61,286 nucleotides of DNA from a virus: positions 1 through 61,286 of IMG/VR virus record IMGVR_UViG_3300038551_000086. The stretch is one strand, 5' to 3'. The position numbers and the translations under genes are program-made. Positions 1-61,286 of the stretch are shown here, piece after piece. A model generated the notes under the pieces. The model did no database searches and had not been told where the DNA came from. It saw nothing but the letters and a program-made list of their open reading frames with translations. The stretch's first letter is position 1. The number at the start of each line of letters is the position of its first letter.

Positions 1-73
1 TAAATTGATCTTCCGGCACATAGCCAAATTCAGCCTTGAACGATTCGATAACTCGCTGCTTTATTTTATCCAC
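1..73 (-). CDS. Partial copy of the 61047-61232 gene (N-terminus only)
   Basis: This is the first 24 codons of a small unknown gene that starts with GTG at 71-73 and runs off the left edge. The same DNA is present at 61160-61232 with the gene complete. GGAGG sits 7 bases upstream of the GTG. Do not count it as a second gene. Confidence 0.85.
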   Translation of the reverse strand, partial: MDKIKQRVIESFKAEFGYVPEDQF

Positions 74-76
74 TTC

Positions 77-127
77 ACTACCTCCAAATTTTGTGATTAA
101 AAGCGGGGGATTGCTCCCCCTGGTTAT
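77..127. repeat. 51-bp intergenic repeat with GNRA-loop hairpin and RBS
   Basis: Exact copy of 3176-3226 (and of 61236-61286 through circularity). Read on the minus strand it contains a 6-bp GC stem (GGGGGA/TCCCCC, 105-120 on plus) closed by a GCAA tetraloop, then GCTTTT, then a GGAGGTAGT ribosome-binding segment. It links the end of one minus gene to the start of the next, so it may be a combined weak terminator and translation leader. Confidence 0.85.
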
Positions 128-933
128 TGATTATTAATTTGCTTCAAAACATAAGCAGTGTTCCAGATGCCCCGGTTGTTGAAGTAACACTGCCAACATT
201 CATTGTAGGGCGACCATCGAAAACCGTAGCTTTTCAATAAATGCCGGGTTTCTTCGTCGGGTTTGCCGGGAAAAAATAATTGTATCCGGTTTTCTTCGGC
301 ATTCTCAACCATTCGAATATCGCCATATTCAATCTCGGTGGTTTCCCGGTTTTCGGTTTTCTCAAGTTGTTCAATCCGCTTTTTAACATTGCCGATATTT
401 TGACTTAAATTCGATAGCTCCCATTTGGGGTAAGGTTGTTTTTCCCAACTGTAAGCCTGTTCAATTTTCGCCGCAAGTCTTTTAATCCCTTCATCGGTAA
501 AACCGAGAGCTTTTAACGCTGAATCATCGTTCTTTTTCCCGGCATACTTGCGCCATGCCGCATTAACCGCTTTCATGTTTTCCCGTTCCGCTTCGAGTTT
601 CTCAAGTTTTTCCTTTAGCAATATAACCGCTTCGGGATCATCGGAAGAAATTGCCCGGTTATTTTCCGCAGCCTTAGCGCGTTCTTCCAGGTGTTCGGCT
701 TTCCGGTTTTCCTCAACCATTTTAAACATGTGATTTCTTGACCGCTCCAAAGTGCGCCGATGGGATTTTTCGGAATAATGCCCGACTAATATCGGTTGAC
801 CGAAGGGAATATGCTCAACCAACGAATCAGAATATTTTTTGTGTTGCTCTGCCTTGTCACGGGCTTTTTCTGCACGTTCTTTCAAGCGTTCAATCCGCGC
901 CGCTTTCTTTGCTTCGTACTGTTCTTTAGTCAT
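124..933 (-). CDS. DUF3560-like protein
   Basis: Encodes 269 aa. The N-terminal third is a charged helix (about residues 5-35) followed by the segment I-P-F-G-Q-P-I-L-V-G-H-x-S-E-x-x-H-R-R at 42-60, which I recognise as the signature of the DUF3560 family found on phages and plasmids. Residues 75-200 are mostly coiled coil. The C-terminus is a compact aromatic segment with a G-F-R-W-S-P motif. The start has GGAGGTAGT seven or more bases upstream. No biochemical role is established for the family. It is the largest gene in this minus-strand accessory block. Confidence 0.75.
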   Translation of the reverse strand: MTKEQYEAKKAARIERLKERAEKARDKAEQHKKYSDSLVEHIPFGQPILVGHYSEKSHRRTLERSRNHMFKMVEENRKAEHLEERAKAAENNRAISSDDPEAVILLKEKLEKLEAERENMKAVNAAWRKYAGKKNDDSALKALGFTDEGIKRLAAKIEQAYSWEKQPYPKWELSNLSQNIGNVKKRIEQLEKTENRETTEIEYGDIRMVENAEENRIQLFFPGKPDEETRHLLKSYGFRWSPYNECWQCYFNNRGIWNTAYVLKQINNQ

Positions 934-959
934 GGTTTACTACCTCCATTTAAATTTAA

Positions 960-976
960 GGCGGCGCAAGGCCGCC
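960..976 (-). terminator. GC-rich hairpin between minus genes
   Basis: GGCGGC/GCCGCC stem with a five-base loop, in the gap just upstream of the DUF3560-like gene. No U-run follows it in either direction, so termination is uncertain. It resembles the other GC hairpins scattered in this block. Confidence 0.4.
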
Positions 977-983
977 GGTGAAA

Positions 984-1007
984 CGGCGCTCACGTGAGCA
1001 AGCGCCG
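984..1007. repeat. 24-bp dispersed palindromic repeat, copy 1
   Basis: Exact copy of 3233-3256. The arms CGGCGCT and AGCGCCG flank CACGTGAGCA, which itself contains the palindrome CTCACGTGAG. It lies between minus genes and could be a terminator, an RNA stability element or a protein site. Confidence 0.75.
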
Positions 1008-1022
1008 AGGGATTTAATCAAT

Positions 1023-1229
1023 TTATTGCGCCCAAATTTCAGTACCGGATTTATCGACAATTTGAAAATCATCAATAGCAAAATCGAAAAACCCGCCAGT
1101 CAATTCGAGAAGTTTATCAATACAAAGATTTTTCGCTTCTTCAAAGTCTTTCGCTTCGACGTTAAACGATCCGGTTTCGTTCGGAGTTTTATAATACGTG
1201 TAATAGATATAATTACAAGTGTATCGCAT
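1023..1229 (-). CDS. Small unknown protein (68 aa)
   Basis: Not recognised. The N-terminus is rich in Tyr and Thr and is followed by an acidic alpha/beta stretch, consistent with a small globular cytoplasmic protein. GAGG six bases before the ATG serves as ribosome-binding site and overlaps the stop codon of a micro-ORF (1237-1320), which suggests translational coupling. It is one of a string of minus-strand accessory genes. Confidence 0.65.
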   Translation of the reverse strand: MRYTCNYIYYTYYKTPNETGSFNVEAKDFEEAKNLCIDKLLELTGGFFDFAIDDFQIVDKSGTEIWAQ

Positions 1230-1236
1230 TTCAACC

Positions 1237-1320
1237 TCACAAAATTACAATCATTAAACAAGCGCCCACCACCGCAGCGATGAGCAACAATTCAAAAAAA
1301 CCAAGCCGGAATGCCGGAAC
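1237..1320 (-). CDS. Putative membrane micro-ORF, FRLGFFELL family, copy 1
   Basis: An open stretch of 27 codons, containing F-R-L-G-F-F-E-L-L then a hydrophobic segment, ends at a TGA fused to the SD of the next gene. A close relative lies at 3486-3560 in the same position before another gene. This copy has no ATG, GTG or TTG between the upstream in-frame stop and the conserved motif, so it may be decayed or use a rare start. A single membrane helix is predicted by eye. Confidence 0.35.
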   Translation of the reverse strand, partial: VPAFRLGFFELLLIAAVVGACLMIVIL

Positions 1321-1397
1321 ACTCCGCTATGTTGCAAGCGGTAAAACTTGGTCAAATTCGATTCGATCTGAAACATAAGAGGGAATGGGGGAGAGTT

Positions 1398-1595
1398 TCA
1401 ATTTTTCACCCCCTTTAATTTAGTAGGATACTGTTCAGTACCGCATGAAAAACCGCGCCCGTGAAAAATACCGCTTGAAAATGTGCAACTTGCGCCGTTT
1501 TCGGGCAGAGTGCCATTAATCGCAGTTACGCGATAATAGCAACCGCCCATATCAACATAAATTTTTCCGTCAGAATGATGATAAATTTTATACAT
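1398..1595 (-). CDS. Small unknown protein (65 aa)
   Basis: Not recognised. It is a Gly/Tyr-rich small protein with three cysteines and a beta-like pattern. It has a good ribosome-binding site (GGAGGTGTGAA before ATG). It could be a small beta-barrel fold, but no family motif is visible. Confidence 0.6.
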   Translation of the reverse strand: MYKIYHHSDGKIYVDMGGCYYRVTAINGTLPENGASCTFSSGIFHGRGFSCGTEQYPTKLKGVKN

Positions 1596-1728
1596 TTCAC
1601 ACCTCCGTTAAAATGTAGTTTTGGTTAGTTAGGTTAGCGGCAATAGATGGAATCAAACCATCTTGAAGGCTATCATCTTCAGCGCACCAGACACACTGCC
1701 AAAAGAAGGGGATAAAGCCCCCTTAAAA

Positions 1729-1986
1729 TTAATAGCAATCTTTTTCGCGTTTTTTCACCATTTCCGGCGGAACCTGAAAAACTTCATAGCGTTTGTGTCC
1801 AACTTCAACCAGAACTACGAAAATTTTGTCTTTTTTCCGAGTCAGCACTTCCCAAGCGGGACTGTAAGCATAAGGGGAAGGTATATCGGATTGACGAGGA
1901 ATATAACCGGCAATTTTCGCGTAACATTCACCATAGAATCGCGAAACCCCCGTATAGCTTGAAATCTTTTTGATACAATGCAGCAT
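1729..1986 (-). CDS. Small unknown protein (85 aa)
   Basis: Not recognised. I chose the ATG at 1986 because GGAGGTAGTAACC precedes it at normal spacing. An upstream in-frame start would place the SD inside the coding sequence. The protein is basic at the C-terminus and mixed alpha/beta. Confidence 0.65.
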   Translation of the reverse strand: MLHCIKKISSYTGVSRFYGECYAKIAGYIPRQSDIPSPYAYSPAWEVLTRKKDKIFVVLVEVGHKRYEVFQVPPEMVKKREKDCY

Positions 1987-2086
1987 GGTTACTACCTCCA
2001 AAAAATAAAATTAAACAACAGTGAATTAATTAGCGCCCGATGGCAGCGCAAACCGCCACCGGGCAAGGAATTAAGGGGAATTAAAT

Positions 2087-2401
2087 TCAATCAATTAATT
2101 CGTAAAACTCAGAAGAAGAAATACTGCTTAAAACTTCTTCATACAATCCTTGTAAATGCCAATCAAGATCGAAGTCAGGATCAATATCCACCGCATCAAA
2201 AGCGATCTTATTACTTTTTTCTTCTTTTTCCGCTTTATCCATTTCCGCCTGGAATGTTTTAAATTCCTGAAATTCTCCGGTTCCGTCTGTTCGATTCCAA
2301 GCTCCTTCGTTTATTGTTTCACCGCAGCGAGAGCAGAAAACGATCTTAACGATCTCCCCGATACCAAGTTCATTCCGGGATTGCCAAAAATGATTTGTCA
2401 T
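2087..2401 (-). CDS. Small protein with one Cys pair (104 aa)
   Basis: Not recognised. Residues about 23-26 hold C-S-R-C in the context F-C-S-R-C-G, half of a zinc-ribbon knuckle without an obvious second pair. The C-terminal half is strongly acidic (Asp/Glu-rich), reminiscent of small phage inhibitor proteins, but this is only a resemblance. The ATG at 2401 has GGAGG eight bases upstream. Confidence 0.6.
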   Translation of the reverse strand: MTNHFWQSRNELGIGEIVKIVFCSRCGETINEGAWNRTDGTGEFQEFKTFQAEMDKAEKEEKSNKIAFDAVDIDPDFDLDWHLQGLYEEVLSSISSSEFYELID

Positions 2402-2450
2402 TCTAATCACCTCCTTTCGCCCTGAAGAGGGCGGTTAAGAGTTATCAACA

Positions 2451-2493
2451 CCCGCCTCCCGACCGCAAGCAGAACGGAAAGCGGGTTTTGGGG
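2451..2493. repeat. Dispersed intergenic hairpin repeat, copy 1
   Basis: About 43 bases shared with 60220-60264 with a few substitutions and one or two indels. Arms CCCGC and GCGGG enclose a second short inverted pair (CCG/CGG). On the plus strand the outer stem is followed by TTTTGGGG. It lies between minus genes in both places. Confidence 0.7.
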
Positions 2494-2501
2494 TTATTTT
2501 A

Positions 2502-2753
2502 TCAAGAATTTTCGATCTGGTAACAAATTTCGTCAATATCCGCATTGTTCGGCAAATCCGCAATATCGGCTTCTTCCCATTCAAAGGGGCAGGTGAATTG
2601 ATTAGCTTCACCCACTTCCCCGGTTTTCTTATCAATCCAAGCGACCAAGCAGGAAAACGCCGACTGAGTATCTTCCCAAGAGCCGAAAAGAATGCCGAAT
2701 TGATTCTTATAGGCATTGCCAGCCCATTTCTTAATTCTAATTAATTTTGCCAT
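2502..2753 (-). CDS. Small unknown acidic protein (83 aa)
   Basis: Not recognised. The basic N-terminus (K/R-rich, residues 3-9) is followed by an acidic C-terminal half. The start at 2753 is supported by GAGGTAGTG immediately upstream. No motif beyond two isolated cysteines. Confidence 0.6.
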   Translation of the reverse strand: MAKLIRIKKWAGNAYKNQFGILFGSWEDTQSAFSCLVAWIDKKTGEVGEANQFTCPFEWEEADIADLPNNADIDEICYQIENS

Positions 2754-2856
2754 CACTACCTCACTTTTTAAATGGCCGCCTGTTTTTTCGGGGCTTTCAA
2801 CTCTTAGATCAGGCGGATTGCCCCCGACCTTGCACCATGAGCGCAAGGTCACAGAG

Positions 2857-3171
2857 TTATCGAAAATAAATAATATAACCGTCGGGGCTTAATGCCTCCG
2901 CGCCGTTTTGATTGCTAAAAACATTTCCGCGCTTACCCTTTGCCGGGGCACGCCAAGAAGCTGACTTAAAAATATCTCCGGTTGAGAGATCGACAAAAGC
3001 AGACACGGAACATTGCGGACCCGTTCTCACTTCGATTTTAGCGTATTTTTTACCATAGTTAGGCGATACGCTGGATTTTTGCAACTCATAAGACTCAGGC
3101 GCAAGTTTTTTAATATGTTCGTTGCGCCGGGTTTCCAGAATTTTACAAAATTTCTCAATTGCTTCACGCAT
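2857..3171 (-). CDS. Small unknown protein (104 aa)
   Basis: Not recognised. Helical first 35 residues, then a beta-rich second half. The ATG at 3171 is preceded by GGAGGTAGTAAAA, and that SD belongs to the repeat copy at 3176-3226. It is transcribed with its minus-strand neighbours. Confidence 0.65.
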   Translation of the reverse strand: MREAIEKFCKILETRRNEHIKKLAPESYELQKSSVSPNYGKKYAKIEVRTGPQCSVSAFVDLSTGDIFKSASWRAPAKGKRGNVFSNQNGAEALSPDGYIIYFR

Positions 3172-3175
3172 TTTT

Positions 3176-3226
3176 ACTACCTCCAAATTTTGTGATTAAA
3201 AGCGGGGGATTGCTCCCCCTGGTTAT
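3176..3226. repeat. 51-bp intergenic repeat, second copy
   Basis: Identical to 77-127. On the minus strand it gives a 6-bp GC stem with a GCAA loop followed by GCTTTT and the GGAGGTAGT leader of the next gene (start 3171). Confidence 0.85.
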
Positions 3227-3232
3227 AGTTTT

Positions 3233-3256
3233 CGGCGCTCACGTGAGCAAGCGCCG
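3233..3256. repeat. 24-bp dispersed palindromic repeat, copy 2
   Basis: Identical to 984-1007. It lies between the 3276 gene and the 51-bp repeat, giving two adjacent hairpins in one 50-base intergenic gap. Confidence 0.75.
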
Positions 3257-3275
3257 GGTTGATTGATTGAAAAGA

Positions 3276-3476
3276 TTACCAGACCCTCCACGTTTGCATT
3301 GTCCCACCGGAAAAAATATCTTTCTCGATATTTATACTAGATGGATCGACATAGGCAGAGCGCAAAATTTTATTCGCTTTTCTGTTTACGGCAGCCAATG
3401 ATTTCGCTTCTACGATCCTTATTCCTTCCAACTCGCCGTATCTGTTGAAAAATCTTATCATTATTTCAAAATTCAC
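3276..3476 (-). CDS. Small unknown protein (66 aa)
   Basis: Not recognised. The pattern of an N-terminal beta strand, a central V-E-A-K-S helix start and a C-terminal Trp motif resembles the 1023-1229 and 50817-51020 products, which also carry E-A-K/E-A-E then a helix, so a shared small fold is possible. Start taken as GTG at 3476 with GAGGAGG four bases upstream. The internal ATG lies too far from that SD. Confidence 0.6.
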   Translation of the reverse strand: MNFEIMIRFFNRYGELEGIRIVEAKSLAAVNRKANKILRSAYVDPSSINIEKDIFSGGTMQTWRVW

Positions 3477-3485
3477 GTTACCTCC

Positions 3486-3560
3486 TCAAAATAAAACGAT
3501 TATACACGCAGCGACCAGCGCACCAGCCGCCAACAATTCAAAGAAACCCAAACGGAACAC
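3486..3560 (-). CDS. Putative membrane micro-ORF, FRLGFFELL family, copy 2
   Basis: GTG-initiated frame of 24 aa, F-R-L-G-F-F-E-L-L followed by a hydrophobic helix, ending in a TGA that overlaps the GAGGAGG of the next gene. Similarity to 1237-1320 at both DNA and peptide level, in the same position relative to a gene start, argues for selection. No clear SD of its own was seen. Confidence 0.4.
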   Translation of the reverse strand: MFRLGFFELLAAGALVAACIIVLF

Positions 3561-3592
3561 GGTGAATGGTAACACATGTCAAATACATAAAT

Positions 3593-3608
3593 TGTGATGA
3601 ATATCACA
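3593..3608. promoter_or_regulatory. CRP/FNR-type palindrome TGTGA-N6-TCACA
   Basis: Perfect half-sites TGTGA and TCACA with a six-base spacer, in the non-coding region between the minus block (start 3476) and the plus gene starting at 3926. This is the classical consensus of CRP-family regulators. Binding is inferred only. Confidence 0.45.
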
Positions 3609-3925
3609 GAAATAAGAAAACAGAATTTAAAAGTGATTGCAAAACAATCAAAATTAAGCACTTAGAGAACACAAAAAAATTTAAGATGGTTGAAAATAAA
3701 AGGAAATGGTTGAATCAATCCAGGCGGTGACAGATTGCAACCAGGAGCAACCGCAAAACATAGCGACTTTGCCCGTGAAACGTCGGAATTTTCGCGTGAC
3801 ACACTTTTAAGGTGGTTTGTTATACCCGGAATCTTGCGCTTATCCTGAACGATTTTACGCCTATTTCAGAAAAAACTTGCAAAAACAAGTCAATTAAGCG
3901 TATTTTTCCGCAAAAAAAGAGAGAA
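3609..3925. other. Divergent intergenic region
   Basis: AT-rich, no convincing gene. It holds a short inverted repeat GATTG-CAAAA-CAATC near 3634-3648. Promoters for the plus-strand terS-like gene should lie here, but I see no clean -35/-10 pair. Confidence 0.5.
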
Positions 3926-4390
3926 ATGAACAATCTAACCCTTGAAACCACTACCGGGAAAATACAAATCCCTCTCAAACTTAAAGAACCGACAAGACCA
4001 CAATATAAACTCACTATCCCCAAACAGACAAAAATCCTCAAATTCCTGGCGAAAAGGTGGAACTTTACAAAAGCGGCCGCAAGTGTAGGAGTAGACCGCA
4101 AAGCGATTAGCCACCACATTGAAAACGAAACAGATTTCGGAAAAGCTATTTTAGCCTTGAAAGAAGCAAAGAACGACGACGTGAGGGAAGTAATTATCAC
4201 AATGGCTTCCGAGCCTACGCGCGAAGGTTTCAACGACCGCAAACTTTACGCAGAAGCGAATCTTCCGGAATACAAGAGAAATGCCGATCAAATCAATGTA
4301 GCGGTCCAAGTCAACACCGGCGAAGCAACCACCCGGATAATCCAGCTTACCAAACAAATTCCCAACCAGCTCACCGACGGCAAAAAGTAG
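3926..4390 (+). CDS. Putative terminase small subunit
   Basis: Encodes 154 aa. A helix-turn-helix is visible at about residues 45-75 (K-x-L-A-x-R-W-N-F-T-K-A-A-A-S-V-G-V-D-R-K), then a helical middle with a D-R-K-L-Y-A-E-A-N-L-P-E-Y-K-R segment. The C-terminus ends in beta-prone V-A-V-Q-V. This layout fits terminase small subunits of the phBC6A51-like HTH type, which recognise packaging sites. The ATG at 3926 follows GAGAGAA; the longer frame from 3812 lacks an SD. It lies more than 11 kb from terL, which is unusual. Alternative: a generic HTH regulator. Confidence 0.55.
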   Translation: MNNLTLETTTGKIQIPLKLKEPTRPQYKLTIPKQTKILKFLAKRWNFTKAAASVGVDRKAISHHIENETDFGKAILALKEAKNDDVREVIITMASEPTREGFNDRKLYAEANLPEYKRNADQINVAVQVNTGEATTRIIQLTKQIPNQLTDGKK

Positions 4391-4852
4391 TATCTTTTTG
4401 TTCACTTTTCCAGGCTACACTTCCGAAAATAATCCTTTTTGGAAGTGCTGAAAGTGGCATCCAGCAACGATTCCCGCCAAAATGCCGTACCGAAAATTGC
4501 CCTACATCCAGCAACCACCGCAGCGATCCGGCACATCTATAATGTAGCGCACATGACCAGGCGCACCGATCCGCAGCGATCCGCCACCGCAGACCCCGTG
4601 TGTGTGCCCGACCCCCGGCCGCCAGGGAAATGCGGTAGCGCAGCGTGGGTGTGGATGTGGGCGTGACGATGGATCAACAGCAGACAATATTATTTATAAT
4701 ACAAGTTCAGTCGAAATTTTCAACAATGCAGTGTTTCGCTTTTTCTGTATGTTAGGTTTTATTTAGCCGGGTGTGTCTCATTTTTCTGATTTAAGCAGAT
4801 TTAGTAATTTTTGAGAATAATTCCCTGCCCCAAAATTTTTTTTGCATATAAG
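4391..4852. other. Non-coding GC-contrasting region with short repeats
   Basis: No convincing gene. 4495-4680 is markedly GC-rich against an AT-rich flank and has two exact copies of CGCAGCGATCCG (4519-4530 and 4572-4583) plus a variant ACCGATCCG between them. Lying just after the putative terS it is a candidate packaging (pac) or attachment site. Neither role can be shown from sequence alone. Confidence 0.45.
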
Positions 4853-4889
4853 GGCGGATTCTCATTTTTGAGTTTCCGCCTTTTTTTTT
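4853..4889 (+). terminator. Rho-independent terminator
   Basis: Stem GGCGGA/TCCGCC, inner pair CTCA/TGAG, followed by nine T residues. It closes the transcript of the terS-like gene before the next gene at 4926. Confidence 0.85.
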
Positions 4890-4925
4890 ATTGCGGAATT
4901 GAGTTGAGTTTAGTAGATTTGGGTT

Positions 4926-5198
4926 ATGGAAAGTATGCTAACCGATATTGCGAATGGAATCAGGCTATTGAGCATTGAGGGAGTAGATCGCCGGAACATG
5001 GTGATTGTGGTGAATTTGCTCGGCATGAAGAATCTCGTTTCTGCGATGAACGGAGATTCTTGCGGCGCGGTGGTTTCGGTTAGTCGTGTGTTTGACATTC
5101 CGGTTGAAGTTGACATGCTTGTTGAGGCGGACGATGGGTTTATGGTGTGTGACAGGCGGAAGTATTTGCAAGGGAGGGAGATTAGAAATGGAGAATGA
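4926..5198 (+). CDS. Unknown small protein (90 aa)
   Basis: Not recognised. Hydrophobic alternation (V-I-V-V-N-L-L at about 26-32) suggests a small alpha/beta fold. No signal peptide. It is the first gene after the terminator at 4853-4889, with a weak SD. The following 125 bases hold no gene I can defend. Confidence 0.5.
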   Translation: MESMLTDIANGIRLLSIEGVDRRNMVIVVNLLGMKNLVSAMNGDSCGAVVSVSRVFDIPVEVDMLVEADDGFMVCDRRKYLQGREIRNGE

Positions 5199-5324
5199 TG
5201 TTTTTGCTTTTAAAGTTATATAGGCACGCGAATAGTTAATGCAAATGATTTATTGAAGTTAAGCCCTTTTTTTTTGCTAAGTTCAATAAAAACAACAGAA
5301 GTGGATTTAAGTGATTGGAAAACA

Positions 5325-5648
5325 ATGAGTAATCGCCTTGAAATGGTAATTAAAATTCAGGTCACAATTCCACAGGCTTTAGCATTGCAAGCGATGTTTG
5401 AATATTGGAATCAACTTGCGGGGTGGGGTGGCAGTCGAACGGTGGGTTTTTTCGTTGACGGGGATGGTGATTTTAAGCCTAAATGTGAAATTTCTTTTTC
5501 TGGCGACGTTCCGAAGATGAACAAAGAAATTGCGGAAATGGCAATTTCGGAAGATGATAACGGAAATAGAAATTTTGATTATGATACAATAGCATGGTTT
5601 TTAAGAGAGGGCAAGGATGCTCGAAACACTAAATTATCTAACCTGTGA
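5325..5648 (+). CDS. Unknown protein (107 aa)
   Basis: Not recognised. It contains an M-V-I-K-I-Q-V-T-I-P strand, then a helix with aromatic residues and a Gly-rich loop, resembling small phage proteins of unknown role. The start is uncertain: ATG 5325 or 5343 are possible, and neither has a strong SD. It overlaps the next gene by about 30 bases. Confidence 0.5.
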   Translation: MSNRLEMVIKIQVTIPQALALQAMFEYWNQLAGWGGSRTVGFFVDGDGDFKPKCEISFSGDVPKMNKEIAEMAISEDDNGNRNFDYDTIAWFLREGKDARNTKLSNL

Positions 5649-5838
5649 CATCTGCAAAAAGAAGGTAAAGCAGGAAGATTCTTTTGGCTGGTATAAGATC
5701 GAGGCAAAGAGTTTTATGATACACGCAGAGGCGCGGAAAGATGTTCTTTGGTCACAGATGGTTGACAAGGATCGGCATTACTGTTCCGGCGAGTGTCTGC
5801 GGAAAGAAATCAGGATATTAACCGAGCTCCCCTACTGA
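5617..5838 (+). CDS. Small zinc-finger-like protein (73 aa)
   Basis: C-D-I-C at about 10-13 and C-S-G-E-C near 56-60 form a split four-Cys knuckle consistent with zinc binding. AGAGAGGGCAAGG precedes the ATG. Function unknown; such proteins are common in phage accessory operons. Confidence 0.6.
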   Translation: MLETLNYLTCDICKKKVKQEDSFGWYKIEAKSFMIHAEARKDVLWSQMVDKDRHYCSGECLRKEIRILTELPY

Positions 5839-5840
5839 CT

Positions 5841-6167
5841 ATGCTAAAATTCGCCGCATCGTGGAAAGAAATTCGTAGAAGTATTACAAGAGATTTGTTC
5901 TTTGGCATAAAAGAAGAATCAAAAAAGAAAATCACCAATCCGAGAAAAGCGGCAAAGAAGTTCAATCTTGATTTCGAGCATCGTTGTTGTTTTCGGAATC
6001 AGTTGAATTACAAAGGGCTTCGTAATGGAAACGGAGAAATTGTTGAAGTTCTGATGCAAAGCAGAAAGATAGGTTTATACAAGGTGACTTCCGAAAGATA
6101 CAATTATGCCTTTGAGGATACCGGGCAACGTAATTGGAAATTTGAATTTCAGGGATACAAGGAATGA
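5841..6167 (+). CDS. Unknown basic protein (108 aa)
   Basis: Not recognised. Lys/Arg-rich first 50 residues, then a beta-rich half (V-E-V-L-M ... L-Y-K-V-T-S-E). It could bind nucleic acid by charge, but no motif supports this. I took the ATG at 5841. The longer frame from 5793 overlaps the zinc-finger gene. Confidence 0.5.
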   Translation: MLKFAASWKEIRRSITRDLFFGIKEESKKKITNPRKAAKKFNLDFEHRCCFRNQLNYKGLRNGNGEIVEVLMQSRKIGLYKVTSERYNYAFEDTGQRNWKFEFQGYKE

Positions 6168-6367
6168 GCAAACTAATCCCCGTTGGTGACTGGCTGATAG
6201 ACCCGGATGAAGTGACGGGAATCGGCTTGTCTTGGAGCAAAGAGGAAGAATTGCGCGTTTGTTTCGAGATTGTCATTGACGGATGTGTAATTGAAATCAG
6301 GGGCAGTAAAGAAGAAATGAAACGTGCGCGGCTGAAGTTGATGGAAGTGAAAGGGATTGAATTGTGA
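6164..6367 (+). CDS. Small unknown protein (67 aa)
   Basis: Not recognised. It has the compact pattern V-G-D-W-L-I-D-P-x-x-V-T-G-I followed by a strand-helix unit. It overlaps its upstream neighbour by an ATGA and the methyltransferase start by a TTGTGA, so the three genes are translationally coupled. Confidence 0.6.
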   Translation: MSKLIPVGDWLIDPDEVTGIGLSWSKEEELRVCFEIVIDGCVIEIRGSKEEMKRARLKLMEVKGIEL

Positions 6368-7044
6368 GAGAATTTTTAAACATAGACTGCATGGATGCCG
6401 AGCGCGGATTGCCAAGTTATCCAGATAAGTTTTTCTCATTATCCATAGTTGACCCGCCCTATGGAATAGGAGAAGATGGTTTAAAGAATCATTCAAGGAG
6501 AAAATTAGCAAAACCGACTTTGTATATTCCCAAAAATTGGGATAGAGAACCGCCGAAGCATGATTATTTCCAGGAATTATTCAGAATATCAAAGAATCAA
6601 ATCATTTTTGGCGGGAATTATTACGGATTACCCGCAACATTTTGTTATATCGTTTGGGATAAAGACAATAGTGGAGATTTTGCGGATTGTGAATTGGCAT
6701 GGACTTCTTTTAAATCGGCGGTTAGAAAATTTAAATATCGTTGGAATGGGATGCTTCAAGAAAATATGAAATTCAAAGAAACCCGCATCCATCCCACCCA
6801 AAAGCCCATTGCCCTTTATCGCTGGCTACTTGAAAACTACGCCAAACCCGGCGACCTGATTCTTGACACCCGCGTCGGCTCTGCATCCTCTCTGATTGCC
6901 TGTGAGGCGTTGGGCTTTGAATACGTGGGTTACGAAATCGACAAAGATTATTATGAAGCGGCGGTAAAGCGCATTGAAAACTGGCGCAGCCTGCCGCTAT
7001 TCGATGAACCGAAACAGCCCGAACAAACAAAGCTGGCGATATGA
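6364..7044 (+). CDS. DNA methyltransferase, beta-class, phage type
   Basis: 226 aa; transfers a methyl group from AdoMet to an adenine N6 or cytosine N4. Catalytic motif IV D-P-P-Y-G is at residues 30-34. The AdoMet-binding motif I is C-terminal at about 165-180 and reads L-I-L-D-T-R-V-G-S-A-S-S in place of the usual D-x-F-x-G-S-G. The IV-then-I order is that of the beta class. H-P-T-Q-K-P at 143-148 is the motif normally preceding the helix before motif I. The start is a GTG overlapping the previous stop. No restriction partner is near, so it is probably a solitary methylase that protects phage DNA or regulates. The specificity loop is short. Confidence 0.85.
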   Translation: MREFLNIDCMDAERGLPSYPDKFFSLSIVDPPYGIGEDGLKNHSRRKLAKPTLYIPKNWDREPPKHDYFQELFRISKNQIIFGGNYYGLPATFCYIVWDKDNSGDFADCELAWTSFKSAVRKFKYRWNGMLQENMKFKETRIHPTQKPIALYRWLLENYAKPGDLILDTRVGSASSLIACEALGFEYVGYEIDKDYYEAAVKRIENWRSLPLFDEPKQPEQTKLAI

Positions 7045-7265
7045 ACGAACTTGAAACCATTGAATTAATCAACGGAGTCGGCGGAACGGAGAGGATTAAG
7101 ATACCCGCAGACGGTAGGAATGAATATCACGTGCCGTTTGTTTGTATTTACGATTCGCTGCCGATGTTCCACTATGTTTACCGGAGAGTTGGGAATAGTC
7201 ATGTATTTGACTACAAAGGGATTGAGAAGATTGACCGAGGAACGATGGCACGAGAAACAGGCTGA
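7041..7265 (+). CDS. Unknown small protein (74 aa)
   Basis: Not recognised. Beta-rich, with G-T-E-R-I-K-I-P. It is coupled to the methyltransferase by an ATGA overlap and may belong to the same transcription unit. Confidence 0.55.
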   Translation: MNELETIELINGVGGTERIKIPADGRNEYHVPFVCIYDSLPMFHYVYRRVGNSHVFDYKGIEKIDRGTMARETG

Positions 7266-7455
7266 GGAATGGCACAGGGAGCTTGTTTCAACACCTTTTG
7301 AAAAACTTTCTGATTTTGACAGGGAAGTTGTCGAAAATATCAAAAGGAATTATCCGAAATATTACCGTAAACTAAAGGGGAAAAGAGATGAAGAAGGCAG
7401 TAATAGGGTTAAGTGGCGGTATAGATTCGTGTTGGGCTTTAAAGTGCGCGATTGA
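7201..7455 (+). CDS. Possible small helical protein (84 aa)
   Basis: A charged helical frame with E-K-L-S-D-F-D-R-E-V-V-E-N-I-K and Y-R-K-L-K-G-K-R near its end. It overlaps the previous gene by 65 bases and the next by 68, which is much for this genome, so the true start may be a later alternative codon. The composition looks coding. Confidence 0.45.
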   Translation: MYLTTKGLRRLTEERWHEKQAEEWHRELVSTPFEKLSDFDREVVENIKRNYPKYYRKLKGKRDEEGSNRVKWRYRFVLGFKVRD

Positions 7456-8263
7456 CGATGGGTTCGAGATAAAAGCGGCAGTCACTTTTGATAACCATTG
7501 GGACACGGAGATAGCCGCAAACAATCGCCACCGGGTTTGCAAGTATTTCAATGTGTCAAACATCGTCAAAAAGACACCAAAAGAGGAATTTTTCAAAATT
7601 CAGAGAGCGTTTTTATACGCTTCGACAATGGATGCCGAAGCACCTTCCGATTTGGGAATCAAGAAAACATTGATTGACGCGCTGGACGAGTTTGGCGCGG
7701 ATATAATCATCACCGGCGGGAATACCCGCACCGAAGGCAGGATGCCGAAAGAGTGGAGCATGATTGACGGGCGGTATTTGCGCGACGTTTGCGCGAAATA
7801 CCGGGTTGATTTGAAGGAATACAAGGTATTATCCCTCGTGAATCAATACCGCTACAATAAGAAAAACCTTGAAATACTCGAATACGATAAAAGCTATAAT
7901 CCTACCCTTGCGAAACAGACTTTAAATAAGTTATGCGGCTGGCAGGATTACGGCGGGAAACACGAAGAAAGTGTATATACCCGTTTTGTAAGAGGATTGC
8001 GCTTCTACAAATTCGGTATTGACGTGCGGATCATCGAATTTAAGGCGAAAGTCAATTCGGGATTAATGACGGTTGACGAAATGGTTGAGGAATTATCTCA
8101 CCCTATCGTCACGCCGGAACAGTTCAAAAGAGACTGTGCATTGGTGCAGTTGAAACTCCGTGTCGATATAGATCACATTTTAAAACAGGGAATGAGAACC
8201 TACCGGGAGTTCAAAACATACCGGGAAAATCCGCTTGTGAAGGCGGTGAAATGGATAATATAG
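7388..8263 (+). CDS. PP-loop ATPase, N-acetyl-sugar amidotransferase-like
   Basis: 291 aa. The ATP pyrophosphatase loop S-G-G-I-D-S is at 9-14. Residues 184-200 read G-W-Q-D-Y-G-G-K-H-E-E-S-V-Y-T-R-F, followed by K-F-G-I-D and S-G-x-M-T, which I recognise from the WbpG/PseA-type family. That family uses an adenylated intermediate and ammonia from a glutaminase partner to convert a UDP-N-acetyl sugar to an acetamidino sugar for surface polysaccharides. No glutaminase partner (HisH-like) is in the window, so it would have to use a host subunit. It precedes a membrane protein, a glycosyltransferase and a sulfotransferase-like gene. Alternatives considered: QueC, PAPS reductase. Confidence 0.75.
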   Translation: MKKAVIGLSGGIDSCWALKCAIDDGFEIKAAVTFDNHWDTEIAANNRHRVCKYFNVSNIVKKTPKEEFFKIQRAFLYASTMDAEAPSDLGIKKTLIDALDEFGADIIITGGNTRTEGRMPKEWSMIDGRYLRDVCAKYRVDLKEYKVLSLVNQYRYNKKNLEILEYDKSYNPTLAKQTLNKLCGWQDYGGKHEESVYTRFVRGLRFYKFGIDVRIIEFKAKVNSGLMTVDEMVEELSHPIVTPEQFKRDCALVQLKLRVDIDHILKQGMRTYREFKTYRENPLVKAVKWII

Positions 8264-8658
8264 GCAGAAAAAAAGCGGTATTTGACAGGCAGAGAAGTTA
8301 CTACCAGACTGTTTCGATGGTTATCCAGACGATTCTGCTCATAACTTTAAATTTGGGTGTTTGGGGCTGGCATTGGTGGTATTTGCTGTTTATTCCTCTC
8401 TTTTTTGTATTTTTTATTCTATATAAGCGTTTTGTGCACTATGATAAAAAGATCATTTTGACTCAAGAGCAGGAGTTCCTTCACCGCAACAGCCCCGTCT
8501 TTAACGAAATGCAGCAAAAACTTGAAAGAATACTTGAAAAGTTAAATGAAAATATCAGTTATCATCCCCACCTACAACGCCGGGGAAACAATCGGAAGAA
8601 CAATCGAATCGGTTCAGTGGCAAAAGGGTGGATTCGACTTGGAAATTCTCTGCTGTGA
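8251..8658 (+). CDS. Two-helix membrane protein with cytoplasmic coiled coil
   Basis: 135 aa. Two adjacent hydrophobic segments at about 22-41 and 45-62 are followed by a basic helix with coiled-coil character (residues 75-100). The last 37 codons overlap the glycosyltransferase gene in another frame and look non-natural (Arg/Asn-rich), so a lost stop codon or a frameshift near 8540 is possible. It may be a membrane anchor for the downstream glycosyltransferase. Confidence 0.5.
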   Translation: MDNIGRKKAVFDRQRSYYQTVSMVIQTILLITLNLGVWGWHWWYLLFIPLFFVFFILYKRFVHYDKKIILTQEQEFLHRNSPVFNEMQQKLERILEKLNENISYHPHLQRRGNNRKNNRIGSVAKGWIRLGNSLL

Positions 8659-9448
8659 CGATGCTTCTTCCGACAACACCCGCGATGTTGCTCAAAAAGC
8701 GGGTGCGGAAGTAATAACCTGGCGGGGCAACTCCGGCGGTCCCAACAAAGGGCGCAATATCGGGCTTGAACGGGCGACGGGTGAGTATATCTGCTTCCTG
8801 GATCAGGATGATCAGTGGCTCCCCCACAAATTATTGCTTCAAGAAAAGTGTTGCAGATTGCACAGCGTTCCGATCTGCTTCACCGAGTTTATGATTGTCG
8901 GCAAAGATTATGTTGACATTATCGGGAAACGGGAACGGATTGCGGTTAAAGAGCCGAGAAATGAGTTATTTCTTAAAATGCTCAGGCGGGATAAACGGTA
9001 TTGGGATGCGCTTTGTAACGTGTCGTCCACGATGATTCACCGCAGTTTGGGGCATATTTGGTTTGAAGAAAAGTTTGGATTTGCCGACTATGACTATTAC
9101 CTGCAATTATTAGAAGGGCAGGAAACCGGGTATGTGTCAGAGATCTTGGTGCAAAGGAATGTGGGATATAACAATCTATCGCTCAACGGCTACTACCGGG
9201 CGGTGGATTACCATTATAACAACTTAGTATTAGAGACTTATTACGACAACTACCCGGATGAAGTGGAAAAGGGTAAGAGAAATCTGTCTGGAACACTGGC
9301 AAGGTATTTCTATCTTTCCAACAATATGCGCCGGGCGCGATACTACTTCCGCCGGGCGGGGTTTAACTGGAAAATCATAGCGTATTATTTAACAAGTTAT
9401 TTGGGGCATAAATGGGTAAAAAGAAATTTCCGAATCTTTGGGACATAA
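8546..9448 (+). CDS. Family 2 (GT-A) glycosyltransferase
   Basis: 300 aa. N-terminal nucleotide-sugar binding strand V-I-I-P-T-Y-N at 5-11, T-I-x-S-V after it, C-C-D-D-A-S-S-D-N-T at about 37-45, and the acidic metal site F-L-D-Q-D-D near 94-99. No membrane helix. It should transfer a sugar from a nucleotide donor to a glycan acceptor at the cytoplasmic membrane face. It lies between the sugar amidotransferase-like and sulfotransferase-like genes, so the three probably act on one glycan. Confidence 0.85.
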   Translation: MKISVIIPTYNAGETIGRTIESVQWQKGGFDLEILCCDDASSDNTRDVAQKAGAEVITWRGNSGGPNKGRNIGLERATGEYICFLDQDDQWLPHKLLLQEKCCRLHSVPICFTEFMIVGKDYVDIIGKRERIAVKEPRNELFLKMLRRDKRYWDALCNVSSTMIHRSLGHIWFEEKFGFADYDYYLQLLEGQETGYVSEILVQRNVGYNNLSLNGYYRAVDYHYNNLVLETYYDNYPDEVEKGKRNLSGTLARYFYLSNNMRRARYYFRRAGFNWKIIAYYLTSYLGHKWVKRNFRIFGT

Positions 9449-10044
9449 ATAAGCACTTGCTTATTCTCGGTATTATGCACAGCGGGACGACGCTGTTAGC
9501 TGCCATGATCGGCAGACACCCGGAAGTAAGCATGATTAACGAATCATTTTCGGGTGAGCACTTCCAGCAACTCGGCAAGACTTACTCCGGGAACAAGCTG
9601 TTACTCCGGCAGATCGGCTTGAAATACCGGGGCTGTAAATTCGGGCACTTGATTAACCGGATTGTGAGCCAGAATAACCGCTTTACCTTTCGGGTATATC
9701 CGCAGTCGCTTTATTCACTCCGGGATTACCCGCAGGGCACAAAGATTATTCTGATTACCCGGAACAGCGACGATGTTATTAACAGCCTGATTCTCCGTGA
9801 TAAATACCCTCGCTGGCTGGCGGAATGGCATGTAAGAAATCAACAGAAGAAAGAAATAGATATTGTCAATATACATGGTGCATTTATTATCGGGTTTAAT
9901 ACACTTGTCAACTACCCGGAACATACCATGAGAAGAATTTGCGCTTACTTAGGTTTGCCCTATTCCCCGGCAATGCTGGAAGGGGCAAAGTTTAACCATA
10001 CTTATCCGCATGATGGAATTTTGAAAGAGAAGGCAAATGTTTGA
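9412..10044 (+). CDS. Sulfotransferase-like P-loop protein
   Basis: 210 aa. The phosphosulfate-binding loop-like I-M-H-S-G-T-T-L-L is at 21-29, with R-H-P-E-V-S after it. A second motif I-L-I-T-R-N-S-D-D-V-I-N-S at about 115-127 corresponds to the 3'-phosphate-binding strand of PAPS sulfotransferases (R-x-x-x-D-x-x-x-S). The family moves sulfate from PAPS to hydroxyls or amines. It is shorter than many members and overlaps the glycosyltransferase gene by 37 bases. Likely substrate: the same surface glycan. Confidence 0.75.
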   Translation: MGKKKFPNLWDINKHLLILGIMHSGTTLLAAMIGRHPEVSMINESFSGEHFQQLGKTYSGNKLLLRQIGLKYRGCKFGHLINRIVSQNNRFTFRVYPQSLYSLRDYPQGTKIILITRNSDDVINSLILRDKYPRWLAEWHVRNQQKKEIDIVNIHGAFIIGFNTLVNYPEHTMRRICAYLGLPYSPAMLEGAKFNHTYPHDGILKEKANV

Positions 10045-10219
10045 CTACCTTTGTCAAGACTACAATTGTCACTTTGAAGAATTAAGATCACTCCCCTACC
10101 CTGCCTGTCCCCGGTGCAAGTCGAAGAAGGTTAAGAAACTTATCGGCGCACCCGGTATTGTCCTCAAGGGCAAAGGCTTTTACTCCACAGATTATAAAAA
10201 TTCCCAAAATAATTCTTGA
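10037..10219 (+). CDS. FmdB-like zinc-ribbon protein
   Basis: 60 aa. F-D-Y-L-C-x-x-x-x-C at the N-terminus and C-P-R-C at 27-30 with K-x-x-K-x-I-G-A-P-G following are typical of the short FmdB regulatory family. It is coupled to the gene before it. Role unknown. Confidence 0.65.
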   Translation: MFDYLCQDYNCHFEELRSLPYPACPRCKSKKVKKLIGAPGIVLKGKGFYSTDYKNSQNNS

Positions 10220-10244
10220 CATTTTCGCTTTGCATACATACATT
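10216..10244 (+). promoter_or_regulatory. Sigma70-like promoter upstream of the integrase unit
   Basis: TTGACA at 10216-10221, a 17-base spacer, then TACATT at 10239-10244, 30 bases before the start at 10274. It overlaps the end of the FmdB-like gene and would give the regulator-integrase pair its own transcript. Confidence 0.65.
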
Positions 10245-10273
10245 ACCTTTGCACATAACAAGGGAATGTAACA

Positions 10274-10477
10274 ATGAGAAAAAGAGACTATTGTCTGACA
10301 ATAATGGTTGAAAAGGAGCTATTTAATTCTTTCCGGGAGCATTTCGGGGATGCATCCCACTCGTTGGGCTTTGATGATAACACGGTCACATCGTTCGTCG
10401 AAACGATGTTCCGTGCTTACTTAAACGACCCGGAGAGATTCAGGAAAAGATTCGTGGCGGAGGTGGAAGATGAATAG
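10274..10477 (+). CDS. Small putative DNA-binding protein next to the integrase
   Basis: 67 aa, not firmly recognised. The basic N-terminal strand (R-K-R-D-Y-C-L-T-I-M-V) followed by two helices suggests a ribbon-helix-helix fold, which would suit an excisionase or integrase regulator. It overlaps the integrase start by 8 bases. Confidence 0.5.
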   Translation: MRKRDYCLTIMVEKELFNSFREHFGDASHSLGFDDNTVTSFVETMFRAYLNDPERFRKRFVAEVEDE

Positions 10478-11381
10478 CCTCTCCCCTATCAAGATAACCA
10501 AAGACCAAATCCGAGCAGTATTTGAGTCCCGCGATTTAGCAGAATCGACAATCAAAGAGTATTCCCGGAAAGTCATACCGTTTATTGTTTATTCCGAGAA
10601 CAACGGGCTGAATTTAATGAACTACAAGCGAGAGTTGGCAAAGCGCACCGATATTGCAGACTCGACAAAACAAGGCTATCTTGCATCCGCGAAAGTGTTC
10701 CTGACGCAACTAAACAAAAAGGGGAAAATCCCCGACATTGCAAGTGACGTTAAACTGTTTAAGGAATCAAAAGGGCACAAGCGCGACGGGCTATCCGCCG
10801 ATGATGTAAAGAAGATTGTGGCCTACATGGCACAATTAGAACCATCCCCGGAGACGGCGAGGTTTAAAGCCTTGTTTTGCCTTGAGTATTATCAAGGGTT
10901 GCGTAATGTGGAAATTTACCGTCTGAAAATCTCTGATTTGAACTTGAACGAGGGCACAGCACTTGTCGAGCGCAAAGGGCAACAAAACAAGGAATTGATT
11001 TTTTTGCATCCCAATACGGTTAAATCCCTGAAACTCTATCTTGGTTACGTCGGTGTAAAATCCGGCGCAGTGTTTGTGTCATTTTCAACTAACGATAGCA
11101 AGGGTAAGTCCCTGTCGCAGAAGTCGTTATACAACATCATTGCCGACGTTTTAAAAGAGCTTGGCATTGCGCGGAAAGATATACCGGGTAAGCGTTACAA
11201 CAAATCACCGCATGGATTCCGGCACAGGTACACTACCAAGCTGTTAGACATTCTCAATGACCCGTTAAAGGTGATGCAATTCACCGGGCACAGGTCAGTT
11301 GAAACAATCCGCAAATACGATGATAGAAGGATACATAAACAAGACTTGAAAGTTGTCTTTGAGGAATTTAACAAGATATGA
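10470..11381 (+). CDS. int: Tyrosine recombinase / phage integrase
   Basis: 303 aa. N-terminal SAM-like core-binding domain (about 10-95) and a C-terminal catalytic domain with all signature residues visible: Arg145 (Q-G-L-R-N-V-E), Lys169 in the beta-hairpin, His248-x-x-Arg251 (H-G-F-R-H-R), His274 (T-G-H-R-S) and the nucleophile Tyr283. It catalyses integration between attP and attB through a 3'-phosphotyrosine. It makes the element temperate. No attP was proven. No arm-binding N-terminal domain is apparent, so accessory factors may be minimal. Confidence 0.93.
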   Translation: MNSLSPIKITKDQIRAVFESRDLAESTIKEYSRKVIPFIVYSENNGLNLMNYKRELAKRTDIADSTKQGYLASAKVFLTQLNKKGKIPDIASDVKLFKESKGHKRDGLSADDVKKIVAYMAQLEPSPETARFKALFCLEYYQGLRNVEIYRLKISDLNLNEGTALVERKGQQNKELIFLHPNTVKSLKLYLGYVGVKSGAVFVSFSTNDSKGKSLSQKSLYNIIADVLKELGIARKDIPGKRYNKSPHGFRHRYTTKLLDILNDPLKVMQFTGHRSVETIRKYDDRRIHKQDLKVVFEEFNKI

Positions 11382-11608
11382 AAAGAATTGAAGAAATCCG
11401 GCTGGAATTGCTAAGACAGGAAGAAGATATTAAGAAATTTCTGGAATGGATGAATACCGCTATTTCGGAAATAAGCCTATTCTCGACGCTGGACTATGTT
11501 CACGAAAATTTACCGGAAGATATAAAGAGCAAATTTTCTAACTTCGCGCTTGAAATACTTTATAATAAATTCTTTGTTACATATTATACGCGAAGAATGA
11601 GGTCTTGA
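11378..11608 (+). CDS. Small unknown helical protein (76 aa)
   Basis: Not recognised. Charged helix at 1-35, then a hydrophobic patch. It overlaps the integrase stop by an ATGA. Probably cytoplasmic. Confidence 0.5.
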   Translation: MKRIEEIRLELLRQEEDIKKFLEWMNTAISEISLFSTLDYVHENLPEDIKSKFSNFALEILYNKFFVTYYTRRMRS

Positions 11609-11676
11609 TGGAATTAAAATACACCTTCGATGAAGCATTAAAAAAACTCAATGAAGATAAATTCAATAAGATTTGA
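11608..11676 (+). CDS. Possible 22-aa micro-ORF
   Basis: ATG overlapping the previous TGA, GAGG five bases upstream and a helical charged peptide. It could be a translated leader for the DHH gene, whose SD (GAGAGG) directly follows its stop. Too short for certainty. Confidence 0.35.
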   Translation: MELKYTFDEALKKLNEDKFNKI

Positions 11677-11685
11677 GAGGTTGAA

Positions 11686-12492
11686 ATGATTTGCATTTAC
11701 CACAAGAATTGCCAGGATGGTTTTGTAGCGGCGCTTGCTGTTTGGATGAAATACGGTGATAGTTGTGAATATATAGAGGCTCAATATGGCGATTCACCGC
11801 CTGATATTCTTTATGGGCAGGATGTGATTATCGTGGATTTCAGCTATCCCCGCGAAACCTTGCTAAAGATGAAAGAACAGGCAAAATCGCTCATAGTTAT
11901 CGACCACCACAAAACCGCACAAAAAGATTGCGAAGGTTTGGACTTCTGCATTTTCGACATGGAAAAATCCGGGGCGGTGTTGACATGGGAATATCTCTTT
12001 CCCGATCAACTTGTCCCCCTCTTGTCACGGTATGCCCAAGACCGTGATCTCTGGAAATGGGAAATGGACGGAAGCAAGGCGGTGTCTGCGGGGTTGAGAT
12101 TGCAAAAGAAGGATTTCCGGGAATGGATAAAATTTTTATTAGACGAAAATGAATTATTCAACTTGCTCAAGCAGGGCGATACCGTGTTGCAATATCAGGA
12201 TGGTTGTGTCAAAGCAGCGATTGGCGGCGAATACGACACAATTACCCTTGACGGTTATATAGTCCCAATAACTAACTGTACCCATTTGATTTCTGAGACC
12301 ATTGGCGCACTTGCAGGAGATCAACCGTTTGCCGTCGGCTATTTTGATACAAAAGATAGGCGAGTGTTTAATTTGCGGTCTAAAGAGCCGGATGGTGTAG
12401 ATGTGGCTGAAATTGCTAAGAAATACGGTGGTGGTGGTCATAAACACGCTGCCGGATTCTGGATAAAAAAACCAAAAATTTTCCCCGAATAA
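11686..12492 (+). CDS. DHH/DHHA1-family phosphoesterase
   Basis: 268 aa. N-terminal metal site H-x-x-C-Q-D-G at 6-12, then D51 (I-V-D-F-S) and V-I-D-H-H at 71-75. The C-terminal DHHA1 substrate loop G-G-G-G-H-K-H-A-A-G-F is at 249-259. These are the features of Mn-dependent phosphoesterases such as NrnA-like oligoribonucleases and cyclic di-AMP or pApA hydrolases. Length is typical. In a phage, degradation of nucleotide second messengers or short RNA is a plausible role; the substrate is not readable from sequence. It ends at the strong terminator 12519-12552. Confidence 0.85.
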   Translation: MICIYHKNCQDGFVAALAVWMKYGDSCEYIEAQYGDSPPDILYGQDVIIVDFSYPRETLLKMKEQAKSLIVIDHHKTAQKDCEGLDFCIFDMEKSGAVLTWEYLFPDQLVPLLSRYAQDRDLWKWEMDGSKAVSAGLRLQKKDFREWIKFLLDENELFNLLKQGDTVLQYQDGCVKAAIGGEYDTITLDGYIVPITNCTHLISETIGALAGDQPFAVGYFDTKDRRVFNLRSKEPDGVDVAEIAKKYGGGGHKHAAGFWIKKPKIFPE

Positions 12493-12518
12493 CTACCTCC
12501 TCCCTACCAGAAGCGACG

Positions 12519-12552
12519 CACCCCCGGTTTGACAGCTACCGGGGGTGTTTTT
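12519..12552 (+). terminator. Rho-independent terminator
   Basis: Ten-base perfect stem CACCCCCGGT/ACCGGGGGTG with a nine-base loop and a T-rich tail. It separates the lysogeny/accessory transcript from the late region. Confidence 0.92.
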
Positions 12553-12582
12553 ACTTGACTCCCATCACATTTTACCCCGTTT

Positions 12583-12622
12583 TTTATGATATTTCATAAA
12601 TTTTTTGTCATATCACAAAAAA
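12583..12622. promoter_or_regulatory. Two adjacent inverted repeats, candidate operators
   Basis: TTTATGA-TATT-TCATAAA (12583-12600) is followed directly by TTTTTTGT-CATATC-ACAAAAAA (12601-12622). Both sit just upstream of the -35 of the late-region promoter candidate, where an activator or repressor would bind. Confidence 0.5.
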
Positions 12623-12626
12623 AGCC

Positions 12627-12656
12627 TTGACAAACTCAACTAAAATCAACTAACTT
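12627..12656 (+). promoter_or_regulatory. Candidate late-region promoter
   Basis: TTGACA at 12627-12632 and TAACTT at 12651-12656 with 18 bases between, after the terminator and before the first late gene (12682). The -10 is imperfect. Confidence 0.5.
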
Positions 12657-12681
12657 CCCGGCGAGTTGAGAGGGATGCGTT

Positions 12682-12924
12682 ATGATCGACACGGATGGTC
12701 AGGATATTTATCATACTACCTCCAAGGGGTTTGTTACGGGATCATTGCCAGATTTTCGTGAGAAGATTAGTGATGATCCCGTTATTTTTTCTGAAAAGCG
12801 GTTATCCGACAATCCGGCACAAGGAGAGGCTGGATTAGACGATAATCGCTTTTTTATTGGATTTTGGCTATCCGTGATGCTTTCCCTTGAACTATTGGGC
12901 TTTGTGGCGTGGTGGATTGCATGA
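12682..12924 (+). CDS. Small protein with C-terminal membrane helix (80 aa)
   Basis: Hydrophilic first 55 residues and a hydrophobic C-terminal helix (about 57-79, W-L-S-V-M-L-S-L-E-L-L-G). A tail-anchored membrane protein of unknown role, first in a run of small membrane genes that resembles a lysis module. Confidence 0.55.
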   Translation: MIDTDGQDIYHTTSKGFVTGSLPDFREKISDDPVIFSEKRLSDNPAQGEAGLDDNRFFIGFWLSVMLSLELLGFVAWWIA

Positions 12925-13154
12925 AGCTATTCCGCCTGAATAAAATGACAAGCGAAATGCAAAAGGAAATAGATTTTTTAAAGAACGAAGTTGAAATAAG
13001 ACAGGAAATGATAAAGCACCAAAACGAAGAAATAATAAGATTGCAACAGAAAATATTAGAACTCGAGGATGATAAAAAGGCATTAATCGACGTGGTAAAA
13101 TCCGAGATTCAACCTTTAATCCATGAAGGAAAATCAAAACGAAAGGAATCGTAA
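12921..13154 (+). CDS. Coiled-coil protein (77 aa)
   Basis: Nearly all heptad-like helix (E-M-Q-K-E-I-D-F-L-K ... L-Q-Q-K-I-L-E-L-E-D-D-K). ATG 12921 overlaps the preceding TGA. It may be a spanin-like or scaffolding partner of its membrane neighbours; no membrane segment of its own. Confidence 0.55.
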   Translation: MKLFRLNKMTSEMQKEIDFLKNEVEIRQEMIKHQNEEIIRLQQKILELEDDKKALIDVVKSEIQPLIHEGKSKRKES

Positions 13155-13155
13155 A

Positions 13156-13410
13156 ATGAGTTTAGCAAGCAAAATAATCAATACCCTGTTGGTATTAGTC
13201 GGTCCCATTATATCCGTCCTGTCAACCTATTGGGGCATTATTCTCCCCGCCGGGTTAGAAGGGCTAATCGGGACTTTCCTGCAACTGCTATTAGTGCTCT
13301 TTGGCGGTGCGGCAGGTGGAGCAATAACAATCTTCGTCGGTGTTCCGGCTGCTTTTAGATTGTCCCCCCGGCGTTTCGCTGCGGCGATTGACAGAGCGTT
13401 AGGGCGGTGA
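13156..13410 (+). CDS. Two-helix membrane protein, holin candidate
   Basis: 84 aa with two hydrophobic segments (about 8-30 and 38-65) and a basic C-terminus, typical of class II holins that open the inner membrane for lysis. The SD GAAAGGAA precedes ATG 13156. Holins cannot be assigned by sequence alone. Confidence 0.5.
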   Translation: MSLASKIINTLLVLVGPIISVLSTYWGIILPAGLEGLIGTFLQLLLVLFGGAAGGAITIFVGVPAAFRLSPRRFAAAIDRALGR

Positions 13411-13413
13411 CGC

Positions 13414-13686
13414 ATGACGGAGATATTGAATTACGTTGCATTGGTAGCCCTGGCGTTTGCCGGGATGTTTGCTCACTTCTTGAAAAAGAATATCAAGGGC
13501 GAGACTCTGACGGAAGTCAAGAGCTATTTTAAAGATAACTTCCGCTCAACCACTTTGGCGGTTTTTGGGACTATTATCGGGTTGCTTATCGCAATCTCTA
13601 CCGATAGCCTGAATTATGTATCAGCGCCGTTAATAGGCTATACTTTTGATTCCATTTTCAACAAATGGGAAAACGGTGTCAAATGA
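13414..13686 (+). CDS. Two-helix membrane protein (90 aa)
   Basis: Hydrophobic segments at about 4-23 and 47-67 separated by a charged loop. The C-terminus has a small amphipathic stretch. A second holin or antiholin candidate directly after the 13156 gene. Confidence 0.5.
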   Translation: MTEILNYVALVALAFAGMFAHFLKKNIKGETLTEVKSYFKDNFRSTTLAVFGTIIGLLIAISTDSLNYVSAPLIGYTFDSIFNKWENGVK

Positions 13687-13714
13687 TAATAAAACGGAGC
13701 AGAAAAGGTGTATA

Positions 13715-14206
13715 ATGCCACAGTTGACACCCGAACAAATGAACACCAAAATCCGGGAGATCGAGGAAAACTGCCGGAAGTTGTCGCATATCGAAAAGTT
13801 GGGAGTAGAGAACCGGGCGGATATTGCCAAGATACTCCGTATCCTGATCGGCGGAATAGATAACGGTGACAAAATAGGATTAGTGGAAAGAGTGAGACAC
13901 TTGGAAGAATATCAGAAACATCAGGAAGAAAAACAGAAGGTGCACGAAAAATCGTTCCGCAATCTTAAAAATACCATTATCGGCGGTATAATTGTTGGAG
14001 TATTCTTAACAATCTTAAATTTTGCTTCTCCCGTGTTGCAGGAATACCAGACCCATGCTTTGATTGAACAACTGCAAAAGCAGGGCAGGTTACAGACACC
14101 CGAAGAAAAAAGAGAACAGGCGCGGGAAGTGGCAAAAGAAGTAATCGAAGAGTACATAAAACAAAAAGAAGATCAGCACGAAGCTGAAACTAAAAATAAA
14201 AATTAA
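13715..14206 (+). CDS. Coiled-coil protein with a central membrane helix (163 aa)
   Basis: Residues 1-80 are helical and charged, 88-110 form one membrane helix (I-I-G-G-I-I-V-G-V-F-L-T-I-L), and 115-163 are again charged helix. Start at 13715 has AAAAGG upstream. The architecture (helix, TM, long coiled coil) fits an inner-membrane spanin or a signal transducer, but there is no lipobox partner nearby. Confidence 0.55.
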   Translation: MPQLTPEQMNTKIREIEENCRKLSHIEKLGVENRADIAKILRILIGGIDNGDKIGLVERVRHLEEYQKHQEEKQKVHEKSFRNLKNTIIGGIIVGVFLTILNFASPVLQEYQTHALIEQLQKQGRLQTPEEKREQAREVAKEVIEEYIKQKEDQHEAETKNKN

Positions 14207-14224
14207 ATGGAAAGGAGTAATTAA

Positions 14225-14392
14225 ATGCCCGCGATCTCTGAAAGACAACAAAGACTTATGGGCATGGCACTTTCCTACAAGCGCGGCGAAGGGAAGAAAA
14301 AGCCGAGTGGTAAAGTCAAACAAATTATGCGTTCGATGACTCTGAAAGAATTAGAGGAATATGCTAAAAAACCCAAGAAAGGTTACAAATAA
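14225..14392 (+). CDS. DUF3008-like small basic protein (55 aa)
   Basis: The N-terminus M-P-A-I-S-E-R-Q-Q-R-L-M-G-M-A-L-S-Y-K-R matches the conserved start of DUF3008, a short phage protein family of unknown role often found near structural genes. AAAGGAG precedes the ATG. Lys-rich, could bind nucleic acid. Confidence 0.65.
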   Translation: MPAISERQQRLMGMALSYKRGEGKKKPSGKVKQIMRSMTLKELEEYAKKPKKGYK

Positions 14393-14410
14393 CACAAGGA
14401 GAGTGTTGAA

Positions 14411-15505
14411 ATGAGAAACAAAACTAAATGGTATCTGTTAGGCGCGGCAATCGCTATCGTCCTGTTTGTCGGTTACAACGTGGCATTGTCGGAAAACCCC
14501 TACAAGTGGGCGATTTATATCCGCAATACCTTTGTGACGCAAAGTGACGCGACCGCCACGTTCAACGGCACGACCGTTCTTGCCGGAACGAATACGATCA
14601 GCGGGGCTACTACTCTTAGCGGCGCGACAACACTAAGCGGGACAACTACCCTTAGCGGCGCGACAACGGTTAGCGGGGCGACCACTTTTAGCAACACCGT
14701 CGATTTTAACGGATCAATTACAACCGGATCGTCTGGATTCTGGTCAAGTGTGCCGTTGTATTACTACTTCGACCCGTCTGAAGCGGCAGTGTATACAGAG
14801 GAATTTATCGGTGTCGTGCTGGATAGTGCCGGGGGCTTGTTACCCGCAGGTGTAGCTCATACTGCTCAGGTTTCAACAAATGCTACCCTGGCTGGCTGGA
14901 AAACCGCCGGAGATGCCGGATGGACACTTACGCAAGCGGCAACGGTGACAGATGGGTTACTAACGATTACGCATGTAACCGGGAGCAATAACGAGGTTTA
15001 CATGCAGTTGGGCGAACTTGGGACAGAAAACTTGCTTGAATATGTGAAATCAAGTGGTTTAAGTTCATGGATTGCTTTTCGTTTTGAGGATACGGACGTA
15101 ACTTCAAGCGCCGGTAACTTTTTCGTTGGTTTAGCGGAAGAAGGTTCTGCTGCCGGGGATTTCATAAATGATAGCGGCGCTGATATTGCCGATAAAGATG
15201 TGGTTGGCTTTGTGCAATGGGAAGCCAACGACGACACGCTGCAAGTCCTGTATCAGACTGCCGGTGGCACTTTCTGCGATACGTTCCAAACGGTTATTAC
15301 AACCGCCGCTATGGAGTTAGGCATTAAGTTTGACGGTGACAGCACCGTTACTTTTTATAAGAATGGGACTGCTCTTGGCAGTATTTATACAACTCAAGCC
15401 TTATTCCCGGATGGCGAAGAATTGTCACCCATTATCGCCACTAAAGGCGGGGCGCAGGATAGAGTATTAAACTTTGATTATATTAAATCAATAGTCGAGC
15501 GTTAA
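14411..15505 (+). CDS. Membrane-anchored repeat protein with lectin-like domain
   Basis: 364 aa. One N-terminal hydrophobic helix (about 8-26) is followed by an extracytoplasmic part. Residues 64-93 are five tandem hexapeptides of S-G-A-T-T-L type encoded by an 18-bp DNA repeat (14600-14689), a fibrous beta-solenoid-like segment. About 110-364 is a beta-rich domain resembling concanavalin-type lectin folds. It is placed between the lysis-like genes and terL, not with the tail genes. It could be a surface-displayed protein in lysogens or a virion fibre. Confidence 0.6.
   Translation: MRNKTKWYLLGAAIAIVLFVGYNVALSENPYKWAIYIRNTFVTQSDATATFNGTTVLAGTNTISGATTLSGATTLSGTTTLSGATTVSGATTFSNTVDFNGSITTGSSGFWSSVPLYYYFDPSEAAVYTEEFIGVVLDSAGGLLPAGVAHTAQVSTNATLAGWKTAGDAGWTLTQAATVTDGLLTITHVTGSNNEVYMQLGELGTENLLEYVKSSGLSSWIAFRFEDTDVTSSAGNFFVGLAEEGSAAGDFINDSGADIADKDVVGFVQWEANDDTLQVLYQTAGGTFCDTFQTVITTAAMELGIKFDGDSTVTFYKNGTALGSIYTTQALFPDGEELSPIIATKGGAQDRVLNFDYIKSIVER
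14600..14689. repeat. Five 18-bp tandem repeats (coding)
   Basis: Unit AGCGGCGCGACAACACTA with synonymous and near-synonymous changes, encoding S-G-A-T-T-L, S-G-T-T-T-L, S-G-A-T-T-V and S-G-A-T-T-F variants. Confidence 0.85.
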
Positions 15506-15729
15506 TGGATAATAATAAACCCTTGCCGGTACAGTTTACTTGTAGGTACCTGCCGGAAAGAAAAACAGTGTTGATATGGGTATCTTCTGCGGCGACGTTT
15601 GAGATACCCTTTGACATTCTCAAACAATTCTACTATGAGATGGACAAGGCGCAGAAAGCGGCGCAGTCTAACCTCGTTGTGCCCGACAACCGGATTATTG
15701 CGCCGGAAATGACGCTCAAGAAAGGATAA
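15505..15729 (+). CDS. Unknown small protein (74 aa)
   Basis: Not recognised. Beta-strand pattern (V-L-I-W-V-S-S-A-A-T-F-E-I-P) then a helix. It lies directly before terL, whose SD is inside its last codons, so its translation is coupled to terL. Confidence 0.55.
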   Translation: MDNNKPLPVQFTCRYLPERKTVLIWVSSAATFEIPFDILKQFYYEMDKAQKAAQSNLVVPDNRIIAPEMTLKKG

Positions 15730-15733
15730 GCCC

Positions 15734-17449
15734 TTGTATTGGTATTTGCCCGAACATAAGCAAGTTTATTACAGCCTGAAGGAGATGAACCGTCAGGTTG
15801 TCGAGGGCGTTCTTGTGCCGGGCAGATCAAAAGAGGACGACGACAAGCTAACAGAATACGCCACCCACGTTATGACGCTGGATTTAGAAAAAGGGAAGTA
15901 TTTCTATTTTCCGAACTTGAAAGAGCAGGAGTTTCATTTACAGCCGCATACCGTAAAAATAATTTCTGGCGGAAACAGAAGCGGTAAGAGCACAACCTGT
16001 ATTATTGACATAGTATCGCAATGCGAGGGCTGGCATCCCCTGCAAAGAGAGAACTTGATTAAGCTGCAAAAAGAAGCAGAGGAAAAGTGGGTAAGAGAGC
16101 AATGCGAATACATCTTAGACAATAAATTGTGGATTTCATCGCCGCCGATCAAGGCGCGGTGTGTCGGCATCGACTTCCCGAATTTTGTTGACAAGGTTTT
16201 AGGTCCCGAATATGTAAAGTGGGCTTCTGCGGCAGAAGTGAAAGACATAGCCTATGACAACGAAAAACGCCGCAAGATCACCTGGAAGAACAAAAGTCAC
16301 GTTGAGTTTATGACTTACGCGCAGGAAGTTATCGCTCATGGAGGCGCGGCGATTGACGTTTATCACCTTGACGAAGAACCGACCGAGGGGCATTATCAAC
16401 AAGCCCTGATGCGTATCATCTCAACAAAAGGGCGGATACTGTGCGGCATGACCGCAGAGAAAGGGGTATCTTGGACAGAGCACAAGATATTTGAACCCGC
16501 AGAAAAAGGCGATCCGAATATTTACGCTATGGAAATGAGCACCTATGATAACCCGATAGCTACCCCGCAGATGATCGACACGATTAAAAGCCTTTGCTTA
16601 AATCAGGCGGAAATTGACATAAGGATACACGGCAAGCGGGTTGCTAAGGGCGGAAACATCTTTGAGAGTTGGAAAGACGACCATCCTTTTATCATCCCCC
16701 GCTTTGACATACCGCAGGAGGGCGGGATATTGGTTATGGGAATCGACCCGCACCCGCAGTTACCTCACGCGGTTAGCTGGATTTGGGTTGACCTTGAACG
16801 GCAGACCGCCGAAAAATACCCGGTGTTCCGGGATTTGCCGAATATGTTCATTGTCGGTGAGTTGTTTGAGAAGGGCGGGGGGTACAAGTTAGCTTCTTAC
16901 ATCGAGATTGCCGAGCACAAGTTAGGGCGCAAGCATGACATTGCGATTTGCGACCCGCGAGGCTGGCAGAAGTCACAAGAAGATAAGAACGCTAAATCAG
17001 TTGTCGAGCAGTTGAACGAAGCCGGGATATTCCCGATACAAGGGAGCAAGAACCTTATGGGCGGGCTTGTCAAGATGAAAGAGTGTCTTGACTTAGAATT
17101 TCAAGTTACGCTTACAATGGCTGGCGACGTTGAGAAAATTACCCGGCAATATCCGCAACTGATGATGTTTGACAACCTTGAGCACCATCGCTTTGAGTAT
17201 AAGAATTATCGCTGGCAGCCTCCGCCGATGACACGCGCCGGAGAATCGAAAGAAGTGGCTCAGAAGCCGATTGACAAAGACGACCACTTTATCGAGAATG
17301 ACCGGCGTATTATCGAGTGGGTGCGGGATCAGAACTTTGAGGTATTTGATACCCCGGATTATGAAGTTGAGAAACTGCGGTTTGTGGCAGCCGGGAGCAA
17401 GGCGGATATTAATTTTGAAGAAGAAGAATCAATGTTGATTGGGGCATGA
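15734..17449 (+). CDS. terL: Terminase large subunit
   Basis: 571 aa. It packages DNA into the prohead with ATPase and nuclease activities. Walker A G-G-N-R-S-G-K-S-T at 79-87; Walker B at about 206-215 ending D-E-E. The RNase H-like nuclease domain has Asp338 in M-G-I-D-P-H-P and Asp407 in I-C-D-P-R-G as candidate metal ligands. Start is TTG at 15734 with AAAGGA upstream inside the previous gene. The terS candidate is at 3926, far away. The length is normal for the family. Confidence 0.9.
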   Translation: MYWYLPEHKQVYYSLKEMNRQVVEGVLVPGRSKEDDDKLTEYATHVMTLDLEKGKYFYFPNLKEQEFHLQPHTVKIISGGNRSGKSTTCIIDIVSQCEGWHPLQRENLIKLQKEAEEKWVREQCEYILDNKLWISSPPIKARCVGIDFPNFVDKVLGPEYVKWASAAEVKDIAYDNEKRRKITWKNKSHVEFMTYAQEVIAHGGAAIDVYHLDEEPTEGHYQQALMRIISTKGRILCGMTAEKGVSWTEHKIFEPAEKGDPNIYAMEMSTYDNPIATPQMIDTIKSLCLNQAEIDIRIHGKRVAKGGNIFESWKDDHPFIIPRFDIPQEGGILVMGIDPHPQLPHAVSWIWVDLERQTAEKYPVFRDLPNMFIVGELFEKGGGYKLASYIEIAEHKLGRKHDIAICDPRGWQKSQEDKNAKSVVEQLNEAGIFPIQGSKNLMGGLVKMKECLDLEFQVTLTMAGDVEKITRQYPQLMMFDNLEHHRFEYKNYRWQPPPMTRAGESKEVAQKPIDKDDHFIENDRRIIEWVRDQNFEVFDTPDYEVEKLRFVAAGSKADINFEEEESMLIGA

Positions 17450-17689
17450 ATGAGACAGCGTAAAAAACGAATTGGATTAAAGAAGCATTTCTTTGAAAAC
17501 AAGGGCGAGAAGCTGGAATTTAAAAACCCCAAGAAATCGCTTTTGATTGTCCACTTCCCGCGTGGGCGGGTAACACAAGACGGTGCGGCGCAGTTTGTCG
17601 AAACATTGATGAAGTTGTTGGGGATTAAAGTCAAGGGCACTTTTCAGGATGGTGAAACTATTCGATATACAGGGATTGAGGTAGGGTAA
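17450..17689 (+). CDS. Small basic protein (79 aa)
   Basis: Not recognised. Arg/Lys-rich N-terminus (R-Q-R-K-K-R) then an alpha/beta pattern. ATG abuts the terL stop. One of six small genes between terL and portal. Confidence 0.5.
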   Translation: MRQRKKRIGLKKHFFENKGEKLEFKNPKKSLLIVHFPRGRVTQDGAAQFVETLMKLLGIKVKGTFQDGETIRYTGIEVG

Positions 17690-17913
17690 TGGGAAAAGGT
17701 TTGTGGCAATATAAATTACATATTTCAACTGAAGGATATGAAGGAGAAACTATCATAAATCTATCTAATCTTTCAGACATTGATTATAGTCAATATCCCT
17801 GGTTAAAGTTGGTGTTGAGGGATGTAAAGTGTTCTCTTGATAACGAAATTAGACGGTTGGAATCGTTGGCGCAAGATAAAGAACTTAAAATCGAACAAAC
17901 GGGATTGAGGTAG
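17689..17913 (+). CDS. Unknown small protein (74 aa)
   Basis: Not recognised. Beta-rich N-terminus and a helical, charged C-terminus (L-D-N-E-I-R-R-L-E-S-L). Its start overlaps the previous stop by one base. Confidence 0.5.
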   Translation: MGKGLWQYKLHISTEGYEGETIINLSNLSDIDYSQYPWLKLVLRDVKCSLDNEIRRLESLAQDKELKIEQTGLR

Positions 17914-17914
17914 G

Positions 17915-18121
17915 ATGAGCGAAGATAAGCCAAAATACGGCGTTGAACGAAAGCCGCGTTTTTCCGTTGAAAATGCGGAAAGTTTTTCCGATATTTGCAA
18001 TGAGTATATAAGACAGTTTATACTCAATAATCCGATTGGCGCGGTAAGCGGCACAATCGAGATACATTTCAAAGGGACAAGGTTTGAATTTAAGTATCAA
18101 AATTTGAGGGTAACGGATTAA
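17915..18121 (+). CDS. Unknown small protein (68 aa)
   Basis: Not recognised. Mixed alpha/beta with a C-terminal strand pair (T-I-E-I-H-F-K-G-T-R-F-E-F). It is the last gene before the hairpin at 18159-18216. Confidence 0.5.
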   Translation: MSEDKPKYGVERKPRFSVENAESFSDICNEYIRQFILNNPIGAVSGTIEIHFKGTRFEFKYQNLRVTD

Positions 18122-18158
18122 CTAATTAAAACATAGAGTTTCGGCCAATACCAACAGT

Positions 18159-18216
18159 AAGCCGATTTGCTGCGTGTCTCTCACCCCTGGGAACATGCGG
18201 CGAATCGGCTTTTTTA
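18159..18216 (+). terminator. 18-bp hairpin with U-tract inside the packaging module
   Basis: Left arm 18159-18176 pairs with 18194-18211 over 18 bp (three G-U wobbles), loop 17 bases, then T5-A-T3. It is structurally a strong terminator, but it lies between terL and portal where transcription should continue, so it may attenuate or mark a processing site. Confidence 0.7.
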
Positions 18217-18227
18217 TTTGAGGAAAT

Positions 18228-18425
18228 ATGAGATTTGAAAGAGTTTATCCGGTAAATCTTTGGATCAGAGGCAAGAGCAAGAGTAAAGGGAAACTCGAAG
18301 AAGATTTAAAACAGAGCAGACCGGATATTTTTGTCACAGAAATAGAAGAAGTCGAGGGATTCTCACAAGAAGGAATCTCATTTTACAAGATAACAGGTTA
18401 TTCAACCAATCCGGGAGTGAAGTGA
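18228..18425 (+). CDS. Unknown small protein (65 aa)
   Basis: Not recognised. Basic middle (R-G-K-S-K-S-K-G-K) and an acidic strand after it. GAGGAAAT precedes the ATG, so translation restarts after the hairpin. Confidence 0.5.
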   Translation: MRFERVYPVNLWIRGKSKSKGKLEEDLKQSRPDIFVTEIEEVEGFSQEGISFYKITGYSTNPGVK

Positions 18426-18760
18426 TGGCTTTTAAAGAAGGTGAAGTATTAGACGCAAGCGCAAATCAGCGTTTTAAACTGGCGCAGATGTTTCAGCAGT
18501 TATTTAAACAAGACCCGATGCAAAAGAAAATCGGCGGGTATGCTTCGGCGTTGATATTAGAAGCAATCCGTTTTCAGCTTGAATCACTGCCGCTAAAGCC
18601 AAAAAAGGTTGTTAAGAAAATCGAGATGGCGGGAGTGGACGAAGAAGATTGGGAAGAAAAGGAATACTTTATTTTCCGCGTGAAGTGGAATCATCCCGTC
18701 ATTGAATACTCTACCGAAATCGTTCACGAAATCCCCGTTGAGGACTTTGAGATAATATGA
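18425..18760 (+). CDS. Unknown acidic protein (111 aa)
   Basis: Not recognised. Residues 10-60 helical, then an acidic beta-rich part with E-E-D-W-E-E-K-E. The ATG is immediately next to the previous stop. It may be a portal or terminase accessory. Confidence 0.5.
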   Translation: MAFKEGEVLDASANQRFKLAQMFQQLFKQDPMQKKIGGYASALILEAIRFQLESLPLKPKKVVKKIEMAGVDEEDWEEKEYFIFRVKWNHPVIEYSTEIVHEIPVEDFEII

Positions 18761-18957
18761 TAATCGAAACTGTCATAATTGTTTTCGGGATGTTAGCGGC
18801 GTTTTGGATGGGCAGCCGCCTTACATCGGGCGAGCGCGTTCTGCCAAACCCGCCGGGAAAACTGGAAGTGATAGAACCGGAAGAACCGGAGGACAAATAC
18901 GGCTCAATCTGGCCGCGTGACCGGGTGGATTACAGCGAGGATAACAATGCCAGCTAA
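18757..18957 (+). CDS. Small membrane protein (66 aa)
   Basis: N-terminal hydrophobic helix (about 3-20) and a Pro/Glu-rich acidic tail. ATGA overlap with the gene before it, and an 11-base overlap with portal. Unknown role. Confidence 0.5.
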   Translation: MIIETVIIVFGMLAAFWMGSRLTSGERVLPNPPGKLEVIEPEEPEDKYGSIWPRDRVDYSEDNNAS

Positions 18958-20923
18958 GGTAATGACAACCGACACCGACGAACAAAAGGCAATCCTGAAG
19001 AGAACTGAGGACTTGATTTTTCAGGGATTGAAAGGGCGGGAAAACTCCAACGTCCTGATTCGGGCGCAGAAGTTTGACGATTACAGTTGGGGCGATCATC
19101 CCGTAAAAGAGGATTTTGGCAAGAAGGGCAAGACTTACAATAAATTTTCCGAGATCGTAGAGACCCGTGTGGCGCACCTTACCGACAACCGTCCCAAGTG
19201 GGTGTTTGGTCCGCAGGAAGAAGGCGACCTGTTCACTTCCCGCGCATTGAATCAGATTTTGGGCGATTACCTGTGGGATAAAATCGAGTGGGACGACAAG
19301 GGAGAAGATGCGGTATTAGAAGCGGCAGCAAGCGGCACGTGTCATATTAAAGCGGGTGTCGGGCTGGACGGATGGCCGACTTTCACGGTTGTTCCGGCAG
19401 AGGCAATTATCGTTGACCCGCAGGCGCGAAAGCACCGGCAATTGAGATTTATCGGGCATTTTATCGCCCGATCACCTGAATATATCCTGAAGGAATACGG
19501 CGTTAAGGTAAAGCCGGAGCGCGACTACTTGAGACAATCGACCGGGAGCAACTTTGACAAGCCGATTTTGTCTTACCAGCAGTCCAGCGGCGGAACGACC
19601 GCACCTAATGTCTGGTCAATGATCCGGGGAGGAACGAACAAAAACAACGGCGTATTTAACGATGTGATGGGACAGGCGGTATTCTGTGAGATGTATATGG
19701 ACGACTACACGCTTGAACCGATACCCTTTGACATAAATGAAACCAATACCGAGCATTCCCTTATCGCGGGATTGCAGCAGGTTTTACCTTCCATCGGTGA
19801 GAACCATCCCAAGCACTTAAAAGAGCACAAGGCGTTTTTGGCGACTCTTGACCCCGCAGTTGACCGGGATTTTATACCCTTACTTCAAAAGCATATCAAA
19901 TTGACCGAGAATTTGCCGCAGAGCACCAAGCGGTACAAATATCCCTTTGGGCGGATCGTCACCGTCTGCCAGGGAAAGCTATTGCGCGACCAGCCGAACA
20001 AGTTAGCGGAATCTGTCGGGGTTGACTGGAAAATGTTGTGGGTAAAATTCGACTACACCAAAAATCGTAACTACTATTGGGGCAAGCCCTTAGCGCATGA
20101 CCTCTTTGACCCGCAGGATGATTTCAATTATCAGCAAAACGCAATTACGCAAAATATAAAGCTGTTATTGAACGGCATCCGTAAGTGGAGGCGGGGACGG
20201 TTCAAGTTAGACGACCTGAAGCGGATTACCAACCTGATCGGCAAGAACGTACTGGTTGACGATCCGAACGACTTAACGGTTGATTTCGGCAAGGAACTCC
20301 CGGCGAGCCACTTTAACAACCTTGTCTCAATCGAGAGGTTTATGGATCGGCAAGCCGGAAATACGGATATTCTTAGCGGAAACCTGCCAAAAGGCTCACC
20401 TGCCGGGGTTACGGTAGATACCCTGATGCAGACCGGAACGGCGAGGATTCGCCTTGCCTTGCGCCACTACACTTACGCGCTCGAATGGATGGCAAGGATG
20501 GCAATCGGAATAATGATCGAATACACCGACCCGTCAGAGGAATTTGAAATCATGGGAGAAAGCGGAGCGATTGAAATAAAGCAGTGGCGGGAATTGAGAG
20601 AGACTTTAAGAGGCAATAAAGCCTTGAAGAATATCAGAATTGACGTGCGTTCTATCAGTTCCACCACCCGCCAGCAGGATCAGGAGCTAATCTTGAACTT
20701 GGGCGAAAGAGGGATTGTTGACCCGCAGACTGTCTTAGAGATGCTGGATATACCGAATAAATACGCAATCATCCAGCGCATTAATCAGATTAATCAACTT
20801 AAAGGGCAGTTAGAACAAGCCGGGCAAGTAATAGACCAACAGCAAAAGCAAATAAATACTTTTGTAAACCGAGCACAAGAACAACAAGGAGAAGGAAATG
20901 TCGGCCTCCCAACAACGAGGTAA
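18947..20923 (+). CDS. Portal protein, podovirus/P22-like
   Basis: 658 aa. It forms the dodecameric ring through which DNA enters and leaves the capsid. The length, the position after terL and before scaffold and capsid, and the wing/stem/crown-type composition fit P22-like large portals. A D-N-R-P-K-W motif is at about 79-84, and G-K-P-L-A-H-D-L-F-D-P-Q near the middle is of the kind seen in portals of marine podoviruses. The C-terminal about 40 residues are Gln-rich helix. Start ATG 18947 follows GCGAGG. Confidence 0.85.
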   Translation: MPAKVMTTDTDEQKAILKRTEDLIFQGLKGRENSNVLIRAQKFDDYSWGDHPVKEDFGKKGKTYNKFSEIVETRVAHLTDNRPKWVFGPQEEGDLFTSRALNQILGDYLWDKIEWDDKGEDAVLEAAASGTCHIKAGVGLDGWPTFTVVPAEAIIVDPQARKHRQLRFIGHFIARSPEYILKEYGVKVKPERDYLRQSTGSNFDKPILSYQQSSGGTTAPNVWSMIRGGTNKNNGVFNDVMGQAVFCEMYMDDYTLEPIPFDINETNTEHSLIAGLQQVLPSIGENHPKHLKEHKAFLATLDPAVDRDFIPLLQKHIKLTENLPQSTKRYKYPFGRIVTVCQGKLLRDQPNKLAESVGVDWKMLWVKFDYTKNRNYYWGKPLAHDLFDPQDDFNYQQNAITQNIKLLLNGIRKWRRGRFKLDDLKRITNLIGKNVLVDDPNDLTVDFGKELPASHFNNLVSIERFMDRQAGNTDILSGNLPKGSPAGVTVDTLMQTGTARIRLALRHYTYALEWMARMAIGIMIEYTDPSEEFEIMGESGAIEIKQWRELRETLRGNKALKNIRIDVRSISSTTRQQDQELILNLGERGIVDPQTVLEMLDIPNKYAIIQRINQINQLKGQLEQAGQVIDQQQKQINTFVNRAQEQQGEGNVGLPTTR

Positions 20924-21278
20924 GAAAGCGCAACCGAAAAAGGTTAAAGAAACCCCGGTTGTGGTGGAAGAAAAAAAGGAAGTTACGCTCAATGATATTT
21001 TCAAGGAGAAACCGGCGGAAGTAGCGCGACCCGAACCCGCACCCGCAAAGGTCAAGGCAGAGGCAACGCCGAAAGAGCCGGAAGTATTCGTAGATCACGA
21101 GAAGCTACTAAGATGGGCTGCCCGTTTGAAAACATCCCGAAATTTCGGAGCGTGGGGAAACGGCGCGAATTTCGCCAATCACATGATTAAGGATGTTTTA
21201 AAGATTAGCGGGAAAGAATTGTCCATCGAAGAAGCGTCAAAACTGATCAGCGTTCATACGAGCGTAACGCCAGACTAA
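20898..21278 (+). CDS. Pro/Lys-rich protein (126 aa), head-associated
   Basis: Not recognised. Residues 1-75 are Lys, Pro and Glu rich and disordered. The C-terminal 45 residues look helical and ordered (L-L-R-W-A-A-R-L-K-T-S). It lies between portal and the scaffold-like gene, and overlaps portal by 26 bases. Confidence 0.5.
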   Translation: MSASQQRGKKAQPKKVKETPVVVEEKKEVTLNDIFKEKPAEVARPEPAPAKVKAEATPKEPEVFVDHEKLLRWAARLKTSRNFGAWGNGANFANHMIKDVLKISGKELSIEEASKLISVHTSVTPD

Positions 21279-21320
21279 TTAACCTATAATTAACAAGACC
21301 AACTCAAAGGAGCGTCTATA

Positions 21321-22139
21321 ATGTTACGACCCAAAATTTACTACGAGGACGGGGCAACTCCCGCCGGGAGCAATGCGCCGACTACGCTCACCTACAATTA
21401 CGGAGGTGAAACAATTACGGTTGATCTTTCCAATCCCGAATCTGTCAAGTTAGCCCAGGATCGTTTGAGTAAAGGGCACAACATGGAGAAGATCGCGGAA
21501 GAAAGAAATAAACTGAAAGCACAGGCTGAGAAGTTGCAGCAAACGGTTGATGCCTGGAACGACCGCCTTGAAGCCGCCAGGAGCGACCCGGCAGAAATGC
21601 AGGCTCTTGTCGGTGATCTGGAAAACTATATCGGCAGACCGCTAACCCGCGCAGAAGAAAGGGCGGTTGCAAGCGATAACGCCGATTTTGACGACCCGGT
21701 GATGAAAGAACTATTGAACTTGAAAAAGGAATTTACCACCTACCGGGAACAGCAGACCAAAGCCGCGCAGGAACGGGAAATACAGGCGGAAGCAAGGAAG
21801 CTCGTAGCCAAACTCGACGAGATGGAACACAGCCCGGATAAGTACCCCGGCTTTGACCGCGAGAAGGTTTACGAGTTGGCGCGAGAAAAGGGCACAACCG
21901 ATTTTGAAATGGTTTACTACTATCTCAATCGGGACGCTTTTGTGGAAGCGGAACGAAAAAAGATCGAAGCTGAATTTAAACAACTAACAGACAAACGAAA
22001 GGCAGCCGCTACGGAAGGCGATGCCTCACCCGCTTCTTTAAACGAACCGCCTAAGACTTTCCGCAAAGTTGCAGATGTGGGAAGGGCTTTAAGGGACGAA
22101 CTGAAAACAGGGAAAGTATCGTTTTTTACCGATGATTAA
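21321..22139 (+). CDS. Scaffolding protein-like
   Basis: 272 aa. Long charged coiled coil (about 50-240) with an N-terminal beta-like segment (T-L-T-Y-N-Y-G-G-E-T-I-T-V-D-L) and a basic C-terminal tail. This, plus position directly before the major capsid gene, is typical of phage scaffolds. The A-E-E-R-N-K-L-K-A-Q-A-E motif fits. Scaffold leaves the head during maturation. Confidence 0.7.
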   Translation: MLRPKIYYEDGATPAGSNAPTTLTYNYGGETITVDLSNPESVKLAQDRLSKGHNMEKIAEERNKLKAQAEKLQQTVDAWNDRLEAARSDPAEMQALVGDLENYIGRPLTRAEERAVASDNADFDDPVMKELLNLKKEFTTYREQQTKAAQEREIQAEARKLVAKLDEMEHSPDKYPGFDREKVYELAREKGTTDFEMVYYYLNRDAFVEAERKKIEAEFKQLTDKRKAAATEGDASPASLNEPPKTFRKVADVGRALRDELKTGKVSFFTDD

Positions 22140-22177
22140 GCGGATGCCTCCAATCATTTAATGGAGGATTTACTACA

Positions 22178-23188
22178 ATGGCTTTAAATTATGACAATAT
22201 CTCCGCAATCGTGAGAGATAAGTATATTCCCACTTTGAAAGATCAAGTACACAAAGGTTCTGCGGCGCTTGCTCTTTTGGGGCTGGACGACCGTATCCAA
22301 GACCCTGGTCCCCGGCTGGAATCAATGGCAATCGGCGGAGGGACTAAGGTTATTCAACCGTTGGAATACGGTGAATCTAACGCGCAGTACTACACCTACT
22401 ATGACACCATTGACATTACCCCGCCCGAATTTATCACCGGCGCGGAGTATTACATGCGTAACGTGGCAGTCCCGATCAGTATTTCGCAGGATGAAGAACT
22501 GAAGGTTGACGGGGACGACCTGAAGGTGTTGGACCTGCTCGATTCCAAAATGGAAAACGCCCGAAAAGCGATGCTGAAACAACTGGCGACCGATTTCTAT
22601 ACCGGGGCAGGTTCTACCGGGCTTGTCGGGCTGGACACCGCAATCGGAACGGGCACTTACGGCGGGATCGCCGGGGCTTCTTATTCCTGGTGGCAAGCTG
22701 GCGTTGATACGACCGCCCACACCGCCGCGAACATGAAAGACTCGACTTCTACCTCTTACCTGCCGACCATCCTGGCGACCGGGTATGCAAGCTGTACGCA
22801 GTTGGGCAATCCCGCACCGACTCACGTCTTGATGACTCAGCAGGTATGGGATATTGCCGAGCAGATAGCGGCAAACGATCAGCGATTCACTAAACCGACC
22901 GCCGGAAGCAAGGGCGAAGCCCTGGCTAATTTGGGCTTCAGCGTCCTGATGTGGCGGAATATCCCCCTGATTGTTGACCGATACATCTCGACAACTGCCT
23001 ACCCGATGTATATGGGTAATTTTGCGGAAGGGTTTGTGATGTATTACCATCCCAAGAACAACTTCAAAATGTCGGAATGGGTGAAGTCAACCAATCAAAT
23101 GGCGCGTGTGGCGATGCTTACCTACACCTGTCAGACCGCAGTATCGAACCGCCGGATGTTCTACCGTTGGAGCGACCTGAATAATTAA
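22178..23188 (+). CDS. Major capsid protein
   Basis: 336 aa. Preceded by a scaffold-like gene and a strong SD (ATGGAGG). The N-terminus (N-Y-D-N-I-S-A-I-V-R-D-K-Y-I-P-T-L-K-D-Q-V) and central region match major head proteins of HK97 fold seen in podoviruses and marine phages. It should be the most abundant virion protein. It has no signal peptide. Confidence 0.8.
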   Translation: MALNYDNISAIVRDKYIPTLKDQVHKGSAALALLGLDDRIQDPGPRLESMAIGGGTKVIQPLEYGESNAQYYTYYDTIDITPPEFITGAEYYMRNVAVPISISQDEELKVDGDDLKVLDLLDSKMENARKAMLKQLATDFYTGAGSTGLVGLDTAIGTGTYGGIAGASYSWWQAGVDTTAHTAANMKDSTSTSYLPTILATGYASCTQLGNPAPTHVLMTQQVWDIAEQIAANDQRFTKPTAGSKGEALANLGFSVLMWRNIPLIVDRYISTTAYPMYMGNFAEGFVMYYHPKNNFKMSEWVKSTNQMARVAMLTYTCQTAVSNRRMFYRWSDLNN

Positions 23189-23249
23189 TCGGTTAGGTTG
23201 AGCAATTAATAAACTTAAAAAAGCAATTTGAAATCAAGGAGTATAAACA

Positions 23250-24056
23250 ATGGCACAAGGAACTCAAGCAGCATACCGGAAGCCTCGTTCTTCCGGCGCA
23301 CCTGCTATCTTAATTGGCACAGAAGGGCTTTACACCAACGACACCGTAAGACGGTTCAGTCTTGGTCAAAAAGCCCATGACGTTGATGGCAATGTTTACC
23401 GCTACGTTCTTGCCACCGAAGCCCTGGCGATGGGACAGGTAGTTACCGCTACCGCTTTGGCCGCATGGGATTCTACTATTGTGGTGGATGGCGCGGTAAC
23501 GGCCGGCGACACCAAGATTCATGTGGATACCGTGACGACCGCAGTAGCGGCAAACTACTATTCCGGGTACTGGATCGGGCAAGCTGCGGCAGCGGGACCG
23601 TTGGGCGCATTGCACAAGATTAAATCCCATGAAGCCCTGGCAGCCTCCGGCGAAGGCGATATTTGGCTGGATGAATCTACCCCGGCCGGGGAAGCGTTTG
23701 CGAATGATGCGGTTCTGTATATTTTCCATCCCTGGAAAGTGGAACTGTGCGACGCAACTTCCGAAATCATACGCGGCGTAGTAGTGAACACAATCGACTC
23801 CGGTTCTTACGGATTTATCCAAACAGGCGGATTCTGTCCGTCAGTTTTGACCGGGCATAGCACATCGGCAGCAGTGGTTGTAAATGAACCGCTTGTACCG
23901 CTTGCGACTCCGGCAGGTTCCGTCGAGGGTGTGGATTTTAGTTCTGCATCCGAAGCAGAAGTGTTGCAGGCTTGCGGTATTCGCCTGATTGCCCTTGCGG
24001 CAGTGGCAGCCAATATCGTTTGCAGGATTCCGGGCTACATCTACGGCGAACTGTAA
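23250..24056 (+). CDS. Head decoration or fibre protein (268 aa)
   Basis: Not firmly recognised. Gly/Ala/Val-rich, beta-only composition with a cluster of turn motifs resembles capsid decoration proteins. No signal peptide. AAGGAG precedes the ATG. It directly follows the capsid gene, where decoration proteins usually sit. Confidence 0.55.
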   Translation: MAQGTQAAYRKPRSSGAPAILIGTEGLYTNDTVRRFSLGQKAHDVDGNVYRYVLATEALAMGQVVTATALAAWDSTIVVDGAVTAGDTKIHVDTVTTAVAANYYSGYWIGQAAAAGPLGALHKIKSHEALAASGEGDIWLDESTPAGEAFANDAVLYIFHPWKVELCDATSEIIRGVVVNTIDSGSYGFIQTGGFCPSVLTGHSTSAAVVVNEPLVPLATPAGSVEGVDFSSASEAEVLQACGIRLIALAAVAANIVCRIPGYIYGEL

Positions 24057-24071
24057 AAACTAACAGGGTTA

Positions 24072-24096
24072 AGGGGAGAGGGGCTTCTTCTCCCCT
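24072..24096 (+). terminator. Hairpin after the capsid genes
   Basis: AGGGGAGA/TCTCCCCT stem of eight bases with a nine-base loop and a short following T-run. Weak terminator or stability hairpin that could keep capsid mRNA high. Confidence 0.5.
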
Positions 24097-24131
24097 GCCC
24101 TTTATGTTCAACATAACCGGGAGATTCAAAA

Positions 24132-24626
24132 ATGAAATATCTGTATTTTGTTTTTATAGCGGTTCTTTTGTCTTTTACCGCAAACGCCCAGGTTGTCGGA
24201 ATTGATTTTAATACCTCTGTCCCCACCGGGGATTTCGGCAATACCGTCAATGTAGGCTTTAGCGGCGGGGTGCATGTGGAAGTTCCGGTATTCGGCATGA
24301 CGGGCGTTCTTTACGGCGGTTACGGCTTTTGGGATGAAAAGACTACCCCTATCCCCTCTTTCAGCGTTACCAACTTTCCGGTTATCCTTGCCGGGGCAAG
24401 AAGCTATTACGGGAAACTATATCTGTCAACTTTGGCGGGTATCTACCCGGTAAAAGTAAAGACCGAAGAAATTGAACTCTTAGAGGAAACTCAAGGCGCG
24501 ATACAGGTAGGCGCTGGCTATCTATTCCCGGTTAGTTTCTTCCATCTTGATTTATCAGGGAATTTCTTATGGACGCAGGATTACTCACAGGTTCAATTCG
24601 GCGTGGGTATTCTGCTTAACAAATAA
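24132..24626 (+). CDS. Exported small beta-barrel-like protein
   Basis: 164 aa. Sec signal peptide at 1-20 (K-Y-L-Y-F-V-F-I-A-V-L-L-S-F-T-A-N-A then Q). The rest is short alternating beta strands with aromatic residues (G-V-H-V-E-V-P-V-F-G, Y-Y-G-K-L-Y-L-S) ending in a terminal strand, like small outer-membrane beta-barrels. It sits inside the head-neck module. If made, it would go to the periplasm or outer membrane of the host, so it may block superinfection or be a carried moron. Confidence 0.6.
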   Translation: MKYLYFVFIAVLLSFTANAQVVGIDFNTSVPTGDFGNTVNVGFSGGVHVEVPVFGMTGVLYGGYGFWDEKTTPIPSFSVTNFPVILAGARSYYGKLYLSTLAGIYPVKVKTEEIELLEETQGAIQVGAGYLFPVSFFHLDLSGNFLWTQDYSQVQFGVGILLNK

Positions 24627-24635
24627 GGTGATTAA

Positions 24636-25247
24636 ATGGCTGTGCTTGCAACGGAAATATTAAAAGTAAGGTACTTGCTGGATCAGACCGTCAACACTGA
24701 TACCCAATTTGATGACACCTATTTTTTGCCGAACGCCTTGAACCAGGGGCGCAGAATGTTTGCGCGGATATTGCCGGAAGAAATGATACCGGGATTGCAG
24801 ACAACCGGAACAATTACGCTAACGGCGGGATTCGGGGCATTTCCCTCAGACCTCTTGCGGCATATCGCAGACCCTTATGTAATAGTGGTTGCGGCGGGAA
24901 AGTCAATTGTTGCATCGGAGATCGTGCAAGGCGAACGCTGGCGGTTGGGCTTTTTGGAAGGGAATGGATTAACAGCAGGTTCAATCCCTAATGAGATTGC
25001 CTACTACATAAAATACAAGACCGGGATACAGGTATGGCCGAATAGCGCGACAAGCGTAACCTTCCCCTATATCAAAGAGCCGACCGCATTAAGCTCATCG
25101 GATAATACCGAACTGCCGCTTGACGTTGACGACATGGTTGTTACGTACGCATTTTATCGTTGCATGAATACACAACGCGGGGACATGGATATTGCTCAAC
25201 AGATTTTGAAAGAGCATCAAATTGTATTAAAAGACGCGAAGGTTTAA
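24636..25247 (+). CDS. Head-tail adaptor-like protein (203 aa)
   Basis: Shows the pattern of phage adaptor or neck proteins (helical N-terminus, Y-A-F-Y-R-C-M-N-T-Q late) and is similar in layout to the 25966 product, perhaps a pair of neck proteins such as gp4-like and gp10-like adaptors. It ends within four bases of the stop codon of the antisense endonuclease gene. Confidence 0.6.
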   Translation: MAVLATEILKVRYLLDQTVNTDTQFDDTYFLPNALNQGRRMFARILPEEMIPGLQTTGTITLTAGFGAFPSDLLRHIADPYVIVVAAGKSIVASEIVQGERWRLGFLEGNGLTAGSIPNEIAYYIKYKTGIQVWPNSATSVTFPYIKEPTALSSSDNTELPLDVDDMVVTYAFYRCMNTQRGDMDIAQQILKEHQIVLKDAKV

Positions 25248-25879
25248 TTATGTTTTTGCTTTCTAACTGGTTTTGTCAAAGCATCGGGGACTTTCCAGCC
25301 GCTATTCAAACGACTGAACAATGTCCCTATTGGCATCTCAAGTTCATTCGCCCAATCGGTAACGCATTTAGTTTCGTCGTTAAATGTTACCAATCTATTG
25401 GTTCTTTTATTTCTGGATTGAACAAATCTGGTTGCCCATCTACAATTAGAAGGTTCATAATCACCATCATTGTTAATTCGATCAATGGAATAAATTCTAT
25501 ATGGGCGCTTACCCATATCGTTATAAAATTCTTCAAAAGAATTTTTCCATTTATCGCACATTTTTATTCCTCTGCCACCATAAAGATGATAATATTTACT
25601 GTTAGGGTTGTAACATCTTTCTTTCATTCTTGCCCATATACCGTATTCAGGAAAATCACGTTTCCCGTGCCTGTATTGTCTTTCTGCCGCTTTCTCCTTC
25701 GCAAAGCAACCGCAACTATTTGTGTGTCCGGTTCTAAGTTTGTAAGATTCAATATTGGCAAAATTACCGCATTTGCAACGACATCTCCAATATATGCGTT
25801 TTTTATTTTTCCTTTTGGCAATTCCAATAACCGTCAAGTAGCCGAATTTTCTACCAGTTATATCAATAAGATTAGACAT
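25244..25879 (-). CDS. HNH homing-endonuclease-like protein
   Basis: 211 aa, antisense to the head module. The N-terminal zinc-ribbon-like part has W-R-C-R-C-K-C-G and S-C-G-C at about 31-56. The HNH signature is in [20 protein letters not shown] (about 130-149), with a C-terminal DNA-binding tail. Free-standing members cut unoccupied alleles and spread themselves. It sits exactly between two neck genes with its stop overlapping that of the 24636 gene. It is a mobile insertion, not part of the virion. Confidence 0.85.
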   Translation of the reverse strand: MSNLIDITGRKFGYLTVIGIAKRKNKKRIYWRCRCKCGNFANIESYKLRTGHTNSCGCFAKEKAAERQYRHGKRDFPEYGIWARMKERCYNPNSKYYHLYGGRGIKMCDKWKNSFEEFYNDMGKRPYRIYSIDRINNDGDYEPSNCRWATRFVQSRNKRTNRLVTFNDETKCVTDWANELEMPIGTLFSRLNSGWKVPDALTKPVRKQKHN

Positions 25880-25965
25880 ACTAATATCACCTTGTTATGT
25901 TCTTCCGAATTTAAGAATAAATGTTGTGAATATCAAGGATTTTTTTTACAGGGAGCTAAAGTATA

Positions 25966-26658
25966 ATGGCAGCTTCATCTTGGACGTTTAAAGAGATACA
26001 GGATTTTGTCACCGATCAGTTGCAGGAAGTCTTGAGCGCACCGGATATGAGCACCCACAAAATCAAGAAGTATATCAATCTTGGCTACGTGGATTTTTGC
26101 CGGAGAACAAAGATGCTCACCGACAGCTACGACATTACGACAGTGGCGAATCAGGTAAGCTATTCGATCTACGATGCAAATTTTGCGAACGTGACCCACG
26201 TGAGATATATCGAAGATTCATCGACCGAATACGGCATACCGCTAAGACTGTTTCCGGGCGGATTTGCCAACCTGCCGCGAGATATGGAGTTTGGGGAGCC
26301 TTATTACTATTGGGTGAGATATACGGGCGACAATACCGCTACGGAGATCGGCACTGTGCCGGTTGCCTCAACCGCAGATGAAACATTGACCGTTTGGGGC
26401 TATACCCTGCCGACCGTATTAAGCACCGACAACCAAACGCCGCTTCTCAAACAGGATTACCAGGAAGCTATGATACTCTACCCGGTTTGGAAGTTATGCA
26501 ACGCCTACGCTCATAAGTCGAAGGCAATCCGGGAAAAGGCAAGGGAGGCGCGGAACGAATACATTGACTTAGTTCAGGATGCTTTGAAAGATACAAGTTC
26601 ATTCTCGACCGACGACATTTCGACGGTGGATGAATATTCGGCTTTTGATCCATTTTAA
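25966..26658 (+). CDS. Head-tail adaptor / tail completion protein (230 aa)
   Basis: Helical N-terminus, a beta-rich middle, and a C-terminal helical pair with I-L-Y-P-V-W-K-L-C-N-A-Y. Fits adaptor proteins of podovirus necks; similar in outline to the 24636 product. Its RBS lies just downstream of the antisense endonuclease gene, so insertion preserved its expression signals. Confidence 0.6.
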   Translation: MAASSWTFKEIQDFVTDQLQEVLSAPDMSTHKIKKYINLGYVDFCRRTKMLTDSYDITTVANQVSYSIYDANFANVTHVRYIEDSSTEYGIPLRLFPGGFANLPRDMEFGEPYYYWVRYTGDNTATEIGTVPVASTADETLTVWGYTLPTVLSTDNQTPLLKQDYQEAMILYPVWKLCNAYAHKSKAIREKAREARNEYIDLVQDALKDTSSFSTDDISTVDEYSAFDPF

Positions 26659-26768
26659 GAGGGTTGCAGGAAGGCAGGTCACAGGGAAGTGACACCCTCT
26701 TTAAACTTTGAGAGAATATGAATACTAAAAACAAAACGATTGGAAATACCGAGAATCTTAGAAAGATA

Positions 26769-27281
26769 TTATATTTTCTTTGTTCTTTTTCTGCGGTTAT
26801 TGCTTTGCTCCCTATTTGTTGCCCATCGGCAATTTTCAGGCGTATAATCACCATCATTGTTGATCCGATCAATGCTATGTTTAGGGGATGGACGTTTTCC
26901 CATATCAGCGAAAAAGTTTTTAAACGAATTACGCCAACGATCACAAACTCTTATTCCTCTTTGCCCATAGTACTTGAAAGATTCCTCGTTGGAATTATAA
27001 CATCTTCTTTTCATACCGCACCAAACAGAATATTCGGGCTTATTTCTGGTAAAGCCCCATACTATACCTTTTTTGCTATGACCGCTTTTGCGACCATTTT
27101 CTATATAAAGGCAACCACAACTTTTAGTGTTTCCGCTTTTGAGATTGTCTCCTTTTGCTATTGTAGTATTACCACAATCGCACTTACAAAGCCAATAAGC
27201 ATAACCTCGTTTTGTGAAGGCATATTCTATTACCAGCAACATATTGTAACGATTACCAGAAATATCAATTCTTCTCGACAT
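26769..27281 (-). CDS. HNH homing-endonuclease-like protein, second copy
   Basis: 170 aa, antisense, related to the 25244 product along its length: Zn-ribbon C-K-C-D-C-G ... S-C-G-C, then [13 protein letters not shown] and [20 protein letters not shown]. Two diverged paralogues within 2 kb suggest separate invasions. It lies between the neck gene and the tail hub gene. Confidence 0.85.
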
Positions 27282-27303
27282 AACCTATCCTCGAAATTAA
27301 AAA

Positions 27304-27392
27304 CCCGCTATAAGGCTTGTCTCAGGTGGATAACGCAAGGCGTGTCTAACCTGGCGTATGCCTCTAAAACATACGCGGGCGCTTATAACGGG
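27304..27392 (+). ncRNA. Structured RNA with three-way junction (twister-sister-like?)
   Basis: P1: 27304-27314 pairs with 27382-27392 (11 pairs, one mismatch). P2: CAGGT/ACCTG (27323-27327, 27349-27353), a 5x5 internal loop, ACGC/GCGT and a 3-base loop. P3: seven-base stem GCGTATG/CATACGC with a nine-base loop. The flanks ACCCGC..AAGGC and GGGCGCTTAT resemble the core of the twister-sister self-cleaving ribozyme as I remember it. This is a resemblance, not a proven match. It lies between an antisense endonuclease and the tail gene. Confidence 0.5.
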
Positions 27393-27474
27393 CTTATTGA
27401 AATTCGGAATCATTCTGCGTTATCTCTTTTTGACGTAATAAATATAAAGACAAAAGTGGTATAAATCAAGCGAT

Positions 27475-30267
27475 ATGGCGACAGAAAAAAAATATTTGGC
27501 AATCAAGAAATTCAACGGGGTAAATAGGGCTATCTCAGAAAGAGATTCTCTCGAATTTGCGAATACTCTTGAGAATTTCGATACAAATATAGAGGTGGGG
27601 AAACTTATAAGCAGAGGTGATATAGGACTAATTTCTGCTGCTGCTGCGAATATAGATAAATTTGTGAATTATCGTGATATAGATTGGGGGCGAGACGTTT
27701 TAATCGTTTACGACAAAGACGGTACTGCGGCAGACCGCGACCTTTATGTGTTCACCAAGACATTAGGCGCAAGCGCGACTTATGTGGCGCACTCCACCCC
27801 TACCTACAATTACGGCTCACTGCGATTTGGGGACAACCTTCAGTTTCTCGTTCACCGGAACGGGGTAAGGATAGGGACGGGAACGGCAGCGACAAACAGG
27901 GCGATGTTTGCGGGATATATCAACCGGGAGGTTGACAGTGCTCACGATGCTATGTTTAATGACGTTATCAACTTCTCCGACTTCTTCCTGTTGAAACAAC
28001 AGTGGGTGCAGCAATCCAGCTTTGTCAATCACGGTAAGATTATTTACGATTCGACAAGGGCGAAATACTATGTATTGTCAACTGCCGGGCTGGAAATAAG
28101 AGACACCGATTTTTATATTGAAAGAATCTTAAACGACGTGGTTGTTGAAAGAGTGGGTTCTGGCGGAACAGACACCTATCACGGCGGATTGGCACTAACC
28201 GGGAACTCTCTCTATGTTGTGGGGAATGTGCCGGGCACAGAAGATTACAAGCTAATATTGTATGATCTTTCTGATGATTTGACAATAGACGCATCGGCAA
28301 CGTTGTCAAGTGCTTTCGCTTTGGGTGTAGCGACAAACGGAACTTTGGTGTGGATAACTCGCTATGACGGGGCAGATGGTTATATTGACGAATATTCCGC
28401 AGACTTAGCCAGTAGCAACACCCGCTATACCGGATCAGGTGACAAACTTTTCGGCATTACTTATGATACCACCTATGTTTATGCCTGTGATTACACAAAT
28501 AGTAAAATTTTAAGGATGCCGATTGCCGCACCTTATACTCCGGTAGATACACTTTCAACAGCCGCGGGACCGCTTGACATTGTTCATTATAACGGTGTCT
28601 TGTATTTTATAAGACCTACCGTGGTTTATTCTACTCCGACAACCGGATTCCCCACGACGATAACAACCGAATACACCGACGCGACACAGACAAACGAATT
28701 TATCAGTTTTATTGGCGCAGTCCCTTATTTGTCGCAGAGAAGCGGAAGGATTGTCAAATTTGATAACGGAACTGATTTCAATATTGCGGGATATATCCCG
28801 ACTAAGATAGCAATGGGAAATACCACATCATCCAGCAACGCAGACACTTATTTCTACGGAGTGTCTCTTGTTGACATTTATGGGCAGGAATCGCACTTGC
28901 ACCGGGGATGTGTTGTCAACGGCTCGGCAAACACGCCGGGTGTGCACTTGACAATCAGCGTGAATGTGGACAGTGAACGCTTTGCGGAAATGACCTCACC
29001 ATCGACAAGCGTTGATGCCGCTTTGTCGGTATGGAATGAATTTCGCCGGATAAAAGCGATAAGAGTTTACCGGGCTTATAATGAAGATTCGCAAGCATCA
29101 GAGCCGACTACGGCATACAATTTCCTGAGAGAGATTGACATAAACGATTCAAGCTGGACACAGGTATCTGCAAACGTGCTTTATACCTTTGCGGTTTGGG
29201 ATGGTGTTAATCAAGCGGACATTTCCACCGTCACCTACGAAGAATCAAGCGGACTGCCGGAATCGTTTAAGCCGTATTACACCAATTGGCAATACGGTAT
29301 AGAGTTTGAGGACAGGTATTATTACGGCAACGTCCGCACCGACGAACTCAATCCGCATGAAATTGTTCAAACGCCGATTGATGCGCCGGATGTGGCATAT
29401 CAGCACAGCGAGAATATAGACTACTTCCACCCCGACGACGGGGATGAAATAAAAGGGTTTGCAACCGTCTGGAATCGCTATATTGCCTTTAAAGGGCATC
29501 GGTGCATAGTCTATAACGAGTTAAACAAGGAGAACGGTTACGACATTGGGGTATCTGCGGTAAATGCGATTGTGACCCACAACAACGTGGTTTATTTCAT
29601 TTACGGAAACGGGATATACGCGCTTACCCCATCGGGCTATCAAAGAATCTCAATGCCCGTCGATGAACTCTTAGCGTCGGAAACATTGACAACCGCATCG
29701 GCGGTGTATTATAAAAACAAGAGAAAAATCTGGTTCCATGCCAGCGCGTCTAAGTCTTACCTCTTTAACCATGACGAGGGCACATGGGACGTTTACGACG
29801 TAAACAACGGTGCGGCGTTCAATTTTCCCTATATCGGGCTTGCCCTGGATAACAAGATATTCGGCTCAAATGATGTGAACGACAAAGTGTATGAGTTTGA
29901 TTCAAGTGTTGTCGGGGCTACGCCGGATATGACCGTGAAACTCACGACAAACGATATACCGTTAGGCGACAGTTTCCTGAATTACATTGTGACCCGGTTG
30001 TTTGTTACGTTTCACAGCGATACAGCAAGCGAGGGCTTGACGGTTGCGGTATATTGGCTGAATGAGGACGGATGGCACAACAAGAGCTATACCTTTGCTT
30101 CTTCCGGCACATCGAATGAGACTAAGACCAAGTATATAACCGGGGTAAGAGGGCAAATATTGAGATTTGTTATAAGCGAGGATATAGCAGACAGGCTTTT
30201 AATTGACTCCATCGGGGTTGAGTATTTAGTGCAGAAGTATGACCGAATTTTAAACGTGAGCACGTAA
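27475..30267 (+). CDS. Tail hub / tail stabilisation protein (930 aa)
   Basis: Repeated four-strand patterns from about 250 to 700 (e.g. N-G-V-L-Y-F-I, N-G-T-L-V-W-I, D-T-T-Y-V-Y-A) indicate a beta-propeller. The size and position after the neck proteins resemble P22 gp10 or T7-type tail hub/nozzle proteins. There is no signal peptide. It should form the core of the short tail. The structured RNA ends about 80 bases upstream of its ATG. Confidence 0.65.
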   Translation: MATEKKYLAIKKFNGVNRAISERDSLEFANTLENFDTNIEVGKLISRGDIGLISAAAANIDKFVNYRDIDWGRDVLIVYDKDGTAADRDLYVFTKTLGASATYVAHSTPTYNYGSLRFGDNLQFLVHRNGVRIGTGTAATNRAMFAGYINREVDSAHDAMFNDVINFSDFFLLKQQWVQQSSFVNHGKIIYDSTRAKYYVLSTAGLEIRDTDFYIERILNDVVVERVGSGGTDTYHGGLALTGNSLYVVGNVPGTEDYKLILYDLSDDLTIDASATLSSAFALGVATNGTLVWITRYDGADGYIDEYSADLASSNTRYTGSGDKLFGITYDTTYVYACDYTNSKILRMPIAAPYTPVDTLSTAAGPLDIVHYNGVLYFIRPTVVYSTPTTGFPTTITTEYTDATQTNEFISFIGAVPYLSQRSGRIVKFDNGTDFNIAGYIPTKIAMGNTTSSSNADTYFYGVSLVDIYGQESHLHRGCVVNGSANTPGVHLTISVNVDSERFAEMTSPSTSVDAALSVWNEFRRIKAIRVYRAYNEDSQASEPTTAYNFLREIDINDSSWTQVSANVLYTFAVWDGVNQADISTVTYEESSGLPESFKPYYTNWQYGIEFEDRYYYGNVRTDELNPHEIVQTPIDAPDVAYQHSENIDYFHPDDGDEIKGFATVWNRYIAFKGHRCIVYNELNKENGYDIGVSAVNAIVTHNNVVYFIYGNGIYALTPSGYQRISMPVDELLASETLTTASAVYYKNKRKIWFHASASKSYLFNHDEGTWDVYDVNNGAAFNFPYIGLALDNKIFGSNDVNDKVYEFDSSVVGATPDMTVKLTTNDIPLGDSFLNYIVTRLFVTFHSDTASEGLTVAVYWLNEDGWHNKSYTFASSGTSNETKTKYITGVRGQILRFVISEDIADRLLIDSIGVEYLVQKYDRILNVST

Positions 30268-30268
30268 G

Positions 30269-30796
30269 ATGCCGACAAAGCCGCAGAAAAGTTATAAGTT
30301 TGCACAGAAGCCGCTTGAGCCGTTGTTGCAACAACTTTTTCGGGAAACGGAAGATAACTTCCCGGCATACGACAAAGACGGTGATATTGTGGTTGAGAGG
30401 GATATACATTGCCGCAGTTTGTATGTGGACGATGCCAGTATTTACATCGGCGGAGTGAAGATTGAAAAGCCTAAATTCGATGAAGATAATTACTACCTGC
30501 AATATGACCGCACCGCGAAGAAGTTTGTTTATCAGGCGACCACTACCCCGACGACCGAAGATGTGCAGGATATTGTCGGGGCGATGGTTACGGGCAACAC
30601 CGAAACCTTTATTGCGGTGACTTATGAAGATTCGGACGGAACGCTCGACTTTGTAGTTCCGGTTAAAGACGAGGATAACATGGCAAGCAATTCAGATACC
30701 TTTTTAGCAACACAGCAGTCAATCAAGGCCTATGTTGACACGGTTGCGGTGACGACTCAGAATAATTCGGAATTGTTTGCATTTTTTATGAGCTAA
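30269..30796 (+). CDS. Tail protein, fibre-like (175 aa)
   Basis: Contains E-D-V-Q-D-I-V-G-A-M-V-T-G-N-T-E-T at about 100-116 and D-S-D-G-T-L-D-F-V-V-P, and then a Q-S-I-K-A-Y-V-D segment, a motif often seen where phage tail fibres join the tail hub. No signal peptide. Likely attaches fibres or is the needle base. Confidence 0.6.
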   Translation: MPTKPQKSYKFAQKPLEPLLQQLFRETEDNFPAYDKDGDIVVERDIHCRSLYVDDASIYIGGVKIEKPKFDEDNYYLQYDRTAKKFVYQATTTPTTEDVQDIVGAMVTGNTETFIAVTYEDSDGTLDFVVPVKDEDNMASNSDTFLATQQSIKAYVDTVAVTTQNNSELFAFFMS

Positions 30797-30798
30797 AT

Positions 30799-31134
30799 AT
30801 GGCGAATACTTATCAGCAACTTGGACAGGCAAGGGAAAACAGCACGAATGCTGTAAGCGTGTATTCGCCAGGAGCAAGCGAAGAAGTAATTATTAAGCAG
30901 ATTATCGTAGCAAACACAAGCGGAGCAGCAGCAACGGTGAGAATGTTTCACGACAACGACGGTACAACTTACGACGAATCGACAACAGTAGGATGGGACG
31001 TAACGATCCCGGCAAACAGCGTTTGGGATCGAGGCGTAACAATCTGCATGAATAACGCGGCGGGTAACTTCGCTTACCGTTCAAGTGTTGCAAACGCTCT
31101 TACAATAACGATTTACGGCGTAGTAAAAACATGA
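30799..31134 (+). CDS. Beta-sandwich virion protein (111 aa)
   Basis: Pattern I-I-K-Q-I-I-V-A-N-T-S-G-A-A-A-T-V-R-M-F-H-D-N-D-G-T is of the kind found in phage decoration or tail accessory beta-sandwich proteins. No signal peptide. Overlaps the next gene by four bases. Confidence 0.55.
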   Translation: MANTYQQLGQARENSTNAVSVYSPGASEEVIIKQIIVANTSGAAATVRMFHDNDGTTYDESTTVGWDVTIPANSVWDRGVTICMNNAAGNFAYRSSVANALTITIYGVVKT

Positions 31135-32429
31135 GAAAACTAATATACATTTTCCTGTTACTGAGCGCGGTTGCTTACGCGCAAAGCAGCATCATTTTAC
31201 CGGAGACCAAAGACCGGGAAGTAAAGGCGCAGGATTCCTTTTCGATTGACGCTTTCGGGCGGTGGCGGGTATCTGAACCCTTTACCCTGTTTGACAGCAA
31301 GCAGCTTACTGATTCTGCCGCCTTGTTTTGGGACGACCAGGAAACCGACAGTTCTATCTCTGAGTATGTGGATAATTACGCCGCTACCAAAATGAAAGTG
31401 GCGGATACCACATTGGGAACGCGCACCCGGCAGACCAAAATGAGATTCAACTACCAGCCGGGTAAATCTCAATTAATTCTCCTTACCTTTTCCAACATTA
31501 AGAGCAAAGCCGGGATTACCAAACAGGCGGGGTATTTCGACGACAGGAACGGGATATTTCTGGAAAGCCGCAATGACAGCGTTTTTGTAGTCCGCAGAAC
31601 CTACGTCACCGGGAGCGCGGTAGATAATGAGGTATATCAAACAAGTTGGAATCTCGACACCATGAAGGGCACAGGCACTTCCGGGGTGACGCTGGACTTT
31701 ACCAAAACTCAAATATTTTTAATCGACCTGGAATGGCTCGGAGTCGGGCGGGTAAGATGCGGTTTTGTGGTGGACGGGTTTATCTATTACGTGCATGAGT
31801 TTAACAATGCAAACAGTTTGAGCACCGTTTATATGAGCACGCCGAATTTGCCCTTGCGTTATGCAATCTCAAACGATTCAACGGCAATGGCAGACAGCAT
31901 GTATCATATTTGCTCAAGCGTTATCAGCGAGGGAGGGCAGCAGGAAAACGGGGTATTGCGCTACAAGTCCACCGAGGGAACGAATCAGAACGCCGACGTG
32001 GAAAACACCCTGTATTCGGTATTGGGAATAAAGCTAAAATCGACCCATTTAGGCTCGGTGGTGAAGTTGGTAAATGTAGCCTTGCAGGTGCATACGGCAT
32101 CTTCCAAATGTGAGTGGGTATTGTTATTAAACCCGACCATTGCCGGGGCTAAGACGTGGGCGGATGAAACCAACAGCGCGGTACAGACCTTTGCGGGAGT
32201 AACGGCAAATACGGTAACGGGCGGGTATGCGATAACCGGGGGATTTGTCGAAACCGGGGGCGTAGCGGCTGGCGGGGCGGGATCGGTGCAGAGTTCAATA
32301 CAAAACGCAATTTACTTAGGCTCAACCATCGCCGGGGTGTCGGATTCAATTGTTGTGGCGGTGAGACCGATTGGCGGAAGCACCCTTGTTGACGTGGAAG
32401 GGGCTTTGACATGGAGAGAATTACAATAG
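31131..32429 (+). CDS. Virion-like protein with Sec signal peptide (432 aa)
   Basis: The N-terminus is a signal peptide (K-L-I-Y-I-F-L-L-L-S-A-V-A-Y-A then Q). It is followed by S-I-D-A-F-G-R-W-R-V-S-E-P-F-T-L-F-D-S-K, a motif I know from tail-associated virion proteins of marine podoviruses and siphoviruses, normally without a signal. Mature domain beta-rich. Expected to be exported in the host if the signal works; the virion route is then unclear. Confidence 0.65.
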   Translation: MRKLIYIFLLLSAVAYAQSSIILPETKDREVKAQDSFSIDAFGRWRVSEPFTLFDSKQLTDSAALFWDDQETDSSISEYVDNYAATKMKVADTTLGTRTRQTKMRFNYQPGKSQLILLTFSNIKSKAGITKQAGYFDDRNGIFLESRNDSVFVVRRTYVTGSAVDNEVYQTSWNLDTMKGTGTSGVTLDFTKTQIFLIDLEWLGVGRVRCGFVVDGFIYYVHEFNNANSLSTVYMSTPNLPLRYAISNDSTAMADSMYHICSSVISEGGQQENGVLRYKSTEGTNQNADVENTLYSVLGIKLKSTHLGSVVKLVNVALQVHTASSKCEWVLLLNPTIAGAKTWADETNSAVQTFAGVTANTVTGGYAITGGFVETGGVAAGGAGSVQSSIQNAIYLGSTIAGVSDSIVVAVRPIGGSTLVDVEGALTWRELQ

Positions 32430-32439
32430 GAGCAATAGA

Positions 32440-32910
32440 ATGGCAAGTACTATTACAGCAGCAAGTTTAGTAGTAACGATTACGGAGAGTATTTTTTTAA
32501 ACGGCAAAGATCACGGCGCGGAGAACACCTTGACGCTTACGAGCATTAATGAAGTGACCAAGAGAATTGTCACCGTCCCGACAAGCGAAGTGATTCTGAT
32601 AGCATTTTCAACCGCAGTGGCAGCCGGAACTTTCGTCGAGAGCACCGTTAAGTATATCCGAATCACTAACAAAGACGACACCAATCACGTCGGGTTGATC
32701 TTCAGAAATGAGGACAGCGACGAGTTCAGCATTAAGCTGGATAAAGGGCAGTCGTTCATTTACAACGGCGACGTGTCGGGCGGTGTGGTTGACACGATGG
32801 ATGCGGCAGCGACCGCAGTAACGCCGAACACCTTTGCCGACCTTGTGGATATAACCGCAATCGCAGACACGGCATCGGTGGATGTTGAAATCTTTATTGC
32901 AAGCACATAA
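32440..32910 (+). CDS. Virion beta-sandwich protein (156 aa)
   Basis: Thr/Ile/Val-rich, with a pattern seen in phage head or tail decorating proteins (F-V-E-S-T-V-K-Y-I-R-I-T-N-K-D-D-T-N). No signal. SD GGAG directly before ATG. Confidence 0.5.
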   Translation: MASTITAASLVVTITESIFLNGKDHGAENTLTLTSINEVTKRIVTVPTSEVILIAFSTAVAAGTFVESTVKYIRITNKDDTNHVGLIFRNEDSDEFSIKLDKGQSFIYNGDVSGGVVDTMDAAATAVTPNTFADLVDITAIADTASVDVEIFIAST

Positions 32911-32924
32911 GAGAGGTAATAAAC

Positions 32925-33551
32925 ATGGCATTACCAGCAATTTTAGCAGGAATAGGTACTGGGATCGGGGCGCTTGGTTCATTATTCGGAACAGGCAGCA
33001 AGACCGAGATTCCGCCGGAACTCCGGGAAATTTACAACCTTCTGATGCAGCAGTCACAGGAAGGCTTATCAGACCGCACCGTTGACATGCTATTGCGCCG
33101 CGCGAAAACCGGGCTTGGCAATGAAGCCGGGGCATTGGGCGCAATGACCGAGGCAAGGCTTACCCGCCAGGGCGCGGGGACGGGCGTAAAACAGTCCGCA
33201 TTGAGCCGGATAAACGAACAGCGATTACGCGGCATCGGGGATGTGACAACTCAGGTAGGGTTAGCCGACGAAGAAGCGAAACAAGCCGCCTTGCGCCAGT
33301 TAGCGCAGTTAGCGCCGATGTTTGGCGACCCGAACTTTAAGAGCCAATACGGGCAGGGCTTCGCAGACCTGCTACAAGGAGGCTTGAGTTATCTTCTGAA
33401 TCAACCGGGAAAGCAACCGGCAGCCGCACCCAATCCGATACTTGACGCAGTGAATGAATTTCTTTACCCGTCAACTCAAAACCCGATCCAGGTACAGCAA
33501 CCGAATGTAAACCCGACACCTTACTTATTGCAGTTTGGCGGAGGCAAATAA
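32925..33551 (+). CDS. Internal virion / DNA ejection-type protein (208 aa)
   Basis: Gly/Ala-rich hydrophobic N-terminus (residues 3-22, L-P-A-I-L-A-G-I-G-T-G-I-G-A-L-G) without a cleavage site, then an amphipathic helical body and a Gln/Pro/Asn-rich C-terminus. This layout fits small ejection proteins in podoviruses (gp7/gp14-like). Followed by a Gln-rich helical gene and the 2143-aa giant. Confidence 0.6.
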   Translation: MALPAILAGIGTGIGALGSLFGTGSKTEIPPELREIYNLLMQQSQEGLSDRTVDMLLRRAKTGLGNEAGALGAMTEARLTRQGAGTGVKQSALSRINEQRLRGIGDVTTQVGLADEEAKQAALRQLAQLAPMFGDPNFKSQYGQGFADLLQGGLSYLLNQPGKQPAAAPNPILDAVNEFLYPSTQNPIQVQQPNVNPTPYLLQFGGGK

Positions 33552-34283
33552 ATGGCAGAGAAACTTGAGAGAACCCGAACACCTGACCGCTTGCAGGGCG
33601 CGGAGAACGCTTCACGTGCAATCGCCAACGTGCTCAACTTTACATTAGGGCAACAGATACAGCGAGAGCAGCAGCGCAAGGCGTTAGAAGCGGTTGCACA
33701 GGAGCAAGAGTTTAAGAAAGCGTTGCAACAGCAGGAGCAGCAAGCGGCGTTGTCGCGGTTGCAATCTGACCTTGCTCACCGGGCGGTTGCAGACCAACGG
33801 GCGCGGGATTTGGAACGGCAAAAGTTAGACGAGATGGCGCGGCACAACAAGGCAATGGAAGCGTCAGAAGCGGAACAAGCAAGGGCTTTAGCACAACAAC
33901 GCCGGGAATTAGCGGCGAGAACAAAGCAGGACGCGGTTGTTGAGAGCCTGTCAAAGTCGATGAAAGACCGCATTGATCGCCTTGATATACTTTACGGTTA
34001 CGGCAACGATCCGGCAGCACAATTACAAGTGCAACAGATATTGAAAGAGATACCTATCATTCAGAGGCAGCTTGACGCGGTAAGATCGGGCGGGGCTATT
34101 TCACCCGACTTTATGCAGCAAGTAGAGCAGACAACAACACCGCAACAATTCCCGGTAAGAGAAGAATTTGGTATATATACCCCTCCGGGACCAAGTTTTG
34201 CCATGCCGCAGACATACGGCGATTTGGAGAAAACAGCAAAAGGCGCAGCCGAACAACCTAAATCTAAGCCGAGGCTCTATTAA
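33552..34283 (+). CDS. Gln-rich coiled-coil protein, ejection type (243 aa)
   Basis: Residues 20-150 form a continuous charged/Gln-rich coiled coil; the C-terminus is Pro-rich. It ends one base into the giant gene's ATG. Likely a core or ejection protein co-packaged with its neighbours. Confidence 0.55.
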   Translation: MAEKLERTRTPDRLQGAENASRAIANVLNFTLGQQIQREQQRKALEAVAQEQEFKKALQQQEQQAALSRLQSDLAHRAVADQRARDLERQKLDEMARHNKAMEASEAEQARALAQQRRELAARTKQDAVVESLSKSMKDRIDRLDILYGYGNDPAAQLQVQQILKEIPIIQRQLDAVRSGGAISPDFMQQVEQTTTPQQFPVREEFGIYTPPGPSFAMPQTYGDLEKTAKGAAEQPKSKPRLY

Positions 34284-37200
34284 TGCCCGAAGAAATCCTA
34301 AAAAAAGTCTATGAAGGCGGATCGAAGTATTACGATCTGGATGATTACGACACTTTCAAACGGAAGATGCAAGACCCCGCAATCAGACGGAAAGTTTATG
34401 ATGGGTTGTCTCAGTATTATCAACTTGACGATTTTGCTAAGTTTGAAACAGATATAGGGATTCAGGCGAAGCCAAAGGAAAGCGAAAAAGATATTGGTTT
34501 TTTTAAGGCAGTCGGAAAAGCGTTATATCCAACAAGGTCATTTAGCCCGGAGGTGGTTAAGAAAGAGGGCGGGGACATAATTTCTTTAAACACAGTTGGG
34601 GAAACAGCCTTGAACGCTCTGATGTTGCTATCTGATTATATTCCTTCATCTTTTTTCCCCACAAGAAGCGGACCATATAAGGGCGTTAAAGAGACCATCC
34701 CGCAGGCTATTGCAAGAAGAAAAGAAAGATGGGAAACACTTTCGCCGGAAGAACTACAAACATCAGGGCAGGCTTTTCATTATGCACAGGGCGGAGTAGT
34801 TCAACCTCTTAGCCCGGAGATGGCTGAGGGTGTGGGCAAACAAGCCACTGAATTTATAGCCGACCCCCTTTGGATTCCTGGAATCAAAATAACCAAAGCT
34901 GGAATAGGGGCAATCTCAAGGGCTATGAAAGCTATGAAGGCGGGTAAAGAAGCTGACGCAATTAGAATAATCGGCAAGATCGAAGGAGTTACCGCCAACC
35001 AAGCCGACGAGTATGTAAAATTCTGGACAGCGCCGGAGAATAAGGCGAAATTGGATGAAGCTGAGGCGATAGTCAACAAGAGAGCGTTTGATGCAGAGAA
35101 AGTCGGCAAGCCGGAACTTGAGGCTTTAAACGAACGGCTTAGAACACAGGAACGATTAACCCGCTTAGGAAAACAGACCGAGGAAATGGCTGGAAGCCGG
35201 GTGATACTCGGACCCAACGAAGAAAGAATAACTATCCGACCCGACGGAAGCCGGATTATCCGCGATAAATACGGCAATCTGATTGAAGAAATACCGTCCG
35301 CTAAAGCAACGCCCGAAGATGTAGCTGTGAGAGAGAAATTAAGAGAAGCGGCGGTAAGAGAGAAGAAGCCCGAAGCCCCTACCCCGCTTGAACAGCTGAC
35401 CACCAAAGTCAAAGCAGGTGAGGCTACCGGCGAAGAAATCAAGACCTTTGTCAAAGAAAGCGAACCCGCAACGGTTGAGAAAGCCGAGCAGATATTAAGA
35501 AAGGCGCACAAGGAAGCTAAGACACCCGAAGAAGGTTCTGACATTGCTAACGGCATTGACGTATTGACACAGGCAAGCGGTAAAAAGCCGAAAGTGCCTA
35601 CGCCAAAAGCGCCACCTAAAAAAGCTCCAATATCTAAAAAGGTAGAAAAAGAATATCAGGCGGGGAGGGCAAGCGCAGAAGCCAATATACAGGAAAGAGG
35701 GGAGCAATTCGCAAGGAATATGGCGAAAAAGCCGGGATATGGAGCAACAGAAGAAATACAAGCGTATTGGAAGGGCTATGCCGACGTGCTGGATGAAGCA
35801 AGAGCACCCGCAAAAAAAGTGGCAACGAAGGGAGAATTAACACCTTATGAAAAATCAGCCAAAGGCGCACCATCGGGAGCGCAGAAGGTGACAACTGCAA
35901 TCGGGCGCGATCCGAATTTGCGATTGCTTGACAGCGAGATTGAGGGAATATACGGCAAGGGTACGAAAGAAACCGAGGACTTGATTAGGAAAATTGGCGG
36001 TGGCAAAAGAACCCTTGACGATGTTTCCCGCGAATTGCAGGAAGCTGGAACGATTGCACCCGCACCGCAGGACTATAATTCACAGCACCTTATCAATTTG
36101 ATTACCGAAGATGCGCCGACAGTGGCAAAGGCAGAGCGACAGGCGGAGAAAGCGGCAGAGCAGGTTTTCGGCAAGACAGCGAAAAAAGCACCGAAGGTTC
36201 AAGAGCGACCTACTCCCCCAACGCCGACAGGGGCAAAAGAGAATATCGCTTACAACAATTTTAAAGAGGGCGACAAGTTTACTGTTGACGGTGAGGAATT
36301 TACTGTTACAAGCAAGATGATTGAGAATGACGGTGAAGTAGTAGGTGTCAGGCTTAAAGACCGAAAGAATTACGAGCAAGATTTAACAGATTGGAAGTCA
36401 GGTGTTGATATTGACGAAGGCAGTTTAAAGAAAGCGGGGGCAGAGCCTACACCTGCAATAGAACTTACAGCCTTTAAACCAAATCCCAAATTGCCAGATT
36501 GGTTAAATGATGCAATGTTGAGAGAGGGCAAAAATCCAAACAGACCTTTCAATGAGATAGATATTACAAATAAGTCGGTAAGAGATGCCATAGAAGCCGA
36601 TCCATCCTTGACAAGGAAAGAGAAAGATTCTTTGTTGAAAACCGGCTCAAGGCAAGAACCTACACCTGCACCGAAGGCGGAAACACCCGCTAAACCGGAG
36701 ATCGTCGAACCTGAGCAGGCTGGGACGGCAAAACAGGGCGTTTTAGGGGAAGGCGAGACTGCACCCACACCGAAAGCCGAGCCGATTGAACAAGTCACAA
36801 AAGGGAAAAAGGAGTTTCCAAAGAATTTCAGAGAATTATTGCCAGAAGAACAAGGGGCACTTGTCGTTGACACCTTAGAAAAAGGTGAAATAATAAAGGT
36901 TGGCAATACTGAATACAAAATAACAAGCAAGACTCCCAAGAAGATAACCATAAAAAATTTAAAAACAGGGAAATCCGGCACTATTTATAAATGGGGCAAT
37001 CAGAATGTTGCATGGATGAAAACAAAGAATGACGGGACAGCGACAGGATTTTTTAGAGACATTGAATCTGATATAACAAGAAGCCTTATAAGTGAAAAAA
37101 ATATATTCGGGCAAGTCAAAACAGAAGCCTACAATAGAGCAATAAAGAGGTTCGATGAATTAAAAAGTCAAGCAAAGCCCAAAGCCGAGCCTACCCCCAT

Positions 37201-40200
37201 CGAGCAGGTGACGAAGGGGAAAGAATTGAAAGAAGGCGAATCTATCCCCTTGCAGCGCGGCACGAAAGAGTTTACCGAGCAACAGGCGAAAGCGGGAAAG
37301 AAACCCGCAAAGCTCACCAAACAGCAAAAGAAAGAAAAGTTTGCTAAGAAGCTGGAAGAAGGAGAATACAAGGGGGATATGTTTGTTGAGGAAGGCAAAG
37401 CGCGACAGACTTCTTTGCTGGAAAAGGAAAAGCCGACACCGCTTGAACAGGTGGCAAAACCGACCGCAGAGTTGAATTATGCAGACAGATGGAATAATAG
37501 CCTAAAATTGGGCAGAAAGGTTGAACTCGTTAAGGGCGGGAAATGGGTAACGAATAAAGGCGGATTGTCAAAACTTGGTGAGAAAATTGCCGAATCAAAA
37601 TGGGAAGATATTTCACCCGCAGCGCAAAAAGTTTTACAACGGGAAATTGATAAATTTTACAAGACCGCTAAAGCTACACCCGTCGAACAACTCACCGCGC
37701 CTAAACAGACCTTCCGCCAGTTTGTCGAGAGCAAGGGTGTAGAGTGGGATCAGGTTAGCGGGGCAAGGAAAGATGAAGTGTTGCGGCAACGGTTGTTTGA
37801 CGAATTTCAAGGGAAGAAACCGGAAAAGGTGAATGTGACATTTACCAATCTGCAAGAGATACCGGGATCAAAAAAGGCTACGATAATGGTTGACCTGCCG
37901 AGCAAGACAACGGTAGGTTATGATGCTTCTCGTCATATCTTGAGTGATGCGGAAAAAGCGAAACTCAACAAGGCTATACAAAAAGGCGGATTTGAGGGCG
38001 CGGTTGAAGAACCGGAATTCTTGCTTATGATGAAAGATTACAAGCCCAAGAAAGCAAAGACAGGCAAAGAGTTTGCCGAGGGCTTACTTGACGCGGCGAA
38101 AAAGGATATATTCGGGCAGGAACTCGGCATAACTCCCGATCCTTACCGCAACCTGAAGAAGTTTCTCGATGAAAACAAGCTGAGGCTCACCGATGCCGAG
38201 CGCAAGAAACTGATGGATTTCGCCAGTGGCGTAGCAAAGCGCGGATTGCTTACAGCAGAGAAACGCCAGCAGTTGATTGATGAATATATTGCCAAAAACT
38301 TTACGCGGACACCGGAAGGGATACCGACAGCGAAAACGGGAGAAACGCCGCTCGAGAGGTTGACTAAGACAGAGCCGATAACTCCGGCAGTCACAGAAGC
38401 GACAGAGGGAACGGTAAAGAAAGTTAAGCCTAAGACTTTCCGACAGCTTGAGAATAAGTGGAAGCAGCCGATGGGCGAAGGGAAACCGACTACACCTGGC
38501 TATAATGTTGAGAAGATGCACCCGGCATTGAAAGACGAATTGCCGCAGATAATTGAGAATTTCCGGGAAGAATTTAACTTGATGCGCGGGGAACGGCTTA
38601 CCACCGAGCAAGCTATTGATTCGGCTATTAAATTCGCCGGGAATCTAACAGACGATGCAGTAATGACCCTGAAACGCTCAGACGTAACAAATGCGTCCCA
38701 CCTGCTCGGCGCAAGAATTTACGTCAACAACCGATTGCTTGAGATTTCCGACAAGTTGGCTGCCATACCGAAAGACGCAAGCGGTAAATTAATCGGTGAA
38801 ATTACCGCAGAGAATAAGCACGTTCTTGATATGTATATGAAAGTCCGATCATTGGGAACAGAAACAGCAAGGGCTTTGCGCTTTATGCAGATACCGATGG
38901 GCGACAACCTGATAAACGGGATGAAAAAATACCGTGACGTTCTTGCGAAAATTGATCCCAAGTCTGCTAAGGTATTATCGGATGTTATTGCCGATGCCGA
39001 AAAACTTCCCACTAAAACCGATGCAATACTATTCTGGTGGTATAACGGTATGTTGTCAAACCCGTTTACCGACCTTGCAAACATTACCGGGAACGCTTCA
39101 CATCTTACGTGGGAAATAATGACCAATATGGCTCATAAACCATCGTCCATAAAGCAAATGTTCAAGGGGCTTTGGGAAGGTTCAAAGGAAGGCGTGAAGC
39201 AAGCAAAGGCAATTTACAATCAGGAAAAAGAATTGTTAAGCAAGTTTTCCGGGGACATTGGACGGGCAAGGTATGACGTATATCCTAAGACGAAAGTCGG
39301 TAAATTTCTGAGGAGTACTCTACCAACAACCCGACTTGCGATGGAAGATGCAATATTTTCAAACATGGCTAAGCAAATGAGAATCGGGGTTGAATCTCCG
39401 ATACTGGCTAAAAAATTCGGCACTACCGTTGACGATGTTTTAGAAACCGTAAAGAATGTTATCGAAAATCCTGAGTTTGTAGCAGGAGCGAATGATAAGG
39501 TGTATAGAGACTTAGCTGAATACGCCGAGAAATACGCTGAATATTTGACCTTTAGAACGCCGCTAAAGAGCAAGTTCATGCAGGGAGCGCAGCAAACGCT
39601 TTGGGTTAAGCCGTTTATTCCCTTCCCGCGCGTAATGGCAAATATCGCAAAGGCGGGATTTAAAAACTCCCCGGCTGGAATTATAAAATTTTTCGGCAAA
39701 GATGCAAAGACGCTATCCGCTTTTGAACGGCAGGATATAGCAAGACGGGCTTTGGCGGGGACTGCGGTGTTTTCGGGATTGGGCACAATGATGGCGGCGG
39801 GAAAGATTGAGATAACCGGATCGGGACCGGAGAGCAAGAAAGAGCGCGAATTATGGGACAAGATGGGATACAAGCCGAATCACATCTACATCGTTGACGG
39901 TGACGGTTCAAAGACCGGAATATCCTATCAGAACATAAACCCGTTTAACGTGATTCTTGCGGTAATGGGTAACTGGCAGGATCAGTACCGTTTCGGGAAC
40001 AAGCTCACCGACGACGAGAAAACCCTTACCGAGAGGTTGAGTTATGCCCTTGCCGGGGCAGCGGCAACCATGACCGATCAGAGCTTTATGCAGGGCATAT
40101 CAAATCTATACGACTGGATCAGGTATAAAGACGAGGGATATTTAGAGGACTTCTTTACCAAACCGTTTATCCCAAACATTGTCGGATTTCCGCGAAACTT

Positions 40201-40714
40201 GCGGGAATATGTTAGCGGGGAAAAGCCGAGATATGAAGCAAGAACATGGTGGGAACGGCTTAAAAGGAGAGTCGGGTTGTATGAAGGGCTGATACCGACT
40301 TACAGCGCATACGGCGGACAGAAAGAAAGCGGTTATGAAAGATTCCCCTACTTCCCTACTGATATTGAGAGAGACCCGCTATTGGAAAATCTCAGGGGTA
40401 AAAATGCTTTAATCAGTGTTCCGTCAAAAAATACAAGCATAAACAACCGGAAGATAACCGATAAGGAATACTCTGATTATGTCAAGTTTAGCGGCAATGA
40501 AATAATCAGCAAACTAAGACAGAATCAGAACGAAATTTTGAAGATGAACGCGGAAGATACGCAGGACTACATTGACAACATCGTGAGAAATGCGCGGAGG
40601 AACGCAAAGGAAACCATTGAAAACCGATCAGGCGGGGCATTGCAGCAACTCACCAAACCGCGAAGCAGGACAAGACCGAGACCGACAAGACCAAGAAGGG
40701 CAAGAGTAAGATAA
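34283..40714 (+). CDS. 2143-aa giant virion/ejection protein (large polyvalent-type)
   Basis: The N-terminus has two copies of a K-V-Y-[ED]-G-x-S-x-Y-Y-x-L-D-D-[YF] motif within residues 8-55, as in other giant phage proteins of the large-polyvalent class. Residues about 120-700 and 740-1400 are segments of predicted helix separated by Pro/Lys-rich linkers, several of which repeat P-x-P-[LIV]-E-Q-[LV]-[TA]. The final about 700 residues are long helices and include hydrophobic stretches (about 1820-1860). The last 15 residues are Arg/Pro/Thr-rich. It is probably ejected with the genome to form a channel, or carries enzyme modules. No catalytic motif is clear to me. Confidence 0.6.
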   Translation: MPEEILKKVYEGGSKYYDLDDYDTFKRKMQDPAIRRKVYDGLSQYYQLDDFAKFETDIGIQAKPKESEKDIGFFKAVGKALYPTRSFSPEVVKKEGGDIISLNTVGETALNALMLLSDYIPSSFFPTRSGPYKGVKETIPQAIARRKERWETLSPEELQTSGQAFHYAQGGVVQPLSPEMAEGVGKQATEFIADPLWIPGIKITKAGIGAISRAMKAMKAGKEADAIRIIGKIEGVTANQADEYVKFWTAPENKAKLDEAEAIVNKRAFDAEKVGKPELEALNERLRTQERLTRLGKQTEEMAGSRVILGPNEERITIRPDGSRIIRDKYGNLIEEIPSAKATPEDVAVREKLREAAVREKKPEAPTPLEQLTTKVKAGEATGEEIKTFVKESEPATVEKAEQILRKAHKEAKTPEEGSDIANGIDVLTQASGKKPKVPTPKAPPKKAPISKKVEKEYQAGRASAEANIQERGEQFARNMAKKPGYGATEEIQAYWKGYADVLDEARAPAKKVATKGELTPYEKSAKGAPSGAQKVTTAIGRDPNLRLLDSEIEGIYGKGTKETEDLIRKIGGGKRTLDDVSRELQEAGTIAPAPQDYNSQHLINLITEDAPTVAKAERQAEKAAEQVFGKTAKKAPKVQERPTPPTPTGAKENIAYNNFKEGDKFTVDGEEFTVTSKMIENDGEVVGVRLKDRKNYEQDLTDWKSGVDIDEGSLKKAGAEPTPAIELTAFKPNPKLPDWLNDAMLREGKNPNRPFNEIDITNKSVRDAIEADPSLTRKEKDSLLKTGSRQEPTPAPKAETPAKPEIVEPEQAGTAKQGVLGEGETAPTPKAEPIEQVTKGKKEFPKNFRELLPEEQGALVVDTLEKGEIIKVGNTEYKITSKTPKKITIKNLKTGKSGTIYKWGNQNVAWMKTKNDGTATGFFRDIESDITRSLISEKNIFGQVKTEAYNRAIKRFDELKSQAKPKAEPTPIEQVTKGKELKEGESIPLQRGTKEFTEQQAKAGKKPAKLTKQQKKEKFAKKLEEGEYKGDMFVEEGKARQTSLLEKEKPTPLEQVAKPTAELNYADRWNNSLKLGRKVELVKGGKWVTNKGGLSKLGEKIAESKWEDISPAAQKVLQREIDKFYKTAKATPVEQLTAPKQTFRQFVESKGVEWDQVSGARKDEVLRQRLFDEFQGKKPEKVNVTFTNLQEIPGSKKATIMVDLPSKTTVGYDASRHILSDAEKAKLNKAIQKGGFEGAVEEPEFLLMMKDYKPKKAKTGKEFAEGLLDAAKKDIFGQELGITPDPYRNLKKFLDENKLRLTDAERKKLMDFASGVAKRGLLTAEKRQQLIDEYIAKNFTRTPEGIPTAKTGETPLERLTKTEPITPAVTEATEGTVKKVKPKTFRQLENKWKQPMGEGKPTTPGYNVEKMHPALKDELPQIIENFREEFNLMRGERLTTEQAIDSAIKFAGNLTDDAVMTLKRSDVTNASHLLGARIYVNNRLLEISDKLAAIPKDASGKLIGEITAENKHVLDMYMKVRSLGTETARALRFMQIPMGDNLINGMKKYRDVLAKIDPKSAKVLSDVIADAEKLPTKTDAILFWWYNGMLSNPFTDLANITGNASHLTWEIMTNMAHKPSSIKQMFKGLWEGSKEGVKQAKAIYNQEKELLSKFSGDIGRARYDVYPKTKVGKFLRSTLPTTRLAMEDAIFSNMAKQMRIGVESPILAKKFGTTVDDVLETVKNVIENPEFVAGANDKVYRDLAEYAEKYAEYLTFRTPLKSKFMQGAQQTLWVKPFIPFPRVMANIAKAGFKNSPAGIIKFFGKDAKTLSAFERQDIARRALAGTAVFSGLGTMMAAGKIEITGSGPESKKERELWDKMGYKPNHIYIVDGDGSKTGISYQNINPFNVILAVMGNWQDQYRFGNKLTDDEKTLTERLSYALAGAAATMTDQSFMQGISNLYDWIRYKDEGYLEDFFTKPFIPNIVGFPRNLREYVSGEKPRYEARTWWERLKRRVGLYEGLIPTYSAYGGQKESGYERFPYFPTDIERDPLLENLRGKNALISVPSKNTSINNRKITDKEYSDYVKFSGNEIISKLRQNQNEILKMNAEDTQDYIDNIVRNARRNAKETIENRSGGALQQLTKPRSRTRPRPTRPRRARVR

Positions 40715-40741
40715 CAATTTAATTAAAGGAGCAAGAGGGCA

Positions 40742-41263
40742 ATGAAAACACTGTTATTTTTAATCTTAATGAGCGTAGCAATTTGGGCGCAAACGGCAGT
40801 CAAGACCGTCCCGCAGAGTCACGATTGGATAAGGATTTATGACGGGTTGCTTGGCGACAACGGCGACGGAGTGGACACTACCGATGCCTTTTCACCGAAG
40901 CAATGGGAAGGCGTACTAACCTTAGCTTGTGAAATCGACACGGGCGATGTTGACGTTAGCGGAACGCCGGATAGCTGCCTTTCGGTCTATTTCCAGATCA
41001 AGCGCAGATATGTATATCCGGGAAATCAAGCAGTTGACCAGGATTGGATGGGCTACTACGACGGAACCGATGTGACAAAGGTTAAGATTGATACCGTAGC
41101 GCGGAGCGTAATAAACACGGATGCTTGCTTGTTTTACATGAACCCGGCAGCCGAAATGTCAACCACCGGAGAGTGGGCTTGGGCGGATAGCATCAGGTTC
41201 ATTTTGGGAATCGGCGTAGGTGATAGTCTTGAGTCCGTAAAGTTAGACGTGGGAGGTCAATAA
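40742..41263 (+). CDS. Exported protein with Sec signal peptide (173 aa)
   Basis: Signal peptide 1-17 (L-F-L-I-L-M-S-V-A-I-W-A then Q). Mature domain all beta with D-S-C-L-S-V-Y-F-Q-I, no known family. AAAGGAG precedes the gene. First of the post-giant exported set. Confidence 0.6.
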   Translation: MKTLLFLILMSVAIWAQTAVKTVPQSHDWIRIYDGLLGDNGDGVDTTDAFSPKQWEGVLTLACEIDTGDVDVSGTPDSCLSVYFQIKRRYVYPGNQAVDQDWMGYYDGTDVTKVKIDTVARSVINTDACLFYMNPAAEMSTTGEWAWADSIRFILGIGVGDSLESVKLDVGGQ

Positions 41264-41655
41264 TGGCACGTAACGTAAGACCACTATTCGGCACAGATTA
41301 CAGCTTTTCCGAATCTTCCGGCACTTCCAACATTAACGGCACGAAGATTGTCAACGATTATCCCCCTTCCGCTAACAACGTGGCGAGTATTTTCATCCAT
41401 TCTGACGGGGCAAGCGTGACCTCTATCGAGATGGGAATATATTGCCAATTTTGGAGTGGCGTGGATTGGGGACCGTTACACGCGGTTATCGACGAAAACG
41501 GGGCAGCAATCACGATAGACCCGTCTGAGGATGAAGATCGTGACGCAGACCTCTACGGGCAACCCTGGTGGAAGGAGAATGACGGATGGAGGATTGTCTT
41601 AACAAGGGCAAACCCGACAACCATAGCGGGACAGGCAACCGCAATAATAAGGTGA
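41263..41655 (+). CDS. Unknown beta-rich protein (130 aa)
   Basis: No signal peptide. Pattern S-F-S-E-S-S-G-T-S-N ... V-A-S-I-F-I-H-S-D-G suggests a beta-sandwich. ATG overlaps the last base of the previous stop. Perhaps the virion-bound partner of the exported proteins around it. Confidence 0.5.
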   Translation: MARNVRPLFGTDYSFSESSGTSNINGTKIVNDYPPSANNVASIFIHSDGASVTSIEMGIYCQFWSGVDWGPLHAVIDENGAAITIDPSEDEDRDADLYGQPWWKENDGWRIVLTRANPTTIAGQATAIIR

Positions 41656-41659
41656 AAAT

Positions 41660-42736
41660 ATGAAAAAATTAATCTTTCTGATTGTGCTTTTGGGGATTGC
41701 GGCGGAGGCGATAGCACAGACACCGCTACCCCGGAAAAGAACGCAGTGGCTCGATTTGTCGGAAGCGGTAAAAGACTCAATCCGGGCAAGCGGTTATGTT
41801 TTCCCTGTCCCATCCGATAGTGTTTCTCCCGATACGTCCTATGTATCTGCCGACTCCGGGCTTGGCGGGGGCGGATGGTTAGAGTTGGGTGATTCCGTAG
41901 GTGTGCACGTCAACGTGGACAGCGTGACGATTGACATTCTTAATGATACTCTCCGGGCGGATACATTGCGATTGGTTACAATCACCGCTTTGATTGACAC
42001 TATTGCAACACTATACCCGATACCGCACGATTCGCTTGATACCGACACAATTTGGGTTAGCGCCGATAGCGGTTTAGGAGGCGGAGGATCGGTTGAATTA
42101 GGCGATACCATAGGCGTTCACGTCAACGTAGATAGTGTAACAATAGACATTTTAAACGATACCTTGCGAGTTGATACAACCAGAATAGCAACCTTGCCCG
42201 ACGTGAGCGACAGTTCACAATACTATTACTGGCGTTCCGTCAGCCATGACCACTACCCCTCTTATGGCAACCTTGTCCCATGGGATTTGAACGACTACCA
42301 GACCGATCAAGACAGCGTATTTATCTGTTTCTGGCAGGAAGCGGCGACACTCAAGCCCTATATCGAAATTAAAGCGGATAGCGCAAGCACCGATAGCCAA
42401 TACGTTCACCTTGTTTATTCTTTCACTGCACCGAGAAATGTTTCCGCCATTAGCGATACTTTGTTTATTGTCGAGTTTAAAACATCGGTGGCGGATACCG
42501 ATTCGGTGGGTTGTGAGTTGCTTGTTTACGAGGGCACAACGGCAAGATACGCGACAGATACAATGACCGCTTCAGCGACATGGACGACAAAAGCGATTAC
42601 AAACGCTCAGGGTACATTATCCGACATCGTAAAAGAGGACAGATTTCAGTTGATTATAAGGGTGAAGGCTCTTAATTCCTCTGCGGCGGTTGACCCGACA
42701 ACCTGGATTTCACGGATCAGGGAAAGGTGGTGGTAA
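41660..42736 (+). CDS. Exported fibre-like protein with tandem repeat (358 aa)
   Basis: Signal peptide 1-20 (L-I-F-L-I-V-L-L-G-I-A-A-E-A-I-A then Q). Two copies of a roughly 70-aa unit (about 50-118 and 120-178) share S-A-D-S-G-L-G-G-G and V-H-V-N-V-D-S-V-T-I-D-I-L-N-D-T-L-R. The C-terminal half is a beta-sandwich-like domain. This fits a fibre made by internal duplication. Confidence 0.6.
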   Translation: MKKLIFLIVLLGIAAEAIAQTPLPRKRTQWLDLSEAVKDSIRASGYVFPVPSDSVSPDTSYVSADSGLGGGGWLELGDSVGVHVNVDSVTIDILNDTLRADTLRLVTITALIDTIATLYPIPHDSLDTDTIWVSADSGLGGGGSVELGDTIGVHVNVDSVTIDILNDTLRVDTTRIATLPDVSDSSQYYYWRSVSHDHYPSYGNLVPWDLNDYQTDQDSVFICFWQEAATLKPYIEIKADSASTDSQYVHLVYSFTAPRNVSAISDTLFIVEFKTSVADTDSVGCELLVYEGTTARYATDTMTASATWTTKAITNAQGTLSDIVKEDRFQLIIRVKALNSSAAVDPTTWISRIRERWW

Positions 42737-44646
42737 TGAGAGTTCTTTTATCGTTGCTTATACCCTGGCTTCTTTTCGCTCAAATAGGGGTAGTAGATAC
42801 CTTTTATACGGGTGACGGGGATGGCACGACAGACCCGCGTACCGTGTTAACTGCGACGGATAGCGTGAAACTTGTTCTCGTGACCGCCTGGAATGTTGCC
42901 CTGTTTCCCGGCTGGAAAACGCCGGATATGAGCAATGTGACGCAGAGTGTTACAGGCTTTGCAACTACAACATCCGGAGGTATAGTCATAACCGGAACAG
43001 GAAATACTCAAGTCCAAGTGGATAGTTCGTGGGATGGACTTAATATACTACATCATGTCACCGCCTTTTACGGTGAGTCTGTTCATCACGGAACATTTGC
43101 CGGAACAGGTTCGGGGGTTAGAGTGGAGACCGGATTTCAACCGAGATGGTTGTTTATTTCTGAACATGGCGTAGGAACAACTCAGGAATTTGCGGGATAT
43201 TGGTATACAACAATTGGTGATCTAACCCACAACGTGGACGGAACAGCGATAAATTGCAAACGTGACTCCACCGGATTTACTCTCGCAACCACTACCGGAG
43301 GTCATACCTACTATTGGGTAGCCTTTTCCAGCAGCCCAAACTACTTTTATGGGGAGTATCTTGGGGATGGGACAGATGATCGGTGGATAGACATAGATAA
43401 TGAGGTTGAGTTTTTATATGTGACCGCACCAAACGAAAGTGACGCAGGGGCGGGAGTGCAGGGAACATGGAAATCACGAGATATGTTCTTGATTGACACT
43501 TGCGGTATTATGTCAAATGATCCGGGATATGAGCAAGACCGGATACAGGAAATAGACAATTCAAATACTCAGTTTCAGGTTGGAACTGTATCTAATAACA
43601 AGAACGAAGTTTATCTTTATTGGGGGATAACAACCACTGTCGATACTGTTTTACCAAAAATTTATGTAGATATGAACTATAATGAGGTTCAAATAACCGG
43701 GAACGGAAATGCAACAAGGGCGGTTAGCCTCGGTTTTCAACCGGATGTAGTTTTTATTGCACCGAGTGAGGGTGCAACGTCAAGAGTATATGCAAAGTCA
43801 TATGAAATGGGCGGTGACAGCGCAATGGCTTTGTATGATTCCACCTTGAAATCAGACAGATGCACTATTACGTCAACGGGGATTACCCTCGGTAGTCATC
43901 TTAACAAGAATACAATAGTGTATAACATTTCCGCCTTTGACTCAGACACTAATGGAGTTTTAGCGGGAAGATATGTGGGAGATGGGACATTTAGGAGAGA
44001 AGTAAATTTAACGGAGAACTTTCGTCCAGCCGTTGTATTTACGATGGCTAACGACGATACCCTATTCGGAAAGGTGAAATCATTGAGTCTTGGCGGAATA
44101 GATACATTAAGCGCAAATACATACGACGATGCTCTCGGCGGGAATGGGATAAAAGTATTAAATCACAACAAGTTTATTACAGGAAATGGTATTTATATTA
44201 ATAAAAGCGGTATTACTTACCACTGGATAGCTTTTGCGGAAGGTCAATGGTTCGACGGGTATAACTTTGCCGGAAGCGGTTCGAGTAATGTTCAAAAGGC
44301 GATCAGCAACTTATTTCAAGGCGACATTTATACAATATATGAGCATGGAAATTATGTTGACAGCGAAGCACTTTGGAAAAATTTCGATTTCGCCGTGAAC
44401 AGCGCGGCGCAAATTGCGGGGGCATACGTAACAAATCAACTTGATACAGTAACCGCTACATATTTCGTAGTGGATGAAAACATAAACAGTAATTATCTTG
44501 GAATAGACTTTTATTGGTTTGCTCTTGGTGGATATGAAGCGCCGGGCGAGGAAACTCCGACCGGGCAAGACAGACGACAACCGTGTGATGGAAATGCGAC
44601 AATCCTTAACAAAGAGGGTGTACGGTGGAAAGACAAATACAAATAA
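42736..44646 (+). CDS. Exported large fibre-like protein (636 aa)
   Basis: ATG 42736 opens a signal peptide (L-L-S-L-L-I-P-W-L-L-F-A then Q). The body has recurring F-x-P-x-x-[VL]-F-[IV] units such as G-F-Q-P-R-W-L-F-I-S and G-F-Q-P-D-V-V-F-I-A, suggesting about four repeats of a beta domain as in phage tail fibres. Overlaps the next gene by 22 bases. Confidence 0.6.
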   Translation: MRVLLSLLIPWLLFAQIGVVDTFYTGDGDGTTDPRTVLTATDSVKLVLVTAWNVALFPGWKTPDMSNVTQSVTGFATTTSGGIVITGTGNTQVQVDSSWDGLNILHHVTAFYGESVHHGTFAGTGSGVRVETGFQPRWLFISEHGVGTTQEFAGYWYTTIGDLTHNVDGTAINCKRDSTGFTLATTTGGHTYYWVAFSSSPNYFYGEYLGDGTDDRWIDIDNEVEFLYVTAPNESDAGAGVQGTWKSRDMFLIDTCGIMSNDPGYEQDRIQEIDNSNTQFQVGTVSNNKNEVYLYWGITTTVDTVLPKIYVDMNYNEVQITGNGNATRAVSLGFQPDVVFIAPSEGATSRVYAKSYEMGGDSAMALYDSTLKSDRCTITSTGITLGSHLNKNTIVYNISAFDSDTNGVLAGRYVGDGTFRREVNLTENFRPAVVFTMANDDTLFGKVKSLSLGGIDTLSANTYDDALGGNGIKVLNHNKFITGNGIYINKSGITYHWIAFAEGQWFDGYNFAGSGSSNVQKAISNLFQGDIYTIYEHGNYVDSEALWKNFDFAVNSAAQIAGAYVTNQLDTVTATYFVVDENINSNYLGIDFYWFALGGYEAPGEETPTGQDRRQPCDGNATILNKEGVRWKDKYK

Positions 44647-46169
44647 TCTTACTTATGCTTTTACTTTCGGTATTTGTAAAAGCGCAGATATTTACTGAGA
44701 CCTTTAACAGTTTCACCTGGTCTTGGGCGTATGGGACAGCAGGTTGGAACTTCGGTGGAGCAGCATCTGGGTATGATACTGTAAACTCTGGCACATATAA
44801 CTTAACAAGATCAGCAGGATTCTCTGTAAATTGGGCATCAGAAACAGTTTCTGGTGGCATAATAGACTCGGCTGGAACATATATAACATTCGACGGATCA
44901 AGTGAGTATATGACCAGCACAAATGCTATTTTCAACCCCGGAACAGATGATTTCTGGATTTTAGGTGCACTAAAAACACCCGCGTCTATGCCAACTTCCG
45001 CTAAATACATAATTAACAAATACAGAGCAGCCACAGACAATGGATGGTCGATATTTTTTTATGATAATATCGTTTATTCCAAAATAGAACATGATCCGGT
45101 AATTGCCCCAGGCGTGACTGTTCCCGCAGATAAATCTATCTTTTTCGCCAACTTAATGGACAGAAGCGGGAACGGAACTTTCAGGGTTTGGACAGGAGAT
45201 AGTTTGTTAGCCATTGGAACGGCAGATATAAGTAGCAAATCAGGAGTTAATATTACATCAGCTACCGCTATGACCATAGGAACGTATGCGTATACTCCTG
45301 CCAACAATGAGTTTGACGGTTGGATGGATGCTCTTTGGTTTGGACGTGGGACTTTACCAACTCTTGAGCAAATATGTGCCGAGTTCTTTTTAGCTGATGG
45401 ATGGTATTCGGATACAGATAGTTCCGGGGCGATAAGGGATAACTTTGGTTGGCATCAGGGAGTGACTTGCGGAGTAGCTACGCCACAAATAACAATTGCT
45501 ATAATAGGAACAGAAGGATTGCAACCGGCAGATTATACAGATTACGCAACTATTACAGGTGACTCTACTACTTACACTATACAGTTCCCCTTAATTGACA
45601 GTTTAAATAGCGATGCAATTAGATTCGATATTGACAGCGGGGATATGAGCGATATTAACCATGCCCTACCTGATACTGTTTTTCAAGAAGGTTATGGTTT
45701 ACAAGTTAAGTTTGATTGTTGGTCTAATCCTGGAACTACCAGCAATTATTATGTGTTGTTTGATAATGTAGTTGTGACGACATATCTTCTTAATCCTGAA
45801 ATAAGTTCAAGCCCCGCAAGCAAAAATTTTGGCAATATCGTTGTAGGTGACAGTTCATCTCAAGTGTTTACAATAAGCAACACAGGAGCAGACCCGCTAA
45901 CGGTTACGGATATTAATTGGGTTACAGCCGCACAGGTGAGCGTTTCCGATACCGCTTTTACGGTAGATACAAGCGGGACGCAGAATATAACAGTGTGGTT
46001 TAAGCCTCAGTCAATCGGTGCGAAATTGGATACATTGACAATCGTCAACAATGATCAGGATGAAGGGAACTTTACAATTCCATTATCCGCAAACGGAATC
46101 TTGCCGACAGCAGGAAACACATTTAGAAAATATCCAAGCGCAAACAGCAATAAATTCAAAGGTTGGTGA
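44625..46169 (+). CDS. Exported protein with lectin-like and ASPM/Hydin-like domains (514 aa)
   Basis: Signal peptide 1-21 (I-L-L-M-L-L-L-S-V-F-V-K-A then Q). A LamG/concanavalin-type domain at about 85-260, then a strand-rich section, and an Ig-like repeat at about 395-495 with S-S-P-A-S-K-N-F-G-N-I-V-V-G-D-S-S-S, typical of ASPM/SPD-2/Hydin domains of FCB surface proteins. A short basic C-terminus is not the usual sorting domain. Likely binds glycans. Confidence 0.65.
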   Translation: MERQIQIILLMLLLSVFVKAQIFTETFNSFTWSWAYGTAGWNFGGAASGYDTVNSGTYNLTRSAGFSVNWASETVSGGIIDSAGTYITFDGSSEYMTSTNAIFNPGTDDFWILGALKTPASMPTSAKYIINKYRAATDNGWSIFFYDNIVYSKIEHDPVIAPGVTVPADKSIFFANLMDRSGNGTFRVWTGDSLLAIGTADISSKSGVNITSATAMTIGTYAYTPANNEFDGWMDALWFGRGTLPTLEQICAEFFLADGWYSDTDSSGAIRDNFGWHQGVTCGVATPQITIAIIGTEGLQPADYTDYATITGDSTTYTIQFPLIDSLNSDAIRFDIDSGDMSDINHALPDTVFQEGYGLQVKFDCWSNPGTTSNYYVLFDNVVVTTYLLNPEISSSPASKNFGNIVVGDSSSQVFTISNTGADPLTVTDINWVTAAQVSVSDTAFTVDTSGTQNITVWFKPQSIGAKLDTLTIVNNDQDEGNFTIPLSANGILPTAGNTFRKYPSANSNKFKGW

Positions 46170-46441
46170 TGCAATTCATTCAATGGGCTTTTCTGGGCAA
46201 CGTCTATCTCTTTATGCACATGTTCGGCGGTGCGCTCGGAATGAAAATATTCATGCGCTATGTCCGAGCCGACACCGCATTTCTCATTGTCGTTTTGATC
46301 ACTTTAGTTTGGGAAGTCGGTGAGCTTGTTTATCAATACATAATCGAGTTTGACAGTTACGAATCACCGGAGCATTTCTTAGCGGATGCCTTCGGTGACA
46401 TATTCGGCGCGGTTCTAATGGCTTTCATAATCTGGATATAA
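46169..46441 (+). CDS. Small membrane protein (90 aa), VanZ-like layout
   Basis: Three hydrophobic segments with polar residues H-M-F-G-G-A, W-E-V-G-E and D-A-F-G-D-I-F-G in the order seen in small membrane proteins of the VanZ/DUF2238 type. The ATG overlaps the previous TGA. It could also be a late holin. Last plus gene before the terminator. Confidence 0.5.
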   Translation: MQFIQWAFLGNVYLFMHMFGGALGMKIFMRYVRADTAFLIVVLITLVWEVGELVYQYIIEFDSYESPEHFLADAFGDIFGAVLMAFIIWI

Positions 46442-46471
46442 AACCTCAATCATCTCCCCTCCCCTAAAGCA

Positions 46472-46500
46472 AAAAGCCCGGACTGAACATCCGGGCTTTT
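46472..46500 (+). terminator. Bidirectional rho-independent terminator
   Basis: Eleven-base stem AAAAGCCCGGA/TCCGGGCTTTT with a seven-base loop. It works in both directions because of the flanking A and T runs, and ends the late plus transcript against the minus block. Confidence 0.93.
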
Positions 46501-46768
46501 GCAAATCCATATCACGTTTTCAACAGAATATTCCCGCATTAAATTTTACAGGAGATATTCATTGGTTAATTAATTTAAAAGCAATACCTATATCAAATTT
46601 AACATTAAAACAGGCTCCTGCTAACCTCTTGCATCACCACCTTTCAAAACTCGTTAATCCGCGTTGCCTTGCCGAAGGGCGGAACTTATGCAGGCTGTGT
46701 CGTCGCGAACATATCATCCGATATATCCCCTTTTTGCCCGACACTGGCAATGTTTCGCAATCAGAGTG
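46501..46768. other. Non-coding stretch between convergent units
   Basis: AT-rich, no gene I can support on either strand. It could hold an attachment site or a 3' UTR of the minus micro-genes. No clear repeat or promoter. Confidence 0.5.
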
Positions 46769-46885
46769 CTAAAAACTTTGTATTATCATTGCTAAGTGAC
46801 CTATCCCCCACCCTATCGCCAGCCACAGGGCAACGGCGAATATCACGCCGAGGGGGATTAGGATTATGTTTCTGATAGTGTTCAT
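46769..46885 (-). CDS. Membrane micro-protein (38 aa)
   Basis: Starts N-T-I-R-N then one long hydrophobic helix (about 6-36, I-I-L-I-P-L-G-V-I-F-A-V-A-L-W-L-A-I-G). The ATG lies one base past the stop of the upstream coiled-coil gene, so the two are coupled. Lysis, toxin and membrane-regulator roles are all possible. Confidence 0.6.
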   Translation of the reverse strand: MNTIRNIILIPLGVIFAVALWLAIGWGIGHLAMIIQSF

Positions 46886-46886
46886 T

Positions 46887-47033
46887 TCAGCGTAATTTTC
46901 TTAAAAGTTCTTCAAGGGCTTCAATTTGCTTTTTATCCTTCCCGATTTTTCTCAATTCCCTTAATTTATCCTCCAATTCCGCTATTCTCCATTTTTCTCT
47001 AATGGTTTTTTGGGGTGATCTCGGTAGTCCCAT
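46887..47033 (-). CDS. Coiled-coil micro-protein (48 aa)
   Basis: Basic N-terminus then a heptad-like helix (W-R-I-A-E-L-E-D-K-L-R-E-L-R-K ... A-L-E-E-L-L-R-K-L). Coupled to the membrane micro-gene 46769. A partner pair of soluble coil and membrane helix is suggested. Confidence 0.55.
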   Translation of the reverse strand: MGLPRSPQKTIREKWRIAELEDKLRELRKIGKDKKQIEALEELLRKLR

Positions 47034-47118
47034 GTTGTACCTCAATTTTCGATTTTAAGTTGTCAATTTCGTTGCTCAGGGAATCCGCGACACCGGCAAA
47101 CAAGAGCAAAGTAAAAGC

Positions 47119-47328
47119 TCAAACTGTCATCGCGATCCAGAAACGCAAAGCCCATTTCCTGGCTTCTGTTTGCCAATCAATTTCCGTTTTTGACTGTGAC
47201 ATTGTTGTCACAATTCTATCCCTTGCATCAGGTAAATTATCAATCTGATGAGCGTCATAAAACGATTGTTCAGCTTTCAATTTGCTCACCTTCAATTTGC
47301 TCAATTTACTATCAGTAAATTTACTCAA
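47119..47328 (-). CDS. Small protein cut by an in-frame TGA in a membrane segment
   Basis: 69 aa ending K-W-A-L-R-F-W-I-A-M-T-V then TGA. The same frame continues A-F-T-L-L-L-F-A-G-V-A-D-S-L-S-N-E-I-D-N-L-K-S-K, giving a natural membrane helix plus coil if the stop is read through. TGA is used as a normal stop elsewhere here, so this is a truncation, a sequence error or recoding. The N-terminal S-K-L-x-K-L-K repeats come from the iteron-like DNA repeats. Confidence 0.5.
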   Translation of the reverse strand: MSKFTDSKLSKLKVSKLKAEQSFYDAHQIDNLPDARDRIVTTMSQSKTEIDWQTEARKWALRFWIAMTV

Positions 47329-47369
47329 CTCTCAGTTTACTCAATTTACCGCAATTTACAAGTAAATTG
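47278..47369. repeat. Iteron-like repeat cluster
   Basis: Seven direct copies of CAATTTRCTC-like units (47278, 47293, 47302, 47317, 47333, 47342 and 47352) plus one inverted GTAAATTG, spacing 9-16. They lie just downstream of a membrane-anchored HTH gene and run into the 5' end of the 47119 gene. Possible operators or a replication origin. Confidence 0.6.
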
Positions 47370-47373
47370 ATGG

Positions 47374-48525
47374 TTACTGATACCCCATTTCTTCGAGGTA
47401 TTTGTTTAGTGTATTGAGAGATATTTCAAGATATTGACACATCTCTTGTTTGGTTGCCGCCGGATGATCTTCTAAATATCTTTTTAATTGTGCTTTTTTC
47501 TTTGCTTTCGTTTGTGCCCGGCGCTCTTGAGAAAGCCGATTCATTTCCTCGTAATTCCGATCACTTCTGTTTTCGGAAGATTCTATCGAACCAACTTCTA
47601 TTTTTTTTTCAGGTACATTAGATAGGGAAGAGGACGATTGGAAACCAATTCCCCCTTTGGGGCGGTGCTCTGCCATTGTCGGCTCAGGCTCAAATCTTCG
47701 CTCCGGTTCGTCGTCGAATACAAAATCTTCACCTTGCATATTCATTTCCCGGCGCGGTCGTTCCGGCTGAGTAGGGGAGGGCGGTTTGACACCGTTCCCG
47801 CCTTGTCCTTGTGCGGCAACGGGAATAGGTTCAGAAGCAGTATTTTCCCTTTTTTCCTTTTCTTCTTTCCGTTTAAGAAAAGGCACTCCTGCACCTTTTC
47901 TGTAATAATCCCGCCCGTAGAAGAAAAACCATGCAGATAGGTAAAATACAATGTCAATTGCCGCCCCTACCATTGTGTGCCGACCAAATGCCCACGCACC
48001 GGGATTTCCGCCGAAGGTATTAGCAAGTCCTTGCGCCCATTGATTTTCAGCGTTCTGCGCGCCGGTTATTTCCATTTCATTCAGGCTCTTGTTTGTCTCG
48101 ACTAATGCCTGTGTCGTTTCCCCGGCGCGGGTGATCCGGTTGCGGCTCGTTTGTTCCTGAGCTAACCCCGAAAGAATATCCGCCTGAGTGCTCATGCGCT
48201 GATGCGCTTCGCTCTTGGTAATATTGCGGAACCATGAAGATTGCATACCGGAATATACGCCAAAGATGGTGAGGGAAGATAGTGCAATCCCCGCGACAAT
48301 CATCACCACCTTGATAAGCGCGAATCCCTCCAGCCAGCGATGAATGCCTATCATCACCATTATAAAACAGGCGACACCGATACCGATACCGATAGACACA
48401 AATCCATCTATCCAGAAATTTATTTCAAGTTGCTCCAAAACAGCGAGAGCGACAAAGAACGCCATTGCGCCGCCAAACAGGAATACGCAGAAATTTACGA
48501 GATACTGATAATTTTTTTCTTTCAT
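47374..48525 (-). CDS. Membrane-anchored protein with C-terminal HTH
   Basis: 383 aa from ATG 48525, which follows GAGGTCAGTC. Four hydrophobic helices at about 10-30, 36-58, 65-88 and 190-207, a long polar/Pro-rich disordered linker (about 215-330), and a C-terminal helix-turn-helix at about 350-383 (H-P-A-A-T-K-Q-E-M-C-Q-Y-L-E-I-S-L-N-T-L-N-K). Such architecture would let a membrane event control DNA binding. Next to the iteron-like repeats. I know no named family. Confidence 0.65.
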   Translation of the reverse strand: MKEKNYQYLVNFCVFLFGGAMAFFVALAVLEQLEINFWIDGFVSIGIGIGVACFIMVMIGIHRWLEGFALIKVVMIVAGIALSSLTIFGVYSGMQSSWFRNITKSEAHQRMSTQADILSGLAQEQTSRNRITRAGETTQALVETNKSLNEMEITGAQNAENQWAQGLANTFGGNPGAWAFGRHTMVGAAIDIVFYLSAWFFFYGRDYYRKGAGVPFLKRKEEKEKRENTASEPIPVAAQGQGGNGVKPPSPTQPERPRREMNMQGEDFVFDDEPERRFEPEPTMAEHRPKGGIGFQSSSSLSNVPEKKIEVGSIESSENRSDRNYEEMNRLSQERRAQTKAKKKAQLKRYLEDHPAATKQEMCQYLEISLNTLNKYLEEMGYQ

Positions 48526-48585
48526 GACTGACCTCATTAGTTAAGTTTACAGAAATATTGATTTAATTGAACAATTTTATTATAA

Positions 48586-48610
48586 TGAGGCATCCTTCCG
48601 GGATGCCTCA
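48586..48610 (-). terminator. Ten-base hairpin after the minus micro-operon
   Basis: TGAGGCATCC/GGATGCCTCA, loop of five. A second imperfect GC hairpin lies at about 48612-48635. Together they separate the five-gene operon from the membrane-HTH gene. The following TTATAAT could also be a -10 for that gene. Confidence 0.55.
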
Positions 48611-48636
48611 CGCCTCTGCCTGAAAGGGCAGGGGCT

Positions 48637-48795
48637 TTATTTATTTTCCTTCAATATGAATTTTTTCCCTTCTGCAAGGTTCAGAACCTCAAGAAACCTT
48701 TTTAGTTCTTTCGCATGTTTTCGGCAGAGGTTAATTTCTCCACCATATTTCTTGAGGGCTTCATTAAACCCTACTTCGCAAGCAATACACTTCAT
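48637..48795 (-). CDS. Small Cys/His protein (52 aa)
   Basis: M-K-C-I-A-C at the N-terminus and L-C-R-K-H about 22 residues later make a C-x-x-C plus C-x-x-H pair, compatible with a zinc-binding fold, followed by a helical tail. ATGA overlap with the upstream gene. Last gene of a five-gene minus operon. Confidence 0.6.
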   Translation of the reverse strand: MKCIACEVGFNEALKKYGGEINLCRKHAKELKRFLEVLNLAEGKKFILKENK

Positions 48796-49049
48796 TTCTT
48801 TTCCTCTCGCTCTTTCTTTGTGAACTCAAGACAAATACTAAAGTGGTTCCTTATTGCCGATTCCTTCCCGATTCCGCTACTCTCTTGCAGTAAAACATTT
48901 CCACGTTCCTTTGTCTCAGCATCCCACTCCCAAACCATCGTCTCATAATACCAATGTTCCGTTAATTCCACCGCGGAAGATCGGCGGTAAGCGGTAGAAA
49001 CAAAGTATTTTTCGAGCAAATAGGATTGAATCAATTTGTGCTCTTTCAT
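48792..49049 (-). CDS. Unknown small protein (85 aa)
   Basis: Not recognised. Start at 49049, ATGA-coupled to the zinc-ribbon gene upstream. Alternating Tyr/Trp/Glu pattern and a C-terminal K-K-E-R-E-E-K-K created by the repeated junction sequence. Confidence 0.55.
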   Translation of the reverse strand: MKEHKLIQSYLLEKYFVSTAYRRSSAVELTEHWYYETMVWEWDAETKERGNVLLQESSGIGKESAIRNHFSICLEFTKKEREEKK

Positions 49050-49230
49050 TTTACTTCCTTTTCCTCTCGCTCTTTCTGTATTAATGTAGCTTTGCCATTT
49101 CGTATAGTATATTTTCTTCCGCAGTCGCAAGTATGGGTTAGTTTTGCTGTCCAGTGTGCATAAACGTATGCCGGATAGCGGTTGAATATCCCGCACTCGC
49201 AAGTATATCCTTTACAAGGGCTTTTCTCAT
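49046..49230 (-). CDS. Zinc-ribbon protein, start probably frameshifted
   Basis: C-E-C-G and C-D-C-G pairs in Y-T-C-E-C-G-I-F-N-R-Y-P-A-Y-V-Y-A-H-W and H-T-C-D-C-G-R-K-Y-T. The coding frame has no ATG at its natural junction. The ATG at 49230 (after the repeated GAGCGAAAGGAAAAGAA leader) is one base out of frame; an extra A in the short A-run behind it would restore M-R-K-S-P-C-K-G. The same frame is also open into gene 49227-49537, so a fusion is possible. Confidence 0.5.
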
Positions 49231-49537
49231 TTCTTTTCCTTTCGCTCGTATTCCCTGAGCAAATCAATAGTGTCCGACGTAGATTTGCTTGCTCCTTTAG
49301 TTGCTTATCCAACTTATCAGAATAGCGATCTGATGCGTTTACTAACCACATGATCGCTTCCGGGAATTTTTCAAATACAATGTAATTGTCTTTCCGGCAA
49401 CGCCTGGGAAAGAAAATATGCCCGAATATCTTATTTTCTTCCGCGAGGGTGAATGTTTTATCGGTTTCGATCTCTATTTCTACAATATAGAGCGATGCTT
49501 TCCCGTGCTTACTGAAATCAACGACAAATTTTTTCAT
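49227..49537 (-). CDS. Small unknown protein with probable 3' frameshift
   Basis: Start M-K-K-F-V-V-D-F. The body is a beta-rich small domain and a helix. Near residue 85 the apparent natural end (S-T-S-D-T-I-D-L-L-R-E-Y-E-R-K-E-K-K, then TGA overlapping the next ATG) is in the -1 frame, needing one additional A in the stretch around 49290. Either two close one-base deletions or a real fused reading frame. Confidence 0.5.
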
Positions 49538-49683
49538 TTTTCCTTCTCCTCTCGCTCTTTCTTTTCTATTATCGCCTCCCGCACAACGGACGCGGCGGAA
49601 CGATTGCCTTGTTTCTTTCCGAATTTTTGACACCACTGCCAAAGGGGGAGGGGAATACCTACATTTCTTCGCTTCTCTTTCAT
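49534..49683 (-). CDS. Small ribbon-helix-helix-like protein (49 aa)
   Basis: The segment V-G-I-P-L-P-L-W-Q-W-C-Q-K-F-G-K-K-Q-G and R-S-A-A-S-V-V-R-E-A-I fits a short CopG/Arc-like strand-helix-helix. First gene of the operon, behind the promoter 49710-49739, so it could autoregulate it. Confidence 0.55.
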   Translation of the reverse strand: MKEKRRNVGIPLPLWQWCQKFGKKQGNRSAASVVREAIIEKKEREEKEK

Positions 49684-49709
49684 ACAGTTTCCTTTTTTAA
49701 GGTGGGTTT

Positions 49710-49739
49710 AATATAAACACGATTAATGTTCATTGTCAA
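49710..49739 (-). promoter_or_regulatory. Promoter of the five-gene minus operon
   Basis: On the minus strand TTGACA (49734-49739), 18 bases, then TATATT (49710-49715), 27 bases before the ATG at 49683. Good match to the sigma70-type consensus. Confidence 0.7.
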
Positions 49740-49762
49740 CACTAAAAAAATAATAGTTAAAA

Positions 49763-49780
49763 CCCCGACTTTCGCCGGGG
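49763..49780 (-). terminator. Terminator of the repressor operon
   Basis: On the minus strand CCCCG/CGGGG with an eight-base loop and TTTT after it. It lies 20 bases downstream of the 49800-49952 gene. Confidence 0.75.
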
Positions 49781-49799
49781 CTATTCGGTGGGGTAGGAG

Positions 49800-49952
49800 T
49801 TATTGGGGGAGAAATTTCTTGACGGGTTTATTAACTAACAACTGTTTTGCAAATAGCAACGCAGTTTTTTTTTCCTCAGCAGTCAGCGAATTGAACAGTT
49901 GGCATATTTCATCTTTCAATAACTTCGGGGTGATTTTCTCTTTCGTGAACAT
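49800..49952 (-). CDS. Small helical protein (50 aa)
   Basis: Not recognised. Amphipathic helix (T-A-E-E-K-K-T-A-L-L-F-A-K-Q). Overlaps the repressor gene by 44 bases and ends before the terminator, so both are in one short operon. Confidence 0.5.
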   Translation of the reverse strand: MFTKEKITPKLLKDEICQLFNSLTAEEKKTALLFAKQLLVNKPVKKFLPQ

Positions 49953-50349
49953 TGAACTTTCCCTGTTTCATTTGGCGAAGAATCTCCCGCAAGCTCAATA
50001 AATCTTCTTCATCGAGTGCAAAAAGAATCTGCTGCAATTCATATTTGAGATCAATTAGGGTAGATTCTTGATAACTATTTTGACTTACATCTGCCTTGAT
50101 GAAAGTCACTTTATACAAATTCTTGTTTTTATCAATTAATTCCAGGCGAAACTTATGCCCGGTTGCATCGGCAATCTTTTTGACTGTTTTAAAGCCGACA
50201 CTTTTCAGCTTCAGGTTGAGAAGATTGGAAATGGTGCTCTTGTGCAGACCGCACTGATCCGCAAAGTATTTTGGCAAAATCGGTGTTTCTTCACAGATTT
50301 TTCTCACAATGTCGGCAAAACTACTTGTTTCAATTTTAAATGTCCTCAT
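49909..50349 (-). CDS. CI-like repressor with helix-turn-helix
   Basis: 146 aa. HTH at about 24-48 (P-K-Y-F-A-D-Q-C-G-L-H-K-S-T-I-S-N-L-L-N) is Xre/CI type. The rest is helical. Divergent to the 50552 gene with promoters on both sides, the classic place for a lysogeny repressor. No RecA-cleavable peptidase domain, so induction must use another signal. Very acidic C-terminus. Confidence 0.7.
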   Translation of the reverse strand: MRTFKIETSSFADIVRKICEETPILPKYFADQCGLHKSTISNLLNLKLKSVGFKTVKKIADATGHKFRLELIDKNKNLYKVTFIKADVSQNSYQESTLIDLKYELQQILFALDEEDLLSLREILRQMKQGKFNVHERENHPEVIER

Positions 50350-50379
50350 TCATCTTACCCCTGTTTAAGATTTGGAATG

Positions 50380-50407
50380 AATATAATACTAAAAATATTA
50401 AAATCAA
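50380..50407 (-). promoter_or_regulatory. Repressor promoter candidate
   Basis: Minus strand TTGATT (50402-50407), 16 bases, TATATT (50380-50385), about 30 bases before the repressor start. Confidence 0.6.
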
Positions 50408-50492
50408 GGGTGGACTGAGTATGATACAGTTGAATAAGGTTGCATTTTAGAATCGAGTTGGATTTACGGCGAAAAAAAAAGAAAATAGTTGT

Positions 50493-50521
50493 TGCAAAAC
50501 CGGATTTAGTTTCGTACAATG
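50493..50521 (+). promoter_or_regulatory. Early rightward promoter candidate
   Basis: TTGCAA (50493-50498), 17 bases, TACAAT (50516-50521), 30 bases before the ATG at 50552. With the repressor promoter it makes a divergent switch. Confidence 0.65.
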
Positions 50522-50551
50522 TATTAGCAAATTTAACAAAGGAAAGGAACG

Positions 50552-50815
50552 ATGAACGAAATAACGGTACAGCAGATTCAGCAGCTATACAAGATGAACA
50601 TTATAGATATTCACGACTGCGCTTATATTTTTGGCATCCAACCAATGAGCGTGTACGTCAAATTTACCCGCCTTAAAAATGGTGATTTAAACCGAACAAT
50701 TCTGCATCCAGGAGAAAAGAAACGATTAGTTGAACGGCTTCAAGAACCGATTCAATTAATCAATTCGATAAATTCAGTATTGCAAACCAATAACCACCAA
50801 ACCCCGGAGGAATAA
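50552..50815 (+). CDS. Small Cro-like regulator (87 aa)
   Basis: A helix-turn-helix-like pattern at about 5-35 (I-Q-Q-L-Y-K-M-N-I-I-D-I-H-D-C-A-Y-I-F-G-I-Q). First gene behind the rightward promoter, opposite the CI-like gene, so a Cro or CII role is likely. AAAGGAAAGG precedes the ATG. Confidence 0.55.
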   Translation: MNEITVQQIQQLYKMNIIDIHDCAYIFGIQPMSVYVKFTRLKNGDLNRTILHPGEKKRLVERLQEPIQLINSINSVLQTNNHQTPEE

Positions 50816-50816
50816 G

Positions 50817-51020
50817 ATGATATTCAAAGTTTATTATCAGAGCATGTCTGCTTTTTACGGTCCAACGTATGTTGAAGCCGAAAGCGCAATCGAAGCAAAG
50901 AACAAATTTGCCGGTACAGCATTCAGACGCGAGGAATTTTCATTGATTCATGCAATACCGATTAGTTTTCAGCAAATGAAGCGGGAACTTGCGGAACAGA
51001 GAGAACTTAGTCACCAATAA
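50817..51020 (+). CDS. Small unknown protein (67 aa)
   Basis: Beta-strand start (I-F-K-V-Y-Y-Q-S) and V-E-A-E-S-A-I-E-A-K-N-K helix, like the 3276 product in outline. Followed directly by a GC hairpin. Unknown role. Confidence 0.55.
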   Translation: MIFKVYYQSMSAFYGPTYVEAESAIEAKNKFAGTAFRREEFSLIHAIPISFQQMKRELAEQRELSHQ

Positions 51021-51024
51021 AAAA

Positions 51025-51044
51025 CGCCCGGCGGTAACCGGGCG
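51025..51044 (-). terminator. GC hairpin with U-tract on the minus side
   Basis: CGCCCGG/CCGGGCG with a six-base loop. T-rich sequence follows only on the minus strand, so as a terminator it would stop antisense transcripts; on the plus strand it may be an attenuator or mRNA stabiliser. Confidence 0.55.
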
Positions 51045-51082
51045 CACCTGAAATAACCAATAAAACTACGGAGGAATATAAA

Positions 51083-51538
51083 ATGTGTGCGGCAAAAAGT
51101 CAATATCTGGATGATATTTTTATCAACGGGGCGTTCATGGATGATGAATTAAAAGTTTCCTACCTATTGCCTGATGGTACACCAATCTACACCCGCAATC
51201 CCGAACTCGAAAACGAATTTGATGACAAGGCAACCTGGAACGAGCAAGACCTTGAAACCCTTCGCTTTTGGCTTGAGGGCTTCACCGAACTTGTTGAGAA
51301 ATTCCGGGCGGAACTGGACAGGCAGGAAGCCGGGCAACCGAAATACCGGAGATTGCTCAAACAGTTTAACCCGGCGCATGATGCTTGGATGAGCTTGCGC
51401 AGTGAACTATTCCGGCGCGTGTGTTTCTGCAATAAGGGCAAATTGAACCTGCCGGAAATCGACTATATCAATCAGCCGGAGTTGGCGAGACAAGAAGAAA
51501 TTAATACCAATCAATATTTAGAGAGAAAGGAGAGGTAA
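51083..51538 (+). CDS. Unknown protein (151 aa)
   Basis: Not recognised. Acidic, helical, with W-N-E-Q-D-L-E-T-L-R-F-W-L-E-G-F. It lies before the recombination genes, so it may be an accessory (inhibitor or annealing helper); nothing proves this. CGGAGGAAT precedes the start. Confidence 0.5.
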   Translation: MCAAKSQYLDDIFINGAFMDDELKVSYLLPDGTPIYTRNPELENEFDDKATWNEQDLETLRFWLEGFTELVEKFRAELDRQEAGQPKYRRLLKQFNPAHDAWMSLRSELFRRVCFCNKGKLNLPEIDYINQPELARQEEINTNQYLERKER

Positions 51539-51540
51539 TA

Positions 51541-51717
51541 ATGATTAATTGGATTAACTACCTTAAATACCTGTTAGGAAAACCGGCAAAAGGAATAAGC
51601 CGTTGGACAGCCTTTTGGTGTCGCTTAAAGAAGCATCCGGCGGGAGTAATTTGGTATAATCCAAGTGGCTTAGAGCCTGATATGCGTTGTAGTAAATGTT
51701 TTGATGATTTAGGCTAA
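51541..51717 (+). CDS. Small protein with Cys pair and Pro-rich tail (58 aa)
   Basis: C-terminal part H-P-A-G-V-I-W-Y-N-P-S-G-L-E-P-D-M-R-C-S-K-C-F-D-D-L-G is a segment often found in very short phage proteins. C-S-K-C could hold metal together with other residues. Confidence 0.6.
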   Translation: MINWINYLKYLLGKPAKGISRWTAFWCRLKKHPAGVIWYNPSGLEPDMRCSKCFDDLG

Positions 51718-51813
51718 GGAGCGGATATAATGGGAGAGTATGCAGATTATTCGATTGAAACTAACTTAAATAAAGGACTTCCCTACGCAGGGAAAATAAA
51801 AGGGAGAAATATA

Positions 51814-52938
51814 ATGAGCGCAAAAGAGTACCAAGACGCTGAAGTTGTCGATACCGAAACCGGGGAATTATTACCCGCGATTATCGAACAGAAAACAGCA
51901 ATAGCGAATTGGCAGGGGATAGCTCAGCAACCGTTTGAGCAAAAGACCGCAAAGACCCTTGAAGCAACCATACCGGATGAACTGATAGAGATACGCCCGG
52001 ATGGTATGATTTACCTGCCGCAGACGGAATACCGCCGAATACTCAACAAGGCGTTTGGAGTCGGGGCGTGGGCTTTACGCCGCTTGCGGATTGAGAAGAT
52101 TGAAAACACGGTAATATTCGACGGTGAGCTTTGGGCTAACGGGCGGTATATCGCCGGGGCGATGGGTGAGCAAGAGTATTACGAATCTAACCGGAATACT
52201 TCTTGGGCTACTGCCGTCGAATCCGCCAAAAGCGATTGCTTAACCCGATGTTGCAAAGATATTGGAATTGCAATCGACCTATGGAGTCCGACCTTTATTA
52301 AGAGATGGAAAGAACAGAACGCGGTACAAGTCTGGTGTGAGTATATCGGGAAGGAATCGAAATACAACAAACCCGGGGACAAAAAACCGCTTTGGAGGAA
52401 GAAAACCGAATCACCTATTGATACCTATCCCTGGCGCGAATCAGGCGGGAAGCAACCACCGCCAAAAGATAGCGAAAAACGGGCAGAAACGGGGCGTACA
52501 TCGACGCAAGAGCCGAAAGCGGATAGTTCACCCCAACCGCCTAATCCTTTTGCGGAGAATCACCGGGTTCAGTGGGTAAACTTTCTCAAAGATCACCTGC
52601 CAATCCCCCCATCAGACAATTGGCAGAAAATCATTCTGAAAGACCAAAAGACTATTCACGAAAAGATTCTTGAAATCAAGTATATGGGTGCGGTTTTGTC
52701 AGAGGGAGACCAGGAAACATTTCACAGCCTTTTGAGCGATGCCAGCAAGAAGGAAGCGCAATCGACTTTTGACCTGGATGCGCTCGAAAAAGCAAACCAT
52801 GAGAAATTGATTGACAAAATCCGGGAAGATTTCAAGAAACGATTGAAAAAGCTGTTGGAAAATTTAAAAACCAATCCGCCGGAATCGCTGGAAGGTTTAG
52901 CGAAAAGGGCGGAGAAGAAAACAGGTAAACCGGAATAG
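51814..52938 (+). CDS. Mgm101/Rad52-like single-strand annealing protein
   Basis: 374 aa. Core at about 64-165: P-D-G-M-I-Y-L-P, R-R-I-L-N-K-A-F-G-V-G-A-W-A-L, G-E-Q-E-Y-Y, and A-V-E-S-A-K-S-D-C-L-T-R-C-C-K-D-I-G-I. This matches the pattern of mitochondrial Mgm101 and its phage relatives, Rad52-like proteins that anneal complementary single strands. A Pro/Lys linker and a charged helical tail follow. An in-frame upstream ATG at 51730 (also with SD AAGGAGCGG) would add 28 residues. It should act with the RusA-like nuclease and the phage replication genes. Confidence 0.75.
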   Translation: MSAKEYQDAEVVDTETGELLPAIIEQKTAIANWQGIAQQPFEQKTAKTLEATIPDELIEIRPDGMIYLPQTEYRRILNKAFGVGAWALRRLRIEKIENTVIFDGELWANGRYIAGAMGEQEYYESNRNTSWATAVESAKSDCLTRCCKDIGIAIDLWSPTFIKRWKEQNAVQVWCEYIGKESKYNKPGDKKPLWRKKTESPIDTYPWRESGGKQPPPKDSEKRAETGRTSTQEPKADSSPQPPNPFAENHRVQWVNFLKDHLPIPPSDNWQKIILKDQKTIHEKILEIKYMGAVLSEGDQETFHSLLSDASKKEAQSTFDLDALEKANHEKLIDKIREDFKKRLKKLLENLKTNPPESLEGLAKRAEKKTGKPE

Positions 52939-52940
52939 CC

Positions 52941-53255
52941 ATGAAAAAACCATCAAACGCCTATTATGACTTTATCGAGCGCATAAAAGCGCATGGTGAG
53001 AGATTCCCTAAAAAACACGGTGAATGGTATCGGATTCAGGTATTGGGAAAATGGATAACCCTCGACACATGGAACGGGAGAATTGCGCTTGTTGGGGAAC
53101 GATGCGAACCGTCAGGCCGTGACGTTTACGGTAATGTGGTTTGTTTCTATAATGACGGAAAGATACCCGAAACACTTGGATTTAATTTCGGAGAGTATTA
53201 TAAAGAACATCCACTTATGAATTTTTGGCGATTACATATACCGCCAGCAGATTGA
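52941..53255 (+). CDS. Unknown protein (104 aa)
   Basis: Not recognised. Beta-rich with I-Q-V-L-G-K-W-I-T-L-D-T-W-N. Placed directly after the annealing gene with an SD inside its end. Confidence 0.5.
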   Translation: MKKPSNAYYDFIERIKAHGERFPKKHGEWYRIQVLGKWITLDTWNGRIALVGERCEPSGRDVYGNVVCFYNDGKIPETLGFNFGEYYKEHPLMNFWRLHIPPAD

Positions 53256-53258
53256 TCA

Positions 53259-53411
53259 TTGAAACGCGCCCTGAAACGGCTCAAAGAATGCCTGCAAGCA
53301 GGAGTAACATCCACAGTGAGAGCTTTGTGCTATTCAGGGCGCTTAAACTTGCCAACCTTCCCCGGCTCTCTCCGATGCCCCACCCATCGTTGCCGGAGGA
53401 GGGAGGCTTAA
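53259..53411 (+). CDS. Possible basic protein, TTG start (50 aa)
   Basis: Frame K-R-A-L-K-R-L-K-E-C-L-Q-A-G then L-N-L-P-T-F-P-G and a Cys/His/Arg-rich end. It fills the gap between 53255 and 53427 but has no convincing SD. Low support. Confidence 0.35.
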   Translation: MKRALKRLKECLQAGVTSTVRALCYSGRLNLPTFPGSLRCPTHRCRRREA

Positions 53412-53426
53412 CTCGCAGGAGGCGAA

Positions 53427-53627
53427 ATGAGCGTGTTAGAAGCACTTAATGACTTAAAGCAGGATGCAACACCCGCGCAACAAGAGCGCATTGAATTTGT
53501 TCTTGTGCGGGTGAAAAATATAATTGCAAAAATCGGAAAGTTTAACAGCTCAGGCTATTATGACGATTTGCAAATTGTTGTCAAAGAGCTTGACAAACCG
53601 GAGTGGCGAAATGGCACACGTAGTTAG
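53427..53627 (+). CDS. Unknown small protein (66 aa)
   Basis: Not recognised. Helical (L-K-Q-D-A-T-P-A-Q-Q-E-R-I-E). GCAGGAGG precedes the ATG. Overlaps the next gene by 17 bases. Confidence 0.5.
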   Translation: MSVLEALNDLKQDATPAQQERIEFVLVRVKNIIAKIGKFNSSGYYDDLQIVVKELDKPEWRNGTRS

Positions 53628-54015
53628 TCTTGAAGTTGCGAAACGTCGCAAAGAGGCGGGGTACCCGCAATCATCAGAGCATGGCGCGGGGTATTGGATG
53701 CGCGATGCTGGAGACGATGATTGGTATTTTGTTTTTCAGCCGTTCATGTCGGAAGGCGATGAGAGCATTTACGCGCCCGACCTCGGTGAGTTGATTCGGG
53801 AATTGCCGGATGATTATTTTGTTTCCAAGGATGGGCGGGTTATCAAGCAAAACCGCAAAACATTTCCCGTCACTTTTGAATTAATTGCACATGCCGACAC
53901 ACCCGAAGATGCTTGCGCTTTGGCTGAAAAACACAAGAATTTATGTGAACATGGGTACGAAAGGGGGAAATGCCCGGAAATCTGTGAATACTCAAGCTAC
54001 CATAGCCAAAAATAA
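53611..54015 (+). CDS. Unknown protein (134 aa) with C-terminal Cys pattern
   Basis: M-A-H-V-V-S-L-E-V-A-K-R-R-K-E-A-G-Y-P is typical of phage proteins of unknown function. The tail has C-E-H-G-Y-E-R-G-K-C-P-E-I-C, possibly metal binding. Confidence 0.6.
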   Translation: MAHVVSLEVAKRRKEAGYPQSSEHGAGYWMRDAGDDDWYFVFQPFMSEGDESIYAPDLGELIRELPDDYFVSKDGRVIKQNRKTFPVTFELIAHADTPEDACALAEKHKNLCEHGYERGKCPEICEYSSYHSQK

Positions 54016-54037
54016 CTAAACCAATACAGGAGAAGTA

Positions 54038-54439
54038 ATGATAACAAAAGAGAATTTAGAATTTGCAAATATGGTGTTAAAGAACCTATACCCCAAGTAT
54101 GAATTTTATTTAGACTCTTTTGACGCCGACAATGACGCTCTTATGTGCGATAAATTACCTGTCAATATTTGGACGGATTACGAAACAGGAAAATATATCG
54201 TTCAAGGTGCTCAAGTTGTTCCCGGTTGTCATACCATGCCTAACGGTGATCCGGGCTATCCTGGTGATGCGGATGTTACCGACATTTCACAACACGATAA
54301 TTTCCGTGATGCTCTTTTTGCTCTTTTTACTGTAAACGCAAAATTTGACATAGAAAATGCTTTTGATAATGCAGGGGAGGAAATGTTTTATAGAGATTAT
54401 GAACCGCCAAATGAGGCAGATTTCAGAGATTTAGGCTAA
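54038..54439 (+). CDS. Unknown acidic protein (133 aa)
   Basis: Asp/Asn/Phe-rich with mixed alpha/beta. AGGAGAAG precedes ATG. It may be an inhibitor of a host enzyme (acidic), but no motif. Confidence 0.5.
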   Translation: MITKENLEFANMVLKNLYPKYEFYLDSFDADNDALMCDKLPVNIWTDYETGKYIVQGAQVVPGCHTMPNGDPGYPGDADVTDISQHDNFRDALFALFTVNAKFDIENAFDNAGEEMFYRDYEPPNEADFRDLG

Positions 54440-54463
54440 ACCAATACGGAAAGTTGGAATATT

Positions 54464-54829
54464 ATGCAGAATATCACTTTAGACATAGTTCCCACCGCAA
54501 AACCGCGCATGACAAGGCGGGATAAGCGACCGCCTGTGCGCCCGGTGGTTGCAAAATATTGGGCTTTTAAGGATGAAATCGCGCTCAAGAAAAACGGGTT
54601 TTATTTGCCCGATTCCTTCAGCGTGGTTTTCTATATGCCAATGCCGAGAACGTGGAGCAAAAAAAAGCGGGAATTGTTTTTCGGGCAACCGCATAAGCAA
54701 GTACCGGATTTAGACAATTTAATTAAGGGACTCGGAGATGCTTTCAAAGTGGATGATTCGGGCATCCACCACATTGAAGCAACCAAAATCTGGTGGGACG
54801 AGGGAAAGATAACCATCAAGGAGATTTAG
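54464..54829 (+). CDS. RusA-like Holliday junction resolvase
   Basis: 121 aa. D82, D84, N85, K88 in V-P-D-L-D-N-L-I-K and D92 then D97-D98 further on match the acidic catalytic pattern of RusA endonucleases, which cleave four-way junctions with metal. It lies in the recombination block with the Mgm101-like gene. The length is close to typical. Confidence 0.8.
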   Translation: MQNITLDIVPTAKPRMTRRDKRPPVRPVVAKYWAFKDEIALKKNGFYLPDSFSVVFYMPMPRTWSKKKRELFFGQPHKQVPDLDNLIKGLGDAFKVDDSGIHHIEATKIWWDEGKITIKEI

Positions 54830-54831
54830 CC

Positions 54832-55011
54832 ATGAAGGATAAAGACGGGCGAGTTATCCGCAAAGGAACCCGTTTCAGTTGGATGGGGCGGACTTACAAG
54901 GTATGCAAATACAACGGGCATGGTTTTTACTTCGAGGATGAAAAGACGGGCAAGAAAGCAAGCTTGAAAGTCAAACCAAGAACTTTAGCGCAAATGGAAA
55001 GGGTAAGATGA
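54832..55011 (+). CDS. Small basic unknown protein (59 aa)
   Basis: K-D-G-R-V-I-R-K-G-T-R-F-S-W-M-G-R-T-Y looks like a small SH3-like beta barrel (K-x-G-x-R-F). ATG two bases after the RusA stop. Confidence 0.6.
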   Translation: MKDKDGRVIRKGTRFSWMGRTYKVCKYNGHGFYFEDEKTGKKASLKVKPRTLAQMERVR

Positions 55012-55124
55012 AAAAGCACAAATTAGATAAGCCAATATTGCGACACCTGTTTTGGTTCGTTGTATTGCCATACAGACTAAAACAATACAAATGCAGGAGG
55101 AATTATGAGAGAGTTGAAGTTTAG
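55008..55124 (+). CDS. Possible basic micro-ORF (38 aa)
   Basis: Starts at an ATGA overlap, basic and aromatic with an amphipathic segment, and reads into the YopX-like gene start by 20 bases. A GGAGG for that next gene lies inside it. Weak support. Confidence 0.35.
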   Translation: MKKHKLDKPILRHLFWFVVLPYRLKQYKCRRNYERVEV

Positions 55125-55494
55125 AGGTAAGCACATTGAAGGCGGAGAGTGGGTTTATGGTTTTGTAGTAAAGACGGATAAACAAACAGTTATCGTAAAA
55201 GATATTGGGGGATTTTACTGGCCTGTTGATCCTGAGACAGTCGGTCAATTCACCGAGCGTCACGACAAGAATGGCAAGGATGTTTTTGAGGGGGATATTA
55301 TCGAAGGTGGATTATTGGGACCATCTTATATCAAGTGGTCAGAGAAATTGTTGGGATGGAGTTTGGTTTGTTTTCTGCCAGTTGGTATAGAATACAATCT
55401 GTGCGAAGAGGGAGAAATCCAGATTTACGAAATAGATTTTGCGGATGTTGAAATCATCGGAAATATCCACGAAAACCCGGAATTGTTAAAATGA
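55105..55494 (+). CDS. YopX-like protein
   Basis: 129 aa. The start R-E-L-K-F-R-G-K-H and the later V-G-Q-F-T-E-R-H-D-K-N-G-K-D-V-F-E-G-D-I-I are the hallmarks of the YopX family of phage small proteins. Function unknown. AGGAGG precedes the ATG. Confidence 0.8.
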   Translation: MRELKFRGKHIEGGEWVYGFVVKTDKQTVIVKDIGGFYWPVDPETVGQFTERHDKNGKDVFEGDIIEGGLLGPSYIKWSEKLLGWSLVCFLPVGIEYNLCEEGEIQIYEIDFADVEIIGNIHENPELLK

Positions 55495-55661
55495 GAGAAG
55501 AACTCAGACACCTTTATTGCAAACGGGCAGAATATGAACAGCTTATTGACTATTATCACCATACCCGGCAAGACCTGGTAATGGCAAAAAAGTATATTCT
55601 CAAGAGAAAACAAGTCAATGAGTTGATTCAAGAACTCAAAAAACAGGAGGCGGTGAAATGA
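55491..55661 (+). CDS. Small helical protein (56 aa)
   Basis: Starts M-R-E-E-L-R-H-L-Y-C-K-R-A-E-Y-E-Q-L-I. Coiled-coil-like, ATGA-coupled on both sides. Confidence 0.55.
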   Translation: MREELRHLYCKRAEYEQLIDYYHHTRQDLVMAKKYILKRKQVNELIQELKKQEAVK

Positions 55662-55846
55662 GCACAAAAAAGCAGGAACAGCAGAAATTGGCGGTTGAGG
55701 AAGAAGCAACCACGCAAGATGTTTGGTTGAATTGCCTTAATTGCAAACGTGATTATTGGGAAATACGACAAAATTGGGAAAAAGAACATTATACCTGTCC
55801 GCATTGCGGCACAGGTGCTTTGTATATCGTCGAGGTTCGGCCATGA
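55658..55846 (+). CDS. Zinc-ribbon protein (62 aa)
   Basis: C-L-N-C at 26-29 and C-P-H-C at 47-50 form a four-Cys zinc ribbon around a C-K-R-D-Y-W-E-I-R-Q-N-W type core. Role unknown. Confidence 0.65.
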   Translation: MSTKKQEQQKLAVEEEATTQDVWLNCLNCKRDYWEIRQNWEKEHYTCPHCGTGALYIVEVRP

Positions 55847-56100
55847 AAACAAAAGAAGTGTTGAATCTACTCAAAAAAGCCGGGCAGAATGAGGATATTG
55901 CAAAAATTCTTGAATTTGTGCTGGAACAACAGACAGAAATCAATCGCCTCATCGAAGAGAAAGACCTCGACAGCATTTTGATTGATAAATATCAGGCAAA
56001 GCTGGCGGAGATTAAGCGGATTGTGGAATTTACAGACAGGCAATATGGGATAACGGAAATGGAAGTAAACCAAATCCGCAAAATCCTGGAGGATGTATGA
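55843..56100 (+). CDS. Coiled-coil protein (85 aa)
   Basis: Heptad-like helix (L-L-K-K-A-G ... Q-Q-T-E-I-N-R-L-I-E-E-K-D). Coupled to the neighbours. Unknown. Confidence 0.55.
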   Translation: MKTKEVLNLLKKAGQNEDIAKILEFVLEQQTEINRLIEEKDLDSILIDKYQAKLAEIKRIVEFTDRQYGITEMEVNQIRKILEDV

Positions 56101-56189
56101 CTCTCGAATCATTCTTAATCGTCTGCTGTTTTATCGCCGCGCTGTTCTGGCTGGCGGTGGTGGTGGTGCGGATAATCGGAGGTGCATGA
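56097..56189 (+). CDS. Membrane micro-protein (30 aa)
   Basis: Starts T-L-E-S-F-L-I-V-C-C-F-I-A-A-L-F-W-L-A-V-V-V-V. A single membrane helix, GGAGGATGT before ATG, ATGA overlap with the stop of the coiled-coil gene. Followed directly by the 56186 gene. Confidence 0.5.
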   Translation: MTLESFLIVCCFIAALFWLAVVVVRIIGGA

Positions 56190-56440
56190 TGCACAAAGGC
56201 AAGCAAGGGGCAAAAGAGCGTTTAAAATTGGCATTAGAGAAGGATTTCCCGGAGCAGATACAAATTGAGTTTGCCGTTCACTATTTACGGTATTTAATCG
56301 GCGGGGATTGGTCTATCATTTGGCGGATTTTATCGGAGAATATTAATCTAAAGTGGCGCACATTTTTAATTTGGCTGCCTTTCACTTATCCAAAAACAAA
56401 AGCTGAATTAAAAAAGATGTGGGAAGAAGCAAATAATTAG
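56186..56440 (+). CDS. Unknown small protein (84 aa)
   Basis: Helical with Trp-rich middle (W-S-I-I-W-R-I-L). Start M-M-H-K-G at ATG 56186. Last gene before the promoter 56451-56479. Confidence 0.5.
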   Translation: MMHKGKQGAKERLKLALEKDFPEQIQIEFAVHYLRYLIGGDWSIIWRILSENINLKWRTFLIWLPFTYPKTKAELKKMWEEANN

Positions 56441-56450
56441 TTGAAATCAG

Positions 56451-56479
56451 TTGACTTTGGTGTTGTTTTGGTTGATAAT
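56451..56479 (+). promoter_or_regulatory. Promoter for the replication operon
   Basis: TTGACT (56451-56456), 17 bases, GATAAT (56474-56479). It gives a leader of about 180 bases before the start at 56669. Confidence 0.7.
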
Positions 56480-56544
56480 ATTTTGTATATTTGGGTGTTC
56501 TAAATGTTCAAAGAAAAGGTATTTATGATTCCAATTTTGAAAAT

Positions 56545-56635
56545 AAGTGAGTTAAGCGAGTCCCCCGTGTATCGTGAGAGCCGGGCGGCCACCTACCTTT
56601 ACCTTTTCGCCGGGACAGGGCTCGCTTAGCCACTT
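56545..56635 (+). ncRNA. Structured leader RNA, 16-bp closing stem
   Basis: AAGTG then TAAGCGAG then CCC on the left pairs with GGG, CTCGCTTA and CACTT on the right (56545-56564 with 56618-56635), with small internal loops. Inside are two short stems CCCG/CGGG and GGCG/CGCC around pyrimidine-rich loops. It lies between the promoter and the replication initiator. I cannot match it to a known riboswitch or ribozyme. Confidence 0.55.
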
Positions 56636-56668
56636 TATACAAGGATGTTCTTTCTCAGAGGATTTGTT

Positions 56669-57520
56669 ATGAAATACCCGGAAAAGAACGGGCAAGCGGA
56701 ATCTGTTTCCGATTTCCAAGAAAATTATGAATCAGGAGCACGATACAGGCTTATATGGGATAGCGTTATTAATCACCCTTATATAGGCTTTAAGAAACCA
56801 TACGGAAAAGATACAGCTTGGCTTTGGATGATATTTGAGGCGAGAAGAAAACCACAAAAGGGAAAATTAATTGAAGGGAAAACCCCAATGAATGACAGAT
56901 GTATTGATATACCTTATGCTTCATTTGTCGCCTCCCGTAGTTTCCTTGCTAAAGCCTGGGGATGGTCTGAGCAGTCAGTTAGAACCTTTTTGGAGAAGCT
57001 AAAAAAACTAAACATGATTGAAACAAAAGTAATTCAAAATTTAACCATGATAACTATATGTAATTTCGAGGATTATCAAAACCCATCAACCAATCGTCAA
57101 CCAGACGCTAACCAATCGTCAACCAGAACACCAACAGGTAAACAGGATAATAAAACTACTTTCCCCGAAACTTCCTGGCAGTATCGTTTTGCAAAGCGGT
57201 TTTGGGAAAAGAAGCAAAACAACTACGGGCATTATAGCTACATCCAAAAAGCAAAAGAAGATAACTTCCAAACCTGGGCGGACGAACTTGATAAACTTAA
57301 TCGCATAGACGAGAAAGAGCAGGAAACAATCAGGCAGGTTTTGAAATTTGCAACGGAAGATGATTTTTGGGAAAAGAATTTATTAAGCCTTGCCGGAATA
57401 CGGAAACCGAACGATAGCGGCATACCAAAATTTGAAGTAATAGAAAGTAAGATGAAAAACTTTTCAAATAACGGAAAACACAAAGAAGAGGACACTATCG
57501 AATATGAATATTGGAATTAA
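56669..57520 (+). CDS. Replication initiator / DnaD-type helicase loader
   Basis: 283 aa. N-terminal winged-helix-like part (I-W-D-S-V-I-N-H-P, S-F-V-A-S-R-S-F-L-A-K-A-W-G-W-S-E-Q-S-V-R-T-F-L-E-K-L at about 98-122) typical of phage replisome organisers that bind the origin, then an Asn/Thr-rich linker and a helical C-terminus. ATG 56669 has AGAGG upstream. Overlaps the helicase gene by 17 bases, so both form a replication pair. Confidence 0.7.
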   Translation: MKYPEKNGQAESVSDFQENYESGARYRLIWDSVINHPYIGFKKPYGKDTAWLWMIFEARRKPQKGKLIEGKTPMNDRCIDIPYASFVASRSFLAKAWGWSEQSVRTFLEKLKKLNMIETKVIQNLTMITICNFEDYQNPSTNRQPDANQSSTRTPTGKQDNKTTFPETSWQYRFAKRFWEKKQNNYGHYSYIQKAKEDNFQTWADELDKLNRIDEKEQETIRQVLKFATEDDFWEKNLLSLAGIRKPNDSGIPKFEVIESKMKNFSNNGKHKEEDTIEYEYWN

Positions 57521-58796
57521 ACCGCAGGACGAGCTTGTTTATGCTCTTGCGCTTCATCCCGAAAAACATGCAAGCAAAATATTTGCGAAAATTAAGCCGG
57601 AAATGCTAACCGGGTACGCGCAGAAACTATTTATGCGATGCTATGAACTTCACAGCAAGGGAATGGATATTGATGCGGTAACGATAGGGGATAGTGAGCT
57701 TGTTATTTATTACGCTGATTTACACAATGCCGTTCCTCCCGTTGACTTGCGCCTTGATGATATTGTCAGGCGGGTATATCGAGAATATTACCGCAGCAAG
57801 GTTTTAAAATTGGGGGAATCGCTTATCGAATTAAGCAATGACAAACTTCTCGACGTTAAAGACTATTGGGAATTTATCGACAAGCAGCGTCTTGATTTCG
57901 AGACAACCAGCGAAGAAAGTTTTAAATCCCTTGCTGATATTATCGACCTTTATGGAAATCCGAAAAGCTATGAGGAAATGACTGTTTCCTGTTTGCATAC
58001 CGATTGGCCGGAATTTGACGAGAAGATAATTATCAAGCCGGGGGATATTATATTTCTGGCGGGGCGTCCTTCGATGGGTAAAACCGATTTCGCTTTACAG
58101 CTTGCAAAAAGAATGAGCAGACACCAACAACCTTGCGCGATTTTCAGCATCGAAACAGCCGGGCAGTATCTTAATAAGCGGCTGGCTGGCGGTTCCAGTT
58201 TGCAGGAATACTTAGACGGATGCGCGAAAAACGTAGATTTACCGATTTTTATTGACGATTCGCCTACTCAAAACGTATTCAGCGCGAAAAACAAGGTTGT
58301 GTATGCTATGAAAAATTATGGGATCAAACTGGCTATTTTTGATTATTTGAGTTTGATGGATGCGCCAAGAGCTGAAAACCGGAACCGGGAAATTGAAGAA
58401 CTTGCAAAGGGATTGAAACAGAACGCACGCGAAACCGGAATACCTCACCTTGTGGTTGCTCAATTAAGCCGGGCAGTAGAAACCCGGCACGATAAAAAGC
58501 CGATGCTGTCAGATTTAAGAGATTCGGGCGGGATTGAACAGGTTGCGGATATTGTTTTATTTGCTTACAGGCCGGGGTATTATCCGGGGCTGGAAGTCGA
58601 GAGCGTTGAAAAGGATGATTTGAAAAACTATCTTGAAATAATTTCCGCGAAACAGAGAGAAGGGGCAAGGGGCGCATTACGTTTTTATTACGATTTAGCA
58701 AACAAGAAAATTGAGCAATGGGCGGGAAATGGTTTTATGGAATATACAGAACCCGCACCGGCGGAGGGGATAGAACAGGAATCAGTACCATTTTAA
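57504..58796 (+). CDS. DnaB-like replicative helicase
   Basis: 430 aa. N-terminal DnaB-type helical domain (1-130), then the RecA fold with Walker A G-R-P-S-M-G-K-T at 187-194, Walker B around D280 (L-A-I-F-D-Y-L), V-V-A-Q-L-S-R sensor and S-D-L-R-D-S-G-G-I-E-Q-V-A-D at about 336-349, all DnaB hallmarks. Unwinds DNA 5' to 3'. No primase gene was seen, so priming depends on the host. Confidence 0.9.
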   Translation: MNIGIKPQDELVYALALHPEKHASKIFAKIKPEMLTGYAQKLFMRCYELHSKGMDIDAVTIGDSELVIYYADLHNAVPPVDLRLDDIVRRVYREYYRSKVLKLGESLIELSNDKLLDVKDYWEFIDKQRLDFETTSEESFKSLADIIDLYGNPKSYEEMTVSCLHTDWPEFDEKIIIKPGDIIFLAGRPSMGKTDFALQLAKRMSRHQQPCAIFSIETAGQYLNKRLAGGSSLQEYLDGCAKNVDLPIFIDDSPTQNVFSAKNKVVYAMKNYGIKLAIFDYLSLMDAPRAENRNREIEELAKGLKQNARETGIPHLVVAQLSRAVETRHDKKPMLSDLRDSGGIEQVADIVLFAYRPGYYPGLEVESVEKDDLKNYLEIISAKQREGARGALRFYYDLANKKIEQWAGNGFMEYTEPAPAEGIEQESVPF

Positions 58797-58813
58797 CCAA
58801 AAAGGAGAAAGTC

Positions 58814-59041
58814 ATGTATGATGATTACGATGTTATTTTAACAACTGAAAACGAGTTTATGTTTTATTGGGAAGCCGAAAAATATCATTGCCTTGTTGAG
58901 CGTAAAGCGACAAAAGAGGAAGCGAAATCTTATAAAAGCGAATGGGAATATTGGCAAAAAGAGAAGTGGGATGTTCCGGGGGGCGGGTATAATTCGAGCA
59001 ATGATTTTCGGGGTGACGTAGTTGAGGATGAGAAATATTAA
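58814..59041 (+). CDS. Small acidic protein (75 aa)
   Basis: Not recognised. Tyr/Trp/Glu-rich. The first of four genes whose leaders share TTTTGA-like stops and GGGGAAAG ribosome sites. Confidence 0.55.
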   Translation: MYDDYDVILTTENEFMFYWEAEKYHCLVERKATKEEAKSYKSEWEYWQKEKWDVPGGGYNSSNDFRGDVVEDEKY

Positions 59042-59064
59042 CCGTTTTGAGAAAGGGGAAAGTC

Positions 59065-59274
59065 ATGTTTGAATTTGGTGATATTGTTGTAAATCATTAT
59101 GCAAGCGAATCAAACCCGCAGAGAAAAGGCGTATTTGTGCGCTATTGCAAGCGGGGCGGAATGAACTGTATCGAGCTTACAAACATGAAGGGTGAATTTT
59201 GGTACCCGGTCAATGATGAAAACGCCAAACTCGAAAAGACTGGAAGTATTTTAGACAACTGTTATGTGTTTTGA
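59065..59274 (+). CDS. Small unknown protein (69 aa)
   Basis: Beta-rich with F-E-F-G-D-I-V-V-N; looks like a small barrel. GAAAGGGG precedes ATG. Confidence 0.55.
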   Translation: MFEFGDIVVNHYASESNPQRKGVFVRYCKRGGMNCIELTNMKGEFWYPVNDENAKLEKTGSILDNCYVF

Positions 59275-59286
59275 AAAAGGGGAAAT

Positions 59287-59424
59287 ATGAAAATCGGTGA
59301 CTATACCATCAAGCGGCTGAAAAACGGCAATTTCCTGATTATGCACAAAGATGGTGAAGGAATGAAAATCGGGCGGGAAACACTAATTAAGTGGTTAGAA
59401 AAATTATGGAAGAAAGAATTTTGA
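59287..59424 (+). CDS. Small unknown protein (45 aa)
   Basis: M-K-I-G-D-Y-T-I-K-R-L strand start then a helix ending K-W-L-E-K-L-W-K-K. Same leader type as neighbours (GAAAAAGGGGAAATATG). Confidence 0.5.
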   Translation: MKIGDYTIKRLKNGNFLIMHKDGEGMKIGRETLIKWLEKLWKKEF

Positions 59425-59436
59425 AAAAGGGGAAAG

Positions 59437-59622
59437 ATGAAAGTAATTACCGACTATAATTGTAAATGTTGCAGCACAAATGAGCCTGTTTTAGTCAGGG
59501 ATGGCAAAAAATACCAGGTAAAATGTTTGAAATGCGGATACACCACAGCATCCCGTCCCAACCGCAAGTTAGCGGTAATGGAATGGGAAAGAGACAATGA
59601 GAAAGGCTATGTGATATTATGA
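59437..59622 (+). CDS. Lar-like zinc-ribbon protein (61 aa)
   Basis: C-K-C-C near the start and C-L-K-C-G after a strand, then K-L-A-V-M-E-W-E-R at the end, which is the layout of the restriction-alleviation Lar-like family. Those proteins reduce type I restriction in some phages; only the family shape is visible here. Confidence 0.5.
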   Translation: MKVITDYNCKCCSTNEPVLVRDGKKYQVKCLKCGYTTASRPNRKLAVMEWERDNEKGYVIL

Positions 59623-59942
59623 CACCCTACATTTTGCTAATAATCAGCGCAGCATTTCGGGCGCTGGTTCAAATAATCGTATTCAATCAGGCGCATCAAT
59701 CCTGGCTCCCGGAAATCGTTTTCACGTGGGATTTGCGCGAGGGAACGGTATTCGATGCCTATCATATTTACCAGGGGATTTGGGAAGTATTGGCAATGGT
59801 GGGATTTTATCTTTTAGGCGGGTTAGATTGGTGGATAATTGCGGGGGTGATTTTGATATATTGGCAATGCTTTAATTTGTTTTTTCACATTATTTTTCGG
59901 CTGCCGCAGTTCTGGCGGTGGCCGCTGCCGTTCAGTACATAA
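59619..59942 (+). CDS. Membrane protein, three to four helices (107 aa)
   Basis: Hydrophobic segments at about 4-22, 52-68, 70-88 and 88-100. Aromatic rich (Trp, Phe). ATGA-coupled to the Lar-like gene. Function unknown; a superinfection-exclusion role is possible. Confidence 0.55.
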   Translation: MTPYILLIISAAFRALVQIIVFNQAHQSWLPEIVFTWDLREGTVFDAYHIYQGIWEVLAMVGFYLLGGLDWWIIAGVILIYWQCFNLFFHIIFRLPQFWRWPLPFST

Positions 59943-59947
59943 AAAAA

Positions 59948-59972
59948 GCCGCCGGGATTGCTCCGGGCGGCT
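59948..59972 (-). terminator. Terminator of the minus accessory block
   Basis: AGCCGCC/GGCGGCT with an inner pair, followed on the minus strand by seven T. It separates the converging minus block and the plus early operon. Confidence 0.8.
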
Positions 59973-59987
59973 GTGAATAAAATAATT

Positions 59988-60185
59988 TTAAGCGCGTTCT
60001 ACGATGATTTCCTCACCGTATTCCTTAACATATTTTGCCAATTTCTTTCTGTAATCGGCAAGATTTTTTGATTTAATTTCCCCGACCTTGCCAACGCCGG
60101 GAGCAAAGACTTCAAATTTCCCGGAGAAGTCTCCGTAAGATATTCCCTCGTAATTTTCACAACTTGCCCAAAATTTTTCCAACAT
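59988..60185 (-). CDS. Small unknown protein (65 aa)
   Basis: Starts M-L-E-K-F-W. Basic C-terminus (K-L-A-K-Y-V-K-E-Y). GAGGTAGTGAA ribosome site like other genes in the block. Confidence 0.55.
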   Translation of the reverse strand: MLEKFWASCENYEGISYGDFSGKFEVFAPGVGKVGEIKSKNLADYRKKLAKYVKEYGEEIIVERA

Positions 60186-60219
60186 TTCACTACCTCGTTT
60201 TTAGATTTTTAGTTTACCA

Positions 60220-60264
60220 CCCGCCTCCCGAACCGCAAGCAGAATCGAAAAGCGGGTTTTGGGG
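60220..60264. repeat. Dispersed hairpin repeat, copy 2
   Basis: About 45 bases similar to 2451-2493 (CCCGCCTCCCG ... GCGGGTTTTGGGG) with few changes. Intergenic here too. Confidence 0.7.
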
Positions 60265-60274
60265 GAATTATTAT

Positions 60275-60487
60275 TCATTCTTCGGTGACAATACATTCAA
60301 CACCGTCAGAGAACAAATAAACCCCATCGGGAAGAATATACTTAGTCGAACCGTAGCGAACCGACGGCTTTTTTATTGCCGCTTTAACTTCTGGTTCATT
60401 CTGAAATTCTTGCGGTATTTCGACCGCCTCTAAGTCCGGGTGTTGATTCCCGAACCTTTGTGCTTTTTTCCACTCTTGAAAATTCAT
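60275..60487 (-). CDS. Small unknown protein (70 aa)
   Basis: N-terminus N-F-Q-E-W-K-K-A-Q-R then a Pro-rich middle and a beta C-terminus. Its ATG follows the same GAGGTTGAA leader as the 1023 gene, next to a micro-ORF stop. Confidence 0.55.
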   Translation of the reverse strand: MNFQEWKKAQRFGNQHPDLEAVEIPQEFQNEPEVKAAIKKPSVRYGSTKYILPDGVYLFSDGVECIVTEE

Positions 60488-60502
60488 TTCAACCTCACTT
60501 TT

Positions 60503-60574
60503 TTAGATTGAACAGAACGCCAGCGCCAGCGCCAGCCAAATTAAGCCCGTTAGCCGGGCGAGAAATAGTTTTAT
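60503..60574 (-). CDS. Possible membrane micro-ORF with ATA start
   Basis: 23 codons, I-K-L-F-L-A-R-L-T-G-L-I-W-L-A-L-A-L-A, overlapping the upstream stop as ATAA in place of the usual ATGA, with GGAGGAGG at correct spacing. A nearly natural start that would require a rare codon. Same type as 1237 and 3486. Confidence 0.3.
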   Translation of the reverse strand: MKLFLARLTGLIWLALALAFCSI

Positions 60575-60750
60575 TTTACGCCTCCTCCTGAAAGAATTTG
60601 TTGAATTTTGGCGGCTACATTAAATTCCGCCATGTTTTTAATTTGCACACTTGCGCCGCGCAGCAAGAGCAGCGCAGCGAGCCGGGCGAATTGACGCAGA
60701 GCCTTATTCGGTTGCGCGTCAATGATTTGATTAATTGCAACAATGTTCAC
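60571..60750 (-). CDS. Small protein with hydrophobic helix (59 aa)
   Basis: GTG start at 60750 with GAGG seven bases upstream. Residues 20-34 are Ala/Leu rich. It is not the longer frame extending to 60930, which is out of context there. Coupled to the possible ATA micro-ORF. Confidence 0.5.
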   Translation of the reverse strand: MNIVAINQIIDAQPNKALRQFARLAALLLLRGASVQIKNMAEFNVAAKIQQILSGGGVK

Positions 60751-60766
60751 GGTTGCACCTCTTTTC

Positions 60767-60964
60767 TTATTGTTGCGATATTCTAATAATTTCACAGTTT
60801 TCGGTAGGAATATTTTCTTCTTCATTTTTGCGAAGATATTCCTCCGCCTCTTTTTGGGAAGAAAACTGTAAAACAGCTTCCATTGTAAAATTTTTTCCGT
60901 CGATAAAAAGAGGCATTCCATTTTTGTCAATATAGAAGTTATCGGTTAATCGAATTGCAAACAT
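60767..60964 (-). CDS. Small unknown protein (65 aa)
   Basis: Starts F-A-I-R-L-T-D-N-F-Y-I-D-K-N-G-M-P-L-F-I-D-G-K and continues as strands and a helix with E-E-Y-L-R-K-N-E-E. GGAG precedes ATG. A small beta domain is likely; function unknown. Confidence 0.6.
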   Translation of the reverse strand: MFAIRLTDNFYIDKNGMPLFIDGKNFTMEAVLQFSSQKEAEEYLRKNEEENIPTENCEIIRISQQ

Positions 60965-61046
60965 TTTAATTCTCCTGTTTACGTTTTAAGTCCCCCCCCG
61001 GAATTACGCCGACACCATGCCTGCAACCGGGCGGGGGTGATGGTGG

Positions 61047-61232
61047 TTATGATAAATTTAATCGCCAGGAATGTTTTTTAACTTTCCCGGTTTTGGTTAA
61101 ACGGCACCAGTATTTATCGGCTTCGGCTATACCGTAATCAAGATCAATTTTTATGTTTTTAAATTGATCTTCCGGCACATAGCCAAATTCAGCCTTGAAC
61201 GATTCGATAACTCGCTGCTTTATTTTATCCAC
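61047..61232 (-). CDS. Small unknown protein (61 aa), GTG start
   Basis: Helical first part (D-K-I-K-Q-R-V-I-E-S-F-K) then a Tyr-rich strand part. GGAGG seven bases before the GTG. This is the complete version of the gene cut at 1-73, and it shows how the circle closes. The SD lies in the 51-bp repeat. Confidence 0.6.
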   Translation of the reverse strand: MDKIKQRVIESFKAEFGYVPEDQFKNIKIDLDYGIAEADKYWCRLTKTGKVKKHSWRLNLS

Positions 61233-61286
61233 TTCACTACCTCCAAATTTTGTGATTAAAAGCGGGGGATTGCTCCCCCTGGTTAT
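61160..61286. repeat. Terminal direct repeat, right copy
   Basis: Exact copy of 1-127. The last 51 bases are also a copy of the internal repeat at 3176-3226. Confidence 0.93.

Follow-up and report, generated by a model that had tools for sequence, protein, structure and literature searches.

The particles of tailed phages are taken to be built wholly in the cytoplasm. The window analysed here, the full 61,286 nucleotides of an uncultivated phage contig (virus record IMGVR_UViG_3300038551_000086, G000), carries predicted export signals on several genes of its late virion operon. Do these proteins leave the cytoplasm, and if so, do they still become parts of the particle?

Signal peptides in the late operon

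The first-pass annotation had described Q-type signal peptides on six genes, named here by their first positions (24132, 31131, 40742, 41660, 42736 and 44625), and a simple home-made rule (not SignalP) recovered all six at those starts. In each, an n-region with basic residues leads into a hydrophobic core free of charges, and an AxA-like site stands before the +1 Gln. The predicted signals are MKYLYFVFIAVLLSFTANA in 24132, MRKLIYIFLLLSAVAYA in 31131, MKTLLFLILMSVAIWA in 40742, MKKLIFLIVLLGIAAEAIA in 41660, MRVLLSLLIPWLLFA in 42736 and MERQIQIILLMLLLSVFVKA in 44625, every one directly followed by Q; the n-region of 44625, which starts with GTG, is less basic. For 42736 an ATG start was preferred over a GTG at 42727, and upstream ribosome-binding sites back the starts of both 42736 and 44625. 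Gene 14411 begins with MRNKTKWYLLGAAIAIVLFVGYNVALS followed by E and is a probable seventh case; its homologue in a sister phage (see below) has a Q-type site, AMA before Q.

When N-termini were shuffled, 0.26 signal-like calls per genome were obtained, with no Q-type call in 200 trials. None of 181 internal Met segments scored as a signal, and the chance of Gln at +1 in at least six of seven cases is P about 2e-8, given the Gln frequency of the proteome. Gln at +1 is the established Q-rule of Bacteroidetes for substrates of signal peptidase I (SPI) (PMC5837995, PMC10653852). The six named genes share the features of such substrates, with an SPI-type signal and, at +1, Gln in 6/6 and Cys in none. 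The +1 Gln and the glycosylation sequons described below point to a Bacteroidota-type host.

Two other routes were rejected for the tagged proteins. Lipoprotein routing does not fit the +1 Gln of all six, and no lipobox was found; for T9SS routing, there was no Pfam or NCBIfam hit to a C-terminal sorting domain. The five fibre-like proteins, that is, all of the six except 24132, show no barrel either. Having no lipobox, type-IX tail or barrel, these five should therefore be soluble in the periplasm.

The signal-bearing genes sit in the late virion operon, several of them between its head and tail genes (Table 1). Inside the range 31131-46169, genes 32440, 32925, 33552, 34283 and 41263 have no signal. 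Of the six genes initially assigned to this range, 24132 lies outside it, near the head genes, and is predicted to be a beta-barrel.

Two further gene pairs were recognized in the window. Between virion genes, the minus-strand ORFs 25244-25879 and 26769-27281 are related and read like HNH/AP2-type homing endonucleases; the former gave no Pfam hit, and at both ORF sites the sister phage lacks corresponding gaps. A family-2 glycosyltransferase (8546-9448) and a sulfotransferase (9412-10044) are encoded next to each other and are possibly glycan-modifying.

Table 1 Coordinates of the window features discussed in the text.
Feature	Coordinates	Strand	Remarks
Probable seventh exported protein	14411..15505	+	Hydrophobic N-terminal segment 14411-14491, ALS followed by E; upstream of terminase gene
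Major head protein	22178..23188	+	phrog_9953, E 5e-32
Probable 8-stranded outer-membrane barrel (OmpX/Ail/Lom-like), predicted exported	24132..24626	+	Signal 24132-24188, Gln at +1
Virion-module protein without signal (contrast), late operon	27475..30267	+	Sister phage 67% identical
PHROG_1645 virion-structural homologue, predicted exported, lectin-like beta-sandwich	31131..32429	+	Signal 31131-31181; 7 sequons
Small protein, predicted exported	40742..41263	+	Signal 40742-40789; 4 sequons
Fibre-like protein with internal repeat, predicted exported	41660..42736	+	Signal 41660-41716; 18 sequons
Repeat protein, predicted exported	42736..44646	+	Signal 42736-42780; 8 sequons
Protein with ASH / choice-of-anchor-D domain, predicted exported	44625..46169	+	Signal 44625-44684, GTG start; 8 sequons

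Families, folds and relatives of the tagged proteins

The product of 31131 matches PHROG_1645 (“virion structural protein”) across its mature length (residues 31-430, E 7e-86) and is the single copy of this family in the window phage. PHROG_1645 homologues occur in cyanophages and in Puniceispirillum phage HMO-2011. An AF2 model of the protein (pLDDT 87) has lectin-like beta-sandwiches from about residue 35 onward, leaving the first ~30 residues, with the signal, outside the modelled fold. Among solved structures the receptor-binding domain of TM4 gp23 ranked first, and many lectins of the concanavalin type came next.

Across the PHROG_1645 loci that were compared, a convincing signal was confined to the window lineage, L033, L111 and a second copy on contig G009. 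Nearly all other PHROG_1645 homologues, from viral contigs and genomes, had short or unrelated N-termini. Absence of the signals from close relatives had been named at the outset as an argument against export. In the sister phage (contig 3300007363_000036), whose 31131 homologue is 87% identical, the signal is still present and has changed only synonymously. Because this phage keeps the signal and more distant relatives lack it, sequence comparison identifies the signal of 31131 as a lineage-specific gain. The sister homologue of 24132 is 43% identical in alignment, lies at another genome position and has a Q-type signal of its own.

A lectin-like fold, as modelled for 31131, would also suit proteins that are exported and then freed at or before lysis, neither in the virion nor bound to the envelope, such as soluble glycan binders or scavengers. 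Gene 44625 matches an ASH / choice-of-anchor-D domain, a type typically seen in proteins that bacteria secrete, and no anchor was found. Against such a free role, 31131 belongs by homology to a virion structural family, and in other contigs signals of this kind occur on S74-type fibres, tailspike-like proteins and proteins of tail structure. We regard it as improbable.

For 24132, the AF2 model had eight long strands at low confidence (pLDDT 45), and the best Foldseek matches of this low-confidence model were OmpX, Ail, NspA and OprF. Judged from the model, the protein is probably an OmpX/Ail-type outer-membrane barrel and not a fibre. Lom, encoded by phage lambda, belongs to the same class. 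With respect to gene order, a signal-bearing gene of L155 (1154-1603) directly follows a probable head-protein gene, a location comparable to that of 24132 in this phage and of gene 8699 in L020.

The modelled likeness of 24132 to OmpX/Ail favours a second alternative, in which the proteins, once exported, remain at the host envelope and form no part of the virion. Here 24132 would be an outer-membrane barrel, and the fibre-like proteins would be periplasmic or surface-bound lectin-like decoys, blocking a second phage or binding released particles. This alternative has to be taken seriously, most of all for 24132, even if we consider it rather unlikely. Contig G009 encodes two PHROG_1645 copies, one with and one without a signal, which would fit a separate role for the exported one; in the window phage, however, 31131 is the sole PHROG_1645 gene, and a virion role, if needed, would have no untagged substitute. 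Outer-membrane modification has been suggested for phages of Porphyromonas gingivalis (PMC10367356), but the five fibre-like proteins of the window lack any lipobox, T9SS domain or barrel, and several tagged genes are placed among head and tail genes. Surface display or exclusion, raised in the first-pass annotation, is plausible for 24132, while the five fibre-like proteins have no anchor for it.

Relatives of 40742, 42736 and 44625 were absent from the viral contigs and phage records searched, apart from a short stretch of 42736 that matches a protein of one related phage contig. Searches with Pfam/NCBIfam-type domains, PHROG families and phage records found no homologue of 40742, and 41660 weakly matched PHROG 15277/15005, which are phage families with no assigned function. 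Because relatives were not found, the virion placement of genes 40742-46169 is suggested by their position and composition.

Candidate modification sites and other phage lineages

O-glycans of Bacteroidota attach at D-[S/T]-[ALIVMT], a motif enriched in noncytoplasmic proteins (PMC12871550). The five tagged fibre-like proteins contain 45 such sequons where shuffling predicts 12.6 (z 9.7), an expectation blind to secondary structure, which is partly addressed by control motifs (n = 6), flat in these proteins, and by the untagged beta-rich proteins (13 vs. 9.6). Without the repeat-rich 41660, the tagged fibre-like proteins still had 27 sequons against 9.3 expected. Virion proteins of this phage that lack a signal had 21 (18.9 expected). 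Seven sequons each were found in 31131 and its sister homologue, the mean across 47 homologues being 1.3, and the sites in 31131 are mostly not common to homologues.

The unrelated contig G009 (3300048839_000196) had 45 sequons in seven Q-type tagged proteins (20.3 expected, z 6.0) and 45 in its untagged proteins (50.9 expected). Its PHROG_1645 copies, one tagged and one untagged, are distant. Two Q-type proteins elsewhere, the PHROG_1645 copy of L048 and one in L020, had no sequon enrichment. A general enrichment in virion proteins of Bacteroidota phages was rejected, with 141 sequons against 138 in five isolated phages (~40,000 residues). Since neither the untagged proteins nor the isolates were enriched, the enrichment tracks the signal and not the fact of being a fibre of a phage of such a host. 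By motif enrichment in a predicted noncytoplasmic set, the tagged proteins of the window would count as candidate O-glycosylation substrates.

The restriction of the sequon enrichment to tagged proteins and the retention of the signal in the sister phage thus support export of the fibre-like, virion-family proteins of the window phage. Export together with extracytoplasmic modification of the tagged proteins is well supported in silico. The signals were called by a simple rule, and the N-terminal segments could instead be captured sequence or uncleaved hydrophobic anchors with no functional export. This is hard to hold against the host-type +1 Gln in 6/7, the different signals of the sister phage in which the Gln is kept, and the modification-site enrichment that two unrelated phages show in their tagged proteins only; we consider it very improbable.

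In a third lineage (L015, L016 and L127), non-Q signals occur on runs of genes that adjoin the PHROG_1645 gene or genes close to it. The tagged genes there include homologues of phage stabilization / tail structure proteins of isolates, with the homology beginning after the signal. In L015 and L016 the tagged proteins that contain Cys, 11 in total, each have an even number of Cys residues (two more tagged proteins have none), compared with nine even and five odd counts among the untagged proteins (one-sided hypergeometric about 0.04, with small numbers). A hairpin Cys pair is conserved between L015 and L016 and absent in four untagged isolate homologues. This pattern is consistent, in small numbers, with real export in disulfide-forming hosts. 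Even Cys as an export mark was rejected for the window, whose exported proteins do not have even counts; it was seen only in L015/L016 and L127. In L111 an S74-type fibre gene carries a signal, and by our own reading of the sequence a signal-bearing gene of L029 is tailspike-like.

The label “amidase” of PHROG_5107 looks wrong, with L015:14353-15945 and L016:2254-3843 matching phage stabilization / tail structure proteins. L161, from contig G010, has at 10723-12294 a Q-type signal on what we read as a subtilisin-like protease, in a phage contig.

Signals as a general trait of Bacteroidota phage virion proteins were rejected for Cellulophaga phages phi14:2, phi38:1 and phiST. The structural proteins of phi14:2, verified by MS/MS, had no signals, nor had their counterparts in phi38:1 and phiST, which had been assigned from similarity; this argues against export being general. 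Small proteins with Q-type signals do occur in isolated Cellulophaga phages, as gp001 of phi14:2 (KC821624) and at 31090-31383 of phi38:1 (KC821614). In a prophage search for the host, the head protein gave no match in five genomes, and a PHROG_1645 profile search of 395 genomes matched only the centre genome.

Proposed route and comparison with known systems

The reading we favour, with about even confidence, is that this tailed phage exports fibre-like proteins, which are modified by the host outside the cytoplasm and joined to the particles at lysis. The late fibre-like proteins, one of them a virion-structural homologue, would cross via Sec in a Q-rule (Bacteroidota-type) host. Signal peptidase I would cut the signal and expose Gln, host glutaminyl cyclase would convert it to pyroglutamate, and the host O-glycosylation system would modify D-[S/T]-hydrophobic sites extracytoplasmically. 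The anchor-free fibre-like proteins would remain periplasmic until lysis opens the inner membrane and would then join DNA-filled particles; the 24132 barrel would insert in the outer membrane instead. Translocation, cleavage, cyclisation, glycosylation and attachment at lysis are all steps that we infer. For homologues of particle components that are predicted to be soluble in the periplasm, joining particles at lysis would be the simplest role, and this phage encodes no untagged version of 31131.

More tentatively, and with somewhat less than even confidence, we propose that in several unrelated lineages of tailed phages the maturation of fibre and even tail-structure proteins is extracytoplasmic, with modifications suited to the host, the particles being completed only after the inner membrane is breached. 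The modification would be Q-rule processing plus O-glycosylation in Bacteroidota-type hosts, and disulfides in others. If true, host glycosylation would be tied to phage assembly and to host-range proteins, and hypothetical phage proteins could be found by a signal combined with sequons or cysteine pairing.

A limited search of openly available literature found no report that tailed phages export virion-family proteins, nor any phage protein named as a substrate of O-glycosylation in Bacteroidota. The junction of Ala and Gln is in itself not new: phage proteins following the Q-rule are known, but not as virion-protein homologues (PMC10367356). Five are encoded by the P. gingivalis phages (candidate family Nixviridae), with no function assigned (PMC10367356). 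They share with the window set the SPI signals exposing Gln, whereas the latter includes one virion-structural homologue, lies in the virion operon and is enriched in O-glycosylation sequons. Compared with the Q-rule substrates of Bacteroidetes (PMC5837995), signal and +1 Gln are the same, on host proteins there and on tailed-phage fibre-like genes here. The motif is likewise that of the general O-glycosylation of Bacteroidota (PMC12871550), the sites here being candidates predicted from sequence. With the PHROG_1645 proteins of cyanophages and HMO-2011, 31131 shares homology over the full length of its mature part; nearly all members of the family are signal-free, and the window lineage has added about 17 signal residues. 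Finally, 24132 resembles the 8-stranded class of lambda Lom and OmpX/Ail-type phage proteins and sits in the late operon, a likeness that comes from a low-confidence fold model and not from a sequence match.
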